A stretch of DNA of 64,000 nucleotides from Ianthella basta (lineage: Eukaryota; Porifera; Demospongiae; Verongiida; Ianthellidae): assembly GCA_964019415.1 (NCBI GenBank), contig CAXHTE010000043.1, forward strand, positions 26,001 through 90,000, read 5' to 3'. Position numbers and translations under genes: made by a program. Every line of letters begins with the position of its first letter. Positions within the stretch are counted from its first letter, which is position 1. This document shows, in pieces, positions 1 through 64,000 of this stretch. The notes under the pieces are model-generated. The model searched no databases. It was not told the DNA's origin and was given only the letters and a program-made list of their open reading frames with translations.

Positions 1-883
1 GTAGGTATGGGTGCATGGGTAGGTGTTGCTATAATTTTAATGTGTCATTATTTACTTGTCGCAGCAGCTAATGTTGAGATGCTGCTTAGCTAAGAGTTGT
101 GGTTGTGTGAGTAGGAGCGACTGTGTAGCGATTGTACAATCATACTCTGAGATTGTATACTAAGTATTTTTTGATTTAATGCATTGTTATGCATTAAATG
201 CATTGTTATAATCCACTACGAACCCACCATCACACGAATCTCTCCCATTGATCTTGTGTTCATATCATGGCCCAGTGGAACTCTTCCCAGTTTTTGTATC
301 CCTTATCTGTTGAGTGATGTGTATGCCTGTGAATGAGATGGTTTAGGCTGTCTTGTGTCATCCTATTTAGTTGTAGTCAGAATTGATGCAGGAAGTTTTA
401 GTGATTGTTGATATTGCTATCCCGTGTCTCAAAGTGAAGAGATATTGATGCATTTCGGCTTACCCTTAGAAAGCTTAATTTTCATGGAATTATTTTGAAG
501 AGAACTGAATATTCTTAGTTACAGTGACACCTGTCTAAGAGCTGTGAGTCAGTTATAGTTGGCCTTTCTAGAGAGGTGACTGCTTTACAAAGTATAGGCT
601 ACAATGTCTTAGTGTTGTGCTAGGTGAGGAGGGAGCCTACCATAGGACTTCTTGCATTCATCAGACTGCAGCACCGTTTGTGTACAATACATGGATATAT
701 ATGTGCAGGTATGCATGTGTGCGCACGTGTCCAATGGGTGTGTGTCTGATACTGTATTTGATGTGATTCCATAATTGGCTAGTACCTGTATCATCACTAT
801 TTTTGGTATCCATGTCCCACTCTAGAACGACTCCAGGACTACTTGCATTAGTCAGATGCTACAATGCCATTTGTGTGCATTCG
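1..883. other. no gene recognised
   Basis: I see no convincing exon here. A stretch near 526-600 (tacagtgacacctgtctaag and following) resembles one near 50930-51100, both carrying an agagaggtgRctgc core, so it is probably an old interspersed element. The region is likely intron or upstream flank of the CARD-like exon array. Confidence 0.4.
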
Positions 884-1029
<146 letters not shown>

Positions 1030-1368
1030 AGCTGAATTGTTTGACTTTTTGAGCAACTTGACACCTGTGTCTAATGTACTTCTTGTGTGTCCGCTTGTCT
1101 TACAGTTAACTGTAGTTGCATGTTGTTGCTGCATCCTGTTTCTACTTTGGTTGGTTTCATGCCATAACAATTGTGCCCACAAGATGTAGCAAGATACAGC
1201 AACCAACTGTCACTTGCACAAGAGCACAACCTTTGACCTCTTGACCCATATCGAGTCATATCGAGTTCACACAGTGTTTCAACTTGTGCGTGTATTGAGT
1301 GGTTTGGTTGCTATGTACCCTCACCTTAGGCCTATGACAACGACCTATTGTATATAGTCCTTTCACAG

Positions 1369-1486
1369 CTGTTGTGCATTACCATGTTACAGCTGCTACA
1401 GTTGTGGCACAAGAGTGATATGGTGGCACAATCGAATGAGATTTTAAAGAAGCATGGATTTGATGAAATGTCAAAATTCCTTGCAG
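1369..1486 (+). CDS. diverged CARD-like exon, copy 1 (partial)
   Basis: The 3' half matches the array module: an NEILKKHGFDEMSKFLAG end followed by a GT donor in phase 1 (ttgcag|gtaaac), like the other copies (for example SEILQKHG then KLITG). The N-terminal half does not align well. The start given is the best visible acceptor (tcctttcacag), but that acceptor is in phase 0, whereas the intact copies begin in phase 1. The exon is therefore either diverged with altered 5' splicing or a decaying relic. Death-fold identity is inferred from the intact copies. The + strand and position fit the same gene as the downstream array. Confidence 0.45.
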
Positions 1487-3982
1487 GTAAACTGATTTTA
1501 GTAATTCCTCAGCTGTTATCTTGTGTTTGGTTGTACAGTACGTCCTCAGTGTTTGGTTGTACGTACAGTCAAGCCTAGTTGTCATGACCACTTCTGGATG
1601 TCACTTACAGTATTATGTACACCCTCTGAATGTCCACAGTGACATGAGACCCATACTATTGTCTTTACATGTAGTGTGTGTTTCTGTCACTGCCGCTTGT
1701 ACAAAAGTACAACCTTATAGCTACTATAGTTTGGAGACTAGTTACCACCACCAACCAACCCTAGCTCATGCTGTTCCGTATAGCTGAACCATGCAGTAAC
1801 AACTGCGCATTATGCATTCACTCTTGTGTGGGGGGTATGTGCACTATGTGCTCTCTAGTTATTGGGTAGGTGAGATTTAACCAGTGTACAGCTTGTTGGG
1901 TTGTGTATAGCCCACTGTAGCGACAGGGAGAGAGCTGAACAGTGACAGGGTGAAAACTGAACTGAGACAAGGTGCATACAGCAGCATCCCTGACATGTAA
2001 ACAAAGAGCAGCAAATGTCCTTTTGTCTCTCCATATGTGTTGGTGTACTGTATGTGTTTGTGTAAGTGTGCATGTGTCTAGTGTACATACATGCTGTGTG
2101 AGTAGCATATGACCTCCGCACCTAGTGCAGCTGTGCACTGCATGGTGCTACCTGCATTCATTTGTTGCTGCTGCAGGAATGCTCACCATGGTGGTATTCA
2201 ATTGTGTGTATGTCAGTATGTGTGCTTGTGTGTAGTAATTCCCTATCTTATGTATGTTGTGTGAGGAGTGTCAGTAAGTTTCAAGTGTTTATATCTCTTT
2301 GACAACATATTCCTGTTTGTTGCCAGCTAGTGCATGTTGCTGGCATACACAGTGGCAGAGCTAGGGACCGCTCCGCCCACTCCAACAATGGCTGGACCAG
2401 TGTTTTGTGACAGAGGTCTTGAAACTTCTTTTCTGCCCTTTTGCTAAACGTTTACCTTTGTTAGTAGCACTGATCAAGTGAATTCTATTTGTTTCTTCCC
2501 CTAGCCCTTATATTCTTGACGGTCCTTCCAGAAGGAAAGAATCTTGAACTGACTGCACACGCCTAATTTGCCTGTGAGAACTTCAATCCAGAACTCACAG
2601 TCAGCATGACCATACCTAAAAAGCACCAACCCCACCAATACATTAGCAATCGCTCTATTAAGAACAATATTATACATAATAGTCAGGTGGGTGACTCTGG
2701 AGTATGCTAAATCCTCTATACAGTCTGGGTTGAAACTACTGCAGCGGAAACTTTTAGGGCATGCAAGCCGAGCATCACCAGCATCTTGGATCAGCTACAG
2801 GTTCCGACAAAATTGCTGCATCATTAGTGTAAGAGCCATTGAAGGATGTGTATGTTTGTTATCTACCATGAGGCTCTTGGTGTTGATTTCTCCAATGCTT
2901 ATATCACAGTTCTGAGTGTGACTGACTACCCATGCAGCTTAAAATTGGTCATCTACACAATTTGATAATGAGACGCTTTGATATTGTAAAGTCTCAATGT
3001 CTTGCAGGAGATCAGTCAGTGTGAAAGTGATTGGTGTGTACAGTACATAGAAGTAGGACATGTGAACACAAATCATTTTTGTCAGCTGAGGAACCAACTA
3101 AGTCACAGTACTCTCTGAGCTAAGTAAACTGTGATAAAACCATTTTCCCAGTGCAAATAGCAGAAATCGTTCCATCACTCCTTCAGTTCATGGAAGAAAC
3201 TATCTAGCACATATTTCTTTCAGCAATCGCTGATTAAGGAGCATTCAGACTTGGAGGTCTGGAGGAAGGGGACCCAGCAGCACTAACATTGATCCCACTG
3301 CATCGGTTTTCAAATCCTTGGCATCTCTACTCACAGGGCTGATGTTGAAACAGTAACCTGCCTCAGCAGGAAGAGTTCTCCGGCCAAGATAATGCTGAAT
3401 TTATCAGTGGTGAAAGTGAGGCCCATCTTAATGTCTGCAACACTAGGTTGACCTGTCCTGTAGCAAATGAGCTCCACTTAACCATCTGCACTGTGCCCAC
3501 CACGTTCATGCACCTTGCACAAGGGCACCTTCTGGGACAGTTGATGATGCAGAAAATGCACAGGCATGCATGTGGGAATGAAAAATGGTGATCAAAGTAA
3601 GGGCTTCCGTCAATTTAAAGGAAACGTAACCAATGCACACAACTACTCAATTGCTGTAAGAAGTGTGGAATGAAGTAGAATGGATCATAGAACAGCATAT
3701 GTGTGTACAGGGAATTGGGGCTTGGCTATTTCATGCCATTCCTCTCTTCAACACATGGCATTATTATGTGTAACAGTCATATATGCCCTATAGGTGGGTA
3801 TCGACATGCCTAGCTATGGGGCATCTGACTGTTTGATGTGCTGCACTTATCCACCCTAATATAGGAGGAATGTAGCAAGATTTGACACTCCTATTGACAC
3901 AGCTAGGAATTATGTAACTCACTGGACTGTATTGTACATATGTTTAATATGTACATCACCATGACAACAGGACCTATCTTAA
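1487..3982. other. no gene recognised; intron-like with decayed repeats
   Basis: No exon with supporting splice sites and family similarity was found. Part of 1862-1970 is a dispersed repeat also present near 63.0 kb. The stretch about 2500-3600 may be a decayed element, but I cannot name it. Confidence 0.4.
1862..1970. repeat. dispersed repeat, copy also at about 62.93-63.06 kb
   Basis: The core gacagggagagagctgaaca and the bases after it (cagtgacagggtgaaaact) occur in the same orientation at both places, with weaker similarity on the left (gtaggtgaga, ccagtg, gggttgtgta). It is probably an interspersed element. No coding potential is seen. Confidence 0.7.
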
Positions 3983-4577
3983 CCCACTTTTCACATGGAC
4001 ACAACGAACCGGTTTAGCGCGTTCACATGTGCAACCTATCCGGATCTTAACCCGGATTTAATGGCTTTAATCCGGTTCTAGAATCAGTTCGAAAACCTCG
4101 TAAGCAACTGTATCTTGAACCAGTTCTGGGCACATAACCGTATTTGAGGTGGGAAAATATGGCGGATACAGAGGACAGCTTTGATACGCAGCCCGATGGA
4201 GACGAGGATACCGAGATACGTTGAGCCAGGACTAGTAGCAGCTGATAATTGCTGAGCGAAACGATAGAATGCAGAGAATGTAACGAAGATGGCGAAGTGA
4301 GGATACCATCTGTAGTTTCAATGCCGCACAAAGATTAGGGCCAGTGGTCACCTCGCGCATTACTGTAGCCTCTATGGGAGTCGTTCTGCCGTGTTCTGAG
4401 CTGATAGAGCTCTAAGAGCGCAATAATCCACATTGTCATCGCATTTTATCTTACATCATTGATTGGCTTGCATCTCGATGCAAAAAAGCCCATGTGAACA
4501 TAACCAGGTCGAGAGCGCGCGAACCGGTTTTGTATCCGCATATGAAACCGGTTCTGAGTGCACATATGGAAAGGGGG
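3983..4577. mobile_element. Harbinger/PIF-type MITE, about 595 bp
   Basis: The ends are imperfect terminal inverted repeats. The left end reads cccacttttcacatgg and the reverse complement of the right end reads ccccctttccatatgtg; both continue into AACCGGTTT. The element is flanked by TAA on each side (3980-3982 and 4578-4580), the three-base target duplication typical of PIF/Harbinger insertions. There is no transposase; the internal frames are short, so the copy is non-autonomous. It lies 120 bp upstream of the second CARD-like exon. Confidence 0.75.
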
Positions 4578-4697
4578 TAAGTGTGCATTTATGTGCATGC
4601 TTAATTATCATTATTGTTCCATACAGGTGGGAGTGAGTCTATTATATTTATGGTAATGTGTGATTGTCCTCCCGGTGCCTTCTCTCCTCTCTCACAG

Positions 4698-4868
4698 TTC
4701 TTGCTGAACTACGACAAGCTGATTTAATGACTAGTGAAGAGTGCCAGAGGCTGGGTTACATCAATAGAGTGGTTGGAGTTCAAAGCAGCAAGTCTCCTGA
4801 GATGATATCCCAGACCTCTGAGATTCTGCAGAAACATGGACTTGAGACGGCGTCAAAGCTCATTACAG
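4698..4868 (+). CDS. CARD-like module exon, copy 2
   Basis: This 171 bp exon is bounded by a pyrimidine-rich acceptor (tcctctctcacag) and a GT donor (acag|gtgaac), in phase 1 at both ends. It encodes 57 residues plus split codons, reading (V)LAELRQADLMTSEECQRL to KLIT(G). The spacing of hydrophobics (LAEL..ADLM, INRVVGV, SEILQKHG, ASKLI) matches helices 2 to 5 of a CARD/death fold, at about 58 residues instead of about 90. The first helix is absent or lies in another exon. It is more diverged from copies 4 to 7 than they are from each other, so it is probably an older duplicate. Death-fold assignment is by pattern only. Confidence 0.7.
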
Positions 4869-7906
<3,038 letters not shown>

Positions 7907-8077
7907 TTCTTGTTGAGCTACAAAAAGCTGACCTGATTTCCGGCAGAGAGTGTAAGAGGATAGGTGTCATCAGTGATGTGCTTTATTATCAGAGTGACAA
8001 GTCTCCTAAAGTATTGATCGGAACAGCAGACATTCTAAAAAGGCATGGGCATTCTAAGGAATCTAGTCTCCTTTCAG
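7907..8077 (+). CDS. CARD-like module exon, copy 3
   Basis: This 171 bp phase 1-1 exon lies between tctcctctccccacag and ctttcag|gtaaac. It encodes (V)LVELQKADLISGRECKRI, then VLYYQSDKSPK, TADILKRHG and SSLLS(G), the same hydrophobic skeleton as the other copies. It is intermediate in divergence between copy 2 and copies 4 to 7. The surrounding introns share the unit backbone with the 9-34 kb tandem units. It is probably part of one long gene with the GTPase exon at 39.7 kb, because phase 1 can join to that exon. Function as a homotypic protein-interaction module is inferred. Confidence 0.72.
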
Positions 8078-9330
8078 GTAAACAGATGTACCCCTCATCT
8101 ATCTTTTTTGTTATGTTGTACGTATGTGGATCCTATATAGTTGTAACAGCCATTTTAGTGACATTGGAATGCACATCAGACATAGGTGATTCAGCTGCTT
8201 TTAAGATGCATAACAATCCGCACCTACACACTGGTTTTGAAACTCAAAGACATTGTCCGTCTCATGTGACTGTAACTTCACTACCTGCTGACAAGGTTGA
8301 CAAGGTGTACATGATGCTGTAGCAATAATTGACCTTGGATTCTTGTGCTACTACATCAAGGTAGTTTGACACAAACACTCTTTCACACTTATCCATTATT
8401 AATTTGTCTTGTGACTGGTCATGATTGTTTTTAGATGCCAATTGCTCACAAGCCAGATGTGTATTAGCAAAGCCAGCAAATGATTTGCTTTCACACTAAA
8501 GAGAACGCATTGGTCTGTTGCTAGATTGCAGTGTAGCTGCTGTATGCAGAATCAGTGTGAAAGGGAATCTTAAGCATACTCACAGCAGGTGTCCCAATGG
8601 AGGGGACTGTGTATGACCTAATGACTGATAATTGAACATGTCTAATCAAGACACAATCAGGGCCATTACTGTCCGTAGTCCTTTGAAATGGCGTAGGGCT
8701 GGAAGGATGGTGGTGCCACCGGGAATTGATCCCAGGACTCTTTGTCTTAAGCTACCAGTGTTCTATTCCATGAGTTACTAGAGAGTGAATGTGGCTATTA
8801 TTACTGTGCATTGGAAAGGGGCCATAACTTTCAATCTCCATATTTGAACAGGATGAGTTGTTCTGACCATCTGAGTGACTGTGCCTTTCATTCCCAGTGA
8901 AGAGTATCAGTGACTGTGAGGTACTTTGTAATTGAAATAGGCCAACAAAGCTGATCCCCAACTGGGCACAGTTGTCCCATGGCCATGGTGTCCATAATTG
9001 GGTGTAGAGAAGGGGTAGTTTGCCTGTGTCACGTGTGTTTGTAGGTCGTTGTGCATCTTCTCAGGTAGCTGTCTCAAGTATGATGAATACATATAGTAAT
9101 TCCTAACGATGTCCGTTGCATACATTTTCTGGGTCATGGTGAGTGAGTACCAGAACCACCCGTACCGCTACTTGGTGTGAAGCACATGTTTCCATACAGT
9201 GCCACCCACTGAACCATTGCCAAAGTCTTTCTACATCAGTCATGCATTGTGCCAGCTTGATCAGCACTTAACCCTCATAAAGATGCACCATTTGTATTAT
9301 AATTATGATTAGGGACTGGGGCTTCTATTC
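8078..9330. other. intron, unit-backbone sequence
   Basis: No gene was seen. The segments around 8300-8560 and 9019-9240 are diverged copies of sequence found after copies 4 to 7 (for example, 9019-9240 matches 34090-34290). Confidence 0.55.
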
Positions 9331-9966
9331 TTTCCAAGGAGTTTTGACCCAGCCATCCATTCTGTGTAGGGAATTCTCTCTCATGCAAGTCTTGTAGCCA
9401 GTCCAGCCTCGTGCATCGTCTGCCAGTGGTACAATAAAATGGCCGCTGTCTTTTATGCTCTAACTAATAGACTAACCCAATTGTGTTGTCTAATTGTCAA
9501 GGATCAATCATTTTAACTGACATATTTTACATTAGGTAAGTTGGTGGTCTACAGTCACCTCTGAGGCTTTAGTGAGCAACAGCTATAACATTGTTCTACT
9601 GAACCTTGTACAGATATGAAAGTACCAGGAGCAAGTGATTGCACAGCACCACAGTCCTCTGTCAGTTTAATTACTTATTGTGCCATGTCACTTGTTGTGG
9701 AGTCCATTCCAATTACATTAGAGTGCCCTTCCATCGTTAAAATGTATCATGCGCTGTCAGATAGATAGTAATAGATGATTATTCTATTACCGATCTTCAC
9801 TAGCCAAATCAGTGGAATAATCTGCCAAGCGTTTCAACAACCATGCAGTTGTCTTCGTCAGTGGCTATAGTACAAAACAGAAGGTGATTCGCTTTTATAG
9901 GCTACAATGTGGGGAAAGATGGTGATGCAAAGTGTGAGTGACTGCAAAATGCCAGATAGTGAGTAA
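9331..9966 (+). repeat. partial tandem duplicate of the unit start (about 640 bp)
   Basis: This stretch, from tttccaaggagttttgaccc to the atagtgagtaaact end, is repeated immediately afterwards at 9967-10600. Shared landmarks include gatgattattctattaccga at about 9775 and 10411. The two copies differ by scattered substitutions and small indels. Confidence 0.75.
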
Positions 9967-11822
9967 ACTTCTATTTGTTTCCAAGGAGTTTTGACCCAGC
10001 CATCCATTCTGCGTAGGGAATTCTCTCTCATGCAATTCTTCTAGCCAGTCCAGCCTGGTGCATCATTTGCCAGTGGTACATTAAAATGGCCGCTGTCTTT
10101 TATGCTCTAACTAATAGACTAACTAAATTGTATTGTCTAATTGTCACGGAGGAATCATTTAGCCAATACATTAGATAAGTAGGAGGTCTACAGTTACCTC
10201 TCAGTCTTTATTGAACAACAGATATAACATTGTTCTACTGAACCTTGTACAGATATGAAAATACCAGCAGCAAGTGATTGCACAGCACCACAGTCCTGGC
10301 AGTTTAATTACTTATTGTGCCATGTGGAGTCCATTCCATATACATACAGTATGAGTGCCATTCCATCGTGAAAATATATCATACTCTGTCAGCTAGAGAG
10401 TAATAGATGATTATTCTATTACCGATCTTCACTAGCCAAATCAGTGGAATAATCTGCCAAAGGCTTCAACAACCATGCAGTTGTCTTCATCAGTGACTAT
10501 AGTACAAAACAGAAGGTGAATATTCGCTACAATGTGGGGGAAAGATGGAGATGCAGAGTGTGAGTGACTGCAAAATGGCAGATAGTGAGTAAACTGTCAT
10601 GACAGATGAAAGGAACAGATGACAGGCGACAAGTAAATCTAAAAGGGTATTTGGACAGAAATAAGTGAGGCATGCAAGTAAAGCCGAGTTGTATAACAAT
10701 GAAATAATGAATTGTAAACTGAGGGTGATGTGCCATCGTTTCTGTTCAAAGTGTGAGACTGTGATCTAATGAGAATTGATTCTGAAGTGAGTCTCTGGTG
10801 TAGACGGGAGTAATAGATGGACTGTGGTTCCCTACAGCATGTACCTTTGGGCAGTCCATGATGCATTCCATGGCTTCTGCTGAGTCATACCATCCATACA
10901 TGTTTCAACAAGAATAGGAGTGTTACAATGAACGACTATTGTGAGATGTAGCCATGTATAGAATGTGGACTTAAATTTTCCGATGTAGTCTCTAACCATC
11001 TCTAAGGCATTCAGTGATTCTCTGAGCAGGACAACACTCCACTTCACAAGCATGGAGACTTGTGACATTTCTGGATTGTAGAGTATATATAAACCGTGGC
11101 TTCTTCTGTGAAAGAGCTCTAGTGTCAGCATGCTCAGATAATGTAGATACTATGACACAACTCGTCACAATTCAACTGACATTTATACCATCATTCTAAA
11201 CAAATGTGTACTTGAACTCCTCTTCTGCATTTAATTAAGTTCAACATCCCACTGTTAGTCTCTCTGCCAAGTGAATGTTGACAGACAAGAACTGAATTTA
11301 TATGGTTATCTGCGCAGCATGTCTTAAAGGCATTGCTTCTACCCTTTGAGAGACTCTACACATTCCCCTTGTATATCCATTTTTCTATTTATGCGTTCCC
11401 TACCTACTTTACTGTGCCATGATCCTTTGATCACTTCACATGATGGTTAAACATCCAAGGGAAACCTGATCACAGTCGGTTTGTGGGGAGTGGTATACTG
11501 CTGAGTGGCCCAACTGTACAGCTGTGACATGGATTCTTTCCACATTGATGTGGCTGATAGAAATAGTTGACTCTGCAGGAAGTTGCACATTAATTCAGAA
11601 CCACTGAAACATTCTAATGAGTTCATTTAAAATATTAAGTCTCTATAGATGCCCCTGTTCAGCAGCCCTATTACCAGGATGTTGGTAGTGTAGTAGATTG
11701 TGCCAAAGCCTTTCTATTAGAGGAAAAGGACTGGCATGTACTGTATGTGATAGCTCTGCGGTGTGGTTACTAATCACCCAGTGAGCATGCGTAACTTCAC
11801 ATGTGGATTTTGTTGATGCGCA

Positions 11823-11880
11823 ATCTCATTGGTTGACGCAAACTGCTATGTGACGTCATAGCAATCTGTAATCTGATTGG
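11823..11880 (+). promoter_or_regulatory. CCAAT-CRE-CCAAT block (unit 1)
   Basis: An ATTGG (inverted CCAAT) at 11828, a perfect CRE palindrome TGACGTCA at 11851 inside a larger dyad (gctatgtgacgtcatagc), and a second ATTGG at 11876. The same block recurs in each tandem unit. These are binding-site consensus matches only; promoter activity is not shown. Confidence 0.4.
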
Positions 11881-12412
11881 GTTCCACTGTGGGCTACAAC
11901 TGACTTAGATGACTCAATATGTTGCAATGTGCCAGGGCTGTTTTGTCCATATGATAACTATAAGGCTGGTGTGCATCAGTGGTGCCACCACATGATTCCA
12001 TTCTCACTAATAGTGCCCTGAGCTAGCTAGGTTGAAGTCCCATCCAATGCACTGTAGAGCTCGAGCGTGACCAGGCTATAATGAGGCCATTATTACTGTG
12101 CTTTGGTAGGAGACTGTCTGTGCAAAGCTCCATAGCCTAACATGCTAGCCATTTGAACTGCAATATATTTACCAGAAGTCCAAAGATGTAGGCTTGGAGT
12201 TAATATCCACAGCCCCAGCAGTGGCAGCACTGCCAGCACTGCACCTTTATGTATATTTATTGGCACTTGCTGTGACTTGTCTCTTGGCCAGTGTACGACT
12301 GTTGATAATTATCCTTTGAGCCTTGTTATCATGACTGCTCTGAGACATCTTAGTCACATCTATCATTAAATGGTATTTGGATGTAGGAGCCTTTCAGGTA
12401 GGGCAGGTTCAA

Positions 12413-12622
12413 CTGTAAGGGGTTGGTTCTCTAATACCAGCTTTACAACAGGGTTGAATACCTTGCCGACGTTTCAACCAGATGCTCTGGTCTTCTTCGC
12501 CCTGAAGAAGACCAGAGCATCGAAACGTCGCCAAGGTTTTCAACCCTGTTGTGAAGCTGATATTAGAGAACCAACCCCTTTCTGATGCCTGAGCCAGCTG
12601 AGAAGCCCTCACTTCAGGTTCA
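12413..12622. mobile_element. foldback MITE, unit 1 only
   Basis: Two long inverted arms (about 12418-12505 and 12506-12583) meet at gaagaagaccagagcatc; the outer ends read aaggggttggttctct and agagaaccaacccctt. The insertion is flanked by repeats of aggttcaactgtaa (12407 and 12617). Unit 2 lacks the element at this site. Unit 3 keeps only aggggttg, like a footprint. Confidence 0.8.
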
Positions 12623-12650
12623 ACTGTAATTACTATGTGTAGCTAAAGGA

Positions 12651-12800
<150 letters not shown>

Positions 12801-13417
12801 GTATGTCTGGTTCTTGTTGTAGTCCCTATCTTATTCATTGGCTGAAGGAATGTGAACTCATTTGTTTGTGTGGTGATTGGTGTGTATTTACATGTGTGTT
12901 TATTGTAATTCCCTACCTTGTGTATGCTTAAGTGTGTGATTATCTGTGTTCTTAATCTTGTCTGGTGATAGAATATATATACTTCTTCTGTATGTAGTTT
13001 GTGCGTTATATTATACTGTGCTGTATGAGTGTTGTGTTGTGCTATGTTGTGTAATGTTCTGTAGTGTTCTGTTGTGTTGTGTGAATGCGAAGATGTGTGT
13101 CTGAGTGCAGGATTAGAACATGATCACTGTGACACCTGTCCTGCAAGACCGTCTTGCTCTATCAGAAAACCATTACAACTTCACTGTCCTAACTGTAATG
13201 TAATGTCTGTTTCTTCCCTTGTCTGTGTGCGTGTGATGTAGTGTGTCCCTCCTCATCTTCTGTTTGTTCGCCCTTGACTTACTAGCCCCTCATGAGCCAT
13301 CTATGAGCATGCTTCACTCCTGAGGAGCTGTGTACACTTGTGTGGGGTAACTGTATTCTCTATCTTGTGTTGTAATATGTGACTGTCCTCCCTGTCATTT
13401 TCTCCTTTCACCCACAG

Positions 13418-13588
13418 TTCTTGCTGAGCTACAGCAGGCCAACCTGATTTCCAGACTAGATTGTACAAGGGTGAAGAACATCAGTCGTGTGCTTGGGGTT
13501 CAGAGAGGCAAGTCTCCTCAGGAACAGAGCAAAACTGCTGATATTCTGAGGAAACATGATTGGGACAAGGAGGCTAGTCTCCTTTCAG
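13418..13588 (+). CDS. CARD-like module exon, copy 4
   Basis: This 171 bp phase 1-1 exon lies between ctcctttcacccacag and ctttcag|gtaaac. It encodes (V)LAELQQANLISRLDCTRVK, then VLGVQRGKSPQ, TADILRKHD and ASLLS(G). The core hydrophobics of the CARD-like fold are kept. It differs from copy 5 at ten residues, mostly in two clusters (about residues 13-21 and 27-31), with a single synonymous change, while adjacent introns are much closer. It shares the RLDCTRVK block with copy 7. The role is inferred to be homotypic signalling or ligand/partner discrimination. Confidence 0.75.
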
Positions 13589-14144
13589 GTAAACAAACGT
13601 AGCCCTCGTCCATCTTCCTTCTGTTACATTACGTTGTACGTATCCTAGTTGTAACAGCCATGCACTTTAAAGGCAATGGAATGCACTTTAGACAAGGTGA
13701 TTCAGCTGCTAATTAGATGCACATCGATCCGCACTTTCACACTTGTATTTAATTTCCCAGACAGTGGCCCATTGTGTGAATTACACTACATGTTGACAAG
13801 GTGTACATGATGCTATACCTATAGTATTAATTGACTTTGGATCTTTGAACAACTATGCCCATCTTGTTTCACACGAATGATTATCTTGGTTTCAGCTCAT
13901 TTGCCTTCCATTGTTAACTTGTCTTCAGATTGGCCGTGATTCTTAGTTGACAACTTGGTGCTAATTACTCACAAGGCACGTTTGTATATGTGAAGCCAAC
14001 TAATGATTGCTTTCACACTGGTGTGAACATGCTTAAAAGTAATGGTCTGGATTTATGTGAACATGCTGTAATGAGTTACTTGCTGTGAAGCACTTGTTTG
14101 CATGTGGTGCCGCCCCCTGAACGGCTTGGTCTTTGTTTCAGTTT

Positions 14145-16430
14145 ATTAGTGTACTAGCAGGGCGCCCGCCTTCGGCGGGCTTCTGCTTCGGCGGGCTTCT
14201 GCTTCGGCGAGTCACACGACAGCGAGTTGGGCCCAGGCTGATTTGAAGAATCTGCGCTGTTAGCAACTGAGGGCAGCTGCTATAACGACGGCCGAGTTTA
14301 AATTCGATTGTGGGACAGCGAATCAATCCGCCCGATAACCGGAAGTCAATGAGCGATAATTAATAAAATGGCCGTCAGCCGCGAACGAAAACCGGAAATC
14401 AATGGATATCTCTTCAGGAACTGCAGGACGGGCGATTTCAACCCGTGTAGGACACTTCTGAGCCGAACTTTATGATCCCTGAGAGTTTGGAGGCGTTTTG
14501 TTCCGTACATTTTGCGCCAAAAGCGAACAAACAAACAAGACAAACGAACTGAATTATTGGGGCGAGCCTGAGCGAGCCCCTTCCCTTACGAGTAGTACGG
14601 TGGCTCTGTCTGTCTGGTACGTAGGTCCGTTTGGAACAAGGAGGGAAGTTTCTGCGTAATATTTTGGTCGGGATCTGCGGAACATTTTGCCCAGGGGCCT
14701 GCAGCGCGCATTAGGTGTACTAGCAGAGAAGGGCGCCTTCAGCGCCCTCCTTTGCTCTGGCGCCCAACGCAGGTGCTTCCGATGCCAGTGCTTCTGATGC
14801 AAAGCACTTCCAAACCTGGCTACTGAGTGATAGCTATAGACGCTGCAGTTGCAGTTAGCTATAGAGTTGCACGCAGCTGACTCCTCTTCCACCACAAATC
14901 ACCAAGGTCAAGCGTCTTGTATTGCCCTCCAAATTAAACAGAACTGACTCATGATGGCCCCTTTGAGCTGATTCCTGGTTGTCCTCTTGAGTTGACTCCT
15001 GGTTGGTTCTTTGAGCTGACTCCCCTCGAGCTGGCTCCTGCTATTCCCCTGGTGCTGACTCCTGTGAGTGAAGGTTGAGTGATGGTCTTAGAGTTCTGAC
15101 AGTTGTCGTCGGTTCCTAAGAGCTCTCATGCATCCCTGAATGTCTTGACTTCTTGGTTAGTCCGGTGTAGCCCTTAATGTTGCATATGCGCACTGCAACG
15201 GTTGCAAATGGCTTTGTTTGGAAGAAACGTATTACGATGACGTCATGAGATCATTGCGCAAGCCTAACCCCCGCATAACTTGTACCCATCCTTGCGCCAT
15301 CGAGCCGCTTTCACTCGCGTAAGACGGCGCTTTCCGCTATATAGCTTATATCACCCACAGCCTTCTACATTGTGCTAAAACTATAGCAAAGAAGCCGTCG
15401 CACCATCTTCCCAGGAGGAGTTGTGTAACAAAGGAATTCGCTGTGAATTCCGTAGTCTACTTCGCTTTCCTCCGTAAAACAAAAATGGCGTCCTATAGTA
15501 ACGTATGGCGAGTTGGCGCAAAACCTTCATTTCGCAAGCTTTCGCAGGGAAACCCAGCCGAAGACACCCTCCGGATGGTGCTTCGACATTCGGACCGCGT
15601 TTTCTGCGAACCCTCCGCACGGTTCCCGAGATTAGTGCGGACAAAAAAATCGGCCTAGCTCCATTATAATAAGAAGCGTATACACCGTTCAGTCCGTATG
15701 CCAATGGGATTTATACTAGCCATTTTGCATGTTATAAGCATTGTGGTCTCACTATTATGCATATCATTATCCCTGCACTGGGACCCAAGCCACACAATGG
15801 AGAGACAATACAATGTGAGTGTCGCGACCTATTAGGCACTGCATGCTACAGCTATGGATCGCACCACGGGCAATTCTACCAACCGTAGACTGTCAGACTT
15901 GACCAAGGGCAGAGAGGAGAGACTACGCATGAGGAGATAAAACGGGCGCGGCGTGCCTCAGAAACACCAGAACAGACGGAAGAATGGTGCCGAGTGCGGA
16001 GAGAGCGCGACAGGGCCTGGCAGGCTGCCCAGAGCACGGACGTCGCGAGAATTTCTCCTTAGGTCAGCGCACAGTGGAATACACGTACGAGGGTAGCTGC
16101 ACAAGAGGAAACAGAACCAGGCAACAGAGGAAGGCAGCCAAGCTGACCCAGTTGGTAGAAGCAAGAGTGCACAGAAGAGACAGCACAAGAGAACAGCCTG
16201 CATACTGTTTAATGCATGCATCACTTAAACAGTTAGCGCGTGACGCTTCTTCAGGCTCGCCCGATAATGCTTTGCATTCACTAGTATACATAGATACATG
16301 TATTTGTCTGAATAGAGAGCCCAGCCTTTATTTCTTAAAGAATTTTCATCCTCCCTCGTCTGGGACAGACTTCTATTTAGGAACTGGTGCTAAAGTACCT
16401 GAACCCTAACCACGTTTCTTATATATACAG
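14145..16430. mobile_element. composite transposon insertion (unit 1)
   Basis: This GC-richer block interrupts the unit backbone. An inner element runs 14553-16268 between inverted ends attattggggcgagcctga and tcaggctcgcccgataat. The same terminus bounds an element at 44.5-45.7 kb. Near 15900-16030 one frame reads RARRASETPEQTEEWCR, resembling the basic ETPEQ-type motifs found in some eukaryotic transposon proteins, but no intact protein remains. To its left, 14145-14552 starts with a gtgtactagcag motif that also occurs at 14714, suggesting nesting. Confidence 0.7.
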
Positions 16431-16651
16431 CATCTGTTGTTGATGCCACACATGGCTGCCCGTTGAATGCTATGACCATTCTGTCACAGCCATGAAAGAT
16501 GGCCAATTCATATTAGTCTTGGGTGCCATGTCTGTTTTTGATCTGCATTATGCTGTCCAGTGGCCAGTCCAGTGGCCATGGAATAGCCTGTGCTATGCAT
16601 GTACCTGGCTGTTGCCACAGCATCGCAAACAACACCTAAATGTGTGCTGCT

Positions 16652-16652
<1 letters not shown>

Positions 16653-16750
<98 letters not shown>

Positions 16751-16835
16751 ATGCATCTGTGTGCATGCGTGTGCGCGTGCATTTGTGTGTATGTGCGTGT
16801 GTGTGTATATGTGTGTGTATGCGTGTGTGTGTCTA
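16653..16835. repeat. (GT)n microsatellite, imperfect 3' part
   Basis: A GT tract followed by GT/GC/AT steps, next to tgtgtgctgctg. It recurs at 23968 and 30245 with different lengths in units 2 and 3. Confidence 0.95.
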
Positions 16836-19452
16836 CAACCGCCTCTGTATGTCACGCACGAAGATCCCCTTGTATCACCAACCAGCCCAGACACATGCTA
16901 TTCCCATACCTGCTACACCATGCAGTCACATGCATGCAGCGAATGTTAATGATCTGGGTTTTGCATGGACAGGCTGGCCCTCCTCTTTGCATCGACCAGC
17001 CCTCCTCCTGCATGGTTCCTACGGTTTTTCTGCCAGGTGGTTTGCCATGCCCTTCAGAGACACACTGCACCATCTCTACATCTGCCCTTGTTTTTGGAGG
17101 AAACATTTTTACACACCCTTGTTGCTATATGTGTGTGTCTGAATAGAGGCCTGGACTTCTATTTGTTTCCAAGGAGTTTTGACCCAGCCATCCATTCTGC
17201 GTAGGGAATTCTCTCTCATGCAAGTCTTCTAGCCAGTCCAGCCTGGTGCATCATTTGCCAGTGGTACATTAAAATGGCCACTGTCTTTTATGCTCTAACT
17301 AATAGACTAACTAAATTGTATTGTCTAATTGTCACGGAGGAATCATTTAGCCATTACGTTAGGTAAGTAGGAGGTCTATGGGTACCTCTCAGTCTTTATT
17401 GAACAACAGATATAACATTGTTCTACTGAACCTTGTACAGATATGAAAATACCAGCAGCAAGTGATTGCACAGCACCACAGTCCTGGCAGTTTAATTACT
17501 TATTGTGCCATGTGGAGTCCATTCCATACTCATACAGTATGAGTGCCATTCCATCGTGTAAACATATCACACTCTGTCAGATAAAGAGTAATAGATGATT
17601 ATTCTATTACCGATCTTCACTAGCCAAATCAGTGGAATAATCTGCCAAAGGTTTCAACAACCATGCGGTTGTCTTCATCAGTGACTATAGTACAAAACAG
17701 AAGGTGATTTGCTACAATGTGGGGGAAAGATGGTGATGCAGAGTGTGAGTGACTGCAAAATGGCAGATAGTGAGTAAACTGTCATGACAGATGAAAGGAA
17801 CAGATGACAGGTGACAAGTAAATCTAAAAGTGTATTTGAACAGACATAAGTGAGGCATGCAAGTAAAGCCAAGTTGTATAACAGTGAAATAATGAATTGT
17901 AAACTGAGGGTGATGTGCCATCGTTTCTGTTCAAAGTGTGAGACTGTGATCTAATGTGAATTGATTCTAAAGTGAGTCTCTGGTGTAGACGGGAGTAATA
18001 GATGGACTGTGGTTCTCTGCAGCATGTACCTATGGGCAGTCCATGCTGCATTCCTATTCTTATTACTTGGAATATGGCTTCTGCTGAGTCATACCATCCA
18101 TACATGTTTCAACAAGAATAGGAGTGTTACAATGGACGACTATTGTGAGATGTAGCCATGTATAGAATGTGGACTTAAATTTTCCGATGTAGTCTCTAAC
18201 CATATCTAAGGCATTCAGTGATTCTCTGAGCAGGACAACACTCCACTTCACAAGCTTGAAGACTTGTGACATTTCTGGATTGTTAGAGTATATATAAACC
18301 ATGGCTTCTTCTGTGAAGGAGCTCTAGTGTCAGCATGCTCAGATAATGTAGATACTATGACACAACTCGTCACAATTCAACTGACATTTATACCATCATT
18401 CTAAACAAATGTGTACTTGAATTCCTCTTCTGCATTTAATTAAGGTGAACATCCCACTGTTAGTCTCTCTGCCATGTGAATCTTGACAGACAAGAGCTGA
18501 ATTTATATGGTTATCTGCGCAGCATGTCTTAAAGGCATTACTTCTACCCTTTGAGAGACTCTACACATTCCCCTTGTATAGCCATTTTTCTATTTATGCG
18601 TTCCCTACCTACCTTACTGTGCCATGATCCTTTGATCACTTCACATGATGGTTAAACATGCAAAGGAAACCTGATCACAGTCAGTTTGTGGGGTGGGATC
18701 CTGCTGAGTGGCCCAACTGTACAGCTGTGATATGAATTCTTTCCACAATGATATGGCTGATGGAAATAGTTGACTCTGCAGGAAGTTGCACATTAGTTCC
18801 TAACCACTGAAACATTGTTATGAGTTCATTTCAAATATTAAGTCTCTATAGGTGTTCCTGTTCAGCAGCCCTAAATATTACCAGGATGTTGATGGTGTAG
18901 TAGATTACATGCATGCTGCAGGCCCTGTAGCAAGGTGTCAGCTGTAAGGTAGCAAGTGCTGACATGACGCAAGGCTAACTTGTGATGTATCTGTGTAATC
19001 CAGCGCAATGGGTATTGAGTAGTGACAGCATTGTTGAGACCATGCATATGCATGCACTCTTCCACTTCCACCATGCATGCTCACTTCCGTTGACAGTAGG
19101 TGAGAGACCATGCTGTAAATTGTTTGTCCTCAAGTGAGGCAGAACGTGAGGTCCTCGGGCTGCAGCAACAGGCAGATCCTAGTCATCATCAAGGCATGAT
19201 TCCTATTATCTTGATAGTCCCTGAGATGTACCTCACCACCACTCTTTGGAATAGCAACAATAGAGGAGCCTAGTCTGTGTTGGAAGCTCATTCTCAACTC
19301 TTCTAGCCAGTCCAGTCTTGTAGCCTCTTGTACCCAGTCCTATCTATTGGAGGAAAAGGACTGGCATGTACTGTATGTGATAGCTCTGCAGTGTGGTTAC
19401 TAATCACCCAGTGAGCATGTGTAACTTCACATGTGGATTTTGTTGATGCGCA

Positions 19453-19511
19453 ATCTCATTGGTTGACGCAAACTGCTATGTGACGTCATAGCAATCTGTA
19501 ATCTTGATTGG
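19453..19511 (+). promoter_or_regulatory. CCAAT-CRE-CCAAT block (unit 2)
   Basis: TGACGTCA at 19481 is flanked by ATTGG on both sides, in the same layout as unit 1. Consensus match only. Confidence 0.38.
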
Positions 19512-20729
19512 GTTCCACTGTGGGCTACAACTGACTTAGATGACTCAATGTGTTGCAATGTGCCAGGGCTGTTTTGTCCATATGATAACTATAAGGCTGG
19601 TGTGCATCAGTGAAGCCACCACATGATTCCTTTCTCACTAATAGTGCACTGATCTAGCTAGGTTGAAGTCCCATCCAATGCACTGTAGAGCTCGAGCGTG
19701 ACCAGACTATAATGAGGCCATTATTACTGTGCTTTGGTAGGAGACTGTCTGTTCAAAGCTCCATACCCTAACATGCTAGCCATTTCAACTGCAGTATATT
19801 TACCAGAAGTCCAAATATTTAGGCTTGGAGTTAATATCCACAGCCCAAGCAATGGCAGCACTGCCAGCACTGCACCTTTATGTATATTTATTGGCACTTG
19901 CTGTGACTTGTCTCTTGGCCAGTGTACGACTGTTTATAATTATCCTTTGAGCCTTGTTATCATGACTGCTCTGAGACATCTTAGTCACATCTATCATTAA
20001 ATGGTATTTGGATGTAGGAGCCTTTCAGGTAGGGCAGGTTCAACTGTAATTACTATGCATATGTGTAGCTAAAGGAATGTGTGTGTGTGTGTGCGTGCGT
20101 GCGTGTACATGTATGTCTGGTTCTTGTTGTAGTCCCTATCTTATTCATTGGTTGAAGGAATGTGAACTCATTTGTTTGTGTGGTGATTGGTGTGTATGTA
20201 CATGTGTGTGTTTATTGTATTTCCCTACCTTGTGTATGCTTAAGTGTGTGATTATCTGTGTTCTTAATCTTGTCTGGTGATAGAATAATTATACTTCTTC
20301 TGTACGTAGTTTGTGCGTTATATTATACTGTGCTGTATGAGTGTTGTGTTGTGCTATGGTGTGTAATGTTCTGTAGTGTTCTGTTGCGTTGTGTGAATGC
20401 GAAGATGTGTGTCTGAGTGCAGGATTAGAACATGATCACTGTGACACCTGTCCTGCAAGACCGTCTTGCTCTATCAGAAAACCATTACAACTTCACTGTC
20501 CTAACTGTAATGTAATGTCTGTTTCTTCCCTTGTCTGTGTGCGTGTGATGTAGTGTGTCCCTCCTCATCTTCTGTTTGTTCGCCCTTGACTTACTAGCCC
20601 CTCATGAGCCATCTATGAGCACACTTCACTCCTGAGGAGCTGTGTACACTTGTGTGAGGTAACTGTATTCTCTATCTTGTGTTGTAATATGTGACTGTCC
20701 TCCCTGTCATTTTATCCTTTCACCCACAG

Positions 20730-20900
20730 TTCTAGCTGAGCTACAGCAGGCCAACCTGATTTCCAGTTATGATTGTGAATATGTGAAGGACATCAGTCGT
20801 GTGCTTGAAGTTCAGAGTGACAAGTCTCCTCAGGAACAGAGCAAAGCTGCTGATATTCTGAGGAAACATGAATGGGACAAGGAGGCTAGTCTCCTTTCAG
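20730..20900 (+). CDS. CARD-like module exon, copy 5
   Basis: A 171 bp phase 1-1 exon with a tcctttcacccacag acceptor and a ctttcag|gtaaac donor. The protein reads (V)LAELQQANLISSYDCEYVK, then VLEVQSDKSPQ, ADILRKHE and ASLLS(G). Relative to copy 4, codons 13, 14, 17, 18, 21, 27, 30, 31, 40 and 48 change the amino acid, several through two or three base changes in one codon. Only codon 2 changes silently. The hydrophobic core is untouched. The pattern suggests selection for altered surface residues. Confidence 0.75.
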
Positions 20901-21460
20901 GTAAACAGACATAGCCCTCGTCCATCTTCCTTCTGTTACATTATGTTGTACGTATCCTAGTTGTAACAGCCATGCAGTTTAAAGGCATTGGAATGCACTT
21001 TAGACAAGGTGATTCAGCTGCTAATTAGATGCACGTCGATCCGCACTTTCACACTTGTATTTAATTTCCCAGACAGTGGCCCATTGTGTGAATTACACTA
21101 CATGTTGACAAGATGTACATGATGCTGTACCTATAGTAGTAATTGACTTTGGATCTTTGAACAACTTTGCACACCTTGTTTCACATGAATGACTATCTTG
21201 GTTTCAGCTCATTTGCCTTCCATTGTTAACTTGTCTTCAGATTGGCCGTGATTCTTAGTTGACAACTTGGTGCTAATTACTCACAAGGCACGTTTGTATA
21301 TGTGAAGCCAACTAATGATTGCTTTCACACTGGTGTGATCATGCTTAAAAGTAATGGTCTGGATTTATGTGAACATGCTGTAATGAGTTACTTGCTGTGA
21401 AGCACTTGTTTGCATGTGGTGCCGCCCCCTAAACGGCTTGGTCTTTGTTTCAGTTTATTA

Positions 21461-23705
21461 GTGTACTAGCAGGGCGCCCGCCTTCGGCGGGCTTCTGCTT
21501 CGGCGAGTCACACGACAGCGAGTTGGGCCCAGGCTGATTTGAAGAATCTGCGCTGTTAGCAACTGAGGGCAGCTGCTATAACGACGGCCGAGTTTAAATT
21601 CGATTGTGGGACAGCGAATGAATCCGCCCGATAACCGGAAGTCAATGAGCGATAATTAATAAAATGGCCGTCAGCCGCGAACGAAAACCGGAAATCAATG
21701 GATATCTCTTCAGGAACTGCAGGACGGGCGATTTCAACCCGTGTAGGACACTTCTGAGCCGCACTTTATGATCCCTGAGAGTTTGGAGGCGTTTTGTTCC
21801 GTACATTTTGCGCCAAAAGCGAACAAACAAACAAGACAAACGAACTGAATTATTGGGGCGAGCCTGAGCGAGCCCCTTCCCTTACGAGACGTACGGTGGC
21901 TCTGTCTGTCTGGTACGTAGGTCCGTTTGGAACAAGGAGGGAAGTTTCTGCGTAATATTTTGGTCGGGATCTGCGGAACATTTTGCCCAGGGGCCTCCAG
22001 CGCGCATTAGGTGTACTAGCAGAGAAGGGCGCCTTCAGCGCCCTCCTTTGCTCTGGCGCCCAACGCAGGTGCTTCCGATGCCAGTGCTTCTGATGCAAAG
22101 CACTTCCAAACCTGGCTACTGAGTGATAGCTATAGACGCTGCAGTTGCAGTTAGCTATAGAGTTGCACGCAGCTGACTCCTCTTCCACCACAAATCACCA
22201 AGGTCAAGCGTCTTGTATTGCCCTCCAAATTAAACAGAACTGACTCATGATGGCCCCTTTGAGCTGATTCCTGGTTGTCCTCTTGAGTTGACTCCTGGTT
22301 GGTTCTTTGAGCTGACTCCCCTCGAGCTGGCTCCTGCTATTCCCCTGGTGCTGACTCCTGTGAGTGAAGGTTGAGTGATGGTCTTAGAGTTCTGACAGTT
22401 GTCGTCGGTTCCTAAGAGCTCTCATGCATCCCTGAATGTCTTGACTTCTTGGTTAGTCCGGTGTAGCCCTTAATGTTGCATATGCGCACTGCAACGGTTG
22501 CAAATGGCTTTGTTTGGAAGAAACGTATTACGATGACGTCATGAGATCATTGCGCAAGCCTAACCCCCGCATAACTTGTACCCATCCTTGCGCCATCGAG
22601 CCGCTTTCACTCGCGTAAGACGGCACTTTCCTCTATATAGCTTATATCACCCACAGCCTTCTACATTGTGCTAAAACTATAGCAAAGAAGCCGTCGCACC
22701 ATCTTCCCAGGAGGAGTTGTGTAACAAAGGAATTCGCTGTGAATTCCGTAGTCTACTTCGCTTTCCTCCGTAAAACAAAAATGGCCTCCTATAGTAACGT
22801 ATGGCGAGTTGGCGCAAAACCTTCATTTCGCAAGCTTTCGCAGGGAAACCCAGCCGAAGACACCCTCCGGATGGTGCTTCGACATTCGGACCGCGTTTTC
22901 TGCGAACCCTCCGCACGGTTCCCGAGATTAGTGCGGACAAAAAAATCGGCCTAGCTCCATTATAATAAGAAGCGTATACACCGTTCAGTCCGTATGCCAA
23001 TGGGATTTATACTAGCCATTTTGCATGTTATAAGCATTGTGGTCTCACTATTATGCATATCATTATACCTGCACTAGGACCCAAGCCACACAATGGAGAG
23101 ACAATACAATGTGAGTGTCGCGACCTATTAGGCACTGCATGCTACAGCTATGGATCGCACCACGGGCAATTCTACCAACCGTAGACTGTCAGACTTGACC
23201 AAGGACAGAGAGGAGAGACTACGCATGAGGAGATAAAACGGGCGCGGCGTGCCTCAGAAACACCAGAACAGACGGAAGAATGGTGCCGAGTGCGGAGAGA
23301 GCGCGACAGGGCCTGGCAGGCTGCCCAGAGCACGGACGTCGCGAGAATTTCTCCTTAGGTCAGCGCACAGTGGAATACACGTACGAGGGTAGCTGCACAA
23401 GAGGAAACAGAACCAGGCAACAGAGGAAGGCAGCCAAGCTGACCCAGTTGGTAGAAGCAAGAGTGCACAGAAGAGACAGCACAAGAGAACAGCCTGCATA
23501 CTGTTTAATGCATGCATCACTTAAACAGTTAGCGCGTGACGCTTCTTCAGGCTCGCCCGACAATGCTTTGCATTCACTAGTATACATAGATACATGTATT
23601 TGTCTGAATAGAGAGCCCAGCCTTTATTTCTTAAAGAATTTTCATCCTCCCTCGCCTGGGACAGACTTCTATTTAGGAACTGGTGCTAAAGTACCTGAAC
23701 CCTAA
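21461..23705. mobile_element. composite transposon insertion (unit 2 copy)
   Basis: This is the duplicate of the unit 1 insertion, with the TIR element at about 21849-23564. It is nearly identical to the unit 1 copy, so it was copied with the unit and did not insert again. Confidence 0.7.
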
Positions 23706-23966
23706 CCACGTTTCTTATATAGGTATGCATGTAACATATATACAACATCTGTTATTGATGCCACACATGGCTGCCCGTTGAATGCTATGACCATTCAGTC
23801 ACAGCCATGAAAGATGGCCAATTCATATTAGTCTTGGGTGCCATGTCTGTTTTTGATCTGCATTATGCTGTCCAGTGGCCAGTCCAGTGGCCATGGAATA
23901 GCCTGTGCTATGCATGTACCTGGCTGTTGCCACAGCATCGCAAACAATACCTAAATGTGTGCTGCT

Positions 23967-23967
<1 letters not shown>

Positions 23968-24024
<57 letters not shown>

Positions 24025-24115
24025 TGTGAGTGTGTGTGTGTGTGTGCATGCGTGTGCGCGTGCATTTGTGTGTATGTGCGTGTGTGTGTATATGTGTGTG
24101 TATGCGTGTGTGTGT
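23968..24115. repeat. (GT)n microsatellite, imperfect 3' part
   Basis: Orthologous to 16653-16835, with a different repeat count. Confidence 0.95.
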
Positions 24116-26671
24116 CTACAACCACCTCTGTATGTCACGCATGAAGATCCCCTTGTATCACCAACCAGCCCAGACACATGCTATTCCCATACCTACTACA
24201 CCATGCAGTCACATGCATGCAGCGAATGTTAATGATCTGGGTTTTGCATGGACAGGCTGGCCCTCCTCTTTGCATCGACCAGCCCTCCTCCTGCATGGTT
24301 CCTACGGTTTTTCTGCCAGGTGGTTTGCCATGCCATTCAGAGACACACTGCACCATCTCTACATCTGCCCTTGTTTTTGGAGGAAACATTTTTACACACC
24401 CTTGTTGCTATATGTGTGTGTCTGAATATAGGCCTGGACTTCTATTTGTTTCCAAGGAGTTTTGACCCAGCCATCCATTCTGCGTAGGGAATTCTCTCTC
24501 ATGCAAGTCTTCTAGCCAGTCCAGCCTGGTGCATCATTTGCCAGTGGTACATTAAAATGGCCACTGTCTTTTATGCTCTAACTAATAGACTAACTAAATT
24601 GTATTGTCTAATTGTCACGGAGGAATCATTTAGCCATTACGTTAGGTAAGTAGGAGGTCTATGGGTACCTCTCAGTCTTTATTGAACAACAGATATAACA
24701 TTGTTCTACTGAACCTTGTACAGATATGAAAATACCAGCAGCAAGTGATTGCACAGCACCACAGTCCTGGCAGTTTAATTACTTATTGTGCCATGTGGAG
24801 TCCATTCCATACTCATACAGTATGAGTGCCATTCCATCGTGAAAACATATCACACTCTGTCAGCTAGAGAGTAATAGATGATTATTCTATTACCGATCTT
24901 CACTAGCCAAATCAGTGGAATAATCTGCCAAAGGTTTCAACAACCATGCAGTTGTCTTCATCAGTGACTATAGTACAAAACAGAAGGTGATTTGCTACAA
25001 TGTGGGGGAAAGATGGTGATGCAGAGTGTGAGTGACTGCAAAATGGCAGATAGTGAGTAAACTGTCATGACAGATGAAAGGAACAGATGACAGGTGACAA
25101 GTAAATCTAAAAGTGTATTTGAACAGACATAAGTGAGGCATGCAAGTAAAGCCGAGTTGTATAACAGTGAAATAATGAATTGTAAACTGAGGGTGATGTG
25201 CCATCATTTCTGTTCAAAGTGTGAGACTGTGATCTAATGTGAATTGATTCTAAAGTGAGTCTCTGGTGTAGTCAGGAGTAATAGATGGACTGTGGTTCTC
25301 TGCAGCATGTACCTATGGGCAGTCCATGATGCATTCCTATTCCTATTACTTGGAATATGGCTTCTGCTGAGTCATACCATCCATACATGTTTCAACAAGA
25401 ATAGGAGTGTAGTCTCTAACCATATCTAAGGCATTCAGTGATTCTCTGAGCAGGACAACACTCCACGTCACAAGCTTGAAGACTTGTGACATTTCTGGAT
25501 TGTTAGAGTATATATAAACCATGGCTTCTTCTGTGAAGGAGCTCTAGTGTCAGCATGCTCAGATAATGTAGATACTATGACACAACTCGTCACAATTCAA
25601 CTGACATTTATACCATCATTCTAAACAAATGTGTACTTGAATTCCTCTTCTGCATTTAATTAAGGTGAACATCCCACTGTTAGTCTCTCTGCCATGTGAA
25701 TCTTGACAGACAAGAGCTGAATTTATATGGTTATCTGCGCAGCATGTCTTAAAGGCATTACTTCTACCCTTTGAGAGACTCTACACATTCCCCTTGTATA
25801 GCCATTTTTCTATTTATGCGTTCCCTACCTACCTTACTGTGCCATGATCCTTTGATCACTTCACATGATGGTTAAACATGCAAGGGAAACCTGATCACAG
25901 TCAGTTTGTGGGGTGGGATCCTGCTGAGTGGCCCAACTGTACAGCTGTGATATGAATTCTTTCCACAATGATATGGCTGATGGAAATAGTTGACTCTGCA
26001 GGAAGTTGCACATTAGTTCCTAACCACTGAAACATTGTGATGAGTTCATTTCAAATATTAAGTCTCTATAGGTGTTCCTGTTCAGCAGCCCTAAATATTA
26101 CCAGGATGTTGATGGTGTAGTAGATTACATGCATGCTGCAGGCCCTGTAGCAAGGTGTCAGCTGTAAGGTAGCAAGTGCTGACATGACGCAAGGCTAACT
26201 TGTGATGTATCTGTGTAATCCAGCGCAATGGGTATTGAGTAGTGACAGCATTGTTGAGACCATGCATATGCATGCACTCTTCCACTTCCACCATGCATGC
26301 TCACTTCCGTTGACAGTAGGTGAGAGACCATGCTGTAAATTGTTTGTCCTCAAGTGAGGCAGAACGTGAGGTCCTCGGGCTGCAGCAACAGGCAGATCCT
26401 AGTCATCATCAAGGCATGATTCCTATTATCTTGATAGTCCCTGAGATGTACCTCACCACCACTCTTTGGAATAGCAACAATAGAGGAGCCTAGTCTGTGT
26501 TGGAAGCTCATTCTCAACTCTTCTAGCCAGTCCAGTCTTGTAGCCTCTTGTACCCAGTCCTATCTATTGGAGGAAAAGGACTGGCATGTACTGTATGTGA
26601 TAGCTCTGCAGTGTGGTTACTAATCACCCAGTGAGCATGTGTAACTTCACATGTGGATTTTGTTGATGCGC

Positions 26672-26730
26672 AATCTCATTGGTTGACGCAAACTGCTATG
26701 TGACGTCATAGCAATCTGTAATCTTGATTG
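26672..26730 (+). promoter_or_regulatory. CCAAT-CRE-CCAAT block (unit 3)
   Basis: TGACGTCA at 26701, with ATTGG on both sides. Consensus match only. The unit 4 version (32469) has one change in the CRE (TGACATCA); the unit 5 version (36794) is intact. Confidence 0.38.
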
Positions 26731-27984
26731 GGTTCCACTGTGGGCTACAACTGACTTAGATGACTCAATGTGTTGCAATGTGCCAGGGCTGTTTTGTCCA
26801 TATGATAACTATAAGGCTGGTGTGCATCAGTGAAGCCACCACATGATTCCTTTCTCACTGATAGTGCACTGATCTAGCTAGGTTGAAGTCCCATCCAATG
26901 CACTGTAGAGCTCGAGCGTGACCAGACTATAATGAGGCCATTATTACTGTGCTTTGGTAGGAGACTGTCTGTTCAAAGCTCCATACCCTAACATGCTAGC
27001 CATTTCAACTGCAGTATATTTACCAGAAGTCCAAATATTTAGGCTTGGAGTTAATATCCACAGCCCAAGCAATGGCAGCACTGCCAGCACTGCACCTTTA
27101 TGTATATTTATTGGCACTTGCTGTGACTTGTCTCTTGGCCAGTGTACGACTGTTTATAATTATCCTTTGAGCCTTGTTATCATGACTGCTCTGAGACATC
27201 TTAGTCACATCTATCATTAAATGGTATTTGGATGTAGGAGCCTTTCAGGTAGGGCAGGTTCAACTGTAAGGGGTTGTAATTACTGTAATTACTATGCATA
27301 TGTGTAGCTAAAGGAATGTGTGTGTGTGTGTGCGTGCATGCGTGCGTGCGTGCGTGCGTGTACATGTATGTCTGGTTCTTGTTGTAGTCCCTATCTTATT
27401 CATTGGTTGAAGGAATGTGAACTCATTTGTTTGTGTGGTGATTGGTGTGTATGTACATGTGTGTGTTTATTGTATTTCCCTACCTTGTGTATGCTTAAGT
27501 GTGTGATTATCTGTGTTCTTAATCTTGTCTGGTGATAGAATAATTATACTTCTTCTGTATGTAGTTTGTGCGTTATATTATACTGTGCTGTATGAGTGTT
27601 GTGTTGTGCTATGTTGTGTAATGTTCTGTAGTGTTCTGTTGCGTTGTGTGAATGCGAAGATGTGTGTCTGAGTGCAGGATTAGAACATGATCACTGTGAC
27701 ACCTGTCCTGCTAGACCGTCTTGCTCTATCAGAAAACCATTACAACTTCACTGTCCTAACTGTAATGTAATGTCTGTTTCTTCCCCTGTCTGTGTGCGTG
27801 TGATGTAGTGTGTCCCTCCACATCTTCTGTTTGTTCGCCCTTGACTTACTAGCCCCTCATGAGCCATCTATGAGCACGCTTCACTCCTGAGGAGCTGTGT
27901 ACACTTGTGTGAGGTAACTGTATTCTCTATCTTGTGTTGTAATATGTGACTGTCCTCCCTGTCATTTTCTCCTTTCACCCACAG

Positions 27985-28155
27985 TTCTTGCTGAGCTACA
28001 GCAGGCCAACCTGATTTCCAGATATGATTGTGAATGGGTGAAGGACATCAGTCGTGTGCTTAAAGTTCAGAGAAGCAAGTCTCATCAGGTACAGAGCAAA
28101 ACTGCTGATATTCTGAGGAAACATGAATGGGACAAGGAGGCTAGTCTCCTTTCAG
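27985..28155 (+). CDS. CARD-like module exon, copy 6
   Basis: A 171 bp phase 1-1 exon with the same splice sites as copy 5. The protein reads (V)LAELQQANLISRYDCEWVK, then VLKVQRSKSHQ, TADILRKHE and ASLLS(G). Compared with copy 5 there are eight amino-acid changes (codons 13, 18, 27, 30, 31, 34, 36, 40) and one silent change. Codon 27 flips charge (Glu to Lys) and codon 18 goes Tyr to Trp. Flanking introns are clearly more alike than the exons. Confidence 0.75.
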
Positions 28156-28726
28156 GTAAACAGACATAGCCCTCATCCATCTTCCTTCTGTTACATTACA
28201 TTGTACGTATCCTAGTTGTAACAGCCATGCACTTTAAAGGCAATGGAATGCACTTTAGACAAGGTGATTCAGCTGCTAATTAGATGCACGTCGATCCGCA
28301 CTTTCACACTTGTATTTAATTTCCCAGACAGTGGCCCATTGTGTGAATTACACTACATGTTGACAAGGTGTACATGATGCTGTACCTATAGTAGTAATTG
28401 ACTTTGGATCTTTGAACAACTATGCCCACCTTGTTTCACATGAATGACTATCTTGGTTTCAGCTCATTTGCCTTCCATTGTTAACTTGTCTTCAGATTGG
28501 CCGTGATTCTTATTTGACAACTTGGTGCTAATTACTCACAAGGCACATTTGTATATGTGAAGCCAACTAATGATTGCTTTCACACTGGTGTGAACATGCT
28601 TAAAAGTAATGGTCTGGATTTATGTGAACATGCTGTAATGAGTTACTTGCTGTGAAGCACTTGTTTGCATGTGGTGCCGCCCCCTAAACGGCTTGGTCTT
28701 TGTTTCAGTTTATTAGTGTACTGGCA

Positions 28727-30000
28727 GGGCGCCCGCCTTCGGCGGGCTTCTGCTTCGGCGAGTCACACGACAGCGAGTTGGGCCCAGGCTGATTTGAAGA
28801 ATCTGCGCTGTTAGCAACGGAGGGCAGCTGCTATAACGACGGCCGAGTTTAAATTCGATTGTGGGACGATAGCGAATGAATCCGCCCGATAACCGGAAGT
28901 CAATGAGCGATAATTAATAAAATGGCCGTCAGCCGCGAACGAAAACCGGAAATCAATGGATATCTCTTCAGGAACTGCAGGACGGGCGATTTCAACCCGT
29001 GTAGGAACTTCTGAGCCGCACTTTATAATCCCTGAGAGTTTGGAGGCGTTCTGTTCCGTACATTTTGCGCCAAAAGCGAACAAACAAACAGACAAACGAA
29101 CTGAATTATTGGGGCGAGCCTGAGCGAGCCCCTTCCCTTACGAGTAGTACGGTGGCTCTGTCTGTCTGGTACGTAGGTCCGTTTGGAACAAGGAGGGAAG
29201 TTTCTGCGTAATATTTTGGTCGGGATCTGCGGAACATTTGCCCAGGGGCCTGCAGCGCGCATTGGGTGTTAGCGTATACACCGTTCAGTCCGTATGCCAA
29301 TGGGATTTATACTAGCCATTTTGCATGTTATAAGCATTGTGGTCTCACTATTATGAATATCATTATACCTGCACTGGGACCCAAGCCACACAATGGAGAG
29401 ACAATACAATGAGTCAACCTATTAGGCACTGCATGCTACAGCTATGGATCGCACCACGGGCAATTCTACCGACCGTAGACTGTCAGACTTGACCAAGGGC
29501 AGAGAGGAGAGACTACGCAGGAGGAGATAGAACGGATGCGGCGTGCCTCAGAAACGCCAGAACAGACGGAAGAATGGTGCCGAGTGCGGAGAGAGCGCAA
29601 CAGGGCCAGGCAGGCTGCCCAGAGCACGGACGTCGCGAGAATTTCTCCTTAGGTCGGCGCACAGTGGAATACACGTACGAGGGTAGCTGCACAAGAGGAA
29701 ACAGAACCAGGCAACAGAGGAAGGCAGCCAAGCTGACCCAGTTGGTGGAAGCAAGAGTGCACAGAAGAGACAGCACAAGAGAACAGTCTGCATACTGTTT
29801 AATGCATGCATCACTTAAACAGTTACCACGTGACGCTTCTTCAGGCTCGCCCGACCATGCCTTGCATTCACTAGTATACATAGATACATGTATTTGTCTG
29901 AATAGAGAGCCCATCCTTTATTTCTTAAAGAATTTTCATCCTCCCTCGCCTGGGACAGACTTCTATTTAGGAACTGGTGCTAAAGTACCTGAACCCTAGC
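28727..30000. mobile_element. composite transposon insertion, internally deleted (unit 3)
   Basis: It matches the unit 1 and 2 insertions, but sequence corresponding to about 14717-15675 is missing, with the junction near 29268. The inner TIR ends are at about 29105 and 29858. Confidence 0.7.
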
Positions 30001-30243
30001 CATGTTTCTTACATATATACAGCATCTGTTGTTGATGCCACACATGGCTGCCCGTTGAATGCTATGACCATTCTGTCACAGCCATGAAAGATGGCCAATT
30101 CATATTAGTCTTGGGTGCCATGTCTGTTTTTGATCTGCATTATGCTGTCCAGTGGCCAGTCCAGTGGCCATGGAATAGCCTGTGCTATGCATGTACCTGG
30201 CTGTTGCCACAGCATCGCAAACAATACCTAAATGTGTGCTGCT

Positions 30244-30244
<1 letters not shown>

Positions 30245-30304
<60 letters not shown>

Positions 30305-30351
30305 GTGTGCGTGCGTCTGTGTGCATGCATGTGCGCGTGCATGTGTGTGTA

Positions 30352-30382
<31 letters not shown>

Positions 30383-30386
30383 GTGT
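30245..30386. repeat. (GT)n microsatellite, imperfect 3' part
   Basis: Orthologous to the tracts at 16653 and 23968. Confidence 0.95.
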
Positions 30387-30714
30387 CTACAACCACCTCT
30401 GTATGTCACGCACGAAGATCCCTTTGTATCACCAACCAGCCCAGACACATGCTATTCCCATACCTGCTACACCATGCAGCCACATGCATGCAGCGAATGT
30501 TAATGATCTGGGTTTTGCATGGACAGGCTGGCCCTCCTCTTTGCATGGACCGGCCCTCCTCCTGGTTCCTACGGTTTTTCTGCCAGGTGGCTTGTCATGC
30601 CCTTCAGAGACACACTGCACCATCTCTACATCTGCCCTTGTTTTTGGAGGAAACATTTTTACACACCCTTGTTGCTATATGTGTGTGTCTGAATAGAGGC
30701 CTGGACTTCTATTT

Positions 30715-33700
30715 GTTTCCAAGGAGTTTTGACCCAGCCATCCATTCTGCGTAGGGAATTCTCTCTCATGCAAGTCTTCTAGCCAGTCCAGCCTGGTGCA
30801 TCATTTGCCAGTGGTACATTAAAATGGCCGCTGTCTTTTATGCTCTAACTAATAGACTAGCTAAATTGTATTGTCTAATTGTCACGGAGGAATCATTTAG
30901 CCATTACGTTAGGTAAGTAGGAGGTCTATGGGTACCTCTCAGTCTTTATTGAACAACAGATAATTTATAACATTGTTCTACTGAACCTTGTACAGATATG
31001 AAAATACCAGCAGCAAGTGATTGCACAGCACCACAGTCCTGGCAGTTTAATTACTTATTGTGCCATGTGGAGTCCATTCCATATACATACAGTATGAGTG
31101 CCATTCCATCGTGAAAATAAATAATACTCTGTCAGCTAGATAGTAATAGATGATTATTCTATTACCGATCTTCACTAGCCAAATCAGTGGAATAATCTGC
31201 CAAAGGCTTCAACAACCATGCAGTTGTCTTCATCAGTGACTATAGTACAAAACAGAAGGTGAATATTCGCTACAATGTGGGGGAAAGATGGAGATGCAGA
31301 GTGTGAGTGACTGCAAAATGGCAGATAGTGAGTAAACTGTCATGACAGATGAAAGGAACAGATGACAGGTGACAAGTAAATCTAAAAGGGTATTTGGACA
31401 GAAATAAGTGAGGCATGCAAGTAAAGCCGAGTTGTATAACAGTGAAATAATGAATTGTAAACTGAGGGTGATGTGCCTTCGTTTCTGTTCAAAGTGTGAG
31501 ACTGTGATCTAATGTGAATTGATTCTGAAGTGAGTCTCTGGTGTAGACGGGAGTAATAGATGGACTGTGGTTCCCTAGAGCATGTACCTTTGGGCAGTCC
31601 ATGATGCATTCCTATTCCTATTACTTGGAATATGGCTTCTGCTGAGTCATACCATCCATACATGTTTCAACAAGAATAGGAGTGTTACAATGGACAACTA
31701 TTGTGAGATGTAGCCATGTATAGAATGTGGACTTAAATTTTCCAATGTAGTCTCTAACCATCTCTAAGGCATTCAGTGATTCTCTGAGCAGGACAACACT
31801 CCACGTCACAAGCTTGGAGACTTGTGACATTTCTGGATTGTTAGAGTATATATAAACCGTGGCTTCTTCTGTGAAGGAGCTCTAGTGTCAGCATGCTCAG
31901 ATAATGTAGATACTATGACACAACTCGTCACAATTCAACTGACATTTATACCATCATTCTAAACAAATGTGTACTTGAACTCCTCTTCTGCATTTAATTA
32001 AGTTGAACATCCCACTGTTAGTCTCTCTGCCAAGTGAATGTTGACAGACAAGAACTGAATTTCTAAGGGTATCTGCGCAGCATGTCTTAAAAGCTTCCAC
32101 TGTAGCTGAGCGATCATGCTTGTAAATTGTTTGTCCTCAAGTGAGGCAGAACGTGAGGTCCTCTCTTAAGTCATCATCAAGGCATGATTTATTTTTACTT
32201 GATAGTCCCTGAGATGTACCTCACCACCACCCTTTGGAATAGCAACAATGGAGGAGCCTGGTCTGTGTTGGAAGCTCATTCTCAACTCTTCTAGCCAGTC
32301 CAGTCTTGTAGCCTTTTGTACCCAGTCCTATCTATTCGAGGAAAAGGACTGGCATGTACTGTATGTGATAGCTCTGCAGTGTGGTTACTAATCACCCAGT
32401 GAGCATGTGTAACTTCACTTGTGGATTTTGCTGATGCGCAATCTCATTGGTTGACACAAATTGCTATGTGACATCATAGCAATCTGTAATCTGATTGGGT
32501 TGCACTGTGGGCTACAACTGACACACCTCAATATATTGCAATGTGCCAGGGCTGTTTTGTCCATATGATAACTATAAGGCTGGTGTGCATCAGTGAAGCC
32601 ACCACATGATTCCTTTCTCACTAATAGTGCACTGATCTAGCTAGGTTGAAGTCACTTCCAATGCACTGTAGAGCTCGAGCGTGACCAGGCTGTAATGAGG
32701 CCATTATTACTGTGCTTTGGTAGGAGACTGTCTGTGCAAAGCTCCATACCCTAACATGCTAGCCATTTGAACTGCAATATATTTACCAGAAGTCCAAAGA
32801 TGTAGGCTTGGAGTTAATATCCATAGCCCCAGCAATGGCAGCACTGCCAGCACTGCACCTTTATGTATATTTATTGGCACTTGCTGTGACTTGTCTCTTG
32901 GCCAGTGTATGACAGTCGCTGTTTTAATTATCCTTTGAACCTAGTTATCATGACTGCTCTGAAACATCTATCATTAAATGGTATTTGGGTGTAGGAGCCT
33001 TTCAGGTAGAGCAGGTTCGACTGTAAATATTGTGTGTAAAAGAATATATTGTGTATGTGGCAATTGTGCATGCATGTCTGGTTCTTGTTGTAGTCCCTGT
33101 CTTATTCGTTGGTTCACCAAATGTTCACTCTATTGTTTGTGTTGTGATTGGTATGTATTTTCATGCACGTGTTTATTGTAATTCCCTACCCTGTGTATGC
33201 TTAAGTGTGTGGATATCTTTCTTCTTAATCTTGTCTGGTGGTATAAAATAATAATGGATTTTACTTCTTCTATAATCATGTAGTTTGTGTAACAGTAGTG
33301 TTGTATGAGTGTTGTGTTGTGCAATGTTGTGTACTGTTCTGTTGTGTTGTGTGAGTGCAAACATGTGTGTCTGAGTGTCTGAGTGGCACCTGTCCTGCTA
33401 GACCCTCTTGCTCTATCAGATAATCATTATAACTTCACCGTCCTGCTTCCTCCCTGTCTGTGTGTGTATGTCCCTCCTCATATTCTGTTTATTCACTCTT
33501 GGCTTACTAGCCCCTCATGAGCCATCTATGAGCACGCTTCACTCCTGAGGAGCTGTGTACACTTGTGTGGGGTAACCTATTCTTTATCTTGTGTTGTAAT
33601 ATGTGACTGCCCTCTTTGTCATTTTCTCCTTTCACCCACAGTTCTTGCTGAGCTACGGCAAGCCAACCTGATTTCCAGACTAGATTGTACAAGGGTGAAG

Positions 33701-34396
33701 GACATCAGTGTTGTGCTTGAAGTTCAGAGAGGCAAGTCTTCTCAGGTACAGAGCAAAACTGCTGATATTCTGAGGAGTCAAGGATGGGACAAGGAGGCTG
33801 GTCTCCTTTCAGGTAAACAGACATAGCCTTCATCCATCTTCCTTCTGTTACATTACGTTGTATGTATCCTAGTTGTAACAGCCATGCACTTTAAAGGCAA
33901 TGGAATGCACTTTAGACAAGGTGATTCAGCTGCTAATTGGATGCACATCGATCCACACTGTTTTGAATTTCCCAGACAGTGGCCCATTGTGTGAATTACA
34001 CTACCTGTTGACAAGGTGTATGTGATGCACCTAATGCTATGACCATTCTGTCACAGCCATGAAAGTTAGCCTAATCCTCTTAGTCTTTGTGACTTTGTAC
34101 GTAGGTCATTATGCACCTTCTCAGGTTGCTGTCTACATTATGGCAACTGCATAAAGTAGTTCCTAACGATGTCTGTTGCATACATTTCCATGGTCATAGT
34201 GAGTGAGTACCAGAATCACCCATACTGCTACTTGGTGTAAAGCACATGTTTCCATACAGTGCCACCCACTGAACTATTGCCAAAGTCTGAAATGTGCCAG
34301 TTTGATCAGCACTTAGTCCTAATAACGATGCACCATTTGTATTATAATTATGATTAGATTTAATTGCTATATATGTGTATCTGAATAGAGACTGGG
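30715..34396 (+). repeat. tandem unit 4 of the CARD-exon array (about 3.7 kb)
   Basis: The backbone matches units 1 to 3 but is more diverged. It lacks the composite transposon, the GT tracts and some backbone (the join is near 34035, gatgcacctaatgctatgac). Either the transposon entered after this unit split off, or it was deleted here. Confidence 0.85.
33642..33812 (+). CDS. CARD-like module exon, copy 7
   Basis: A 171 bp phase 1-1 exon with the shared acceptor and donor. The protein reads (V)LAELRQANLISRLDCTRVK, then VLEVQRGKSSQ, TADILRSQG and AGLLS(G). It combines the RLDCTRVK block of copy 4 with the QVQSKT block of copy 6, a mosaic that suggests exchange between copies. It is the last intact module before the GTPase exon. 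Its phase 1 end fits that exon's phase 1 start, giving a Gly or Ala codon at the joint depending on the exon used. Confidence 0.75.
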
Positions 34397-37089
34397 GCTT
34401 CTATTTCTTTCCAAGGAGTGTAGGGAATTCTCTCTCATGCAAGTCTTCAAGCCAGTCCAGACATGTGCATGATCTGCCAGTGGTACATTAAAATGGATGC
34501 TGTCTTTCTTGCTCTAACTAATAAACTATCCCAATTGTGTTGTTTAATTGTCAAGTAGTATTCCTTTTAGCCATTCCATTAGGTAAGTAGGTGGCCTGCA
34601 GTTACCTCTCAGGCTTTATTGAGCAACAGATATAACATTGTTCTACTGAACCTTGTTATATAAAATTAATATGAAAAATTCCAGGAGCAAGTGATTGCAC
34701 AGCACCACAGTCCTGTCAGTTTAATTGCTTAATGTGCCATGTTACTTTGTGTGGAGTCCATTCCATATACAGTGGAATCTCAGAAATAGAACCACCATTC
34801 GGGCCATGCAAAGTGGTCTTATTTCTAAGGTGTTCACGTTATTGGTGATTGTTTAGTGAGGTTTCACTGTACTGTACATAAGAGTACCTTTCCATCATGA
34901 AAACATATCATGCGCTGTCGGATAGAGAGTAATAGATGATTATTCTATTACCGAACTTCACAGCCAAATCAGTGGAATATGCCAAACGTTTCAACAACCA
35001 TGCGGTTGTCTTCATCAGTGGCTATAGTACAAAACAGAAGGTGATTCGCTTTTATAGACTGCAATGTGGGGAAAGATGCTCATGCACAGTGTGAGTGACT
35101 GCAAGATGGCAGATGGTAAGTATACTGTCATGACAGATGAAAGGAACAGATGACAGGTGATAAGTAATTCTAAAAGGGTATTTTGGACAGAAATAAGTGA
35201 GGCGTGCAAGTACAGCCGAGTTGTATAACAATGAAATGATGAATTGTAAACCGGGGGTAATGTGCCATCGTTTCTGTTCAAAGTGTGTGACTGTGATCTA
35301 ATGTGAAGTGAGCCTCTGGTGTGGACAGGAGTAATAGATGGACTGCGGTTCCCTGCAGCATGTACCTATGGGCAGTCCATTCCACAATACTATTCCTATT
35401 CCTTGAAAACGGCTTCTGCTGTGTCATACCATCCATACATGTTTCAACAAGAATAGGAGTGTTACAATGGACAATGATTTCAGAGCGACTATGTAGCTCT
35501 GTGTAGAAATGGAATTCAATTTTCAGATGTGGTTTCTAACCATCTCTAAGGCATTCAGTGATTCTCTGAGCACGACAACACTCCACTTCCCAAACTTGGA
35601 GACTTGTTACATTTCTGGAATGTTAGAGTATAATTATTATAGCAATAAGCCATAGCTTCTTCTGTAAAGGAGCTGTAGCATCATCCTGATAATGTAGATA
35701 CATTATGTTGTAACATGACTTGTGATGATTCAAACTGATTTTGTATTATCACTCTAAACTGTTGTTTACTTAATTTCCACTTCTGCATTTAAGTTTTGCG
35801 TACCACTGTTATAGTCTCTCCAAGTGAAAGTTGACAGACTAGAAGTGAATTTCTAAGGTTATCTGCGCAGCATGTCTTAAAGGCATTACTTCTACCCTTT
35901 GTGAGACTCGACTCATTACCCTTCTATATCCCTTTTTCTATTATTTTATGTGCTTCCTACCTACGTACCTTTCTGTGCCACGATCCTTTGATCACTTCAC
36001 ATGATAGTTAAGCATGCAAGGGAAACCTGATCACAGTAAGTTTGTGGGGAGTGGTATACTGCTGAGTGGCCTAACTGTACAGCAGTGATATGGATGCTTT
36101 CCACATTGAAGTGGCTGATTGCAAAAGGTGGACTCTGCACAGGAAGTTGCACATTAATTCCTAACCACTAAAGCCTTCTGATGAGTTCATTTAAAATATA
36201 AAGTCTTTAGCTATAGGTGTTCCTGTTCAGCAGACCTATTACCAGGATGTTGATGGTGTAGTTAATTACATGCATGCTGCAGGCCCTGTAGCAAGGTGTC
36301 AGCTGTAAGGTAGCAAGTGCTGACATGATGCAAGGCTAACTTGTGATGGATCTGTGTAACCCACAATGGGTATTGAATAGTGAGAGCATTGTTGAGATTC
36401 ACTCTTCAAAGGCTTCCACTGACTAGCTGAGAGATCATTCTGTTAAATTGTTTGTCCTCAAGTGAGGCAGAACGTGAGGTCCTCTGGCTGCAGCAACAGA
36501 CAGATCCTAGTCGTCGTCAAGGAATAATTCATATACATTCTTAATTGTCCTTGAGTTGTACCTCACCACCACTCTTACATAGGAACAGCAAGAATGGAGG
36601 AGCCTAGTTTGTGTTGGAAGTTCACTCTAAACTTTTCTAGCCAGTCCAATCTTGTAGCCTCCTGTGCCCAAGTCTATCTATTCAAGGAGAAGGGACTGGC
36701 ATGTTTGTGATATGTAGTTCTGCAGTGAATTTACTAATCACTCAGTGAGCATGTGTTGTTGTGCAGTCTTATTGGTTAATACAAACTGCTATGTGACGTC
36801 ATAGCAATCTGTAATTTGATTGGGTTGCACTGTGAGCTACAACTGACACAACTCAATACATTGCAATGTGCCAGTTCTATTTGGCCCATATGATAACTAA
36901 GGCTGGTATGCATCAATTAAATCACCAAATGATTCCTTACTCACTAATAGTGCACTGATCTAGGTTGAAGTCACACCCAATAGCGTGGCCATTATTACCA
37001 TGCATTACAAGGCTTTCATCACTTCAGAGGTCCTTTACAAGTATAATTCAACATGCTTTAATGCATGCTGATGCTTAACCTTTTGAGTG
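34397..37089 (+). repeat. unit 5 of the array, diverged and without an exon
   Basis: The backbone is recognisable (unit start motif, palindromic block near 34930, CRE block at 36794) but considerably diverged. It is interrupted by a small MITE at about 34766 and then by a LINE at 37.1 kb. No CARD-like exon was found before the GTPase exon. Confidence 0.75.
34766..34878. mobile_element. short TIR MITE (Tc1/mariner-pogo-like ends)
   Basis: Inverted ends tacagtggaatctc and gaggtttcactgta flank about 100 bp, inserted at a TA. Cognate sequence is missing from units 1 to 4, so insertion occurred after unit 5 arose. No coding capacity. Confidence 0.6.
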
Positions 37090-38622
37090 GCATATTATAT
37101 TAGGAAAGAAGAGGTGCAGAGATGATGGAGAGAACACTGTAGTGAATTCTCCCAGAGTGAAGGGAAGGACCGTGCAGTAGTGACGCAGGGGGATGAATCG
37201 AGCAATGAGATAGACAACGAGATGTAGATGGAATAGACCAGGAGGACTATTGGGAAGCTAAGAAGTGACAAAGCTGGAGTAGTGTGTGATATCCAAGGTG
37301 AAATGTTGAAGGCAGGAGGAGAGGTGACAGTACAATGGTTAACAGCAATCTTTAATGTAGTGTGGAGGACAGGGGTGACACCAAAAGACTGGAGGAGAGC
37401 AAGCATTTCCCAGTCCACAAGAAAGGCAGTATGAGAGTATGCAAGAACTACAGAGGGATCAGTCTACTGAGTGTGCCTGGACAAGTTTTTGGGAAGATCT
37501 TGAATGACAGAATGAGAAGCATAACTGAAGGGAAGATAATGGAGGAGCAAGTGCACGGGGTTCAGATCAGGGAGAGGATGTGCAGAGAATGACTGTGTTT
37601 GTGATGTGCCAACTTGGTGATAAGATGCTAGAGAGAGCTAGGAAAGAAGTTGCACGCAGCCTTCTTGGACATAGAGAAAGCGTACAATAGATTGTGGAGA
37701 GTAGCCTTGAAGCAGTATGGTGTACAAGGTAAGTTACTGAGAGCAATACATGCTCTGTACAAGGACAGTGAAGCCACAGTGAAGGTTGGGGAGGAGACAA
37801 CGGACTGATTCAAAGTACAGAGAGGAGTAAGGCAGGGATGCCTAATGTCATCATAGTTGTTCAACATCTACCTGGACATGGTGGTGAAGGAGGCTCTTCC
37901 CCTGTTTAAAAGCTGAGCTGGCCTAATCAACTGTCAGACTCAAGTGACCATGTTTGCAGATGACACTGTGCTACTGGCAGAGAGTGAAGAGGATCTAAAG
38001 TAGAATGTAGAGAAGCTGCACGAGGCATTGAAGAGGCACAAACTGAAAGCGAATTGGAGTAAGTCGAACACAATGGTCTTCAGTAGGGCTCCAATGGAGT
38101 GCAACTTAGAGATTGATAGAGAGAAACGGTGAAGAATGTTAAAGAGACTGTGTACCTGAGAGTAAAGCTGAGTGATGAATGGGAAGATGAAGAGTGAGGT
38201 GAAAAAGAGAATTGGAATGACAATGAAAGCAGCAGGGGCAATGAAGAAGGTGTACGAGAGCAGAGAAGAAGCAAAAGTAGCAGTGGCTGTCCCAACACTA
38301 AAATATGGGTGTGAGTCGTGAGTACTAAAGGAGAGGGGAAAGTCCAGGCTACAGGCAGCAGAGATGAGAGTGCTAAGGATGATTGAAGCCATGTCTAGGT
38401 TGGACCATGTCAGGAATGAAACAGTGACGGAGAGGCTAAAACTGTAGAACTGGTATTGAAAATGGTGGAAAAGAGAACAGAATGCTGGAAGAAGAAGGCG
38501 GAGAGCAGGAGGGGAAGTGTGGTGGAGAAGGTGATGACAGGGAAGAATTGGAAAGAGACCGATAGGATGCCCCTTGGAGAGATGGAGAGATCCCTTCTGA
38601 GACATTAGGGTGTATGGGATTC
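37090..38622 (+). pseudogene. LINE reverse transcriptase fragment, decayed
   Basis: Conceptual translation with frameshifts gives non-LTR reverse transcriptase motifs in order: KNYRGISLLSVPGQVFGKIL, AFLDIEKAYNRLW, QRGVRQGC, LFNIYLDMVV, and the catalytic FADDTVLLAESEEDL near 37949. Then come YG-ES and QAAEMRVLR motifs of the connection region. Several in-frame stops (for example near 37855 and 37998) and a truncated 5' end show it is dead. It is the same family as the copy at 47.4 kb. Confidence 0.9.
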
Positions 38623-38735
38623 TGTCACTCAGACACACATGCTTGCATTCACACGACACAACATAACGCAACAGAAGACTACACAACGTAGCACAACACA
38701 ACACAACACTACAACACAATATGACATATTACACA
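38623..38735 (-). repeat. inverted copy of unit-backbone sequence
   Basis: The reverse complement (tgtgtgaatgcaagcatgtg and neighbours) matches the backbone just upstream of the array exons (for example 13030-13120 and 33290-33380). Directly after it, from 38736, the backbone continues in the normal direction (tgtcctcctggtc, cf. 33391). This is a local inversion next to the LINE. Confidence 0.65.
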
Positions 38736-39744
38736 AACTACCAGGTGTCCTCCTGGTCTCTTTAGATATGCCATTGCAATTTCACTGTCATAGTAGTAGT
38801 GTCATATCTGTTTCCTCCCTGTCTATCCGTGTGTGGTATAGTGTGTCTCTCTTTATCATTAACCCACACAATTTTGGTGAAAGCACCACAGCGGGTAACA
38901 AGATGGGGACGTTTGGACTGGAACTAATGGCTATTAATAAGGCTGTTACCTGCACCCTTGCATTACGAAAGCTGCCTATAGCTAACCTTGACTCTTTGTA
39001 GGTGTCAGTTCAACTAGTATCTATTGTATGTCAAGAAGTGTCTAGAAGTCATATCAAGAAGTCTCATTTGCCACATTCTTGTCTCATGTCTGCAAATCCC
39101 CTTTAAGGAGTCTCGATCTCGGCGACTGTAGGCCATATCAACCTCAATCAACAACCGTCAGGTGTGTATTCGTGCAAACCATTCAGCTGAGCCATCCAAA
39201 TGGGGACATTCAGCACAAAGCACTCGAAGCTGCCGGTACAACACATTTTTGCCAATCTTTTCCATGTATTAAACTGCCTTCAGTGATGACGTCGCATATA
39301 TGCAATTGTGATGTACTGCATTCCTTAATGCTTATACGCAACTGGTCTATTCTTTGGTGCTGTGCTGATCTGGATTATGCTGACCTGTGCAATGTATACA
39401 CTCGGCTGTTGCTACAGTATCTCAAACAGTACCTGGAGGCAAATAATGCCAAGCTTCCTACAGGGTATTCTGTTTCATGTTTGTTGCTAAACAGTTAATT
39501 ACATGCACTGTGTACTCTGTATGCACATGTGTTTGATTAATCATGGTACCAGTAGTTTGATGGATACAATAGCTCACACAGAGGGTGCAAGAGCAGTTTT
39601 CTGTGTACATTTCCAAATACTAATAACAGCTCTATCCTGCCACAGTACCCTGCGTGTTGTTGTACCTGCTTGTCTCATGTGCGTATGCATACTGATAAAT
39701 GATTTGTCTAAACTGAACTGAGTGTCCCTTCTTGTTCGTTACAG
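38736..39744. other. no firm gene; possible unassigned exon at 39.1-39.5 kb
   Basis: The first about 120 bp is unit backbone. A 139-codon open frame spans 39079-39498 with some exon-like composition (ALEAAG followed by GTACAA; ADLDYADLCNVYTRLLLQ), but splice phases do not clearly fit. I do not assign it. Confidence 0.3.
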
Positions 39745-41885
39745 CACCTCAGAAACCACCATCATGGCTACCTGACTATGAGGAGGCAGTGGCGAAGCAA
39801 GGATCCGTAGACGTCACTATCAATCGTAACATTTTCATAGGCCCCTCTGCCGTAGGCAAATCCTGCTTGAAGCACTTACTGGTGCACAACAAACCCAAAG
39901 AAGTCAAGGTCAGCACACCTGTCATGGCAAAGCCGGAAGTTGTCTCCATTTCGGCAGAGAAGTATGCAGTTGAAGGAACCTCAGTATGGCTGCCACTTTC
40001 TGATGAGAAGATGGCCTGCTCTATCAGGTCATCCTGCCTCAGCCGCCAGTACCACGTCACTGAAACAAAACCAAAGGCTCCTCCAGAAGACCACCATGTC
40101 AAGCCTTTGCAACCAGTGAAGAAAAGTGATCCACCAGCTGTTGCTAGTAAAATCCCGTCTCGTACTTCACGTGAAGAAGTCAGTCCTACAGCAGGAAATT
40201 CAGTCCTTCCCATACCTTCTGCTCCTTCTACCGCCCAATCCGTGTTTCGCAAAGCACACTCAAGCCTCATGCATGACCTTGATGCAGGTCTACAGGAAGA
40301 ATTGCGACTGAATGGCGCCAGGTTTGTCCACTTGCTTGACACAGGTGGTCAACCAAGCTTTCAAGATGTCCTTCCCCTGTTGTTGGACATCCCATGCACT
40401 TACGTTCATGTCTTCAATGCAGCCATGGACCTCGATCAGCCAGTACCTATCACATACCGACCAAATGCATCCACAGAGGTGGAAATATTGGCAAGTTCTG
40501 AGACAGTTTGGGGAATGACACTGCGATCCCTTTCCAGTGTCCAGACCTTGGCATACAAGGTATCCAGCAATGCGGGTGCATTACCCATGAATATCCAATT
40601 TCCGACGTTCCGCACAGTTCTAGTTGGCACATTCAAAGATCAGTTAGTGAAGAAGGGCATTACCGCAGCAGCAACTGCTAAAATTTCCAAGCAAATCGAG
40701 CTGCTTGAGAAGAAGCCATATTATTCCCACATAGTCCCCAATTGCAAAGGTGAGCTGTTCTTCCTTGTGAACAATATGCAGCATGGTGAACCCTCACAGC
40801 GCACTCAAGAAGATCAGGAAAGCATCGATGATCTCCGTGTAGTCCTTTCCCACTCCGATGGTGCCCTGAAAACCAAGATACCCATAGGATGGTTTCACTT
40901 TGAAATGGTTGCCCGAAAGGTTTCTCAGAAGTTCTTCCCATTTGCTGAGCTATTGGAGCATGCCCGTGAGTTGAAGTGTGTAAGCTCAGCCAACCCAAGT
41001 CGCGAATTCCGTAGCCTTCTACAACTGTTTCACTCCCTTGGAGTCTTCACTTTTGTTGATCACACTGATGTCCCCAACACAGTCTGCACAGACAGCAGCG
41101 TGTTCCTACAGGAAGTGTCAAAGCTCCTTGCAATACAGTTCATTGAGATTCCAAAGTGCATGGCAGCTAAGACATTTAAGAAGACAGGCATCCTTGCCTT
41201 GGATGAAGGCCTTTTCAATGAACTGGGCATCCTCAAGGAGGTGGACCCAGTGTGGCTACTACGCTGCCTTTGCTACCTTGGTGTAACAGCCTGCATATCA
41301 CCGCCTGGTGCTACTACAGTTTATTATTTCATGCCAGCAGCTCTTCCTGCAGAAGTTTCACTAGCATCTGCAACTGGCAGTGTGGCTCCACTGCTAGTGG
41401 CATTCACATTTGAAGAGAATTTCTTTGTCTCAACCGACGATCTTCCGCGCGGCATCTTCACTCGCCTAGCAGTGGAACTAGCCAACAAGAAGGAATGGAT
41501 CTTGACCCAAGGAAAGAACAGTCATTTCACTATAATGTTTCAATGGAAGAAACTGCACATTTGTGTGGTTGAATCTTCTGGATTCATCAGTATTGTCCCC
41601 AGGGTCTCCAATAATGCAAGATGCAGTTCAGCCGAACTGCATGAATACTGCAGAGCAATTCGGTCTACATTCGAAGCAGCAATCCAAGCATCTGCCCAAG
41701 CAGTATTCGGTTCCAAGTTCACCGATAAAGCATCTGCCATTTACGGCTTCAATTGCCCCTGTAAGATCAGCCCTACCCACTTGGCTGTCAAACGTGAGGA
41801 CAGCATTGCCTGTAACATTTCATTTGATTTTCAAACATATTCGAAAAGCCAAAAAGTGTGGTTCTGTCCAGTTGAAGGAGTAGAG
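39745..41885 (+). CDS. Roc-COR-like P-loop GTPase exon
   Basis: A single 2141 bp exon from acceptor cttgttcgttacag (phase 1) to donor gtagag|gtgagt (phase 0), 713 codons. A Walker A/G1 motif GPSAVGKS lies at residues about 32-39, a G3 motif DTGGQ at about 198, and a G4-like GTFKDQ at about 295, as in Roc GTPases. Between G1 and G3 is a Pro/Ser/Lys-rich insertion of roughly 110 residues. The second half is COR-like: WFHFEMVARK, a winged-helix stretch LLQLFHSLGVFTFVD, FLQEVSKLLAIQF, then a region ending in CPCKIS and KVWF. It probably acts as a GTP-regulated signalling switch in the cytoplasm. No LRR or kinase is seen in the window. Confidence 0.85.
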
Positions 41886-42116
41886 GTGAGTGTGCTGCAC
41901 ATGTACGCAAATTGAACTTTGAGTAGACCTCTTTGAATTGACAAATTAACCTAAGACACAGAATACCTATGATAATCACTACTGTGAATGTAGAGATCGG
42001 GCTGTCATTTATACTGTGCCTAAAGTGGAGGAGCTGTGCCTTCAAGCAGTAATACTATGCATACTGTTAAAACGATGACTAAATCATTGTCTCTTCATGC
42101 TTCCTTCATCGTCTAG

Positions 42117-42180
42117 CTTCAACAACATCCCAACGATCCAGAGATACTCCACTTGGTGGACCTCACTTCACTAGGAGGAG
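42117..42180 (+). CDS. small linker exon of the GTPase gene
   Basis: Acceptor ccttcatcgtctag in phase 0 matches the GTPase exon donor. It encodes LQQHPNDPEILHLVDLTSL then GG and ends in phase 1 at ggag|gtgggc. The sequence continues the GTPase reading frame by splicing. Support is splice phase and open frame only. Confidence 0.6.
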
Positions 42181-42776
42181 GTGGGCACATTTTATACATT
42201 AATTGTGCTACTATGTGTTAGACATGCTTGTCTTCCTTATGTGTGCAAATTTTTCACTGGGCATTATTTTTGCAAATTTTCCGAGTTAGCAGATGTTCAC
42301 AAAATGTAGACATGAAATTCCCTATGTCTAAAGTACAGACTACACACTGGGCCAAAGAGGTGTTTTCTTAGTATAGAAGATGACAGCCATGCATCTCAGC
42401 TGTGACAGTAGTTACCTGATAAGGACTGTGTCAAGTGCACTCTCCCAATACATTATACTGTACGTGGTTTGTATAGAAACATAGTGTTAGTGCTGTGGGG
42501 ACCCAATGTGTTACTTTTAATACTCTATGTAGTATGCGTGCATTGTTCACATAGTTACCATGCTGGACACTGCACATAATGATGGCTGTGGGGACACTAT
42601 GTTGTTGGTTCAAGGAGCTCTTCCTTCCTTCCTCTTTACACTATACAGCCACACCATTTTTAGTATCAGAGTTATTAACACACACAGGCACACAATTTAT
42701 ATGAATACTCTTTTCTATAATAGTTTGGCACATTTTATTCATACCATGGTTCTTCATTTTGTGTACCACTTCACAG

Positions 42777-42838
42777 ATCCAGATACTCCAAGCAGCCCCG
42801 ATTATTCCAGTGGACCTGCTTCAATTGAAGTGGGAGCT

Positions 42839-42842
<4 letters not shown>
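42777..42842 (+). CDS. small linker exon ending in a GT microsatellite
   Basis: Acceptor gtaccacttcacag in phase 1. It encodes a Pro/Ser/Asp-rich linker (DPDTPSSPDYSSGP, then IEVGAN) and would end in phase 1 at aact|gtgtgt, where the donor is the first GT of a (GT)n tract. It joins in frame to the CARD exon at 43337. The unusual donor makes this less certain. Confidence 0.5.

Positions 42843-42888
<46 letters not shown>
42843..42888. repeat. (GT)n microsatellite at a putative splice donor
   Basis: A short pure GT tract directly abutting the proposed exon end. Confidence 0.95.
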
Positions 42889-42890
<2 letters not shown>

Positions 42891-42980
42891 ATGTGTGTGC
42901 GCGCGCACATGCTTAGCTGTGACAGTGGCTACATAGCTACCATATGCAGACTGTACAACTGCACTCATCTTCCATACATT

Positions 42981-43050
42981 ACACACATAGAAGAAGAGAC
43001 TCATTGCTATGTTGTAGGCGAATAGTTTGTGAGCAATGACGTAGAAGATT
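42981..43050. mobile_element. end fragment of foldback MITE family
   Basis: It matches the reverse complement of the outer arm of the element at 56.2-56.5 kb (shared aatagtttgtg.gcaat, tagaagaagag, attgctatgttgt). Only one end is present. Confidence 0.6.
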
Positions 43051-43336
43051 TATCATCTATTCACCTACATTACACATGGTTTAGATACATGGCACATTCC
43101 CCATGCCGTGCTACACTGTGACTATGTGAACACTGTGACTATGTGAACACTGTATTGGTTAAATCTGATGGTACAATGTCATTGATGTGTGTTTACATTG
43201 ACTACAACTAAAATTCAGCTCTTACCCTTTTCAGCACGCACCAAGTCATCCTGCATACTTAGAGCCAGTGGAGGGTATTATTGTTGTGCAATGAACAGTA
43301 AATTTGAAGTTTGTGTATGATTATGTTTCTGTGCAG

Positions 43337-43621
43337 CTGAACAAGTTCTTACCCAGTATCGTGAACGGTTCATTAAAGTTATGGACACAAATGCAGTGGT
43401 GTATGGACTGAAACAGGCAAATATCATTGGTGATGGTGATCTGAAAATAATCACAAGGACTCTTGTTGATGCTAAGCAGCAAAATGAGTTCCTCCATGAC
43501 CATCTGCATCGAACATGTGATGAAGAAGCTTTGCTAGAAGTTTGTGAAATGCTTATTAACGCACAGGGTAACAGAAAAATGAATTCTTTAGGAAGAGATA
43601 TGAAGCATCTGCTTGAGAAAG
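43337..43621 (+). CDS. full-length CARD exon
   Basis: A 285 bp exon, acceptor atgtttctgtgcag (phase 1) and donor gagaaag|gtaaca (phase 1). It encodes about 95 residues beginning (A)EQVLTQYRERFIKVMDTN and ending MKHLLEKG. The layout fits a caspase-recruitment domain: an amphipathic helix 1 (YRERFIKVMD), then VYGLKQANIIGDGDLKII, which matches the start of the short array modules (VLAELRQADLMTSEECQRL), then EFLHDHL and ALLEVCEMLI. It therefore places the array modules as helix-1-lacking relatives. It likely recruits partners by CARD-CARD contact downstream of the GTPase. Confidence 0.75.
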
Positions 43622-43756
43622 GTAACACGTCATGCTCATGTGCCTGAGTGTGTATGTACATACAGGCATACGTCACAATGCGTGTGTTTGCTGTACTTAC
43701 ATGTATGCCTGTGCTGGCTTATATATTATATATTCATACGGTCATAATAATTGTGT

Positions 43757-43777
43757 GTGTGTGTTGTGCGTGTGCGT

Positions 43778-43858
<81 letters not shown>
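43757..43858. repeat. (GT)n microsatellite
   Basis: A GT tract in the intron after the CARD exon. Confidence 0.95.
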
Positions 43859-43859
<1 letters not shown>

Positions 43860-44053
43860 TGTGACATGCAGCTTGCTCTATGGATCACATGTACAACACA
43901 GTGTCAACCTCTGTCACTCCACCCATGTACTCACTACACAAATCCACACATATACACACACATACATACATGCCCACTTCACGCTTGTTATCATTGCCTT
44001 CAAGTGTATTCATGTATATCTCTCCACTGTGTCCCACACAGGGAAGCAGACTA

Positions 44054-44479
44054 GCTGATGTAGTGACCACTTCAACTCTTGGACAACTCAAAGTAACTAG
44101 CTACCACAGGACATTGTTCACTGCATGCACACTTATCTCTTTAATTTCTATTATTTCCTACTTGCTTTTGTATGTGTTTAAATTTGAATTAGTAGACTAT
44201 GTATTCTCTCACCGTAGTGTGCACCTGCAGCTACTTGCGGCTGTTACATGGCTGTATTTATTAATTTCATTTTTTCATTTCATAATAATGTGTGGGAATG
44301 AGGATAGAATTCGAACTTTCGATAATTATATTGCAATTGGCGCTATATATATGTTATGTATGTTATATACAAAAATGGCTGAGGCAGGAGCTATAATTAT
44401 AGGTTGTCCTTGTACATTGAGCACTGATGAGGAAGGCTGCATGCATGCATGTGCACGCATCTTGCTTCGGGTCGCTTGA
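44054..44479 (+). CDS. possible 3' exon with membrane-spanning segments
   Basis: An open frame running to a stop at 44479 encodes hydrophobic segments (TLISLISIISYLLLYVF; LLAAVTWLYLLISFF; AIGAIYMLCML). The best-looking acceptor (cccacacag, 44041) would be in phase 0 and does not fit the CARD exon's phase 1 donor. Phase 1 needs weaker acceptors (actag at 44053 or gtag near 44062). If cacacag is used in phase 1, the protein instead ends after five residues (GKQTS). The assignment is weak. Confidence 0.3.
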   Translation, partial: ADVVTTSTLGQLKVTSYHRTLFTACTLISLISIISYLLLYVFKFELVDYVFSHRSVHLQLLAAVTWLYLLISFFHFIIMCGNEDRIRTFDNYIAIGAIYMLCMLYTKMAEAGAIIIGCPCTLSTDEEGCMHACARILLRVA

Positions 44480-44523
44480 TCGATATCCCTATAGCTAGTA
44501 CTAGCATAGGCGAATGCAAGCAT

Positions 44524-45664
44524 TGTGGGGCGAGCCTGATCGAGCGTCACGTACTCTTGCAGTGATCGTGGCCTAGAGAGTGGGCGATGACAGGAATGGA
44601 GCACACATGCATGATGGGTGTAGGTGAATGAAACAGGTTGTAGGAAATGTGGATAGGCCTATAGCTATTGAGGCGACACACCTCCATGCACATGAGTACC
44701 AAATGCAGAGCATAAGACAGCAAGTTACTGCATTGATACCAATTTATCTGTAGTATGTGAATGGGTACACCCAGGACAACTGGACTAATCTGTCATGTCA
44801 CTGCGTTCTGATTGTGCGTTCTGATTGCTGCACCATGATTGTGTTGAGTCACAATGGCATGTTCTTAATTGTATTGTGCATTATATTTCACTTGTTTTGA
44901 CATAATTATTTCGCATTATTAACTTCAATGTAAAATGGTGGGCAAGATGATGACTCTCTGACTGTCTTCCTCAGCACAATGTGCTAGACATGGTGATATC
45001 ATGGAGTGGGGCAGACGGTCAACTTATACCCATGCCCACAAATATACTGACAACGTCACTGCATCAGCATGTATGCACTAGATGAGCAGCCTGCTCGAAC
45101 GGAACTCGCTGCAGCCAACTTTGATCGCTGAAGAGTCTGGTCCCTGGCTAGAACAATGGCTGGAGCGCGCTGTCCTTCGAGTGAAACGTTGACTGTAGCA
45201 GCCTGAGCATGAAGTTTACGCAAAAGCCGTGCATCAAAAATCGGCATCCTAGCCGACGTGTGGACCCGCTGCTTTCCCAAAGCTACACCAACAAAGGTAG
45301 GGGAGAGCGTCCTTGACTTAGCGTCGTGAGTGCGAGCGACGTACGTTCCAACGGGGTGTGTGCGGTTGCTAAGGCATCTTTGTTTCGAAGTCTGCACGGT
45401 TGGTAAGGCGTCTTTGTTTCGGAGTGTGCGCGGCTGGCAAGCGAACGGCATGCAGCCGTGTTCTTCTACACCGGCGAAGAGACTCGGCTTGGGGCATATA
45501 TAGACGTCTTATGCTTGGCTATGACCTAGACGAAATCGGCCCCGGGGGCCAAAACGGACGTACCATCTATACATAATAATAATAATAATAATAATAATGA
45601 TAATAAAACAGAGACTTCCGCCTACACTCCACGCCAGAGTAGGGCTCGCTCAGGCTCGCCCCAA
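44524..45664. mobile_element. TIR element, about 1.1 kb
   Basis: The left end tggggcgagcctgatcgagc and the reverse complement of the right end attggggcgagcctgagcgagc form an inverted pair. The terminus is the same as that of the element inside tandem units 1 to 3 (14553, 21849, 29105). A 131-codon minus-strand frame at 45056-45451 is not recognisable. The copy is non-autonomous. Confidence 0.65.
45573..45605. repeat. (AAT)n microsatellite
   Basis: A short trinucleotide tract near the right end of the TIR element. Confidence 0.9.
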
Positions 45665-46301
45665 TAATATAAGTATGTACTCTTGAAGGGATCACTGTGT
45701 ATACGGAACCATGAGGCTCTGTTTAATGGAAGTATGTATCCGTGAAGGGACACAGGTCTATTGACTCGTAGCAGGAGATTATAATTGAACAGTCCAACAG
45801 TACCCCTTTTGGCCACCCTGGTCCGTAGCTATATACTGCATGTGCATAACTACTGGGGAGAATGTTCTGACCAGTCACCATGCATGACCTATATGATCAT
45901 AGACTCTAAGAACAACTCTAATAACTGATAGCTAGGAAGCTGTCATGCGTGATCCAGCTGTAGACATCTTTGGTCATGTAAGTACAGGGATAATAACAAT
46001 ACAGGGGTAGGGTAGGAAGGGTCTTACTTTCTGGTTCCTTTTACATGTGTCCAACTGTTCAGTGTATACTATGAAGTATGTGGAAATGTGTGCACAGCAC
46101 ACTGCACGAAGCAGTGAGTGAGGCATACTGAGGAAAATTTGGAATGAAGTAAAGACAATAGAAGGAGGAGGGTACTTGGTTGGTAAGTTGGTTTGTGCCC
46201 ACTGCAACGGTTGTGATCAGAACAGCCAATTACTTAGGAAAGTTTGAATATGTTGGTGAATTTGAAGCACACAGATTGAGAGGTTAGTGAGATACTGTAC
46301 A

Positions 46302-46414
46302 TGGTCTGACTACACTATAGGGTATCAGTGTAACATGTGACTCAGTCCTCCCTATGCGTAGTCAGACTACTCTGTAGGGTACTCAATGTAACATGTGAGC
46401 CAGTCCTCTCTAGC
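46302..46414 (+). repeat. two-copy tandem repeat, about 56 bp period
   Basis: Copies at 46302-46356 and 46358-46414 share gtctgactac/gtcagactac, tgtaacatgtga and cagtcctc. Confidence 0.6.
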
Positions 46415-47379
46415 TATACATACCATCCTTCTGCCAAACCTTTAGTGAATCTTACTATAATGCACTGATCATTAGTGTTCATTGTTTGTTCCTGAAACTA
46501 ATCTGTAGAGGATCACCACCAAACTCATTCACATGACATGTATGGTCACTCTAGACATTTTTGCAATATTCACCTTGAGGAGGATGGTGGCTATTAACTA
46601 GCAAGCTTTCTCTTGATTGTTCTTTCTCAGGCTCACTCTGTGTTTTAAAGTGCTTCTTTATTGTATACCTGTCCAGAACGCCTATAGCCTGGAGCCTCCT
46701 CATGCACCTCATCATCCAACCTTTCCTCTATGTCTACTCCCTACCTCAGACCGTAAACCACCTGCCCTGGCTAGTGCAACCTCTACCCAGTCCCTGCTGG
46801 TAGCAGGATGCATGTCTGGTAGAAAGGAAGGACTGGACATGTGCTGTATACATGCATGTGATTCCTGTGTGTTGTGTATTTACGTACAGTCTGTATGTAC
46901 CAGTATATACTTAAGTAAGTGAAAGCTGAAAATACACCGAGTCTTCACCTTTCAATGAACATTACATGTGAAGTGAAATTGGATTGTCCATAAGGTACAA
47001 TGACTTGTCCTATGCATTATATAGGAGAGCTGTATATTATTATTACTATTATTATTAGTAGAGTGACATGCATGCATACAGAGGCTGCTCAGCCAACAGA
47101 AAGGGCTTACCGGTCGCTGTACAAACAAAGCACAAAACACAGAAGAGAGTCTGCTACATAGATTATATACTGTCCGCTAAGTAAAGCATGGGTTGACGAT
47201 TGGTCATGAATTGGTGTCATGATCAACTAAGTAGGATGTGATATCTACATGAATAAGGAGTTATACAATATGGTTGTCAAATTACATAAGATGTACTTGA
47301 TTTTGTCCTGTAAAGTCATATATTAATAAAAATTGATAGATTTGTTATGGAGGGATTTGGAGGTTTGGAGACATGGTGA

Positions 47380-48440
47380 TTTGATTTAGAGGGATCAGTC
47401 TGCTAAGTATCCCAGGCAAAGTCTGCAAAGTTACTGGATGCCAGAATATGCCAGGTGACAGAAGGTCAGGTGATGGAAGAGCAAGCAGGTTTTAGAGTGG
47501 GAAGAGGGTGTAGAGACCAGATCTTTGTTATGAGACAGTTGGCAGTGAAGACTATTGAGAAGGATGGTAAAATGTATGCTACATTAATTTTATTGACTTG
47601 GAAAATTAGGGCTTATGACAAAGTCTGGAGAGAAGACAATAAAAAGAAATGCAAAGAGATGTTGTCAGCACTGCATTGCTATCTGTTGTATGTGGAGGAC
47701 TTTAGCTACATATGAAGTGTCAGGCAGACTTCTGAGAGCTGTTAAAGCCCTTTACGAAAACAGCAAGGCCAGGGTGAGAGTGGAAGATGATGAACTGACA
47801 GAGTGTTTTGAGGTGTGGCAGAGAGTGAGGCAAGGATGCCCCCTATCCCCATGGCTATTCAATGCCTATCTGGATATGGTGGCCCAAGAAGCAAGGGCTC
47901 ATTTTAATGGAGGAGTCAGACTGGGCAAATGTACAATGCAACTCCTAATTTTCGCAGATGATACAGTCCTCCTTGCTAAGACGGAAGAAGATCTGCAACA
48001 TAATGTTAAAGAGTTCAGTGAAGCGGTGAAGCGGCATGTCTGGGAGTGATTCTGAGTGAGGATGGGAGAATGGAGTGTGAGTTGGGAGAATGGAGTGTGA
48101 GTTGGAGAAGAGAATTGGTGCAGCTTTAAGTGCAGTGGGGGCAGTCAGAAGCCACGCTTTTGAGAGCAGAGAATTGAGCAGAAGTGCAAAGATGCTGGTG
48201 TACAAGGCAATATGATAGAGCCAACTTTGATGTATGGTGCAGAATCTTGGGTGTTAAAGGAGAGGGAGAAACAAAGAGTTCAGGCAGCTGAGATGAGAGT
48301 GCTAAGGAAGATAGCAGGAGTAAGGAGAATAGATAACATGAGAAATGATGACATTAGAACACAGTTAAGGCAGGAAGGAATTGTGGAGCAGGTACGCAGG
48401 AAAAGAGAAGTCTGGAAGAAACAGGTAGAAGATGTTATAG
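47380..48440 (+). pseudogene. LINE reverse transcriptase fragment, second copy
   Basis: Motifs across shifted frames: EEQAGFRVGRGCRDQIFVMR, RLLRAVKALYENSKARVRV, QRVRQGCPLSPWLFNAYLDM, the catalytic FADDTVLLAKTEEDLQ near 47948, then TLMYGAESWVLKERE and EMRVLRKIAGVRR. The frame is broken near 47615-47710 and near 48045. It belongs to the same non-LTR family as 37.1 kb but is less decayed in the catalytic core. Both ends are truncated. Confidence 0.9.
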
Positions 48441-49173
48441 CTAATGTTATAGCTATGTATCTCTCTGTAGATGGAACTTCCCTGACTTCTCTATAGAGGT
48501 TTAATCTACCCCCTGACTCAGGGTCAGGCCCAGATTCCTTAATCTTAATTCTTCAATCATTGAGAAACAGATATATAACCTAAAGAGCGATTATAATAGT
48601 CCAAACTATGCAGACTAGATGGTATTGGCATACAATTACTTTGATGCATGCTCTGTAGCAATTCTCTTGCTGAGTGTGTCCAGTTTCTACATCTTTTATT
48701 CCTTTTAGATGACAAGAAAGTATAGTGGCTTAATCGATTTTCACATTCTGCTTTATCTTTTATAAAATCTGACACACAAAATTTTAGTTGTCACAGACGG
48801 TGGCTGCCAGCCTATATCTCCTATTAACACAGAAATATAATATGAATTGAGAGAAATATATAGATCAATCATTCTAGTATAAATACATTGGTAACATCTT
48901 CATATATACGGTACATATAGTGTTGTTGCTATTGTTTCCACCAATGTACTTGACCATTAATTGGCTGTCTTCAGGGTGGAGGTTGTTCTAGATCTCTGGC
49001 TCAATTCAAAACTCTCTGATTTCCTCTAGCAGCAGTAAGCCACCATTATATACCACACTTCGCTGTCATTTGATTCTCCTCTCCTCTGTCCTTTCATCAT
49101 TCCAAGTGGCCACTGCTCTCTAAGTTAGGTTCCTAAGAAAGTGGTATTTACTCAGATACACACACGCACACAT

Positions 49174-49302
<129 letters not shown>

Positions 49303-49403
49303 CACATGCACATGCACACACACACATACAACACACCCACATACACACACTCAAGCTTGTTCATCCTGTGTGTGTATCAAAATCAATGCTGTTTTCCCAT
49401 GCA

Positions 49404-49480
49404 GTGCTGATAGAGGTGTACCAAGAGAAGTTACCAATAAAGAAAAGAGGATGGATGGAGAAGGAGAGTACCTGCAGCTG
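49404..49480 (+). CDS. possible terminal exon of the GTPase-CARD gene
   Basis: Acceptor tgttttcccatgcag in phase 1 opens a short frame (VLIEVYQEKLPIKKRGW and following) ending at TGA near 49480. It would fit the CARD exon's phase 1 donor, but only across about 5.8 kb of transposon-filled intron. There is no other support. Confidence 0.2.
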
Positions 49481-49484
49481 ACTG

Positions 49485-51838
49485 AAAGACTGGTTAGTAT
49501 CCAGCACACCAAACCATCAGAGGTTGTAACATGAACACCTGATGTCTGAAGTGGCTGATGTCTACATGTGGCTGCTCTAAAATTTCTTTTCATGCATGTT
49601 CATTGTGCAACCATAGATAAATGACTTCTCCATACTACAGCCATTCAGGTATTGTAACGGTTTTCAGGTCATTGGAAATGGCCTGCATCATTACCAGTGC
49701 AGATTGAAGCGAAAGCAAATTAAAATGCATCAACCTTATATAAAGGTTACTCAGTTAAACAGTGCATGTGTACATGCACATACATGCATACAGACAGACG
49801 GAGACACTCATCCATCCATACATTATTGAATTTGTCTGTTCGTTATAAGGTGATCGATGTATGTATGCTACATAAACAATTTTCACATAGCAGGGACGTG
49901 CAGTACATCTCACAGGGGAATCAGTATACAAATTAACCTTACTGAAGAGCAGTAATGTATGGTATGCAACTGGCTCTGTTGTGGAAAGATATACTGAGTG
50001 TGTTTCTCAACACACTGTATGTGTCAGTTCTCAAATTGTAAAGAGGCGCTTTAAATATTGCTTGCTCTCTTTTGCCTGCAGCAGAATATTGCTGTCATTC
50101 ATAATGATGTATCATCACTTTCTGGCATATGAGGATATAAGCAATCCTTTTGTTACACTACAATGACATACCTCATGTTATGAATGAATCTGCTATACTT
50201 GATAAGACCTGTGCATGAGTCTGGCTCTTGCACAGTATAGCATTGAAACGGTGCCACTGTTCATTCTTCCATTCCCAGTAACTTGGGAGTGTAACTACTT
50301 CTATGCCATTAGCTTGCATAATATATTATACTGTCATTGCATGACTGCATACAATACAAGTGGATACTTGATCTGCTATGACATTCACTGTTGGCACATA
50401 ATCTGTTGCTCAACTAGCCAAAGCTTGACTCACAGGCATACAACATACAGTTGCAGGGATATTCTTACCATTACAGTAATGACATACATACCATATGCAT
50501 ATTATCATACTATATATAATGCATGTATTTTACTTGTATAGCTAGCATGATGTAAATAATGCAAACTTGCATACTTGGATAACACATTCACTATAAAATT
50601 ATAGCTATATAGAAAGGTGATGTTAAACTGTAGCACAGGCATCATATGGAAGTGTTTACAGTAAGGTGTAGGGTATCTGGTTAAGTGACTTTGAGTGAAC
50701 TAAGTGAACGACTTCAACTGTGAGATGGATATGCAAGTTAAGACACAACGCAAAATCATATCAGTTAGACAGCAAAATGCACCAATGATGTCATTAAATG
50801 TTAGGAATGAGCCACTGCGGTTCCCAGTGTGCAAATTAGATCCAGTCTTGGTTTAATAGCTGGCTATTGCATGATTGAGCATGATTGATGGAGGCCTGGA
50901 GTTGTGCACAGGAGTATACAGTGTATTTTGTCTAAGACAACAGTTACCTGTGTGCCAGTTCTTACTGACCTTTATAGAGAGATGGCTGCTCAACAGAGGC
51001 AGATTGCAATGCTTTAGTGCTATTTGGGCCAAGGTAGTTGGCTGTTTTAGAGAGGTGGCTGCCTTACACAGTGACCACCTTAGACAGGTTCCACTGTGCC
51101 TATATACATAAAGTATATGCACAAATGGACTATGCTAACCAGCATGTGCACTTAATAAGGTTACTACTGCACATTGTCAACCAAGATGAGATTTAGATTG
51201 ATACAACAGCAATATCAGATTAATTAACAAATGGCTGCAGATGGCTAGTTTTGCATAATATGTTAGTGTTGCATGACCACCCACAGTGCAACTGCATGTG
51301 TACATTGCATGGGGTCCATGTGTGCATGCATACCATGCAGTAAGACAAGCAATAGTAATATTGAATATACCAATACAGTAAGGTAACCTATTGCTGTGCA
51401 CATGTAAATTTACTGTTATAATGTGTAGCTTTGCAAGCTGTCTGATCAATCGAAAACAAGTAATGAGGCAAATGATTCACTAGTGTGAGTAGCAACATTG
51501 GGGTCTTGAAGGAGATTTGGCAGCAAGTCGACAGCAATGGGGATATTATAGTAATACATTAGATCTAATGTTATACTTTGCAATGTGTCATAATACTACC
51601 AGCTGCTTTAGTCCACATTCTTTTCTATATCTATAGCTCATTGCAATACATTATTTTTGATGCTGGTGTTTCAGAAGGATATAAACATACAACATAGGGA
51701 GAAGTAAACAAGGAGCCACTTTCTTTTGCTTCTGTCAGACTATGAGACATACTTTAAGAAGAATTAAATGCAAATGACACAGAACATGATGCTCAATTAA
51801 AGCATGTATACTGTCATACACAGGAATAGATTGTAAAC
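49485..51838. other. no gene recognised
   Basis: A segment at 49561-49625 recurs at about 53950-54010 (ctaaatttcttttcatRcatg and ttcattgtgcarccatagat), an interspersed repeat. A stretch near 50930-51100 resembles 526-600. I searched the minus strand here for downstream exons of the 51839-52741 gene and found none. Confidence 0.45.
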
Positions 51839-52741
51839 TTACTTGAATTCCAATTCTTCATACCAGTCACCTGGGACAAATGACACTGGATACACCGTTT
51901 GAGTCCTGTCTAGGGATGTGAATCCTGAAGCTCTCAGGGTTGACTTGGCATCAAGCAGTTCAACAACGGGTGACGAGGTGTCCAGTCTACTTTTCTCTAG
52001 CTCAACAATATCTTTGTTTCCAACTACCTGCCAGTCTGGGTAGGCGCCTTCTACTTCTGACTGCAGCACAGGATAAGCACCCACAAACCAGTGTTCATAT
52101 TGATCGCGGGTTAGGTTACTTCTTTTCTCATTAATAGTTGTTTCCATTTTCTCCTTAACTTCATTGTAAATTCTCTGATACTTGCGATAGAGTGTCAACT
52201 TTGTAGTTTTCACGACCCCCCCTTTCACTCCATAGTCTTGCACTTCCTCTGTCAGAGCCTCGAGTGATTGTTTGTGCCTCTTTTTCTTCTCGTCTGACAA
52301 CTCGTCAAACCCTCTAATGTCCATCGACCCAAGAACGTCTCGATAAATGATAGAGAAGCTCTCACCGGATTCTGCTCCACGGAATGGGTTGAGCCCAGGC
52401 ACAACATCACAGAGCTGAAACATTCTCTGCTGCACATGTAATGGAATGTCAACTATTTTGGCACTTGGATCTTGAGTTTCCAAACTCTGAACATATGGTA
52501 GCCCAGGATAATAGTCTGTTTTGCTCAGTACTTTGCCAGGCAGAATGAGAGCTAAGCGCTGTTTCTTTGGGACGGTCAAGTCAAAGTCTGATCCAGGCAG
52601 AGCGACATCATGCAGCACTTTGTAAAGCCCCTTCAGCTGGTTTGTTGCTGCAGTTTCAACCTCTTCCGTCTGTGCAGTATCAAAGCATAGTACTGCAGCA
52701 CTGAAGAGGAACAGAGCTAGAAAGCTCGAGGGTTGCATCAT
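51839..52741 (-). CDS. secreted protein of unknown family, paralogue A (first exon, truncated?)
   Basis: The open frame begins MMQPSSFLALFLFSAAVLCF, a good signal peptide, and runs 300 codons. It is homologous along its length to the + strand exon at 53014-53903 (shared ILPGKVL, DYYPG, VVPG.[ND]P, ESGESFS.IYR, QYEHWF/EYQYWF, YPV.FVPG.WYE). The last codons overlap a perfect donor (ttcaa|gtaagt), and the TAA stop lies inside that donor, in the same phase 2 as the paralogue. This implies that splicing to downstream exons was ancestral. None were found on the minus strand down to 44 kb, so the gene is either truncated or uses the stop. It is divergent from paralogue B. The biochemical role is unknown. 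Confidence 0.8.
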   Translation of the reverse strand: MMQPSSFLALFLFSAAVLCFDTAQTEEVETAATNQLKGLYKVLHDVALPGSDFDLTVPKKQRLALILPGKVLSKTDYYPGLPYVQSLETQDPSAKIVDIPLHVQQRMFQLCDVVPGLNPFRGAESGESFSIIYRDVLGSMDIRGFDELSDEKKKRHKQSLEALTEEVQDYGVKGGVVKTTKLTLYRKYQRIYNEVKEKMETTINEKRSNLTRDQYEHWFVGAYPVLQSEVEGAYPDWQVVGNKDIVELEKSRLDTSSPVVELLDAKSTLRASGFTSLDRTQTVYPVSFVPGDWYEELEFK

Positions 52742-52805
52742 AGCCTTTACTGCCTTGCACGTAGGATCTTGAACTTGCTGTTATTAGCTGACAATTGTGA
52801 CTCTA

Positions 52806-52815
52806 CTTTTATATC
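52806..52815 (-). promoter_or_regulatory. TATA box for paralogue A
   Basis: The minus strand reads gatataaaag, 65 bp upstream of the ATG at 52741, giving a short leader. Confidence 0.6.
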
Positions 52816-52954
52816 TTCTGTGGCATTCTGTGAAGCAATGGAGAAGCCATTTTACAAAACACAGAAGTACTGCATGCTGCACTACTGATATAATATAATT
52901 TTGTGTTTGAAAATTGTTATCAGTGCAAGGAAGTAGTTTGGCTGCAAGACTGCA

Positions 52955-52962
52955 TATATAAG
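52955..52962 (+). promoter_or_regulatory. TATA box for paralogue B
   Basis: tatataag lies about 52 bp upstream of the first ATG at 53014. This is consistent with a start site near 52985 and a very short leader. Confidence 0.6.
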
Positions 52963-53013
52963 GAGCTGTAGAGTTTCTGCCAGAACCTGCTGTTGCAAAT
53001 CCATGCACAGTCA

Positions 53014-53903
53014 ATGGTGATCATGGATTCCAAGTGCTACTTCCTGCTTCTCTTCATACTTGTATATGTCACTCAGGTGTGCAGAGCCCTTGATGATTCC
53101 AAATAATCTGCACAGAGACTGCAGCAGATTTATGAAATATTGCACAATTTGGCACTGCCCAAGGCCCTTCATGGTGGCCCTTCAAGCAAGCGTCTTGTCA
53201 TGATGCTACCTGGGAAAGTGCTCTACGAGAAAGACTACTACCCCGGCAAGGATTATGCTGATTTCATAACTGACAATGCACGAGCAAGAGACCGATTCGT
53301 GGAGATCCCACCATTCAAGATGCAGAATCTCTTCAATTTGGTGGATGTTGTACCAGGTGTTGATCCTCTTCAGGGACAAGAAAGTGGAGAAAGCTTCTCT
53401 GCCTACTACCGAGAAGTGCTTGGACAAATGGACATCAAAGGCTTAGATGCATTGACTGAAGACCAACAGAAGCACCTCACAGACTCTGTGAAAATCCTCC
53501 TTGAAGAAGTAAATGACCCAGAAGCACCTGACAATAAAATTTCTCGCTGGGATCTGTATCGTCGGTATGAAGAAGTGCACAACAATGAAAGAGAAAGAAT
53601 GGAGCAAGAAATTAATGACAAACGCAACACCCTGACAAGTGTGGAATATCAGTACTGGTTTCAGCGTACCTATCCAGCTTTGCAGGCTAAGGTTGATGGA
53701 GCCTTCTATGATTGGCTCATCAGTGGACAGAAAGACTTGGTAGAATTGCACAAAGGTAGACTTGGAACGTCATCACCAGGAGCACTGCTACTGGAGGCTA
53801 AGTCAGTCCTGAGAGCTACAGGTGCTGTGGCACTCGATCGCTCAAAAACTATTTATCCTGTCAACTTTGTTCCTGGCAACTGGTATGAATACTTGAAAGA
53901 TCC
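53014..53903 (+). CDS. secreted protein of unknown family, paralogue B, exon 1 (in-frame stop)
   Basis: The start is ATG 53014 or, in frame, 53023, followed by a hydrophobic signal (CYFLLLFILVYVTQVCRA). An in-frame TAA at 53104-53106 comes straight after it; the frame then stays open to the donor gatcc|gtaagt at 53903 (phase 2). The open part is homologous to paralogue A (LPGKVLYEKDYYPGKDY, VVPGVDPLQGQESGESF, YPVNFVPGNWYEYL). Everything after the stop looks preserved, so the stop is recent, a polymorphism or an assembly error. Otherwise translation starts downstream without a signal. Exons 2 and 3 follow at 56810 and 58113. Confidence 0.75.
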
Positions 53904-56809
53904 GTAAGTTATTCTGGCTCTGCAAAATAATCCTCACTATTATTTTATACGTGGCTGCCCTAAATTTCTTTTCATACATGTTCATTGTGCAGCCATAGAT
54001 GAATGACTAATCCATAATATTGCAACTAAACAGCTTGTAAATTCTCAGGCATTCAGTTACTGCCTGTTTAGCCCCTATTTAGCCCATTATCAACAGTTGT
54101 CCACTTTAGTTGACAAACTTATGCAATCAATTTATGACTGTTATTGGCTTTAGGTGACAGTACTAGGTTTCCAATTTCAGTTAGTGCTATGGTTCATATT
54201 AGCTATATTCCTCCTGTGGTATATACTGCAGAGTGCTGTGCCCTATGGTTCAATGCAGGGATGGTACTGAACTTCAGAAAATCTAAATCAATTTGTCTAG
54301 ATAATATTTCTCTGAAAAGTGCTCCTCTGTACTAAGTGTATTTCTAGTACACTAAGTTGTAACTGTTGTAGCTCAGCATTAACTATCGAGTATTTCCAAG
54401 GCCAAAATCCTGCATATTGTTCTAGCTGAATTATCTGTACAATATTTTTATATAATTGTGCATGTAGGATAGAGGGCAAAACCCTTTTTGAGCATACAGT
54501 TTTCATGGCTACTAAGAAACTCTAAGCAACTGTGCAGAGAAAAATAGTGTCCATTCTTGCCAAGCAAAAATAGTTTTTCTTCCAGATAATGCATCTCCCC
54601 AATACACATGGGGCTATATAGCATGCAAAACGGTACCTATGAAGATCAGCATTGAGTACTGAGCATGGCACATTCATTATGAATGGCAGTTCACCAACCT
54701 ACAAATGCTCTCAGTAACTGTTGTTAGTCAGAGATATGACCTCAGAACAAAGAAATGCTCTAGTCAATAGTACCAGAGGTAAACACATTTCTATCAGATC
54801 ACCTGGGTTGTTGTGACACATCATGCATTGAAATAAAGGCACACTTATAGCTCATGTCCCAGAAAAGCATAATATTATACAAAAACAAGCAATGGATGTT
54901 ACACGGAGAAGCATTATCCTAGGACCCTACATGCAAATCTTTATATTTATAATAATTGTGAATAAATGACTGTTGCTGACTGATAATCCAGACATTGTAC
55001 AGGTGAACATGGTGCAATGTACCCCTTGTATGTAGGGTCCGTTGCTAATGCTCTATCATGCAACACCTTTTGTGTTATCCTTATAACTTTGCCACATTTG
55101 TGTACAAGTTAGTTTGTTGTCTCAAATATTTGTATACTTCTTGGATTTGATAATTTCTAATGTGTTTAATGTAATTATGGGGAATGAAAACAATAATCAC
55201 GTGTGACTTTCTATTTCAGACAGCTAATCAGGCACCAATCTAGGTTTGTATCAGAGTTAGACAGACATCAACCCTGATCCCATTAGGTTATGTCAGAAAG
55301 CAGTTGAAAAAATAATTCTCCTGTGTATGCATAATGAATGCCTCTTGAAATAGTCGTTCATTGTATTCACAAATGTGACAGTCGAGGTTAGAAATTAAAA
55401 ATTATTTCACACAACCGAAAATGCGATTTTTACATTAACGTGAAGAATGACTCTTAAGCTAGCTGTGTATCAAGCGCTAGAGCTGAATTCATCTCCGCAA
55501 AGGAGATATAGCCTGTAGACGATCATTACGTGGCACAAAATTCGACATTTTGAATATTAATGAGGGCAAAAAATGGCCGCCCGGGATGACGACCGGTGTG
55601 TATTTTTTTCAAATTTCAAGCATTTGCTCCACTGCTTCTGCGGTTACAACGCCGTTCCATCCCTTCTGTGCCTTCCTCTTTTGTTGCTGAGCTTACTGAG
55701 CTCGATATACTTCTCTCCAGTGTGTGCGATAGGCCATATGCTGATCCTGACTTCCCCGCGAAGAAATTCTCCAGTCAGTGACGTTATCTTCCTTACGGCG
55801 ACCTTGACACCAGGTCAGTGAGGTTCTGCGTTGTGTTAATGACCACTTCAGTAGCACAGGGAGTGCTGCAAACGGTTTTCGAAGCCATAAACTCGCTGAT
55901 ATGCCGCGACTCTACCGACATGACTGCAAATTCGAAGCTTGTTCTCTGCGGTGCAAGCTCGTACGGCTTTCAAATAAACACTGATAGGTAGCCAAAGGAT
56001 TCCCAAAGACGTTTGTATTAGCCAATCATAGGCACGGTGCACCATTCCCGCTGCATTCGGTCACGAGTGTTTCGGCGCCATTTTCTCAAAACTTACGCCT
56101 TGCATAAGTTTTGATTTCTATTCTCGACTGCCACAAATACAAAATGGCATCATTCACTGTTCTAATTTCCTAATATAAATAATTAAGGTATGTTGTTTTG
56201 TGTACATGCATACAAAGGCACATGTAATATATAGGCAAATAGTTTAAATTTGTGGGCAATACATAGCAGTTTAATCAACAACTGAATGCAGGATGTTTCG
56301 GCCCGAAGGCCTTCATCAGCTGCGTACAAAACCCTTTCCTGGCAGTCCTGCTGGTTTTGTATGCAGCTGACGAAGGCCTTCAGGCCGAAACATCCTGCAT
56401 TCAGTTGTTGAGTAATCTGCTACGTATTGCCCACAAACTATTCGCCTACTATACATTGAACAACGTAGCAATGAACCTCTTCTTCTACATGTAATATATG
56501 TGACTGCATGTGTGAGTGTCTGTACAATGTGTTTTGCATGCTACATAAGTTCATACACACATGTGTGCATTACTGCTGAAATGCAAAGTTAGCTTGCCTG
56601 TGTTCTGCAACTTGGATTGTGCTGTGGGCATTGTGTCTCATCACTTTGGCATAATATTACTGTTTTCCTGATATTAAGCCTTCCATTATAATTGTATAAT
56701 TACATGGAGCATGTATGTAGTATATAATATGTAAGGGGTATGACTATGCAAGTAATGGCAGCACCTCCATGTGCACAGGGTTACCTGGAAGCACTTGTTC
56801 CACTTACAG
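53904..56809. other. intron 1 of paralogue B
   Basis: It holds a dispersed repeat near 53950 and a foldback MITE at 56231-56490. A GC-richer stretch near 55560-56060, with atggccgcccgggatgac at 55572, looks like an element or a separate promoter region. I do not see a supported gene in it. Confidence 0.5.
56231..56490. mobile_element. foldback MITE
   Basis: Two inverted arms of about 100 bp (tgaatgcaggatgtttcggc and gccgaaacatcctgcattca, with gaaggcctt and ttgtgggcaatac parts) flank a centre at about 56340-56350. The outer sequences extend to ataggcaaatagttt and aactattcgcctac. No coding capacity. A relative's end lies at 42981. Confidence 0.85.
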
Positions 56810-57554
56810 GGTTGTCACTCTCAGCCCAGATCAGATCAACATTAGACTAGGCCAGTTGGAAGCTCAGAAGTCATTCCTTCAAACCATTGGCAGTTACACC
56901 GGTGAGGGTTGCTATATTCAAAATCAAGTTGATGGTGCAGATACAGCATACAATGACAAAACAGGTTCACTGGAAAATAATGGTACAGCAGTGATGACTA
57001 AGCGATGTAAGTGTCTTGTAGCTGGTGGAAACACAGAAGATACAGATTGTCAAGGTTTTCAAGGGGCACTTGACCTCACTCTTGAAAATGCCCAAGAGGT
57101 TGCATTCCAGTACCAAGGCCGAGCAGCTCTTAAAGCTGTACAGAGTGGCAACAAGGATGCAGTAAATGCTATGATAAGGGGAATCGATGCTCAAATTGCA
57201 GAACTAACAGATCAGTTGCAGAATTCTCCTTCTGTACTGTCAGATGTGGGCGATGCATCAGAACAAATAGCAGGAAATGCACCATCTGCACCTTGGCTTT
57301 ACTTTTCTTGGAACTCAGAAGAAAGTCAACAGACAGAGACTTCATCTCAATCTTCATTCTCAACCCAGACCTCTTTTCAGGCTAGCTTTGGGCTCTTCAG
57401 CATTGGTGGAAGCTTTGGGTACTCTAAATCCACTGCCAATGCCTTCAGTTCACTGAAGCAGGATAAAGTTAAAGTAGCTGGACAGATAATGAGGGTTTCG
57501 GTCCAGTTGCCCTGGTTCAGACCTGAACTGTTTCGGAACGAACAGCTGACACTG
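56810..57554 (+). CDS. paralogue B, exon 2
   Basis: Acceptor ttgttccacttacag; the first base completes the codon split at the exon 1 donor, giving KDP then VVTLSPDQINIRLGQLEAQK. The donor is cactg|gtgagt (phase 0). The exon encodes a Cys-containing helical part (QSGNKDAVNAMIRGIDAQI), then a Ser/Phe/Gly-rich alternating stretch (SFSTQTSFQASFGLFSIGGS) and an RVSVQLPWFRPELF motif. I recall similar PWF-P-LF proteins as uncharacterised families in fungi and bacteria. The alternating pattern would suit amphipathic beta strands, an inference only. Function unknown. Confidence 0.8.
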
Positions 57555-58112
57555 GTGAGTTGCTCCTAGTTGGATCTATGCTGTGCAAAATGGATGAATG
57601 TTTTACTGAGTGGGAGGATTTCATTTCACTGCATTATAATATAAATTATTATTAGTGATCTATAACTAAACCTCTGCCCAATTTAATATTTACTGTGATA
57701 ATGTACATAGTATTACACTTAGCACGTACAATCCTGAATACTCGAAATCCACAGATAGAAACAAAGGTACATTTACATAATTATAACATCATACACTGGA
57801 ACATATTAAACTAATATTAGTACCTGTTTGAAACTTTAGATCACTGGCAGGCCCGTTTTCTTATGATAGTATGCATTCTTAAATTTTCTATGGTGTTCTA
57901 ATTAAAGTGTGTAAGTTGGTGCAATAGCATAATTTTGCATATGACTCAAGATAGCACAGGTACTTCAATATTTAACATGCTGTAGTAGTAGTGTGCTTTA
58001 TATCTTCTACAAACAAGGAACCAACACAAATAATAGTTATAGTGACTTTTGGAACATTATCACATGGTTTAGTCTGGCTTCTTCTCTCCTTCTTGCTTGT
58101 CCTTTCTACCAG

Positions 58113-58505
58113 AGAAAGAAAACTGCCTTTTCTGTGTCACCAGGGACAAAATCATCGGATAAGGAATTTGTTAAAGCTGTTCTGGACTCTACCAAAAGCG
58201 GAAAGCACTACCGCATTCCCCAGTACATCACAGGCCTCCTCCTGTGCCGTAACCTGGACTTGGAGATCTCGGGCTTAAATCAGCAATCTACCCGAAGTTT
58301 TGTAGCAACATCAATGTCAGCTGGTCTTAACGTTGGATATGGGCCATTTTCCTTGTCGACCAGCTTTTCCAGCTCCAACCAAAAGGCATCTTTCCATGCA
58401 AGCTCGACAGCCACTGGACTGCAGATCAAGGTCCCAGGCACCCAGGTGATAGGATACTACACTGAAGTGGTGCCCAAATTTCCAGTTGAAGATACCGGAG
58501 AGTAG
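58113..58505 (+). CDS. paralogue B, exon 3 (C terminus)
   Basis: The acceptor tgtcctttctaccag in phase 0 matches the exon 2 donor, giving NEQLTL then RKKTAFSVSPGTKSSDKEF. It continues with YRIPQYITGLLLCRNL and a second Ser/Gly/Phe alternating stretch (AGLNVGYGPFSLSTSFSSS), and ends VEDTGE and TAG at 58503. A phase-incompatible acceptor 33 bp later (gtcaccag) was not used. Full product about 675 residues if the stop in exon 1 is discounted. Confidence 0.8.
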   Translation, partial: RKKTAFSVSPGTKSSDKEFVKAVLDSTKSGKHYRIPQYITGLLLCRNLDLEISGLNQQSTRSFVATSMSAGLNVGYGPFSLSTSFSSSNQKASFHASSTATGLQIKVPGTQVIGYYTEVVPKFPVEDTGE

Positions 58506-60208
58506 CACCATGTGCAGGAAGGGGAGAGGAAAGGAAGGTGACTGCCTTGAGTGATTAGGCTACATTAGGCAAATGTGAGTGTATGTGTGTGTGTGTGTGT
58601 GTGTGTTTTAGTGTGCATTAATAGTACAATGTAAGGAGTGAAGCATATGGACCATAAAGTCATGTAATCGCATTATATAACCTCATCTCCCTTCCATTAT
58701 TATTCACTAATAATAATTATTAATAGTGTTTGATTAACATTTACATCTGCATACAGCTACCTTGTTTAGGGATTCTGATGTCAAGTAGTGTTGTACTTTA
58801 ATCAAAGCACTGCACATAAATAATTCTTCATCTTGTGATTCAAGCGATCACATGATGCACAGACACTCATAAGTTAGTTAAATGCCTTCTTCTGTGCAGC
58901 AGTGACTCTCCATATCTAACTGTATCTAATTATAAAATTGTCTAACTGCATGGTGGCTGATTCATAGCCACAACCTTCATATATAATTATGTGTATACTG
59001 AGTGTTTATGATGATGTCTGGATGTTGAGATCTGCCATAACGTGACTTAATTGGTAGTGCAGTTAATCAGTCCATCTAGCCTAGTATGCTAGACCCTCTC
59101 TACCATTCCAAGTGCCTAGGGCAGAGAGGCCTAGTTAGCACACTAGTCTAAGACTATTATCATTCCAGCCAGGTTAGCAGCTGAATACACCATCATTGAG
59201 GGTAGGGTATATGTGAATGATCTGCAACAGCTAATAAAACAGTATGCACATTAACATTACTCATCCGCTGCATGAACTAATTATAAGTCATGTAACTATA
59301 CTTGTTTAGTACACTTATTATGTCCACAACAGTATGTTTCAACATGAATGAATATCTAAACGTCCAAGCACTAGCTACTGTACTTCAACCAATTCCTTAC
59401 AGTACAACTGTATCACACCAGTCTTGAATGTTCCAAGCACACTATATAATGCTGCTAGCTTGATATAAGCTGAGAACATAACCTAGCAAATAAAACATGG
59501 TGTGTTATTCAGCTCAACAACGTGCAGGAACCTGAGCACCCATAGAGGAGCACACATTCATGGATCTATGCCACTGCAAATGTTAAGGTCTGCACTTCTA
59601 TACAACATAAAATATAGGAAAGAAGTACTATGTTTTACCATGCAATTTACCTTGTATACACCTTATTAACTACTTTTTGTGCATATTGAGAATCAGAATG
59701 GTAAGACCTGAGAATCAAGACCACCTAGAAGATCCTGACTGAATCCTCAGTGGTCTGCCCACTAAGGCAGTTAAACAATTGTAATAATGAAAGTAAAGTT
59801 GACACACATTTTCTGGAAGCCTGCATCAATAGGTTGTCTAAACAACTGTATACAATAAAACAGAATGAAGCACTCTCCACACATCACCAGTGCCATACAG
59901 CAGCACCATACACCCTACAGCTAAAAGCTATCTCAGCATTCGAGACAAACAGTGCACTCCTCAACAAAAGCAGACGGCCAAGCCTTTCATCAGAAGGAAC
60001 AGATAAAAAGTAAGCAAAACTTCATACATATAATTATTAACAAAACAAGCTAATGCCCATAATGTCTGAAACACATCTAAATAAATAAAACAAACACAAT
60101 TACTGAATTTTAAATGTATGTAAGTGTCACAGTTACTATACCAACAAAATGACCACAATGCATTGAGGTTGTGATACAGCAGTTCACAGCACAACAATGC
60201 TAAGTAGG
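58506..60208. other. no gene recognised
   Basis: It contains a short GT tract (58575-58607) and AT-rich sequence. An open frame at 59750-60013 ends near a GTAAGC but has no recognisable product. Confidence 0.45.
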
Positions 60209-60312
60209 TCAAGTCTTTAGACTAGTTGCAGAGATAGCTATTGATTTGATGTGCTTGCCAGGCACCACTGCCATTGTTAGGATTCGCTTCAGGTAGTCCA
60301 CAGTTTGACTCT
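60209..60312 (-). CDS. NAA38: NAA38 (LSMD1), exon 2
   Basis: On the minus strand, acceptor atgtactcctctcag leads in phase 1 to (E)SQTVDYLKRILTMAVVPG, KHIKSIAISATSLKT and TGA. The AVVPGKHI..I block is the Sm2-type C-terminal strand of the family. The phase and position match exon 1. The total is 106 residues, close to the usual about 100-125. Confidence 0.85.
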
Positions 60313-60474
60313 CTGAGAGGAGTACATTACAAAATGTAAATATCTGCAATATGACATATTCATGGAGTACCGACCATATTTGGGGAAAGCTGCTAGCTAC
60401 ACTAGTACATTAGCAAGTAGTCTATTGATTTCCCTTATGTAAGTTAAATATCCCTGGAGTCAAGAGCAGTAGAA

Positions 60475-60489
60475 GGGGGGGGGGGGGGG
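60475..60489. repeat. poly-G run (15 bases)
   Basis: A homopolymer inside the NAA38 intron. On the NAA38 coding strand it is poly-C. Confidence 0.95.
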
Positions 60490-60531
60490 TAGGGTGCTAG
60501 AGCCACTCAATAATTATTGCTCCGGAGAAGA

Positions 60532-60705
60532 ATGGCTACACGCCTGATTGAATTAGCTACCAAGCTGCCCCCCAAAAAGCATCACGTCCTTCCGCTGCTG
60601 CCTGAAGTAATAGTACAAAAGATTAATATTGATGTAATAGCTATGAATTTGTCACTTTCGGTTGGTGAAGTTACAGCCCAAGTGACAGAAAGATATGTTT
60701 GGTAG
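60532..60705 (+). other. small open frame in the NAA38 intron
   Basis: ATG at 60532 opens a 57-codon frame (MATRLIELATKLPPKKHHVL and on) ending at TAG. It lies on the opposite strand to NAA38 within its intron. No family is recognised; it may be chance. Confidence 0.2.
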
Positions 60706-61037
60706 TTTAAAACATTCTTTCATGAGTCATTGACACCCTAGGCACTGTCTTGTCTCTCTACACAACAGTCTCACTAACTGTCTGGTTGGGCAGATCAGTA
60801 ACACATAATCTATAAGCTAAAATCTAAGTCGATGACGTAAGTTCGTAAGTTTGTAAAAATGGAGGGGAGGAAGCGGTCTGGCTACGTGAGTCTAGTGGCC
60901 ATCTAGGTGAGATTGTCTAGCTTGACGTACGTGGCCTGATCACCTTTAACATGTTTCCTCCGAGCCTGAAAGTGACTACCACGCAGGCAACCAAAATTCC
61001 CTTTAACAGATGCCTTCTCTTACTCCTGTTGTCTCAC

Positions 61038-61254
61038 CGGTTTCATGGCCTTCCTTCGTCCTTGGTATGCTTTCCTCACAGTTTCCCAAGACAATGTTCA
61101 TATCTCTGTCGGTGCACAGGAGATCCCCAACCACAAACCTTCCGTCAGATAATTCAACTCGTAGCCGCTTGTTCAGGAAGCCTCGCAGGGTCTCACGCTC
61201 ATGATCGGTCACTACATCTTTGTCAGCCATTTTATTAAGTTGCGCAACTGTCAT
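61038..61254 (-). CDS. NAA38: NAA38 (LSMD1), exon 1: NatC auxiliary subunit
   Basis: It encodes the LSM/Sm-fold small subunit of the NatC N-terminal acetyltransferase complex, which works with NAA30 and NAA35 at ribosomes. Start ATG at 61254 (a second in-frame ATG at 61230). The Sm1 motif is clear: FLNKRLRVELSDGRFVVGDL then LCTDRDMNIVLGNCEE, characteristic of LSMD1 rather than spliceosomal Sm proteins. The donor is aaaccg|gtgaga in phase 1. Intron 61037-60313 (725 bp). A second GT (61023) was considered and rejected. Confidence 0.88.
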
Positions 61255-61767
61255 GCACGGGCGCGTACTGAACGAGTGTACACAACAAACGGTTTTCTCA
61301 GAGACAAATTAATAATGAATTTAAAGCTCTAATAGCCGAAGGTATTATGGAGAATGCAGGTGCAATTTGTCATCACTGATAGGAGTAAGGTGCCAAGGAT
61401 CATGATGTGTCTGGGAGTGGACAGCAAGCCAGACCGGCTCTACGTATGTAGCTAGCTAGCTAGCTATGATGTTTATTTATAAGAGTTGTGTACCATTAGA
61501 AAATAGCATCTACTGAAACAATTAGGAATTAGCATCTTGAGAAGTTGCCACTTTCCTTCTATCTAGCTAGCTAACTTTGTGTTGACTAGGAAGAAAACAC
61601 CCCATCAAACTTTATTATCAGTATTGCACAAAAGTGAGGGGAGCATGACCAGAGGGCCTACATGAATTCATAATGGCATTGGACATTGGGTGATGTGTGA
61701 AACAGAATTTCTGTATTGGTTTGCACTGTGGAATATAGACCTAGAGCAGCTAGTGTAACACTCTTGT
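61255..61767. other. intergenic; NAA38 upstream region and 3' end of the next gene
   Basis: It separates NAA38 from the upstream minus-strand gene. It contains tagctagctagctagctat near 61449 and a polyadenylation signal at 61611. A candidate CAAT or TATA motif is not obvious. Confidence 0.5.
61611..61616 (-). terminator. polyadenylation signal
   Basis: AATAAA on the minus strand, about 150 bp downstream of the stop at 61768. Confidence 0.5.
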
Positions 61768-62062
61768 CTATGGGCTACAAGCTGATGAGGGGAAATTGGA
61801 GTGCACAAAGTCATTTGCCAGTAGGTTGTTCTCTGGTCTGAATTTGTAGTTTTGCCAGTTGCCTTCAATAATATCAGGGCCCCCAATCCAGTCTCCAGCA
61901 TAAATGCATGGTCGAGGGTGGCTGAATTTCCAGGTTAGTGGGAACCATGTTCCTGCAATGGCCCTCTCTTTGGCAGTATTGGGATGAAACACAACCTCAT
62001 ACACTTGTTGTCCTGTGACCACTGACAAGTCATGACTACCACACTGACCTGTACCTGCTGAC
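61768..62062 (-). CDS. uncharacterised Cys-rich protein, last exon
   Basis: The acceptor gtttcatgtgcag and its phase match the donor at 62373. The exon reads (G)SAGTGQCGSHDLSVVTGQQ, then WFPLTWKFSHPRPCIYAGDW and ends SNFPSSACSP and TAG. Cys and aromatic content suggest an extracellular protein, but no family is recognised. Confidence 0.65.
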
Positions 62063-62373
62063 CTGCACATGAAACACAAATATTTAGATCACATTAACAA
62101 CAAATTTTATTACATCACATTTTATTGATGTGTACAAATAAATACGCTCCCGCATGCAAATGCAAAATTGTATGCCCAAATAAACATTTCATTAATTTTA
62201 GTCAATGACTGATGTAAGGCATACAGTAGTACAGTATACCTACATAATGTTATGACTAAATATGTAGCTATAGGTGGTAGTAGTGGTTGCAAGTGGTTGC
62301 TATATGCACAGTTGCAAGTTGTTAAACGTTTGCTGTGATGTAAAATATTGCAGAACGTTTATGCCAGACTCAC

Positions 62374-62777
62374 CCAGAAAGCCATGAGACTGTGATAATG
62401 TTTCTGACACATGAAGATAGGAGGTGGTTCTGATTAACTGCAGCTCTTGATGGAATGCAGGACACCTTGATGACTGGGGAGAATCGCTTTGCGCCCTTTT
62501 GCCCTGAGATCATCAGTGATTTATCTGTTGACTTAAGCTGAAATTGGTACTGACCAAACACTGAAGAGTCTGAACAAGTGTTCACTCCATTGATTGTTGC
62601 AGAACATTGCTGAGCTGTAAACACTACTTTGGTGCACTGTGATGTACTATTGTCAAGCAGTGTAATGCCTATAGCTGATATGTGGAATGTGCTTATATAC
62701 TGATACAGTACTGGACATTGACACTTATCCATGTATACGACAACAAGCTGAAAATAGGGCGATACTTCCCAAACATT
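62374..62777 (-). CDS. uncharacterised Cys-rich protein, internal exon
   Basis: Acceptor acatttgctacag (phase 0) and donor tttctgg|gtgagt (phase 2). It reads NVWEVSPYFQLVVVYMDKCQ, then TSQCTKVVFTAQQCSATING, and ends NIITVSWLSG. It has about seven Cys. It splices in frame to 62062. The protein is probably secreted; function unknown. The frame also extends upstream to a TTG, which I do not use as a start. Confidence 0.6.
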
Positions 62778-62934
62778 CTGTAGCAAATGTACAGTTTCTC
62801 ATGACAATGTGCTTGCAATACTCGTATTGAAGTACAGTTGCCATATTGCTATTTTAATTTGGGTAACTTGATTCTACTCCTGTAGCTAGCTAGCTAGCTA
62901 TGGTCAGTGTTAGGGATCTGGTGACTGTTTGATG

Positions 62935-63064
62935 AGTAGGTGAGACTTGTCCAGTGCACACAGCAGGTCACTCACACCTCTGTTGAGCATAACATAACAT
63001 GATGGGTTGTGTACAGTCCCTTTGTGGTGACAGGGAGAGAGCTGAACAGTGACAGGGTGAAAAC
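62935..63064. repeat. dispersed repeat, copy of 1862-1970
   Basis: It shares gacagggagagagctgaaca and flanking bases with the copy near 1.9 kb. Same orientation. Confidence 0.7.
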
Positions 63065-63309
63065 TTCAGTGTTTTCCGGGTCGCCCTACAGTGCGGATCA
63101 TTACATTGTGTATGTGTATAAATTCGCTATGCTTGTCACGTGATACGTGGCCAACATCCTCCGGACATAGATTTTTCCTCATCTGTGCTCTGGGAGGCAG
63201 CTGTACCTATATCCACCCCTTGATCTGTACAGCGCACCGAACTCTTGGGAATGGATCCGTACTTATTAACTGATGAAGGTGAGCAAGTACAATGTTTAAA
63301 GTGGTTACC

Positions 63310-63527
63310 GAATCTCGATGATTTCGAATGTGTGACTGACCGTCATCCCAGCACTGCCACCGGACCTGACAGCTACCCAGGCCGTCTGTGATATTAGCTA
63401 GCGGTTGACCTAACTTGATATGAGGGTAGACTGTTCTAAAGGTACAGTCATTCAAGTTTATCGCACTAACCAAGAGGTTCTCAGTTATTCGTTTCGGTAG
63501 CTGGTCGGCTACTTTCATCACGGTCAT
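63310..63527 (-). CDS. possible 5' exon of the Cys-rich gene
   Basis: The minus-strand frame from ATG 63527 reads MTVMKVADQLPKRITENLLV, then PLANITDGLGSCQVRWQCWD. A possible phase 0 donor is tcg|gtaacc, near 63311, which would fit the acceptor at 62777. There is no signal peptide at this ATG, so a further upstream exon or another start is likely. The pairing is tentative. Confidence 0.3.
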
Positions 63528-64000
63528 TCTGTTTTTAACATGATCAGAGGATTCATCTTGGTCAGAGCGGCCCTCGCAGTCATGTACACCGCACCAGAGC
63601 GAAGCAGTGCTACTAGAGTATAGGCACCCAAAACAACACGTTCTGATCTTAACTATGCCATCTCATTCCCGCTTTGTATAACGTGTTACATACTAGGTTA
63701 GAGGAGACGACGGTGAGTGGGCAGTAAATGTGTCCCAATGGGTTCGCCATTCACCATCTCATCAACTGTGCGTCGTTCTCTAGAATTCATCTAAGTTAAG
63801 TAACGAAGTAAAGGACTAAGGACGATTTGGTTATATTGACTATGTAGCCTACACTGTGATAGTTTACATTGCGCCTCTCCAATGCACTCACCTGCAGTAG
63901 CCCAGTTGGCTAGTCACACTGGTGAATGGGATAGACAGATTCTGCTGTATTATGCTTTTCATGTTCTTAAATGAATATTCAGACAGTTGTGTGTGTGGTA
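63528..64000. other. no gene recognised at window end
   Basis: I see no supported exon. It may be upstream flank of the minus-strand Cys-rich gene. Confidence 0.4.

Follow-up and report, generated by a model that had tools for sequence, protein, structure and literature searches.

Tandem module exons upstream of a Roco-like GTPase exon in the sponge Ianthella basta: diverged exons within more uniform introns

The locus and its gene family

The window analyzed here is a stretch of 64,000 nucleotides of the Ianthella basta genome (C52:26001-90000), and positions are counted from its first nucleotide. It contains six complete module exons, all of them 171 bp long, on the plus strand, bordered by AG/GT splice sites and in phase 1-1 (Table 1). 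Four are close copies of one another (type D, W1 to W4), and the exons at 4698 and 7907 are two diverged ones. The type D exons were found where the original prediction had placed them. Introns in the window are 4-7 kb long, and the GTPase exon starts about 5.9 kb 3' of W4. The best explanation is that a gene family of an early-branching animal was duplicated in tandem and that the window carries the 3' portion of one of its genes.

Table 1. Features of the module array and the GTPase exon (window coordinates)
Feature	Position	Strand	Remark
Partial module	1417..1491	+	last 25 residues only; probably decayed; found with tblastn
Type G module exon	4698..4868	+	171 bp, phase 1-1; little between-locus variation
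Type C module exon	7907..8077	+	171 bp, phase 1-1
Type D module exon, W1	13418..13588	+	
Type D module exon, W2	20730..20900	+	
Type D module exon, W3	27985..28155	+	
Type D module exon, W4	33642..33812	+	intron lineage differs from W1-W3
Tandem unit 1	12880..20191	+	about 7.3 kb, one module exon
Tandem unit 2	20192..27446	+	
Tandem unit 3	27447..33150	+	shorter; second half more diverged from units 1 and 2
Roco-like GTPase exon	39745..41915	+	single large exon (2.2 kb), acceptor phase 1; from ORF

The module comprises 57 residues with five predicted helices and has a weak resemblance to the death fold. This resemblance is what remains of the earlier designation "CARD-like", as none of 47 modules matched CARD or another death-fold family of Pfam at E ≤ 1. 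The best Pfam match of any kind among them was UBA_ARI1 (E 0.0065), and no family exceeded the cut-off. The best hit of a PDB profile search had an E value of 0.14 and was unrelated, the Foldseek fold comparison yielded no match at E ≤ 0.001, and LRR did not match the helical module.

The large downstream exon encodes a P-loop (GPSAVGKS) and the motifs DTGGQ and GTFKD. Three of four GTPase members had Pfam matches below the cut-off, to Roc with an E value of 0.07 and to Ras with E values of 0.013-0.06, and the motifs together with these weak scores point to a Ras/Roc-like protein. NACHT and NB-ARC, which would characterize an NLR, had no match in the four members at E ≤ 1. Window-type GTPases were also absent from the 41 COR-A matches of the genome at E ≤ 0.1, as well as from the Roc matches listed, and the AF2 model of the window-type GTPase had a pLDDT of 30.5. 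Four of the 41 COR-A matches (C4:11785469, C20:2517523, C6:2690210, and C16:4515710) follow a module array at a distance of 8-20 kb on its 3' side and share its strand, with scores of 22.0-27.8 bits and thus below the cut-off of 35.3; therefore, Roco-like genes other than that of the window may likewise be fed by module arrays. At C5:2074001-2083700, an ankyrin-like frame instead of modules was seen by eye upstream of a relative of the GTPase (9.7 kb inspected).

The extent of the family was determined by searches of the genome (209 Mb, 96 contigs). The region of the first exon had 22 matches of at least 87% among 40 scored of 79 candidates, namely, 14 on C16, 4 in the window, and 4 on C75. 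Module peptides matched C4, C6, C16, C20, C21, C52, and C75 (150 scored of 317 candidates), and the GTPase exon yielded 65 matching rows, with five full-length copies on C16. The 2-kb stretch 3' of the GTPase has six more copies on C16, which shows that this contig contains repeats of the entire locus. In the two C16 loci that were fully read, 11 and 15 modules precede the GTPase. The order of module types at the 3' end was common to all loci read (G, C, D copies, GTPase), and a type F module precedes G in the loci where it was found.

The closest relative of the window is C16:4284001-4310000, an allele or a paralogue, with 97-98% identity at both ends. Module number differs between these near-identical loci, with three D units in the sister locus and four in the window. 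The two loci differ at 6 of 57 residues in module G and at 9 of 57 in module C (counted by eye), and W4 differs from its counterpart at one residue. In the introns around G, 32 of 1594 bases differ, and the GTPase exons have 6 nonsynonymously and 7 synonymously changed codons among 723.

It is extremely improbable that the arrays are assembly artefacts or decaying duplicates. Judged from match positions, C75 is nearly identical to the reverse of C52, and both contigs have exactly 90,000 bases; furthermore, a one-base insertion breaks the frame of the type D exon C16:4484797. Both observations would fit that explanation, but independent arrays with the matching pattern are present on the contigs C16 and C6, which are of chromosomal size, and open frames and splice sites were found in 49 of 49 extracted modules, a set from which a frameshifted copy was excluded.

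Divergence of exons and introns

According to the original prediction, the tandem exons differ nearly exclusively at amino-acid-changing sites, while their introns are nearly identical. The counts of residue changes were exact. W1 and W2 differ at 17 of 171 nucleotides, with ten residue changes and one silent change, and W2 and W3 differ at 11, with eight residue changes and one silent change. Codons with changes at several positions, such as CTA to TAT and AGG to TAT, are also real.

Quantification over the full units did not yield uniform results. Between units 1 and 2, 71 of 7030 other aligned bases differ, and the exon has the highest divergence of 41 windows of the comparison. For units 2 and 3 (exon 11/171, rest 192/5453) and units 1 and 3 (exon 14/171, rest 199/5514), divergence is higher than in the exon in some windows, all of them in the unit's second half. 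The introns flanking W3 and W4 differ by about 24%, showing that the introns of unit 4 have a separate lineage, and the claim of nearly identical introns is therefore limited to three of the four close units. In three disjoint close pairs, divergence was 9.9% at nonsynonymous sites, 4.8% at synonymous sites, and 1.7% in introns (nonsynonymous versus intron, p 3e-16; synonymous versus intron, p 0.043; nonsynonymous versus synonymous, p 0.088). In summary, the observation of diverged exons within more uniform introns was confirmed.

The original prediction had used intron divergence as the neutral rate. This was not tenable, as the synonymous sites of the window-type exons also exceed the introns, and as arrays on C6 exhibit the identical contrast without an excess of nonsynonymous changes. 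There, modules are about 0.9 kb apart, and exons differ at 2-38 of 171 positions within 500-bp flanks that differ by 2-4%. The exons at 580413 and 581335 differ at 38 positions (dN 0.26, dS 0.28) and their flanks at 11 of 499, and a set of six C6 exons had an omega of 0.95, and positive selection was not supported (p 0.43). Because dS is about as high as dN within nearly uniform introns, sites of both kinds are older than, or foreign to, the surrounding introns. The exons at 581335 and 582262 differ at 2 of 171 positions within flanks that differ at 15 of 495, which speaks against a model in which exons are only spared, and therefore, exons can also be recent copies. Introns as a neutral clock are ruled out by C6 exons that differ by up to 22% within introns that differ by 2-4%. 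Given the C6 pattern at an omega of 0.95, much of the contrast between exons and introns results from homogenization of introns, with exons being spared or exchanged. The compact arrays C6:577001-585500 and C6:629001-633500 are accompanied by a much larger array region at 0.55-0.89 Mb of the same contig.

Exchange of complete exons and of half-exons was observed on C16. Exon C16:4293878 differs from C16:4023996 at only 1 of 171 positions, but their flanks differ at 41 of 287 and 8 of 119 positions, whereas the flanks of C16:4293878 resemble those of W3 (3/300 and 2/120). The 3' half of exon C16:4297311 is identical to that of C16:4103512 (0/82), and its 5' half is nearer to C16:4220047 (6 versus 13 differences in 89); two lineages are joined inside this exon. 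In addition, incompatible sites cluster by distance in a PHI-like test (p 5e-4, 2,000 permutations).

The number of codons with multiple changes was 10 in three disjoint pairs, compared to 3.6 under random placement (p 6e-4), a null model that ignores a concentration of selection on few codons. This excess is the point in favor of targeted mutation of the exons, somatic or in the germline, by a mutator or a diversity-generating element, as had been proposed as one of two explanations. We regard this mechanism as very unlikely. The mix of transitions and transversions shows no significant difference from that of the introns (20/25 versus 56/36, p 0.10), the same variants are found again in other copies and are transferred in blocks, and conserved scaffold codons are interspersed among the variable ones. 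No evidence for targeted mutation was obtained, and the exchange of exons and half-exons was seen instead.

Selection on module codons

Site models for type D were calculated with our own code for 13 distinct exons from 18 copies read. Three of the remaining copies repeat the peptide of another, one exon is identical to another, and one is frameshifted. Branch lengths were taken from M0 and allowed to vary only by a scale; posteriors are naive (NEB). The M0 omega of 2.16 is above 1, as the original prediction had implied. The comparison of M1a and M2a yielded a 2dlnL of 53.2 (p 3e-12), that of M7 and M8 a p of 2e-12, and about a quarter of the codons had an omega of about 11; the result was stronger with a star tree. 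The maximal 2dlnL in neutral simulations was 4.9 without recombination (14 simulations) and 15.9 with recombination, modeled as three independent trees along the exon (26 simulations).

Sites with a posterior above 0.9 are 12-14, 16-18, 24, 27, 31, 36, and 46-48, and the changes are concentrated in the second helix (helix 2) and in a small number of loops. The clusters of variable residues noticed before, 13-21 and 27-36, overlap with these sites, but selection also extends to 46-48.

The results for the other module types were not uniform. The site model was highly significant for type E (p 1.5e-7), and type C had an M0 omega of 1.85 and an M1a/M2a p of 0.036 (4 copies). An omega above 1 was not supported for type G (M0 omega 0.56, p 0.68, 3 copies), type B (p 0.15), and type A (p 0.57). 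The dN/dS values of the GTPase exon in three pairs were 0.50, 0.39, and 0.25, which indicates that this downstream exon is constrained.

Could concerted evolution alone, neutral or nearly so, account for the pattern? Introns would then be converted and differing exons spared, and diversifying selection would be unneeded. The C6 arrays, with the same contrast at dS about equal to dN, and the elevated synonymous divergence of the window-type exons are in agreement with this explanation. However, omega exceeds 1 with strong likelihood support in types D and E, the value for type D lies beyond the simulations with recombination, and the changes gather in one helix and a few loops, so that we consider it unlikely. 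Taken together, the tests support diversifying selection in some module types (D, E, and C, but not B, A, G, or the C6 set), which acts on top of the homogenization of introns.

A proposed receptor and its relation to known systems

One repeat per same-phase exon was found in front of the GTPase, whose acceptor in phase 1 fits the phase 1-1 modules. All 49 extracted modules were in phase 1-1 with lengths that are multiples of three, both of which the extraction script required. From phase, strand, and order, we infer that the modules are joined to each other and to the GTPase. Spliced retrocopies had been considered as a proof of joined modules, and no match bridging two modules or a module and the GTPase was found among 150 scored of 374 candidates. 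A first exon and a promoter were not found in an unsystematic look.

We hypothesized that each gene consists of a same-strand row of phase 1-1 exons, one per module, followed by the GTPase exon. The modules would be joined in one protein, and their surface would bind variable non-self ligands and thereby switch the GTPase. Units might be duplicated, and introns levelled, again and again by gene conversion and unequal exchange. Exons could escape levelling for two reasons: diversity among modules would be maintained by selection, and conversion would not pass across exons that have diverged. New combinations might arise via exon-sized tracts and via breaks inside exons, and the module surfaces would diversify by exchange and selection, while the GTPase would stay constant. 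The system would thus work like a repeat-based non-self receptor. It is fairly probable that the array and the Roco-like GTPase form a tandem gene family of this kind, which may serve in immunity. Instead of binding ligands, the modules could also be (homotypic) signalling domains.

In arthropod Dscam, tandem exon arrays encode Ig domains and are spliced in a mutually exclusive manner. The arrays described here likewise consist of same-phase exons in tandem, which could give variable isoforms. If one exon were chosen per splicing event, the protein would contain one or few modules, and the uniform phase of the 49 extracted exons and a GTPase acceptor that fits any of them are compatible with such a choice, as is the alternative splicing reported for brown-algal ROCO arrays (PMC11378527). 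Nevertheless, this arrangement has a rather low probability, since joint inclusion would keep the frame, all lengths being multiples of three (as required by the script), and since the order of types is conserved across loci, as expected of jointly used repeats.

A further possibility is a cassette system, in which up to about 15 interchangeable death-fold-like exons feed one GTPase. Introns would be levelled by conversion, exons would be passed from unit to unit, locus to locus, and chromosome to chromosome, and each cell or each individual would acquire a set of modules of its own through alternative splicing or somatic exchange. We consider it distinctly unlikely; if true, a sponge-grade animal would possess a combinatorial system of recognition that forms repertoires and arose independently of the algal one.

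For the preferred receptor model, the closest published system is the brown-algal LRR-ROCO family (Teng et al. 2024, PMC11378527), in which 72-bp phase-2 exons encode LRRs. Its arrays are alternatively spliced, the family is expanded, and a role as an immune receptor has been proposed. Common to both systems are one repeat per small same-phase exon, exon shuffling, the array 5' of the GTPase, several positively selected residues, expansion, and the proposal of a role as an immune receptor. The algal proteins contain a ROC-COR GTPase, whereas the sponge GTPase is Roco-like by its motifs. In contrast to the algal arrays, the exons here have 171 bp and phase 1-1, the module has five helices, the host is an animal, the window introns are 4-7 kb long, and introns are strongly homogenized. 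Short listings of the openly accessible literature contained no Roco gene of an animal with exon arrays of this kind.

In reports on fungal NWD/HET-D/E and other NLR repeats (PMC1805685, PMC4986451), WD, ANK, or TPR repeats are described on a NOD-type NTPase. They resemble the sponge modules in that repeats evolve in concert both inside a gene and among genes, that their number varies, and that diversifying selection acts on a few codons of each repeat, which in the fungi are on the binding face; unlike them, the sponge arrays have one exon per module and belong to a Roco-like gene. Large, fast-evolving death-fold families also exist in the sponge Amphimedon, with 1-3 Death-like domains, TRADD-N, and variable C-termini; in contrast to the present case, the accessible part of that report (PMC8195603) mentions no tandem array of module exons 5' of a Roco-like GTPase.

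If the modules are used jointly or by choice, an early animal lineage would have evolved a rapidly diversifying recognition scaffold on a Roco-like GTPase, convergent with that of brown algae but with another kind of module. In addition, the arrays represent a clean natural system to study how exons escape a homogenization that levels introns.

The window has several further features downstream of the GTPase exon. Two similar reading frames are arranged head-to-head at 51839-52780 (minus strand) and 53107-53904 (plus strand); no Pfam family exceeded the cut-off for them, and C16 carries six copies of this stretch. Serine-rich repeats without a Pfam match are present in reading frames at 56721-58505, and the frame 57945-58502 had no relative in PDB. 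An RVT_1 fragment at 47597-48046 (Pfam E 3.7e-14) is probably a LINE remnant. Elsewhere in the genome, nuclear receptors had only 9 matches, in agreement with an early animal branch, and Wnt exons 34, the latter with a cluster at C16:1.99-2.03 Mb that represents a local expansion.
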